This document shows, one piece after another, positions 1 through 19,537 of a stretch of DNA of 19,537 nucleotides. How positions within the stretch are numbered: the stretch's first letter is position 1; each line of letters opens with the position of its first letter. A program made the translations under genes and the position numbers. The notes below the pieces were generated by a model, which was given only the letters and a program-made list of their open reading frames with translations, was not told the DNA's origin and ran no database searches. The stretch spans positions 1-19,537 of the forward strand of contig JAICJM010000061.1 in assembly GCA_025928435.1 (NCBI GenBank), written 5' to 3'. The DNA comes from Thermoleophilia bacterium. GTDB taxonomy: Bacteria > Actinomycetota > Thermoleophilia > Gaiellales > JAICJC01.

Positions 1-43
1 CAAGAATGACGCAGTCTGGCCGGTGGCCTACCCTTGATCATCA

Positions 44-98
44 CGGGCCTCCTTCGAGCTCATGGTCTTCGTCAACCACAAGGCTCGTCGGAGGCCCG
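44..98. terminator. Large imperfect stem-loop between convergent ends
   Basis: A 9-bp perfect inverted repeat (44-52 with 90-98, CGGGCCTCC/GGAGGCCCG) encloses a second 5-bp stem (55-59 with 83-87) and a third 4-bp stem (63-66 with 75-78). It lies just past the end of the minus-strand gene that stops at 138. There is no T-run on either side, so an ordinary rho-independent terminator is only one reading; a factor-dependent terminator or mRNA 3'-end stabiliser is also possible. Bases 1-43 hold no gene I can support, only what may be the last few codons of a plus-strand gene stopping at 35-37. Confidence 0.4.
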
Positions 99-137
99 GA
101 CAACGTCAGCCGTCTCGCAGGCTCATAGGTCCTACAC

Positions 138-930
138 CTAGAGATCGTCCCCATCGCGCCACGAGGATGCGCGGACATCGGCCGGCCATTCCTGCCAGCC
201 GTTCACGCCGCCGGCCGCCAGGGGCGCGTCGAGGTCGAGCTCGACCCCCTCGCCCTCGACCACGTCGTACACCCAGAGGTTGTCGAGCGCCTCGCCGCGG
301 CCGACCGACAGGGACGCGTTGCCCCTCGCCGCCTCGTAGGACCCCCCGCGCCGGTATGCCTCCGAGCTGTCCGGCCAGCCCTCGGCGACCCCCGGAGGGC
401 TCGCGCTCGACCTGCAGGAACCGACCGGCGCTCAACGCCGCGGCATAGCGGTCGGCGGGCACCCGAAGCTCGACGCGCTCGCGGACGGGGGCCCTGGCGC
501 GCGCGACGATCCGCGAAAGCGCTCTGTCGTGAGACAGGCCCAGCCACACGTCGTCCCCGATCGCGAACCAGGATTCGGGCTCCTCCTCCGCCATCCGCAT
601 CTCGTAGCTCAGCTCGTCGTCGCGGCGCTCGAGCCGGCCGGCGACCTCCGCCGGCCAGCCGAGCCGTGCCTCGACCTCCCCGGGGAGCGGCCGCGACTCC
701 CCGGGAACCCGAACCGTGCCGGGAGCGCACTCACGCACCCCGATCTCCCGGATCTCGTTGTCGGCGGTCGTCCCGATCCACCCGCGGACGAGCGGCCAGT
801 GCCGGAACTGCCCGGACTCACCGCCCTCCCAGGCACGCAGCTCGAATCCATCGGCATGTGCCTCCACCGACCACGCACGATCGCGGGTGAAGACGAGGTT
901 GACCTCGACCAGGGTCTCGCTGGCGGCCAT
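138..930 (-). pseudogene. Unrecognised protein, frameshifted at a C5 run
   Basis: I do not recognise the family. The reading frame begins at ATG 930 and is coherent for 180 residues, acidic and rich in Trp/Glu. It then turns into Arg/Gly-rich shadow sequence after the run of five C at 389-393. Removing one base of that run restores a sensible frame for 83 more residues, with motifs such as ALDNLWVYDVVEGEG and NGWQEWPADV, ending at a TAG at 138-140. The restored protein is about 263 residues, soluble, with no signal peptide or membrane segment. It is the last gene of the minus-strand run and starts 9 nt after the ORF above it. The shift may be a true mutation or a homopolymer sequencing error; the undamaged look of both halves favours error or a very recent mutation. 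Confidence 0.6.
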
Positions 931-939
931 CGCATCACC

Positions 940-1188
940 CTACTCCCGGAGCCAGCCCGCCACGGCCTCGGCAACCGCGGGCCCCGTGCCTGCGGGCTCG
1001 CGACCAGCGTCCAGCGACCGGCGGCCTGACGGAAAACCGGCGCGGATGCCCTGGCGCATCGCGTCGGGCAGCGGCCGGCGCACGCCCTCCTCCTCGAACC
1101 GCCCGATCAGCCCGGCCACCGCTTCGTCGGAGCCGGTCTCGACGCCGGCCGGCGACTCACCGAACCTGGGAGCGTCGAGGCCGACCAT
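940..1188 (-). CDS. Small unrecognised ORF, possibly frameshifted
   Basis: An 82-residue frame from ATG 1188, lying 60 nt after the kinase gene and 9 nt before the next gene on the same strand. The first 50 residues look coding (acidic, GC-rich third positions, GRFEEEGVRRPLPDAM). From about 1041 to 976 the annotated frame becomes poorer, while the neighbouring frame reads VFRQAAGRWTLVASPQARG. After that the original frame resumes as AVAEAVAGWLRE. Two compensating single-base indels, near 1031-1042 and 976-985, would join these into one better protein. Codons before the ATG also read sensibly (GWLAALLNAACDAG) back to a stop at 1240-1242, so the true start may lie slightly upstream. No family is recognised; it may be a remnant. 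Confidence 0.4.
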   Translation of the reverse strand: MVGLDAPRFGESPAGVETGSDEAVAGLIGRFEEEGVRRPLPDAMRQGIRAGFPSGRRSLDAGREPAGTGPAVAEAVAGWLRE

Positions 1189-1248
1189 CCCGGCGTCGCA
1201 GGCCGCGTTGAGCAGCGCCGCGAGCCAGCCGGTGGGCCCTCAGCTCGA

Positions 1249-2196
1249 TCAGGCGGCGCCCCTGGCCGCCTCGAGCAGCTCGTCGATCGCGGCGACGGTG
1301 AGCGGCTCGTCGGCGAACTCCGCGACGCGCCCCTCCTGGCGACGTCGCTCCTCCTCCGTCGACTCCGGGTCGAGCCAGATCTCGCAGGCGGCCTCGAGGA
1401 TGTGGCCGAGCTGGGCGATCGTCATCGAGAAGGCGGCGCGCGCCTCCATCCGCCCCGGGCCACCCGCGGCGCGGTACGCGCGGTAGACCTCGGCCCCGCG
1501 CGCGGGGTCGCCGATCCCGAGCTCGAAGACCACGCCGGCCACCTCCTGGCCGGGGTCGGCCAGGCCGCAGTTCTCCCAGTCGATCACGCACAACCCGCCC
1601 GCCGCCGCCGGCCGGACGTTCTCGGCCCACAGATCGCGGTGGCACGTGCGCAGGTCGGACGACCGGCGCAGAAGCGCCTCCATCGCCACGAGCTCGTCGC
1701 GCAGGCCGGCCACGCCCGCCGCAAACGGCGCGGCCGCTGCCGTGAGGCGCTCGAGCAGCCCGTCCCAGGCCGGCGCGCCGACGGGCTCCGTGTACCAGGG
1801 ATCCTCCGGGCGGCTCCCGGCAAACGGCGTGCGGTGGATCGCCGCGACGATCCGCCCGGCGGCGGCCGGGTCGATCGCGCGGCTGGCCGGGAGCAGGTCG
1901 ACCCACTCGTACGCGCGCACCGGCAGGCCGCCGATCACGGCGTGCCAGGCGCCGCCGGCCGCGGGCAGGACCGCCGGGGCCGGCACGCCGGCCGCCCGGG
2001 CCGCAGCCTGGAACGCCGCGTCCTCGCCGTCGAGCTCCGGCTCGCCGAACGACGTCTTGACCGCGAACGTGCCCTGCGACGTGACGAGCTCCTCGATCTG
2101 CCCCTGCTCGCCGCGCTCGACCCGGCCGGTGAACCGCGCGCCCTCGCCGAGGTCGAACGCGCGCGCGACATCGGCCGCCCGGCCGGCGGCGTTCAC
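1249..2196 (-). CDS. APH-family phosphotransferase (small-molecule kinase)
   Basis: A 315-residue protein of the aminoglycoside phosphotransferase/choline kinase fold, which transfers phosphate from ATP to a small-molecule hydroxyl. Visible motifs are the N-lobe lysine (FAVKTSF, Lys47), the catalytic loop CHRDLWAENV (His186, Asp188, Asn193), and the metal-binding aspartate in VIDWENCG (Asp206), in the usual order and spacing. The GTG start at 2196 is chosen because it overlaps the stop of the upstream gene by 4 nt (GTGA); a longer reading frame from 2262 would run deep into that gene. The substrate cannot be read from sequence. Many environmental APH proteins are not resistance enzymes, so a resistance role should not be assumed. 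Confidence 0.85.
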   Translation of the reverse strand: MNAAGRAADVARAFDLGEGARFTGRVERGEQGQIEELVTSQGTFAVKTSFGEPELDGEDAAFQAAARAAGVPAPAVLPAAGGAWHAVIGGLPVRAYEWVDLLPASRAIDPAAAGRIVAAIHRTPFAGSRPEDPWYTEPVGAPAWDGLLERLTAAAAPFAAGVAGLRDELVAMEALLRRSSDLRTCHRDLWAENVRPAAAGGLCVIDWENCGLADPGQEVAGVVFELGIGDPARGAEVYRAYRAAGGPGRMEARAAFSMTIAQLGHILEAACEIWLDPESTEEERRRQEGRVAEFADEPLTVAAIDELLEAARGAA

Positions 2197-2543
2197 CCGC
2201 GCTTCTCGTCGAGGTACTGCAACAGGTCGTACGCGGCCCGCTCGACCTCCTTGTGGCGCCACTCGGCGGCCCGGTAGACGCAGGCGATCAGCCCCATCCG
2301 GTGGACGCGGCGAAAGTCCCCATACACGAACGCGTAGCGGGCCTTGGTCTCGTCCGAGGCGCCGTCGGTCAGGCCGAGGTGCCAGGCGGAGTACTCGTCC
2401 CAGGAGTGGTTGCGCAGGTAGGCGGTCTGCGCCGTCGCGTCCGGCTGGACGTCGCCCCAGGCGCTCGAGAGCACGTACTGGCGCCGGTCGATCAGCTCGC
2501 GCGCGTGTGCGACGCCGCGCTCGTTCAGCGAGTACGAGGCCAT
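2193..2543 (-). CDS. Small conserved protein of unknown function
   Basis: A 116-residue protein from ATG 2543, 10 nt after the MFS stop. It is soluble, rich in aromatic and charged residues (WGDVQPDATAQTAYL, HSWDEYSAWHLGL, ARYAFVYGDFRRVHR), and has no signal peptide or membrane segment. From memory it resembles a short uncharacterised family common in actinobacteria, with the same core of HSWDEY, WHLGLT and AEWRHKE; no function is established to my knowledge. It shares a 4-nt GTGA overlap with the APH-type kinase downstream, so the two are probably translationally coupled. Confidence 0.8.
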   Translation of the reverse strand: MASYSLNERGVAHARELIDRRQYVLSSAWGDVQPDATAQTAYLRNHSWDEYSAWHLGLTDGASDETKARYAFVYGDFRRVHRMGLIACVYRAAEWRHKEVERAAYDLLQYLDEKRG

Positions 2544-2553
2544 GCGACCATTC

Positions 2554-3729
2554 TCACACGCGGGCGAGCGGCGGGATCGCGCGGACGCGCCGCCGCAGCA
2601 CGAGGAAGGGTGGGAGGCACAGGAGCAGGATGGCGAGGTACGCGACCTGGTTCGACGCCGACTGGGCCAGCGTGCCGACCATGAGCGGGGAGATCGTGAA
2701 GCCTCCGGCCCACACGGCGCCCATCAGCCCGGTGGCCGTCACGTGCGAGACGCCGGCGGCATCGGCGCCGGCGGACGAGAGCGGGAACATCGCCGCGCCC
2801 ACCACCGCGAACAGGGGCCCGCCGACCACGAGCACGCCGAACTGGACGGCGGCGGACGGCTCGAGCGCGAGCACCGCCGGGATGATCACGATGCATGCGG
2901 CGGCCGTCGACCCGACGACCGGCGCGCCGAGGCGGTCGACGAGGCGCCCGGCCGGGGGGCCGACGGCCGCGCCCAGAAGCGCGCCGGCGGCCAGCGCGAC
3001 GCCGATCTCCGCCACCGAGTGGCCGAGCGAGCCGAGGCGCAGCGGGACGAGCAGGTCGACCGAACCGAACGCGAGCAGGTCGACGACGGCGATCGCGAGC
3101 GCCGCCCCGGTGGCCGGCTGGCGGGCGGTGCGCGCGAGCCCGTCCCGGACGTTCCGGTCGGCGATGGTGTCGCGCCCGGCCGGCGCCAGGTAGGTGAGGA
3201 GCACGCCGGCGAGGGCTGCGACCGCCACGAGGCCGAAGGCGATCCCCTGGCCCGCGGCGCCCGCCAGCGCACCGATGCCCGGGCCCGCGACCGACCCGGC
3301 CGACAGCATGCCCGTGACGATCCCCGACTCGCGGCCGCGGTGCTCGGGCGGCGCGTTCTCGGTCACCCAGGCCATCGAGGCCGTCCAGACCGAGCCGCTC
3401 GCGAAGCCCTGGACGAACCGGGCCAGCACGAGCACGAGCGCCGACGGCGCCCACGCGAAGATGGCCGTGGCGACGGTCATCAGCGCCGCCGACGCGAGCG
3501 TGATGCGCCTCGCGCCAAGGCGGGGCACGAGGGCGATGCAGCCGATCGACACGAGCGGCACCGACACGGGGTAGGCGGCCACGACGACGCCGGCCCCGAC
3601 CGTGCCGAGGTCGAACCGGCTGGCGTAGTCGGGCAGCAGCGGCAGCACCGCCAGGTACAGGGATGCGTCGACGAACATGAGCACCCCGACCGCCACCGTG
3701 ATCCGCCGCGAGCCTGACACGGCCGTCAC
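2554..3729 (-). CDS. MFS transporter
   Basis: A roughly 391-residue integral membrane protein with about 12 hydrophobic segments split into two halves by a charged loop (DTIADRNVRDGLARTARQ). A degenerate motif-A-like loop (VPRLGARRIT) follows the second segment, and ARFVQGFASG lies in the region of transmembrane segment 4, as in drug/metabolite MFS exporters. The open frame extends to 3843, but the N-terminal extension is not membrane-like. I prefer GTG 3729, with GTG 3720 as an alternative; neither has a strong ribosome-binding site. It heads the minus-strand run 3729 to 138. A 6-bp inverted repeat (3747-3752/3761-3766) lies just upstream and could fold in the leader. Substrate unknown. Confidence 0.85.
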   Translation of the reverse strand: MTAVSGSRRITVAVGVLMFVDASLYLAVLPLLPDYASRFDLGTVGAGVVVAAYPVSVPLVSIGCIALVPRLGARRITLASAALMTVATAIFAWAPSALVLVLARFVQGFASGSVWTASMAWVTENAPPEHRGRESGIVTGMLSAGSVAGPGIGALAGAAGQGIAFGLVAVAALAGVLLTYLAPAGRDTIADRNVRDGLARTARQPATGAALAIAVVDLLAFGSVDLLVPLRLGSLGHSVAEIGVALAAGALLGAAVGPPAGRLVDRLGAPVVGSTAAACIVIIPAVLALEPSAAVQFGVLVVGGPLFAVVGAAMFPLSSAGADAAGVSHVTATGLMGAVWAGGFTISPLMVGTLAQSASNQVAYLAILLLCLPPFLVLRRRVRAIPPLARV

Positions 3730-3819
3730 CGTAGTTGAGCGGCCCTCGGCGGGCGCCCTACCGCCGGGCGGCGAAGATCCGGTGAACAACCCTCGACGCG
3801 AGCTCGTAACTCGGGGAAC

Positions 3820-3864
3820 ATGGATCAGGTTTCCGTTTCTCAAGACGATGGGGGTTTGGCATGA
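3820..3864 (+). CDS. Possible 14-codon leader ORF
   Basis: ATG 3820 opens a 14-residue frame, MDQVSVSQDDGGLA, whose TGA overlaps the ATG of the secreted-protein gene (ATGA at 3861-3864). Its codons are noticeably less GC-rich than the surrounding genes. It could be a coupled leader peptide or simply chance, since the G-run inside it (3850-3854) also serves as the likely ribosome-binding site of the next gene. Confidence 0.2.
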   Translation: MDQVSVSQDDGGLA

Positions 3865-4340
3865 GCGGTTTCCGGTTCACACGCGCGGCCCTGCGGGGCA
3901 GGAGCTCGGTCGTCCTGGGGGCGCTCGCGGCCGCTGTCGTGTTCGCCGTCCCGGCGGCCGCCGACACCTCCCCGCCGACCGCCGACCTCGCCGTCGTCTC
4001 GATCCACGCGTCCGGGCAGACCGCGGCGCAGGGCTCTCGGGTCACGTTCACCGAGGTGATCCGCAACAACGGCCCGGAGACTGTCGAGATGGACACGCTG
4101 CCGCAGATCACGGGCGGCACCCTCGTCGAGGAGATCTGCGACCTCGGCATCTCGCCCGACACGCCGAACTGCGAGTACGGCGACGTCGCGCCCGGGACGA
4201 CCCTGACCACGAAGTTCGTCGTGCGGGTCACGGCGACACACGGGGCGCTGACCGTGCGCGGGGGCGTCGTCTCGGAGAGCGCCTTCGAGGACGGCAACCC
4301 GTTCAACCAGTACCGGACGAGCTCCGTTCGGATCGGCTGA
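3861..4340 (+). CDS. Secreted DUF11-like Ig-fold protein
   Basis: A 159-residue exported protein. Residues 1-34 form a signal peptide: a basic start (FRFTRAALRGR), a hydrophobic core (VVLGALAAAVVFAV) and a PAAA/DT cleavage site. The mature part reads as a single DUF11/CARDB-like beta-sandwich: ADLAVVSIHASGQTAAQGS, then FTEVIRNNGPE and the repeated-strand pattern LTTKFVVRVTA. Two cysteines (93 and 104) could form a disulphide. There is no LPXTG, lipobox or C-terminal membrane anchor, so it is probably released or loosely wall-bound. The start at ATG 3861 follows a G-rich ribosome site. Its last 38 bp overlap the end of the opposing MFS gene. Function beyond an extracellular structural domain is unknown. 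Confidence 0.8.
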   Translation: MSGFRFTRAALRGRSSVVLGALAAAVVFAVPAAADTSPPTADLAVVSIHASGQTAAQGSRVTFTEVIRNNGPETVEMDTLPQITGGTLVEEICDLGISPDTPNCEYGDVAPGTTLTTKFVVRVTATHGALTVRGGVVSESAFEDGNPFNQYRTSSVRIG

Positions 4341-5661
4341 CCGATTCGCGTGGACGTGCCCCGGCTGCGGCCGCGTCGCCCGGGTAGGTCATCCGCGCCC
4401 TCCACAGGATCGCGGCGCTCCCCGCGAGGGGCGCCAGCATCACCAGGAACGTCCACTGCAGGCCTGAGCGGCCGCCGCCGAACACGTGGTCGGACATGGC
4501 GCCGAAGAGGAGCGGCGCCATCGCCTGGGCGAGCGATCGCACGACCGTGCGCACCGCCTCCGCCCGGCCCCAGAGCCTGGCCGGCATCACGTCGAGCCGG
4601 GCCGCGTCGAGCGGCGGGTTCTGCCCCGCCAGCATGAACGCCGCCGCGATCAGGTACGGCAGCGCCATGAACGCGCCCGAGCTGAGGACGGCGGGCACGA
4701 ACAGCAGCGCGGCGAGCACGGCCGTGACGGCCGCCACCGTCACCCGGCCGCTGACGCGCCCCCGCCGCATGAGCGCGTCGCCCGCCATGCCTCCAGCCAT
4801 CACGCCGGCCAGCGCGCCCACGCCGATGATCAGCACGAGGACGTTCACCTGGGCCTGGTTGACCCCGTACTGCTTCTTCGCGAACTCCGCGCCGAAGGTC
4901 TGCAGCCCGGCCAGGAAGTAGTAGCCGAGCGAGCTGGACGCGATCAGGAGGGCGTTCGTGCGGACGCGCAGCACGTGGCGGGCGGCCTCGGGGAGCGACA
5001 TCCGGTCCGCGCCGTCGGCCGCCCCGCTGCTCCCCCGCGCCGGTTCCGGCAGGCGGGCGACGAGCCATGCCAGCGCGAAGGCCGGGATCGCAAGCACCAC
5101 GAACGCCGCCCGCCAGGAGAACACGGCGACGTCGCCGGTCACAACGAACCCGAAGCCGACTCCGATCAGCTCGCCGGTGAGGATGAAGCCCCATGTCCGG
5201 CCGCGCTCGCCGCCCTCGAAGTAGTCGCCGACGAGCGAGGCGACCAGCGGCCCTGCGGCAGCAGTGACGACCCCGAGGAAGATCCGCGCGGCGAGCAGCA
5301 TCTCGTAGTCGGAGGCGGTCGCGCTCCAGGCCATCGCCGCCCCCCACAGCCCGACCGCGGCCGCCAGCGTGGTCGTGCGCCGGACGCGGTCGGCGAGCAT
5401 GCCGAACGGGATCGTCGCCAGCGCGCCGACCAGGAGCGTCGCGGCGACGAGGAGCCCGATCTGGGTGTCGCTGATCCCGAGCGAGTGGCGCAGCTCGGTG
5501 GCGGACGCCCCGACCGTCGCGACGTCCGCACCGCTCAGGCCGAGCACGGCGGCGAGGACCGTGATGACCCGCGCGCGGTGGGCGCCTCCGAGGATCGTCT
5601 TCACGCGCTCCGCGGCGCTCCTGGCGGCCTCGGCGGCGATCGGCGCGGGGTTGTGACTCAT
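4303..5661 (-). CDS. MFS transporter, spinster-like type
   Basis: A 452-residue membrane protein with about 12 hydrophobic segments. After a 30-residue cytoplasmic leader comes the first segment, then LGISDTQIGLL and the intact motif A GMLADRVRRT (residues 87-96). The wording GxSDTQxGLL before motif A resembles Spns/spinster-like and hexuronate-type MFS carriers, but I cannot assign a substrate. The start is ATG 5661; the frame stays open far upstream to 6120 but is not protein-like there and runs across the divergent gene. The C-terminal tail (GARPRESVSRSERSSSGTG) is polar and is encoded where the gene overlaps the convergent secreted-protein gene by 38 bp, suggesting tail extension into the neighbour. 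Confidence 0.85.
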   Translation of the reverse strand: MSHNPAPIAAEAARSAAERVKTILGGAHRARVITVLAAVLGLSGADVATVGASATELRHSLGISDTQIGLLVAATLLVGALATIPFGMLADRVRRTTTLAAAVGLWGAAMAWSATASDYEMLLAARIFLGVVTAAAGPLVASLVGDYFEGGERGRTWGFILTGELIGVGFGFVVTGDVAVFSWRAAFVVLAIPAFALAWLVARLPEPARGSSGAADGADRMSLPEAARHVLRVRTNALLIASSSLGYYFLAGLQTFGAEFAKKQYGVNQAQVNVLVLIIGVGALAGVMAGGMAGDALMRRGRVSGRVTVAAVTAVLAALLFVPAVLSSGAFMALPYLIAAAFMLAGQNPPLDAARLDVMPARLWGRAEAVRTVVRSLAQAMAPLLFGAMSDHVFGGGRSGLQWTFLVMLAPLAGSAAILWRARMTYPGDAAAAGARPRESVSRSERSSSGTG

Positions 5662-5757
5662 CGGTGGCTGAACTGCACGGCGGCCACCTTGTCCGCTACC
5701 CGGTTCGGCGAGGGGGGAACCGCGGGACGAGGAGGCGCGTGCGGGTAAAAGACTGGA

Positions 5758-6852
5758 GTGCAGCACGGCGCCGATCCCTCCGACCGACCGTTCCGGGTCG
5801 ATCGCCGCCGCCTCCTGATCTCGGTCGGGTTCGCGCTCGTGCTCGCGATCGGCGCGATCGGGCTGATCGGCGAGGTCGCGAACTACGACCGGGTCACGCG
5901 CGCGCTGGCCCAGGCGCATCACGTCTGGCTGGCCGGCTGCCTCGCCGGAGAGGCGCTCGCCTACATCGGCTACATCCTCGCCTACCGGGACGTCGCACGG
6001 ATAGGCGACGGCCCCTGCCTCCCCATCTGGACGGTCACGCGGATCGTCGTGGTCGGGTTCGGCGCGTTCGTGCTCGGGTCGACGCCGGGTGGTCTCGCGG
6101 TCGACTACTGGGCGCTGCACCGGGCCACCGGGCAGGGCCGCGACGCCGCGCGGCGGGTGCTCGCGCTGAACACGCTCGAGTGGGCCGTCCTCGGCACCTT
6201 CGCGTTCGTCTCGTCCGTCATCCTGCTCGCCGGCCGGGCGGATGGCGTGCCGCTCGGGCTCATCGTCATGTGGCTCCTAGTCACGCCCATCTGCGCCGCC
6301 CTCGGCCTCTGGCTGGCCCGTCCCGAGCGGATCGAGCGCCTGACCTCGGAGCCGCGGCGCTCGCGCGAGGCGATGCACGGGCTGGCGGTCCGACGCCGGG
6401 CCCGGTGGGTGCTCGTCATCGCGCGCGAGGGCCTCGGCGACGCGCTCGCAGGGATCCTCGTGATCCGCGCGCTCCTGCGCGACCCGGTCCGCAACTGGGC
6501 CGGCGTGATCGGGTTCGGGGTGTACTGGACCGGCGACCTGCTGGCCCTCTACGCCGGCCTGCGGGCCTTCGGGATCCACATCGGGCCGGCCCGGCTGATC
6601 ATCGCCTACACGACGGGCTACATGATCACGGCGCTGCCCCTGCCCGCGGGGGGCGCGGGCACCACCGAGGCGACGATGGCGTGGACGCTCAACGTGGTCG
6701 GCGTGCCCTTCGCCCCCGGCCTGCTCGCGGCCGTCGCATACCGGATCTTCGCCTTCTGGCTGCCCCTCTTCCCCGCCCTCGCATTCCTGCCGCTGACCGG
6801 GGGCCTGGCGGACGACCTCGACCGGATTCGCCGCACCCGTTTGCCTCGATAG
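5758..6852 (+). CDS. UPF0104 / LPG-synthase TM-type membrane protein
   Basis: A 364-residue protein with about 8 hydrophobic segments, of the lysylphosphatidylglycerol-synthase transmembrane family (flippase-like domain, UPF0104). The diagnostic loop is LPLPAGGAGTTEA (residues 293-305), matching the family's PxPGGxGxxE signature; the GSTPGGLAVDYWAL region (108-121) is also typical. The soluble aminoacyl-transferase domain of MprF is absent, so it is the membrane part alone. Such stand-alone members are often suggested to move or bind lipids, but this is not shown here. The GTG start at 5758 has only a weak ribosome site. It ends 63 nt before the hopanoid operon, with a probable weak terminator between, so cotranscription is uncertain. 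Confidence 0.8.
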   Translation: MQHGADPSDRPFRVDRRRLLISVGFALVLAIGAIGLIGEVANYDRVTRALAQAHHVWLAGCLAGEALAYIGYILAYRDVARIGDGPCLPIWTVTRIVVVGFGAFVLGSTPGGLAVDYWALHRATGQGRDAARRVLALNTLEWAVLGTFAFVSSVILLAGRADGVPLGLIVMWLLVTPICAALGLWLARPERIERLTSEPRRSREAMHGLAVRRRARWVLVIAREGLGDALAGILVIRALLRDPVRNWAGVIGFGVYWTGDLLALYAGLRAFGIHIGPARLIIAYTTGYMITALPLPAGGAGTTEATMAWTLNVVGVPFAPGLLAAVAYRIFAFWLPLFPALAFLPLTGGLADDLDRIRRTRLPR

Positions 6853-6858
6853 CGGCTA

Positions 6859-6885
6859 GGGTACCGGCACATATCGGACCCTTTT
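6859..6885 (+). terminator. Weak rho-independent terminator
   Basis: GGGT-CCG pairs with CGG-ACCC (6859-6866 with 6875-6881, one bulged A at 6863) around an 8-nt loop, followed by TTTT at 6882-6885. It begins 7 nt after the stop of the UPF0104 gene and precedes the ribosome site of the next gene. This would separate the membrane-protein gene from the hopanoid operon, at least partly. Confidence 0.4.
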
Positions 6886-6915
6886 GTGTGGGCCTGGCTT
6901 CAAAAGGAGAGCGGT

Positions 6916-7371
6916 GTGAGGCATGTCTTCGCGAACCATGATCTTCGGACGGAGGGGTGCGGCCAGTTCATCGACGTGACCGAGGACGTCGAGCGCGCGG
7001 TCGAAGACAGCGCAATCACGAACGGCATGGCACTCGTCTATTCGCCGCACACGACCTGTGCGGTGGTGATCAACGAGCGCGAATCGGGCTTCATGGAGGA
7101 CTTCGCCGAGGTGCTCGAGGGGCTCGCCCCTCAGGCCGGCGACCACTACTACCGGCACGACGATCTCGAGATCCGCACGGAGGGGCTCGAGGGCGACCCG
7201 CATGAGATCCCCAACGGGCATGCGCATTGCCGCGCGGTGCTCATGAGCGCCTCGCAGACCGTCCCGATCGTGGACGGCCGCCTCCGGCTCGGCCAGTGGC
7301 AGCGGCTGTTCTTCTGCGAGCTCGACCGTGCCCGCGAACGTAAGGTCTTTATCCAGGTGATCGGGGAGTAG
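6916..7371 (+). CDS. yjbQ: YjbQ / UPF0047 family protein
   Basis: A 151-residue member of the YjbQ (UPF0047, secondary thiamine-phosphate synthase) family. Visible signatures are SPHTTCAVVINE (43-54), NGHAHC (100-105) and GRLRLGQWQRLFFCELDR (121-138), with the conserved histidines and cysteines. Some family members were reported to have weak thiamine-phosphate synthase activity, but the physiological role is unclear. The GTG at 6916 is preferred to an upstream in-frame GTG at 6886 because AGGAGA lies at 6905-6910 with ideal spacing. Only 7 nt separate it from hpnC, so it is the apparent first gene of the hopanoid operon. No specific link between YjbQ and hopanoids is known to me; it may simply share the promoter. 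Confidence 0.85.
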   Translation: MRHVFANHDLRTEGCGQFIDVTEDVERAVEDSAITNGMALVYSPHTTCAVVINERESGFMEDFAEVLEGLAPQAGDHYYRHDDLEIRTEGLEGDPHEIPNGHAHCRAVLMSASQTVPIVDGRLRLGQWQRLFFCELDRARERKVFIQVIGE

Positions 7372-7378
7372 CGCCGCG

Positions 7379-8236
7379 ATGATGGCGGCGCCCCCTCCCC
7401 CGGCGGTCAGCCCGGCGGGGTTGATGGAGCTTCGGCACGGCGAGAACTTCTCCGTGGCGGCTGTCTGGATCCCCCGTCGCGAGCGGCGGCTGCTGCTCGC
7501 CGTCTACGCCTACTCCCGGTTCGTCGACGAGGTCGGCGACGGGGGCCGCGACGACGCGCTGGAGATGCTCGCCGCGATCGAGCACGACGTGCGCGCAGGA
7601 GCCGCCGGCGAGGCGCGGGTGCCGGCGCTGCGGCCCGTCCTGGCGGCGCTCGCGCGCGGCGGGCTGCCCCGGGAACCCCTGCTCGACCTGGTCGAGGCCA
7701 ACCGGCGCGACCAGCACGTGCACCGCTACGAGACATGGGAGGATCTGATCGGGTACTGCCGGCTCTCGGCCGATCCGGTCGGCCGGCTGGTGCTCGCGGC
7801 CATGGGCGCCTCGAACGAGGTGACGCGCCCGCTGTCCGACGCCGTCTGCTCGGCGCTCCAGGTCGTGGAGCACCTGCAGGACGTCCGCGAGGACGCCCGC
7901 ATGGGGCGGATCTACCTCCCCGGGGCCGACCTCGAAGCCGAGGGCGTGTCCGAGGCCGAGCTGCTCGACGCGCCGGCCGCCGGCCGCGGCCTGCGCCGGG
8001 TGATCGCCCTGCAGGCGGCCCGCGCGCGGTCGATGCTCGTCGCCGGATCGCCGCTCGTGGGGATGCTCCGGGGCTGGAGGCGGCCGGCGGTGGCGGGATA
8101 CGTGGCCGGTGGCCTGGCCGCGATCTCCGCGCTGGCCGCGGCGGACTACGACGTCCTGGGGGCGCGCCCGCGCCCCGGCAAGGCCGGGCGGGCGCTCGAG
8201 ACCGCCAGGGTGGCCGTGCGCGGGAGGGCCCGATGA
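7379..8236 (+). CDS. hpnC: HpnC, hydroxysqualene synthase
   Basis: A 285-residue trans-prenyltransferase of the squalene/phytoene synthase fold. In the HpnCDE route this enzyme converts presqualene diphosphate to hydroxysqualene. The first aspartate motif is DEVGD (50-54) and the second is QDVRED (167-172) followed by RIYLP. The N-terminal ELRHGENFSVAAVWIPR is typical of HpnC. The start is ATG 7379 or the adjacent ATG 7382, with GGGGAG at 7363-7368 overlapping the end of yjbQ. The end overlaps hpnD by 4 nt. HpnC and HpnD are paralogues; I assign this one as HpnC from its N-terminal ENF motif and its position first in the pair. Confidence 0.9.
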   Translation: MMAAPPPPAVSPAGLMELRHGENFSVAAVWIPRRERRLLLAVYAYSRFVDEVGDGGRDDALEMLAAIEHDVRAGAAGEARVPALRPVLAALARGGLPREPLLDLVEANRRDQHVHRYETWEDLIGYCRLSADPVGRLVLAAMGASNEVTRPLSDAVCSALQVVEHLQDVREDARMGRIYLPGADLEAEGVSEAELLDAPAAGRGLRRVIALQAARARSMLVAGSPLVGMLRGWRRPAVAGYVAGGLAAISALAAADYDVLGARPRPGKAGRALETARVAVRGRAR

Positions 8237-9081
8237 GCGGCCTCGCCGTGGCCGCACCGTACGAGCACTGCGAGGCGGTGACCCGCGCGAACGCCCGCAA
8301 CTTCTATTACGGCATCCGCCTGCTTCCGGGCCCGCGCCGGTCGGCCATGTGCGCGATCTACTCGTTCGCGCGGCGTGTGGACGACATCGCCGACGGCCCC
8401 GGCACGGAGGAGGCGAGGCTGGCCGGGCTGCGCGCCGCCTCGGACGATCTGCACCGGCTCGGGCAGCCCACGGACGACCGGGTGATGCTGGCCCTGGCCG
8501 ACGCCGCGGAGCGGTTCCCGATCCCGCTCGACGCCTTCGACGACCTGATCGAGGGGGCGCGGATGGACGTCGTCGGCGCCCGGTACGAGCGCTACGGCGA
8601 CCTGATCACGTACTGCCGCCGCGTGGCCGGGTCGATCGGCCGGCTGTCGCTGGGCGTGTTCGGTCCGGCGGGTGACACGGACGCCGACCGGCGCGCGGAC
8701 GATCTCGGAGTCGCCATGCAGCTCACGAACATCCTCCGCGACGTCGGAGAGGACCTCGCCGCCGGCCGCGTGTACCTGCCCGACGAGGACCTCGCCGCCT
8801 TCGGCTGTGACTTCGCGGGGCGGCCCGCGCCCGACGCGCTCGCCGGCCTGATCCGGTTCGAGGCGGCCCGCGCGCACGGGTGGTTCACCGTCGGCCGCAG
8901 GCTGCTGCCGGCGCTCGACCGGCCCAGCGCCGCGTGCGTCGCGACCATCGCCGGCACCTACGAGCAGCTGCTGCGCCGGATCGAGCGGCGCCCGGAGGCC
9001 GTCGTCCGGGAGCGCGTGCGCGTGCCGATATGGTCGAAGGCGTGGGTCGTCACCCGGGCCCTCGTGGGGTCGCGGACATGA
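8233..9081 (+). CDS. hpnD: HpnD, presqualene diphosphate synthase
   Basis: A 282-residue squalene/phytoene-synthase-fold protein. HpnD condenses two farnesyl diphosphates to presqualene diphosphate. The N-terminal ARNFYYGIRLLP (21-32) and the motifs DDIAD (50-54) and LRDVGEDLAAGRVYLP (168-183) are canonical, with both aspartate clusters complete. ATG 8233 overlaps the hpnC stop (ATGA) and has GGGAGGG at 8222-8228. A frame open from 7735 is only the shadow of hpnC. The end overlaps hpnE by ATGA, so hpnC, hpnD and hpnE are expected to be made in step. Confidence 0.93.
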   Translation: MSGLAVAAPYEHCEAVTRANARNFYYGIRLLPGPRRSAMCAIYSFARRVDDIADGPGTEEARLAGLRAASDDLHRLGQPTDDRVMLALADAAERFPIPLDAFDDLIEGARMDVVGARYERYGDLITYCRRVAGSIGRLSLGVFGPAGDTDADRRADDLGVAMQLTNILRDVGEDLAAGRVYLPDEDLAAFGCDFAGRPAPDALAGLIRFEAARAHGWFTVGRRLLPALDRPSAACVATIAGTYEQLLRRIERRPEAVVRERVRVPIWSKAWVVTRALVGSRT

Positions 9082-10421
9082 CGCGCGTCGACGTTCTGGT
9101 CGCCGGCGGCGGGCTGGCCGGGATCGCGGCGGCGCTCGCGTGCGCCGACGCGGGCCTCGAGGTCGTGCTCGCGGAGCGGCGGTCGGTGCTCGGCGGCGCG
9201 ACGTACTCGCTGGAGCGCGAGGGGCGCCTGATCGACAACGGCCAGCACGTCTTCCTGCGCTGCTGCACCGAGTACCGCGACCTGCTGCGCCGGCTCGGGT
9301 CGGAGGCGATGACGGAACTGCAGCCGCGCCTCGAGATCCCGCTCGCGCTCCCGGGCGGCACCGTGCGCCGGCTGCGCCGGGCGCCGCTGCCCGCACCGCT
9401 GCATCTCGGCCCCGTCCTGCTCGGCCTGCCGGGGCTCTCTCCCGTCGAACGCCTGTGCGCGGCTACCGCGGTGCTGGCGCTGCGAGGCGTCGACCCGGAC
9501 GACCCGCAGGCCGACGCCCAGAGCCTGGGCGAGTGGCTGCGCGAGCGCCGCCAGTCGACGGCGGCCGTGCATGCGCTCTGGGAGCTGATCGTCCGCCCCA
9601 CCCTGAACCTGCGTGCCGGCGACGCATCGCTCGCGATGGCCGCGCGCGTGTTCCGCACCGGCCTGCTCGAGGGCGCGGACGCCGGGGACATCGGGTGGGC
9701 GAGCGCGCCGCTGCGCCAGGTGCACGGCGAGCCCGCGACCCGCGCCCTGGCCGCGGCCGGCGTCGCCGTGCGGCTGCACGCGAGCGTCGCCGCGATCGAC
9801 CGGCGCGGCGACGGGATGGTCGCGAACGTCAGCGGAGACGAGATCGGGGCCGACGCCGTGATCTCCTGCATGCCGCCCCGCCAGGCGGTGCGGTCGCTGC
9901 CGCCGGCGGCCCTCGATCCTGGCACGGCGGCGGCGCTCGGCACCTCGCCGATCCTGAACCTGCACGTCGTCTACGACCGGCCGGTGACACGGCTGCGCTT
10001 CGCCGCGGCGGCGCGGGGGCCGGTCCAGTGGGTGTTCGACCGCACCGCCGCGGCGGGCGGCGACGGACAGTATCTGGCCGTGACGCTTTCGGCCGCCGAC
10101 GAGCTCGCAGACTGGCCGACGGCCCGCCTGCGGACGCTGTTCGAGCCCGCGCTCGCCGATCTGTTCCCGGCAGCGCGGGGCGCGCGGATGGAGGAGTTCT
10201 TCGTCACGCGCGAGCGCCACGCCACCTTCCGGGCCGCTCCGGGAAGCGGACGGGCGCGGCCGGGCGCACGCACGCCGATGGCCGGCCTCTACCTGGCCGG
10301 ATCGTGGACGCAGACGGGCTGGCCGGACACGATGGAGGGCGCGGTGCGCAGCGGCCGGGCGGCCGCGGCGGCGCTCCTGGCCGACCGGTCGGCCGCGCCC
10401 CGGGCAAGGACGGCAGCGTGA
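9078..10421 (+). CDS. hpnE: HpnE, hydroxysqualene dehydroxylase
   Basis: A 447-residue FAD-dependent amine-oxidase-fold protein. HpnE reductively removes the hydroxyl of hydroxysqualene to give squalene. The dinucleotide-binding motif VAGGGLAGIAAA (8-19) with the acidic residue at the end of the second strand (VVLAERR) starts the protein. The substrate-side LIDNGQHVFLRCCTEY and the C-terminal FAD loop LYLAGSWTQTGWPDTMEGA match HpnE rather than phytoene desaturases. It starts in the ATGA shared with hpnD and ends in the GTGA shared with the prenyl synthase. With hpnC and hpnD it makes a complete bacterial squalene route. Confidence 0.93.
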   Translation: MTRVDVLVAGGGLAGIAAALACADAGLEVVLAERRSVLGGATYSLEREGRLIDNGQHVFLRCCTEYRDLLRRLGSEAMTELQPRLEIPLALPGGTVRRLRRAPLPAPLHLGPVLLGLPGLSPVERLCAATAVLALRGVDPDDPQADAQSLGEWLRERRQSTAAVHALWELIVRPTLNLRAGDASLAMAARVFRTGLLEGADAGDIGWASAPLRQVHGEPATRALAAAGVAVRLHASVAAIDRRGDGMVANVSGDEIGADAVISCMPPRQAVRSLPPAALDPGTAAALGTSPILNLHVVYDRPVTRLRFAAAARGPVQWVFDRTAAAGGDGQYLAVTLSAADELADWPTARLRTLFEPALADLFPAARGARMEEFFVTRERHATFRAAPGSGRARPGARTPMAGLYLAGSWTQTGWPDTMEGAVRSGRAAAAALLADRSAAPRARTAA

Positions 10422-11437
10422 CCGCGCTGCTCCCCGATCCCGTCGCCGAGGCGACCGCCGCCGTGATGCCGGCGCTCGACGCCGCGCTCGCCGGGCTGCA
10501 CCCGAGCCTCGCCGCGGTCGCCCGCTACCACCGTGGCACCGCCGACGCGGAGGGCCGCCCGGCCCCGCAGGGCGCCGGCGGCGGCAAGGCGCTGCGCGGC
10601 ACGATCGCCATGCTCGCGGCCGAGTCCGCCGGCGCCGCGTCGGCCGGGACGGCGGCGGCGACCGCCGTCGAGCTCGTCCACGACTTCTCGCTCCTGCACG
10701 ACGACGTGATGGACGGCGACCGCACCCGTCGCGGCCGTCCCGCCGCATGGGTCGTGTTCGGCGCCGGACAGGCCGTCCTCGCGGGCGACGCGCTCGTCGT
10801 CCTGGCCTGCCGCGTGCTCTCGGCGTCCGGGAGCGACCGGGCCGCCGAGGCGGTGGACACGCTGCTGGACGCGACGGCGGAGCTGATCGACGGCCAGGCG
10901 CGCGACCTCGCGCTCGAGGGCGCCGAGCATGCGTCCGTCGACGAGACGCTGAGCATGTGCGCGGGCAAGACCGGAGCCCTGATCGCGTGCTCGGCCGAGC
11001 TGGGCGCGCTCCTGGGGGGCGGCTCGCCGGCCGTCGTCGAGGCGCTGGCCGGCTTCGGCCGCCACCTCGGCATCGCCTTCCAGGCGCGCGACGACATCCT
11101 CGGGATCTGGGGCCGCGAGCCGGTCACCGGCAAGCCCGCCTACGGCGACCTGCGGCGGCGCAAGCGGACGCTGCCGGTCACCTACGCGCTGGCCGCCGCC
11201 GACGGGACGGCTGACGCGCTCCGCCGGGAGCTGGACGCCGCCCCTGACGCGCCGGAGACGGACGTGGAGCGGCTGGCGCTGCGGGTCGAGCGCGCCGGGG
11301 GCCGCGAGCGGACCGAGGAGCTGGCCGCGCGGGAGCTGGCCGCGGCGCTCGCGCTCCTGGACGCCGCCGCGATCCCGTCCGGCGTCCGCGACCGGCTCGC
11401 GAGCGTGGCCCGGTTCGTGACGGAGCGTGACCGGTGA
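10418..11437 (+). CDS. Polyprenyl diphosphate synthase (FPP/GGPP type)
   Basis: A 339-residue trans-isoprenyl diphosphate synthase that elongates DMAPP with IPP. The first aspartate-rich motif is DDVMD (95-99) with the following RTRRGRP. The second is DDILG (225-229), with glycine in place of the third aspartate, as often seen in this group. The usual GGKRLRP box is GGKALRG (55-61). Phe90, five residues before the first motif, is a bulky position associated with stopping at C15-C20, fitting a supplier of FPP for squalene; the exact chain length is inference. GTG 10418 overlaps the hpnE stop, and its end overlaps the cyclase start, both by GTGA. Confidence 0.88.
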
Positions 11438-13305
11438 CGACGCAGATCCATCGCCCACGGAGCGAGACCGGCCGGCGCGGGCTCGACCTCGCGGTCGACG
11501 CGCTGCTGCGGGAGCAGGCGCCCGCCGGATGGTGGAAGGGCGAGCTCGAGACCAACGTGACCATCGACGCCGAGGATCTCTTCCTGCGCCACTTCCTGGG
11601 CGTCCTGGGGCCGGATGTGACCGAGCCGACCGCCCGCTGGATCCGCCACCGCCAGCGCGACGACGGCAGCTGGGCGACCTTCCACGGCGGCCCGGCCGAC
11701 GTGTCGACGACCGTCGAGGCGTACGTCGGGCTGCGCCTGGCGGGCGACCGGCCCGACGAGGGGCACATGGCGGCGGCCCGGCGGGTCATCCTCGACGGCG
11801 GCGGGCTCGAACGGGCGCGGGTCTTCACGAAGATCTGGCTCGCCCTGATGGGGATGTGGGACTGGCAGCACGTCCCGGTGCTGCCTCCGGAGCTGATCTT
11901 CCTGCCCTCGTGGGCGCCGCTCAACATCTACGACTTCGCCTGCTGGGCGCGCCAGACCATCGTGCCGCTCACCATCGTCTCCGCCTACCGGCCGGTGCGC
12001 CGGGCCGGCTTCGGCGTCGAGGAGCTGCGGGCGGGCGGGCGGCCCATGCCGCCGCCCGAGGGCGGCTGGGAGCACGCCTTCACGGCGATCGACCGCGTCC
12101 TCGGCCGCTACCACCGCCACCACGTCAAGCGCCTGCGCGCGGCCGCTCTGCGCCGGGCCGAGGGCTGGATCCTCGACCGCCAGGAGGCCGACGGCTCGTG
12201 GGGCGGCATCCAGCCCCCGTGGGTGTACTCGCTGATCGCGCTCGCGCTGCGCGGCTACGACCTCGGCCATCCGGCGATGCGGCGCGGCCTCGACGGCCTC
12301 GAGGGGTTCACGGTGCACGAGGACGGCTTCCGCCGGATCGAGGCGTGCCAATCGCCGGTGTGGGACACGGGGCTGGCCGTCATTGCCCTTCTCGACGCGG
12401 GCCTGCCGCGCGACCACCCGGCGCTCGCGCGGGCCGGCGCGTGGCTCGAAAGCGAGGAGATCGGCGTCCGCGGCGACTGGGCGGTGCGCCGCCCCGGCCT
12501 GCAGCCGTCCGGGTGGGCGTTCGAGTTCGCGAACGACCTCTACCCCGATATCGACGACACCGCGGTCATCGCGCTCGCGCTGCAGCGGCTCGCCCCGGGC
12601 GACGGCGGCCCGCCGCCCGCGGTGCGCCGGGGCGCCGCCTGGGTGGCCGGGATGCAGTCGGCCGGCGGCGGCTGGGGCGCGTTCGACGCCGAGAACGAGC
12701 GCGAGCTGTGCCGGCGCCCGCCCTTCTGCGACTTCGGCGAGGTGATCGATCCCCCGAGCGCGGACGTCACCGCACACGTCGTCGAGCTGCTCGCCGGCGT
12801 CCCCGGCCACGGACACGAGCTGCGAACCGGCCTGCGCTGGCTGCTCGACGAGCAGGAGCCGGACGGCGCCTGGTTCGGCCGCTGGGGCGCGAACCTGGTC
12901 TACGGCACGGGCGCCGCGCTCCCCGCGCTGCGCGCCGCCGGCGTCGGCCGCGACCATCCGGCCGTCCGCAACGGCGTCGGCTTCCTGCTCGGCGTGCAGA
13001 ACGGCGACGGCGGCTGGGGGGAGGACCTGCGCGGTTACCGCGACCCGGATTGGCGCGCCCGCGGCGCCTCGACGGCATCGCAGACAGCCTGGGCCCTGAT
13101 CGGGCTGCACGCCGCGGGCGAGACGGGCGACGGCGTCCGGCGCGGCCTGCGCTGGCTGCTCGACCACCAGCTCCCGGACGGCGGCTGGGACGAGCCGCTG
13201 TACACCGGCACCGGCTTCCCGGGCGACTTCTACATCAACTACCACCTCTATCGCATGGTCTTCCCGGTGATGGCGCTGGGACGGTTCCGGGAAGTGCTGC
13301 CGTGA
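11434..13305 (+). CDS. hpnF: Squalene-hopene cyclase
   Basis: A 623-residue class II triterpene cyclase that cyclises squalene to hopene/hopanol at the membrane surface. The catalytic acid motif is DIDDTA (Asp372-Asp375). Several QW-type repeats are visible: QRDDGSW, QEADGSW, QSAGGGW, QEPDGAW, QNGDGGW and QLPDGGW. The C-terminal [16 protein letters not shown] is the canonical end signature of bacterial squalene-hopene cyclases. Length is normal. GTG 11434 lies in the GTGA shared with the prenyl synthase. Its own stop overlaps the GTG of the hpnG-ispH gene. No residue expected for cyclisation appears missing. Confidence 0.95.
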
Positions 13306-14798
13306 GCGCCCGCCCGGTCGTCGCCGCGCCGCTCGTCGTCGAGGCCGCCATGCTCCGCGGCGCCCGTGCCGACGCCGACGTCATCCACACGGGCATGGGG
13401 CCGCGGCGCGCCGCCGACGCGGCCCGCACGCTCGCGCGCGACGACCACGCCGGCCTGGCGGTCGCCGGCCTCTGCGCCGCGATCTCGCCCGATCTGCGGC
13501 CCGGCGACGTCGTGCTCGCAGACGCCGTCGACGACGGTGAGCGGCGCACGCCGCTCCCGGCCGACGCGCTGCTCGAGCACGAGCTGCGCCGGTGCGGCCT
13601 GCGCGTCCACCGGGGCCCGATCCGGTGCGTCGACCACGTCCTGGGCACGCGCGAGCGGGCGGCGCTGGCAGGCGCCGGCGCGATCGCCGCCGACATGGAA
13701 TCGGCCCAGCTGATCGAAGCCGCGGGCGACCGGCCGCGGGCCGTCGTGCGGGTCGTCGTCGAGCCCGAGGGCCGCGGCCTGCTCTCGCCGCGGACGGCGC
13801 TCGACGGCGTGCGTGCGCTCCGCGCCCTGCGGCGGGGCGGCGCGGCGATCTCCCTGTGGGCGCGAGCGCTCGCCCCGCGCACCGTGCTGCTGGCGGGGCC
13901 GCGCTCGTTCTGCGCGGGCGTCGACCGCGCCATCGAGATCGTCGAGCGGGCGCTGGAGCTGCGGGGCGCGCCGATCTACGTGCGCAAGCAGATCGTCCAC
14001 AACGTCCACGTGGTCGCGCGCCTCGAGCGGCTCGGGGCGGTGTTCGTCGAGGAGCTCGCCGAGGTGCCGTCGGGCGCGACGGTCGTGTTCTCGGCCCACG
14101 GCGTCTCCCCCGAGGTGCGCCGCCGCGCGGCGGAGCGCAGGCTCGATGTCATCGACGCCACCTGCCCGCTCGTCGCCAAGGTGCACGCGGAGGCGCGCCG
14201 GTTCGCCGCCCGCGGGGACTCGATCCTGCTGATCGGACACGCCGGGCACGAGGAGGTCGAGGGCACCCTGGGCGAGGCCCCGGAGAACATCACCCTCGTC
14301 GAAGGCCCCGAGGATGCCGCCCACGTCGAGCTCAAGGATCCGGAGCACGTCAGCTACCTGACCCAGACGACGCTCGCGGTCGACGAGACCCAGGAGGTCG
14401 TCGAGGAGCTGCGCAAGCGCTACCCGAGCCTGGCCTCTCCCCCGGCGGACGACATCTGCTACGCCACCCACAACCGCCAGCAGGCGCTGCGCGAGGTCGC
14501 GCACGACTCCGACCTCGTCCTGGTGGTCGGCTCGGAGACCTCGTCCAACTCGAAGCGGCTGGTCGAGGTGGCCGAGCGCGCGGGGACGCGGGCACAGCTG
14601 ATCGACGACGCGCACGACATCCGGCTCGCGTGGCTGGAGGGCGTCCGCACGGTCGGGCTCACGGCGGGCGCCTCCGCGCCCGACCGCCTGGTGTGGCAGG
14701 TCGTCGAGGCCCTCCGCGACCTGGGTGACGTGCACGTGGACGACCGCGCGATCACCCGCGAGACGACACGGTTCAACCTACCCCGGGAGGTGAGGTGA
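13302..14798 (+). CDS. HpnG-IspH fusion protein
   Basis: One 498-residue frame joining two enzymes. Residues 1 to about 180 are an HpnG-type nucleoside phosphorylase ([10 protein letters not shown], the mid-domain [19 protein letters not shown], and the purine-site motif ADMESAQL at 130-137), which removes adenine from adenosylhopane. Residues about 194-498 are a full IspH (HMBPP reductase, MEP pathway): cluster cysteines 204 ([10 protein letters not shown]), 288 (DATCPLV) and 386 ([10 protein letters not shown]); VHN His233; [11 protein letters not shown] with His316 and catalytic Glu318; [25 protein letters not shown] short Arg/Ala linker joins them. GTG 13302 overlaps the cyclase stop (GTGA). 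An in-frame GTG at 13884 (residue 195) could in principle start IspH alone, but it has no ribosome site. The usual arrangement is separate genes. Confidence 0.9.
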
Positions 14799-14799
14799 C

Positions 14800-15807
14800 A
14801 TGGCCATCCCGTTCAGACAGAGCGTTCGTATCGGCGCCTACCTGATGCGACAGCGCATCGCCCGGCGCGAGAAGTACCCCCTGCTGGTCGAGCTCGAGCC
14901 GCTCTTCCAGTGCAATCTGGCGTGTTCGTTCTGCGGCAAGATCCAGCACCCCGAGCACGTCCTGAAGCAGCGGATGCCGGTCGACACGGCCCTGGCCGCG
15001 ATCGACGAGTGCGGCGCGCCGATGGTGTCGATCGCCGGCGGCGAGCCGCTCGTGCACCCGGAGGTGCACGTGATCGCGTCCGAGCTCGTCAAGCGGCGCA
15101 AGTTCGTCTTCCTGTGCACGAACGGGATCCTGATGAAGAAGCGGATGGAGCGGTTCACGCCGTCGCCCTACTTCACCTGGGTCGTGCACCTGGACGGGAT
15201 GCGCGAGCGGCACGACCGGTTCGTCGAGCGCGAGGGCATCTTCGACATCGCCGTCGAGGCGATCCGGGAGGCGAAGGAGCGTGGGTTCCGGGTGTCGACG
15301 AACACCACGTTCCTGACCACGGACACGCCCAGGACGGTTCGCAACGTGCTGGACTTCCTGAACGACGACCTCGAGGTCGACTCGATCCAGATCTCGCCCG
15401 CCTACGCCTACGAGAAGGCGCCCGACCAGGAGCACTTCCCGGGCGTCGGGCAGACGCGGCGGCTGTTCTCGGAGGCCTTCGCGGGCGGCGGCCGCAAGCG
15501 CTGGCGGCTGAACCACACGCCGCTCTACCTCGACTTCCTCGAGGGCAAGGCCGACTTCCAGTGCACGCCGTGGGGCATCCCGAGCTACTCCGTGTTCGGC
15601 TGGCAGCGGCCGTGCTACCTGATGTCCGACGGCTACACGAGCACGTACAAGGAGCTCATCGAGACGACGGACTGGAGCAAGTACGGGCGCGGGAACGACC
15701 CCCGGTGTGCGAACTGCATGGCGCACTGCGGGTACGAGCCGACCGCCGTGCTCGCGACGACGGGCTCGCTGCGCGAGTCCGTGCGGGCAATGGCCGGGCG
15801 TGGGTAG
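14800..15807 (+). CDS. hpnH: HpnH, adenosylhopane synthase (radical SAM)
   Basis: A 335-residue radical SAM enzyme that adds the 5'-deoxyadenosyl radical to hopene (diploptene), forming adenosylhopane, the substrate of HpnG. The 4Fe-4S motif is CNLACSFC (Cys38, Cys42, Cys45) followed by the SAM-binding IAGGEPL. HpnH-typical blocks include VVHLDGMRERHD, QISPAYAYEKAPDQEHF and the C-terminal cysteine cluster CANCMAHCGYEPTA. ATG 14800 starts 1 nt after the fusion-gene stop with a strong GGGAGGTGAGG site. It is the last gene of the operon; only 19 nt separate it from the convergent SDR gene, with at most a weak 5-bp hairpin (15801-15805/15815-15819) spanning its stop. Confidence 0.95.
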   Translation: MAIPFRQSVRIGAYLMRQRIARREKYPLLVELEPLFQCNLACSFCGKIQHPEHVLKQRMPVDTALAAIDECGAPMVSIAGGEPLVHPEVHVIASELVKRRKFVFLCTNGILMKKRMERFTPSPYFTWVVHLDGMRERHDRFVEREGIFDIAVEAIREAKERGFRVSTNTTFLTTDTPRTVRNVLDFLNDDLEVDSIQISPAYAYEKAPDQEHFPGVGQTRRLFSEAFAGGGRKRWRLNHTPLYLDFLEGKADFQCTPWGIPSYSVFGWQRPCYLMSDGYTSTYKELIETTDWSKYGRGNDPRCANCMAHCGYEPTAVLATTGSLRESVRAMAGRG

Positions 15808-15826
15808 ATGATTGACCCATAAGGCG

Positions 15827-16579
15827 TCAGCCGAACCGGTCGACGAGCGGCCGGTAGAGCTCCGGCAGCGCGCCGCGGAGCCGCATCGGCCCGCCGAGCC
15901 AGCCGGGGACGACGACCTGGGCCCGGTCGCGCCGGATCGCGTCGACGATGGCGGCGGCGACGCGCTCGGCCGGCACCGGGCGGGGGAAGCCGCGCGCGTA
16001 GGGCACGCCCCGGCGCTCGAAGAACGGCGTTGCGACCGGGCCGGGGATGACCACCGAGAACCCGACCGGCGAGCGTGCATGCTCCTGCCGCAGCGACTCG
16101 GTGAACGCGGCCAGCGCCGCCTTGCAGGCGGCGTAGACCGCCTCCCCGCGGCCGCCGGCGTGGCCGGCGATCGAGCCGACGCTGACGACGTGGCCGCGGC
16201 CGCGCTCGGCCATGCCGGGGAGCAGCGCCCGGGTCAGCTCGAGCGCCGCCGTCAGGTCGACCTGCACGAGCCGCGCGATCTCCGGCTCCGGCATCTCCGC
16301 GAACCGGCCCGCCCAGCCGAGCCCGGCATTGTTGACGAGCACGTCGACCCGGCCGTGGGCCGCCTGGGCGGCCGCCGCCAGCGTCCCGGTGGCGCCGGCC
16401 TCGGCCAGGTCGGCGACGAGTGCGGTGCCGCCGACGCGCGCGGCCACCTCCTCGGTGCGCTTCGGGTCCGATCCGGCGGCGAGCACATGCGCGCCCCGCG
16501 ATGACAGAGCCCGGGCCGTCGCCGCCCCGATCCCGCTCGACGCCCCGGTCACGAGGCACACCGATCCGCGCACGTCCAC
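15827..16579 (-). CDS. Short-chain dehydrogenase/reductase (SDR)
   Basis: A 250-residue classical SDR using NAD(P). The cofactor motif is TGASSGIG (11-18), with NNAG at 83-86. The catalytic residues are Ser136 (VVSVGSIAGH), Tyr149 and Lys153 (YAACK). The C-terminus (PRPVPAERVAAAIVDAIRR and MRLRGALPELY) matches the broad DltE/YqjQ-like group often annotated as acting on fatty or other hydrophobic substrates; the true substrate is unknown. GTG 16579 is chosen because a TATAAC box ends 6 nt upstream, which would put the transcript start on the GTG. It converges on hpnH and is not part of the hopanoid operon by strand. Confidence 0.88.
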   Translation of the reverse strand: MDVRGSVCLVTGASSGIGAATARALSSRGAHVLAAGSDPKRTEEVAARVGGTALVADLAEAGATGTLAAAAQAAHGRVDVLVNNAGLGWAGRFAEMPEPEIARLVQVDLTAALELTRALLPGMAERGRGHVVSVGSIAGHAGGRGEAVYAACKAALAAFTESLRQEHARSPVGFSVVIPGPVATPFFERRGVPYARGFPRPVPAERVAAAIVDAIRRDRAQVVVPGWLGGPMRLRGALPELYRPLVDRFG

Positions 16580-16585
16580 GGCCCG

Positions 16586-16591
16586 GTTATA
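16586..16591 (-). promoter_or_regulatory. -10 box for a possible leaderless SDR transcript
   Basis: On the minus strand, TATAAC (16591 to 16586) is separated from the GTG start at 16579 by six bases (CGGGCC). Actinobacterial leaderless mRNAs commonly have a TANNNT-like -10 box at this distance. No convincing -35 box or ribosome-binding site is visible. The plus strand of the same site reads TTATACC and may serve the divergent acyltransferase gene. Confidence 0.4.
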
Positions 16592-16668
16592 CCCCGTCGG
16601 ACGGCTCCGGGGAGCGGCCGGAGGCGCCGTTCGGGCGCGGGCCGGTCGCGGCGCGCGTACTCGAGCGG

Positions 16669-17517
16669 GTGATCGCGGCCGCCAGCGCGGCCGGTGCCCG
16701 GCTCCCGCCGCGGACGGCGCACCGGCTGGCGGTCGCCGGGGGCACGCTCGAGTGGGCGGCCCGCCCCGGCAAGCGGCGGACGCTGGCCGAGAACCTCGGG
16801 CACGCCGTCCGGCTCGACCCGTCCGACCCGCGGGTGCGCGCCGTCGTCCGGCGCGAGATCGTCAACGAGGCCCACCGGTCGGCCGACCTGCTGTGGTCGA
16901 TCGGCCGGCCGGCCGAGCTGCTCGAGCGCGTGCGGATCGAGGGCCGGGAGGGCCTGCACGCGGCGCTCGCCGAGGGACAGGGCGTCATCCTTGCAGGGCC
17001 GCACATCGGCGGATGGGAGGTGGTCGTGCCCGTGCCCGCCACGGAGCTCGACGTGCCTCTGGCCGTGCTCGCGACCGACGACTGGCTGGCCTGGGCCATC
17101 GACGGCATCCGCCGCCGCGCGGGGCTCGAGGTCGAGTACGTGAGCGCGGGGCCCCGCCCGCTCATCCGCCGCCTCCGCCGCGGCGAGGTGATCCTCATGT
17201 TCGCGGACATCGTGCCCGACCCGGGCGTCCGCACGATCGCGGTGCGCTTCCTCGACGGCGTCGCCAGGCTCCCGGCCGGGCCGGCGGCGCTCGCCCGCAT
17301 CGCGGGTGCGGTCATCGTGCCCCTCGCAGTGCTGCCGCTGGATCAGCGGGCGTGGAGGATCGAGCTGGGCGACCCGATCCGCCCCCGGCCGTCCGCCGGC
17401 GGGCCCGCGGCCGCCGACCGCGACACGCTGCAGCGGCTCGCGGACGCGTGGACCGCCGTGATCCGCCGCGATCCGGAATGGTGGGCGGCCGTCTACCCGC
17501 TGGCGTGGGAGGGCTAG
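16669..17517 (+). CDS. LPLAT-family acyltransferase (PIM acyltransferase-like)
   Basis: A lysophospholipid-acyltransferase-superfamily protein of the HtrB/PatA type, which acylates lipid or glycolipid head groups at the inner membrane face. The catalytic HX4E is in GPHIGGWEVV (His112 to Glu117 counting from GTG 16669). Other typical parts are KRRTLAENLGHA near the start, EGREGLHAALAEGQGVILAG, MFADIVPD and ARLPAGPAALAR. The start is uncertain: the frame is open back to 16420 but overlaps the SDR gene there, and between 16580 and 16669 there is no ATG/GTG/TTG in frame. With GTG 16669 it is 282 residues, slightly short for the family. PatA-like function is suggested by the nearby PimA-like gene. 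Its stop TAG is shared with the opposing gene. Confidence 0.78.
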   Translation: MIAAASAAGARLPPRTAHRLAVAGGTLEWAARPGKRRTLAENLGHAVRLDPSDPRVRAVVRREIVNEAHRSADLLWSIGRPAELLERVRIEGREGLHAALAEGQGVILAGPHIGGWEVVVPVPATELDVPLAVLATDDWLAWAIDGIRRRAGLEVEYVSAGPRPLIRRLRRGEVILMFADIVPDPGVRTIAVRFLDGVARLPAGPAALARIAGAVIVPLAVLPLDQRAWRIELGDPIRPRPSAGGPAAADRDTLQRLADAWTAVIRRDPEWWAAVYPLAWEG

Positions 17518-18200
17518 CTTCGTGCCAGCCGCAGCCCGGCCCAGCCGAGGACGCTGCCGGCGAGGACGTCCACGACCAGGTGGTTCGCGGTGACGAGCAC
17601 GACCGTGGCGACCGCCGGCGGGTAGAGCGCCGCCGCGGCCCGCACGGACGGCCGCGAGCTGCAGGCGCGCAGCGATTCGGCGCTGATGACCGCCCAGGCC
17701 ATGTGGATGCTCGGCATGGAGGCGATGGGGTTGAAGAGCTGGGAGACGGCGCCCCGGTCGAGGTCGACGCCGGAGCCCTCGGACAGCGTGTCGACGAACC
17801 GCTCGGTCGCGCGCGGCGGGGCGGTCGGGAAGAGCAGGAACGGCACCTGGGCCGCCAGCATCGTGCCGGCGACGCTGCGGCGGAGCGGCCGGTACACGGG
17901 ATCGCGGCGGCGCAGGAGGACGGCCAGGGATCCGACCGTGCACGCGATATTCGCCCCGACGTAGGCCGCGTTCAGCGCCCCCAGCGGGACGCGCCCGATC
18001 GCGGCCCGCTGGATCGCCGGCTCGACCGCGATCCCGAGCCGCCGCTCGAGCCGCATCAGCCGGTCGGCGTTGCGGCGCGCGCGAGCGCGCCCGGCCGGGC
18101 TCCACACGGCCTTGCGCACGCCGAGCGCCGCCGCGTACGTGCCGAGGCCGATCGCGGCCTCCCGCAGGGGGCTCGGAGCGTCCCGCCGGCCGAGCCTCAC
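17514..18200 (-). CDS. PAP2/Aur1-like membrane phosphatase
   Basis: A 228-residue membrane protein of the PAP2 superfamily, closest in pattern to the Aur1/inositol-phosphoryl-transfer branch (PAP2_3). Motifs are FPTAPPR (124-130), SMPSIHMAW (161-169, His166) and NHLVVD (206-211, His207 and Asp211), the last two being the classic C2 and C3 phosphatase signatures. It has about five hydrophobic segments. GTG 18200 overlaps the glycosyltransferase stop by GTGA, so the two are coupled. Its TAG stop sits in a CTAG that also forms the stop of the convergent acyltransferase. It may dephosphorylate a lipid phosphate or transfer a phospho-head group; next to a PimA-like enzyme, an inositol lipid is a reasonable but unproven guess. 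Confidence 0.8.
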   Translation of the reverse strand: MRLGRRDAPSPLREAAIGLGTYAAALGVRKAVWSPAGRARARRNADRLMRLERRLGIAVEPAIQRAAIGRVPLGALNAAYVGANIACTVGSLAVLLRRRDPVYRPLRRSVAGTMLAAQVPFLLFPTAPPRATERFVDTLSEGSGVDLDRGAVSQLFNPIASMPSIHMAWAVISAESLRACSSRPSVRAAAALYPPAVATVVLVTANHLVVDVLAGSVLGWAGLRLARS

Positions 18201-19297
18201 GCCGCCCGTCCTCCGCGCGCGGCGCGGCGGTGCTCGGCCGCCTCGGCGTACACGTCCAGGATCCTCGGAAGCACGGCATCCCAATCGTATGCCCGGGCCT
18301 GCCGGCGCCCCGCCTCACCCATGCGCCGGAGGGTCGCGGGCGAGGAGATCAGCGCCTCGAGCTCGCCTGCGAGCGCGCCGGGGTCGCCGGCGGGGACGAG
18401 CCGGCCGCAGTCGTCGGGGAGCACCCCGGCGTACCCGTCGAGGTCGGACGCCACCACCGCGGTGCCGGCCGCCATCGCCTCGACGATGACGATCCCGAAG
18501 CTCTCCGCCCGCAGGGAGGGCACGCAGACCACGTCCGCGGCCTCGAGCAGTGCGCGCAGGCGCAGCTCGGACACGTGCCCGTGGGCGTGGACGCCGGGGT
18601 CGGCCGTGACCGTGGGGTCGGGCCCGGCCAGATCGAGGCGGGCGGGGACGGACATGCGCCGGAACGCCTGCAGGAGCACGTCCAGGCCCTTGCGCGGGTC
18701 GGCCCGGCCGACGTAGAGCAGCCGCGGTACGCCGTTGCCGTGCTCGGACCGCAGGCCGGCGGCGTGCGTCTCGATCGCGTTGGGGACGATCCGGTAGTCG
18801 CCCGGGAGGACGGAGGCGGCGACGTCGCGGGCCAGTGGCGACACCGCGACGGCCGCGTCGATCCGGCGCCAGGCCCGCCGCACAACGGGCCGGAACCGCC
18901 GGTACCACCGGGCGTCGGACGCGGACATGTGAAACGTCGCCACCACCGGCGCGTCGGTTGCGGCGATCGCCGCCAGGCACGGCGGCAGCATCGGCTCGTG
19001 CACGTGCACGATGTCGTAGCCGCCGCCGAGCCGGCGGGCCATCCGGACCAGCGACCAGGGCGCGATCACGGTGCGGGTGACCGAGCCGTTGTCGGGGAAC
19101 GCCTGGGGGCCGCCGATCGACCTGAACTCGGCGCCCTGGGGCGAGCTGCGCCCCGGGGCGAACAGGTTGACGGCCGCGCCGCACGCGCGCAGGTGCGCGG
19201 CCAGCCCGTGCGCGTGGCTCTGGACGCCCCCGGGCACGTCCATCGCGTACGGGCACACGACGGCGATCCGGAGGCCACTCACATCGCTGGTCGCCAT
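18197..19297 (-). CDS. PimA-like GT4 glycosyltransferase
   Basis: A 366-residue GT-B fold, GT4-family enzyme. The start VVCPYAMDVPGGVQSHAHGL (13-32) closely matches PimA, the phosphatidylinositol alpha-mannosyltransferase, including the GGV loop. Further PimA-like segments are VHVHEPMLPP, VVATFHMSASD (His123), VPNAIE, YVGRADPRKGLDVLLQAF (Arg198, Lys203) and the donor-binding EX7E in ESFGIVIVEAMAAGTAVVASD-type sequence (Glu265, Glu273). ATG 19297 has a strong AGGGGGAA site. In mycobacteria PimA works beside the acyltransferase PatA; an acyltransferase-like gene lies here too, but convergent. Mannosylation of phosphatidylinositol is the best guess; another GDP/UDP-sugar acceptor pair is possible. 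Confidence 0.85.
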   Translation of the reverse strand: MATSDVSGLRIAVVCPYAMDVPGGVQSHAHGLAAHLRACGAAVNLFAPGRSSPQGAEFRSIGGPQAFPDNGSVTRTVIAPWSLVRMARRLGGGYDIVHVHEPMLPPCLAAIAATDAPVVATFHMSASDARWYRRFRPVVRRAWRRIDAAVAVSPLARDVAASVLPGDYRIVPNAIETHAAGLRSEHGNGVPRLLYVGRADPRKGLDVLLQAFRRMSVPARLDLAGPDPTVTADPGVHAHGHVSELRLRALLEAADVVCVPSLRAESFGIVIVEAMAAGTAVVASDLDGYAGVLPDDCGRLVPAGDPGALAGELEALISSPATLRRMGEAGRRQARAYDWDAVLPRILDVYAEAAEHRRAARGGRAA

Positions 19298-19333
19298 CTC
19301 TTCCCCCTCTACCCGCGAGGGGGCGCCACAAAC

Positions 19334-19348
19334 CGGGGCCAGGCCCCG
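19334..19348. promoter_or_regulatory. 15-bp GC palindrome in the pimA-like leader
   Basis: CGGGGCCAGGCCCCG is a perfect inverted repeat (7-bp arms around one base), 37 nt upstream of the PimA-like start. As RNA it could form a 5-bp stem with a 5-nt loop; as DNA it could be an operator. There is no T-run to make it a terminator. Confidence 0.25.
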
Positions 19349-19391
19349 CTACGGGCCCAGATGATTGATCGGTAAGTCCGTGATGTCCTGG

Positions 19392-19488
19392 GCGGCTGCG
19401 AACCGAGCAGCGCAAGGACGCAGGAAGCGTTCATACCTGGTCGTATGGGCGCGACCGAGGACGCCGCGATGCGACGGTTCGCAGCCGC
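19392..19488. repeat. 14-bp perfect inverted repeat with nested hairpins
   Basis: GCGGCTGCGAACCG at 19392-19405 is repeated in inverse at 19475-19488, enclosing 69 nt. Inside are a smaller inverted repeat CATAC/GTATG (19432-19436/19443-19447) and an overlapping alternative GGTCG/CGACC pairing. The region 19298-19537 upstream of the PimA-like gene otherwise contains no gene I can support. The element could be a structured leader or small RNA on either strand, the ends of a tiny mobile element, or a regulator site. Confidence 0.4.
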
Positions 19489-19537
19489 AGCGCCACCAAC
19501 GCGCCGCCTGACCACCCGCCATCGTGCGTCCAGGCGC

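Follow-up and report, generated by a model that had tools for sequence, protein, structure and literature searches.

A two-domain protein joining an HpnG-like nucleosidase to a second IspH in actinobacterial hopanoid operons

The release of adenine from adenosylhopane has been assigned to the "putative phosphorylase HpnG," as cited in the accessible text of PMC12583986, and precursor supply has a known bottleneck in IspH, according to the available sections of PMC10663253. In nodules of Frankia alni, abundance is raised for the squalene cluster FRAAL1427 to FRAAL1435 and for several proteins of the MEP pathway (PMC8951365, available text). The closest described counterpart of the protein reported here is the UDP/PNP phosphorylase-IspH ("UDP-IspH") of Frankia strains QA3, EUN1f, and EAN1pec, which is listed by Rao et al. 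(2015; PMC4746011) and which the accessible part of that paper calls single-species and possibly random. An earlier note on this DNA, made from the sequence alone, named no described HpnG-IspH fusion; given this listing, the protein cannot be called undescribed. Under the name HpnG-IspH, no fusion was found in the accessible text of the open-access literature (including PMC5462960, PMC4447401, PMC11218510, PMC12583986, PMC10663253, PMC13001223, PMC8951365, and PMC8837944), most subscription papers and all supplements lying outside the scope of that search, and a term search of the available text of PMC9745026 gave no mention of a fusion or of Frankia. What is new here is the likely identity of the nucleosidase half as the HpnG of a hopanoid operon, together with the spread of the fusion, its association with HpnH, and its decay.

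The window, by which we mean the whole 19,537-nucleotide stretch of a Thermoleophilia bacterium that was analyzed, carries a hopanoid operon in the order hpnC-hpnD-hpnE-prenyl synthase-shc-[hpnG-ispH]-hpnH (Table 1). Neighboring genes of this operon overlap by 4 bases, and hpnH starts 1 base past the stop of the fused gene. The two families lie in a single uninterrupted frame of 498 codons from GTG 13302 to TGA 14798, and the predicted product of 53.5 kDa is recognized by Pfam over both halves, as PNP_UDP_1 at residues 27 to 141 (36.8 bits; cutoff, 25.1) and as LYTB at residues 195 to 471 (314.9 bits; cutoff, 24.5). The central observation of the earlier note, HpnG and IspH in one 498-residue frame without a stop between them, is therefore upheld. 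The six IspH residues that it had named (C204, H233, C288, H316, E318, and C386) are likewise all present, and they are identical in every row of a 117-row alignment of fused proteins. This alignment consists of 112 of 120 listed proteins, 8 having been dropped beforehand, together with 4 loci and the window; because its members were collected for their resemblance to the HpnG half of the window, degenerate HpnG halves could be missed.

Table 1. Features of the hopanoid operon and of the fused gene in the window, with related IspH loci
Feature	Position	Strand	Details
hpnC	7379..8236	+	TIGR03464, 257.0 bits (cutoff, 250.45)
hpnD	8233..9081	+	TIGR03465, 270.2 bits, slightly below cutoff (278.6)
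hpnE	9078..10421	+	TIGR03467, 395.1 bits (cutoff, 283.05)
Polyprenyl diphosphate synthase	10418..11437	+	PF00348, 182.8 bits
Squalene-hopene cyclase (shc)	11434..13305	+	TIGR01507, 718.1 bits (cutoff, 431.1)
Fused hpnG-ispH gene	13302..14798	+	498 aa; GTG start within the shc stop (GTGA)
HpnG-like nucleosidase half, aa 1-185	13302..13856	+	E14, GMG 31-33, DMES 131-134, acidic residue 154 (Glu here)
Junction, aa 186-194	13857..13883	+	No linker; W186 invariant across the 117-row alignment
IspH half, aa 195-498	13884..14795	+	C204, C288, C386, H233, H266, H316, E318
hpnH, radical SAM adenosylhopane synthase	14800..15807	+	TIGR03470, 511.6 bits (cutoff, 225.05)
IspHs with HpnG-derived N-terminal piece			L022-L025, L027, L029, L030, L034, L036, L042, L050, L051, L055, L057, L058

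A database search for proteins spanning both families, proposed with the first observation, returned many. One of the proteins listed is 95% identical to the window fusion and has the same join, the protein of a Thermoleophilia MAG (locus L001) is 92% identical over residues 1 to 498, and a protein of a Gaiellales MAG (P0012) is also among the near relatives. Recurrence of the same join in the 92%-identical MAG protein, in the 95%-identical protein, and in dozens of genomes excludes an assembly indel, a frameshift, or a chance join. Compared with L001, the window has a dN/dS of 0.16 (0.048/0.303) in the HpnG half and 0.17 (0.046/0.275) in the IspH half; the two halves are both conserved and under equal purifying selection, and from these low, near-equal values it follows that both have been kept.

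Around the operon, positions 5758 to 7371, directly 5' of hpnC, hold genes for a flippase-like membrane protein (TIGR00374, below cutoff) and a YjbQ-family protein (above cutoff). Positions 15827 to 19297, 3' of hpnH, hold an SDR gene (-), a Lip_A_acyltrans gene (+), a PAP2_3 gene (-), and a glycosyltransferase-like gene (-) for which all NCBIfam models are below cutoff; we take these genes to resemble a phosphatidylinositol mannoside locus. Among NCBIfam models, the prenyl synthase at 10418 to 11437 is matched best by NF041169, which describes family 2 encapsulin cargo prenyltransferases (340.9 bits, below the cutoff of 450), and no encapsulin was found among the window proteins scanned.

The fusion is genuine, and many actinobacteria that make hopanoids have it. 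One-frame HpnG plus IspH was observed in 27 of 80 loci kept out of at least 558 confirmed relatives, L039 being left out of the 27 because it is truncated by a contig start. When a protein search was scored on residues 1 to 190 only, 194 of 7998 scored candidates had E values of 1e-3 or lower; all 120 proteins listed of these 194 have an IspH domain, and all except P0017 have a precomputed PNP_UDP_1 domain. The taxonomic spread, which had been suggested for mapping, was determined in two class samples: a near-full match to the fusion profile was present in 47 of the 394 genomes sampled from the class of the Prauserella genome G004 (a class that we take to be Actinomycetes) and in 19 of the 299 sampled from that of the Thermoleophilia MAG G001, frequencies that are not those of the phylum, since the samples were centered on known carriers of the fusion. 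Fusion genomes already known are inside these counts (G004, G005, G022, G024, and G027 in the former; G001, G010, and G012 in the latter). All but one of the 47 matches begin at profile position 6 or earlier, G560 beginning at 45; a fusion-like match in G467, truncated by a contig end, was excluded, and one of the 19 (G146) stops at position 489 of 499.

The occurrence of the fusion is tied to that of HpnH. HpnH scored above cutoff in 92 of the 394 and 90 of the 299 genomes (182 of 693 overall) and in none of 14 control genomes. It was present in all 66 genomes with a near-full fusion (47 plus 19), and a near-full fusion was found in 0 of the 511 genomes without HpnH, one of which is G467 with its truncated match. 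HpnH without the fusion is common, accounting for 45 of the 92 HpnH genomes in the class of G004 and 71 of the 90 in the class of G001. The two genes are also close together: in the class of G001, no more than 100 bp separates HpnH from the fusion in 17 of 19 genomes, and in the class of G004, HpnH follows the fusion within 2.5 kb in 40 of 47.

The nucleosidase half is likely the hopanoid operon's HpnG, and for this identity synteny is stronger evidence than the score of the curated model. Of the curated families, TIGR03468 (HpnG) matches this half best, at 74.7 bits against a cutoff of 187.1. No genome of the 299 in the class of G001 reached that cutoff, free HpnG-like genes included, and at an E value of 1e-3 the model matched 12 of the 14 control genomes, none of them above cutoff, so the model alone cannot separate HpnG from other nucleosidases. 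Among stretches that carry HpnH and lack the fusion, a free HpnG adjoins HpnH in 10 of 10 from the class of G001 (L207 to L216) and is present in 9 of 11 from the class of G004, with IspH on 0 of 10 and 0 of 11, respectively; L222 and L223 have HpnH with neither HpnG nor SHC on the stretch. These 21 stretches were hand-picked from the 71 and 45 nonfusion HpnH genomes and represent 20 fusion-free genomes plus a second contig (L207) of G262, whose fusion is on another contig. Since a free HpnG stands beside HpnH where the fusion is lacking, the fused half occupies the normal place of HpnG.

In the alignment of fusions, DMES is present in all 117 rows and E14 in 116, the remaining row having a gap there. 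Residue 154 is acidic in all 117 (96 Asp and 21 Glu), Glu being the residue of the window and of the aligned proteins nearest to it. Twenty HpnG domains, fused and free, were combined into a profile and compared with solved structures. MTA/SAH nucleosidases came out on top (best E value, 8e-15), with further matches to AMP nucleosidases and to nucleoside phosphorylases acting on uridine and purines. The EME stretch of the MTA/SAH nucleosidases aligns with DMES and the Asp of their RAVSD with position 154; in those enzymes this Asp is the catalytic acid, and the Glu binds ribose. We infer that the nucleosidase half acts on adenosylhopane.

The IspH half scores above cutoff with both NF002189 (457.8 bits; cutoff, 444) and TIGR00216 (311.1 bits; cutoff, 187.85), and residues 194 to 498 align with solved IspH structures. 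H266, H313, and T357 are, like the six residues given above, identical in 117 of 117 aligned fusions; we take C204, C288, and C386 to be the IspH cluster cysteines and H233, H266, H316, E318, and T357 to be substrate residues. The question of a second ispH in the genome can be answered affirmatively for the relatives of the window: at least one further IspH is present in 24 of 27 fusion host genomes (G010, G023, and G026 have a single IspH match each), and each of the 47 fusion genomes in the class of G004 has at least two matches. The nearest genome, G001, has three further matches, two of which are on one contig and possibly an assembly duplication. The motif of the fused IspHs (n = 28) is PRSFCAG in 25, PRASCAG in 2, and PRAFCAG in 1, and that of the second IspH copies of fusion and remnant genomes in the tree is PRGYCAG in 41 of 41. 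Branches with 100/100 support split the two lineages in the IspH tree (120 rows, 11 loci having been excluded beforehand as duplicate, partial, or cut); the fused IspH is a second IspH, of a lineage separate from the further copy. Prauserella flavalba (L004, from G004) has three IspH matches: one is the fusion, one is of the PRGYCAG type, and one is a copy whose match to the fusion profile begins at position 178.

IspHs of the fused lineage are also found beside DXS, IspG, terpene synthases, and encapsulins. That other MEP genes travel with the fusion can be rejected, because tblastn searches with one query each placed DXS on 1 (L026) and IspG and encapsulin on 0 of the 27 fused loci, and there were no MEP genes among the Pfam-scanned flanking genes of four fused loci.

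Our preferred reading, to which we assign a probability of about 0.6, is that the HpnG of the hopanoid operon has been joined to a dedicated second IspH that would supplement precursor supply in a fixed ratio with the hopanoid enzymes. The HpnG half would remove adenine from adenosylhopane, and the IspH half would convert HMBPP to IPP and DMAPP as a dedicated second copy. An extra copy of a rate-limiting Fe-S enzyme would in this way be co-induced with the hopanoid operon, carried by a working HpnG; both halves would be active, and the benefit would be the extra precursor supply. Starting from IPP and DMAPP, prenyl chain building and the reactions of HpnC/D/E, SHC, and HpnH would all come before that of HpnG, and because the two reactions are many steps apart, direct channeling between the halves is not expected. 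That one protein might act at either end of the pathway, as the earlier note proposed, is plausible, but the window has Glu at the nucleosidase Asp position. Counting against our reading are this Glu154, the low score of the HpnG half with the curated model, the lost nucleosidase residues of G215 (described below), the many HpnH genomes that do not have the fusion, and the truncated fusion-like match of G467 in a genome where HpnH was not matched.

Apparent decay of either half was encountered among relatives. The operon of G215 (L205) has the order hpnC-D-E-[hpnG-ispH]-shc-hpnG-hpnH; in its fused gene (6685 to 8190), E14 is replaced by Asp, DMES by DTGS, and the acidic residue by Arg, and the free HpnG of the same operon (10063 to 10647) has Glu, DMES, and Asp intact. 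Since the fused nucleosidase of G215 lacks key residues, its activity is not always needed. The fusion of G262 keeps the three acidic residues (Glu, DTES, and VVD) in a genome with a free HpnG beside HpnH on the other contig, so that with a second HpnG present the fused site decayed in one case and was kept in the other. These two cases fit a fused domain that is the working HpnG where there is no second HpnG. At L226 (approximately 3412 to 6380, plus strand), an HpnG frame whose nearest relative in the tree is the fused HpnG of Microtetraspora has low-complexity TTGADH-like repeats in the place of IspH; here, as at L214, the IspH half has apparently been lost.

A profile of the fused HpnG domain gave significant matches upstream of IspH in 15 same-lineage IspHs out of 53 nonfusion frames (Table 1). 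Ten of the 15 have extensions of 95 to 135 residues that, as a profile, match HpnG positions 54 to 112 (56 columns; hhalign, 96.8%); catalytic motifs are absent from them, and their last helix retains Trp in 9 of 10. Pfam recognized no domain in the N-terminal extension of the three tested. By tblastn with two shell proteins, both identified as encapsulins by Pfam, a type-2 encapsulin gene was located on the fetched stretch of 10 of the 15 extension loci and 20 of 24 lone PRS-type copies; the remaining 12 lone IspH rows are of the housekeeping type with no encapsulin gene by the same search, and some of the other extension loci carry DXS or IspG. Type-2 encapsulin operons often contain precursor genes, according to the accessible text of PMC8346489. 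Fused forms are paraphyletic in the free IspH tree, with remnant and lone copies nested inside them, and the AU test did not reject a single fused clade (p, 0.105; log-likelihood difference, 27), so that an order of "fused first, eroded later" leans mainly on the remnants themselves. Deep branches of the HpnG-domain tree are poorly resolved (row L174 of this tree, labeled unfused by the motif rule, is actually fused).

The main rival to our reading, which we regard as unlikely, is that the nucleosidase domain is now mainly a noncatalytic N-terminal partner of IspH, serving folding, solubility, oxygen protection, or docking, with catalysis optional. The degenerate fused site of G215 next to an intact free HpnG speaks for it, as do the lack of a linker at the join and the encapsulin-operon IspHs, which keep an HpnG-matching extension with its Trp helix and no catalytic motifs. 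Conservation of the nucleosidase residues in the 117 aligned fusions (a set collected by HpnG similarity) and the low dN/dS of the HpnG half argue against it. An evolutionary version of the same idea, also doubtful, is that the HpnG domain has been exapted to serve a specialized IspH as its structural partner; the domain could lose its active site yet stay, as in G215, and would have shrunk to an N-terminal extension of approximately 100 residues in type-2 encapsulin terpene operons, where it may dock IspH to the shell or to a neighboring prenyl synthase.

Less credible still is neutral operon compaction, in which a stop codon was lost between neighbors and the fusion is a passenger without gain. 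Operon genes that overlap by four bases or abut would suit such a history, as would the seeming loss or erosion of the nucleosidase or IspH half in some related lineages, but IspH stands next to HpnG in none of the 21 nonfusion stretches, so that at least two events would be needed for the fusion, which has moreover been retained in two classes, all 66 of its genomes there having HpnH. We consider it very improbable that the HpnG domain is a sensor through which bound adenosylhopane, ribosylhopane, or adenine tunes IspH flux, for which the joining of the domains without a linker is the sole point in favor. Translation of two proteins, HpnG and an IspH started internally at GTG 13884, appears equally remote: an in-frame GTG stands exactly at 13884 and at the same codon in many relatives, but that of the window has no Shine-Dalgarno match. 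Of 45 fused genes found by the motif rule (46 given), 11 lack any start codon in the 30 codons that precede the IspH motif, and of the 34 that have one only 5 have a 4-base Shine-Dalgarno match; a separately translated IspH, which the earlier note had held out as an alternative, is thus disfavored.

An HpnG joined to a dedicated second IspH, as we prefer to read this locus, would be a natural chain tying extra IspH to one lipid product and hence a lead for engineering, as well as a lead on why some actinobacteria invest in hopanoids. The named fused proteins among those listed are all called IspH, except for P0016 and P0090 ("hypothetical"), and since HpnG-bearing proteins carry IspH names, name-based surveys of hopanoid genes will miss HpnG in these groups. 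Among free HpnG proteins (P0122 to P0241, mostly of about 196 aa), 76 of 120 listed go by the JGI name "4-hydroxy-3-methylbut-2-en(-1-)yl diphosphate reductase," probably a misannotation that has spread from the fusion.

Compared with known systems, the MTA/SAH nucleosidases (PDB 3bl6 and 1jys) match the HpnG half as a profile, their EME and RAVSD aligning with its DMES and RVVVD/E; they differ from it in substrate and length, and the kinship is through the profile only. IspH is also part of a longer chain in IspH-UbiA (PMC4746011) and IspH-S1 (NF000907), but there, as far as the accessible descriptions go, the partner lies 3' of IspH and is unrelated to HpnG. In subdivision 1 Acidobacteria, ispH lies within the shc-hpnH cluster, beside hopanoid genes as in the window, whereas the available text of PMC5462960 gives it as a separate gene and mentions hpnCD as the fusion. 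UDP-IspH has the same two domains in one chain as the window protein, and Parafrankia EUN1f is our locus L005, but in the accessible part of PMC4746011 it is neither named HpnG nor placed in a hopanoid operon, and its spread is not given. The free-standing HpnG (TIGR03468, hopanoid-associated phosphorylase) is without IspH, and the fused form of the window differs from it by a Glu at the Asp position; the two share the same motifs and the same position beside HpnH.
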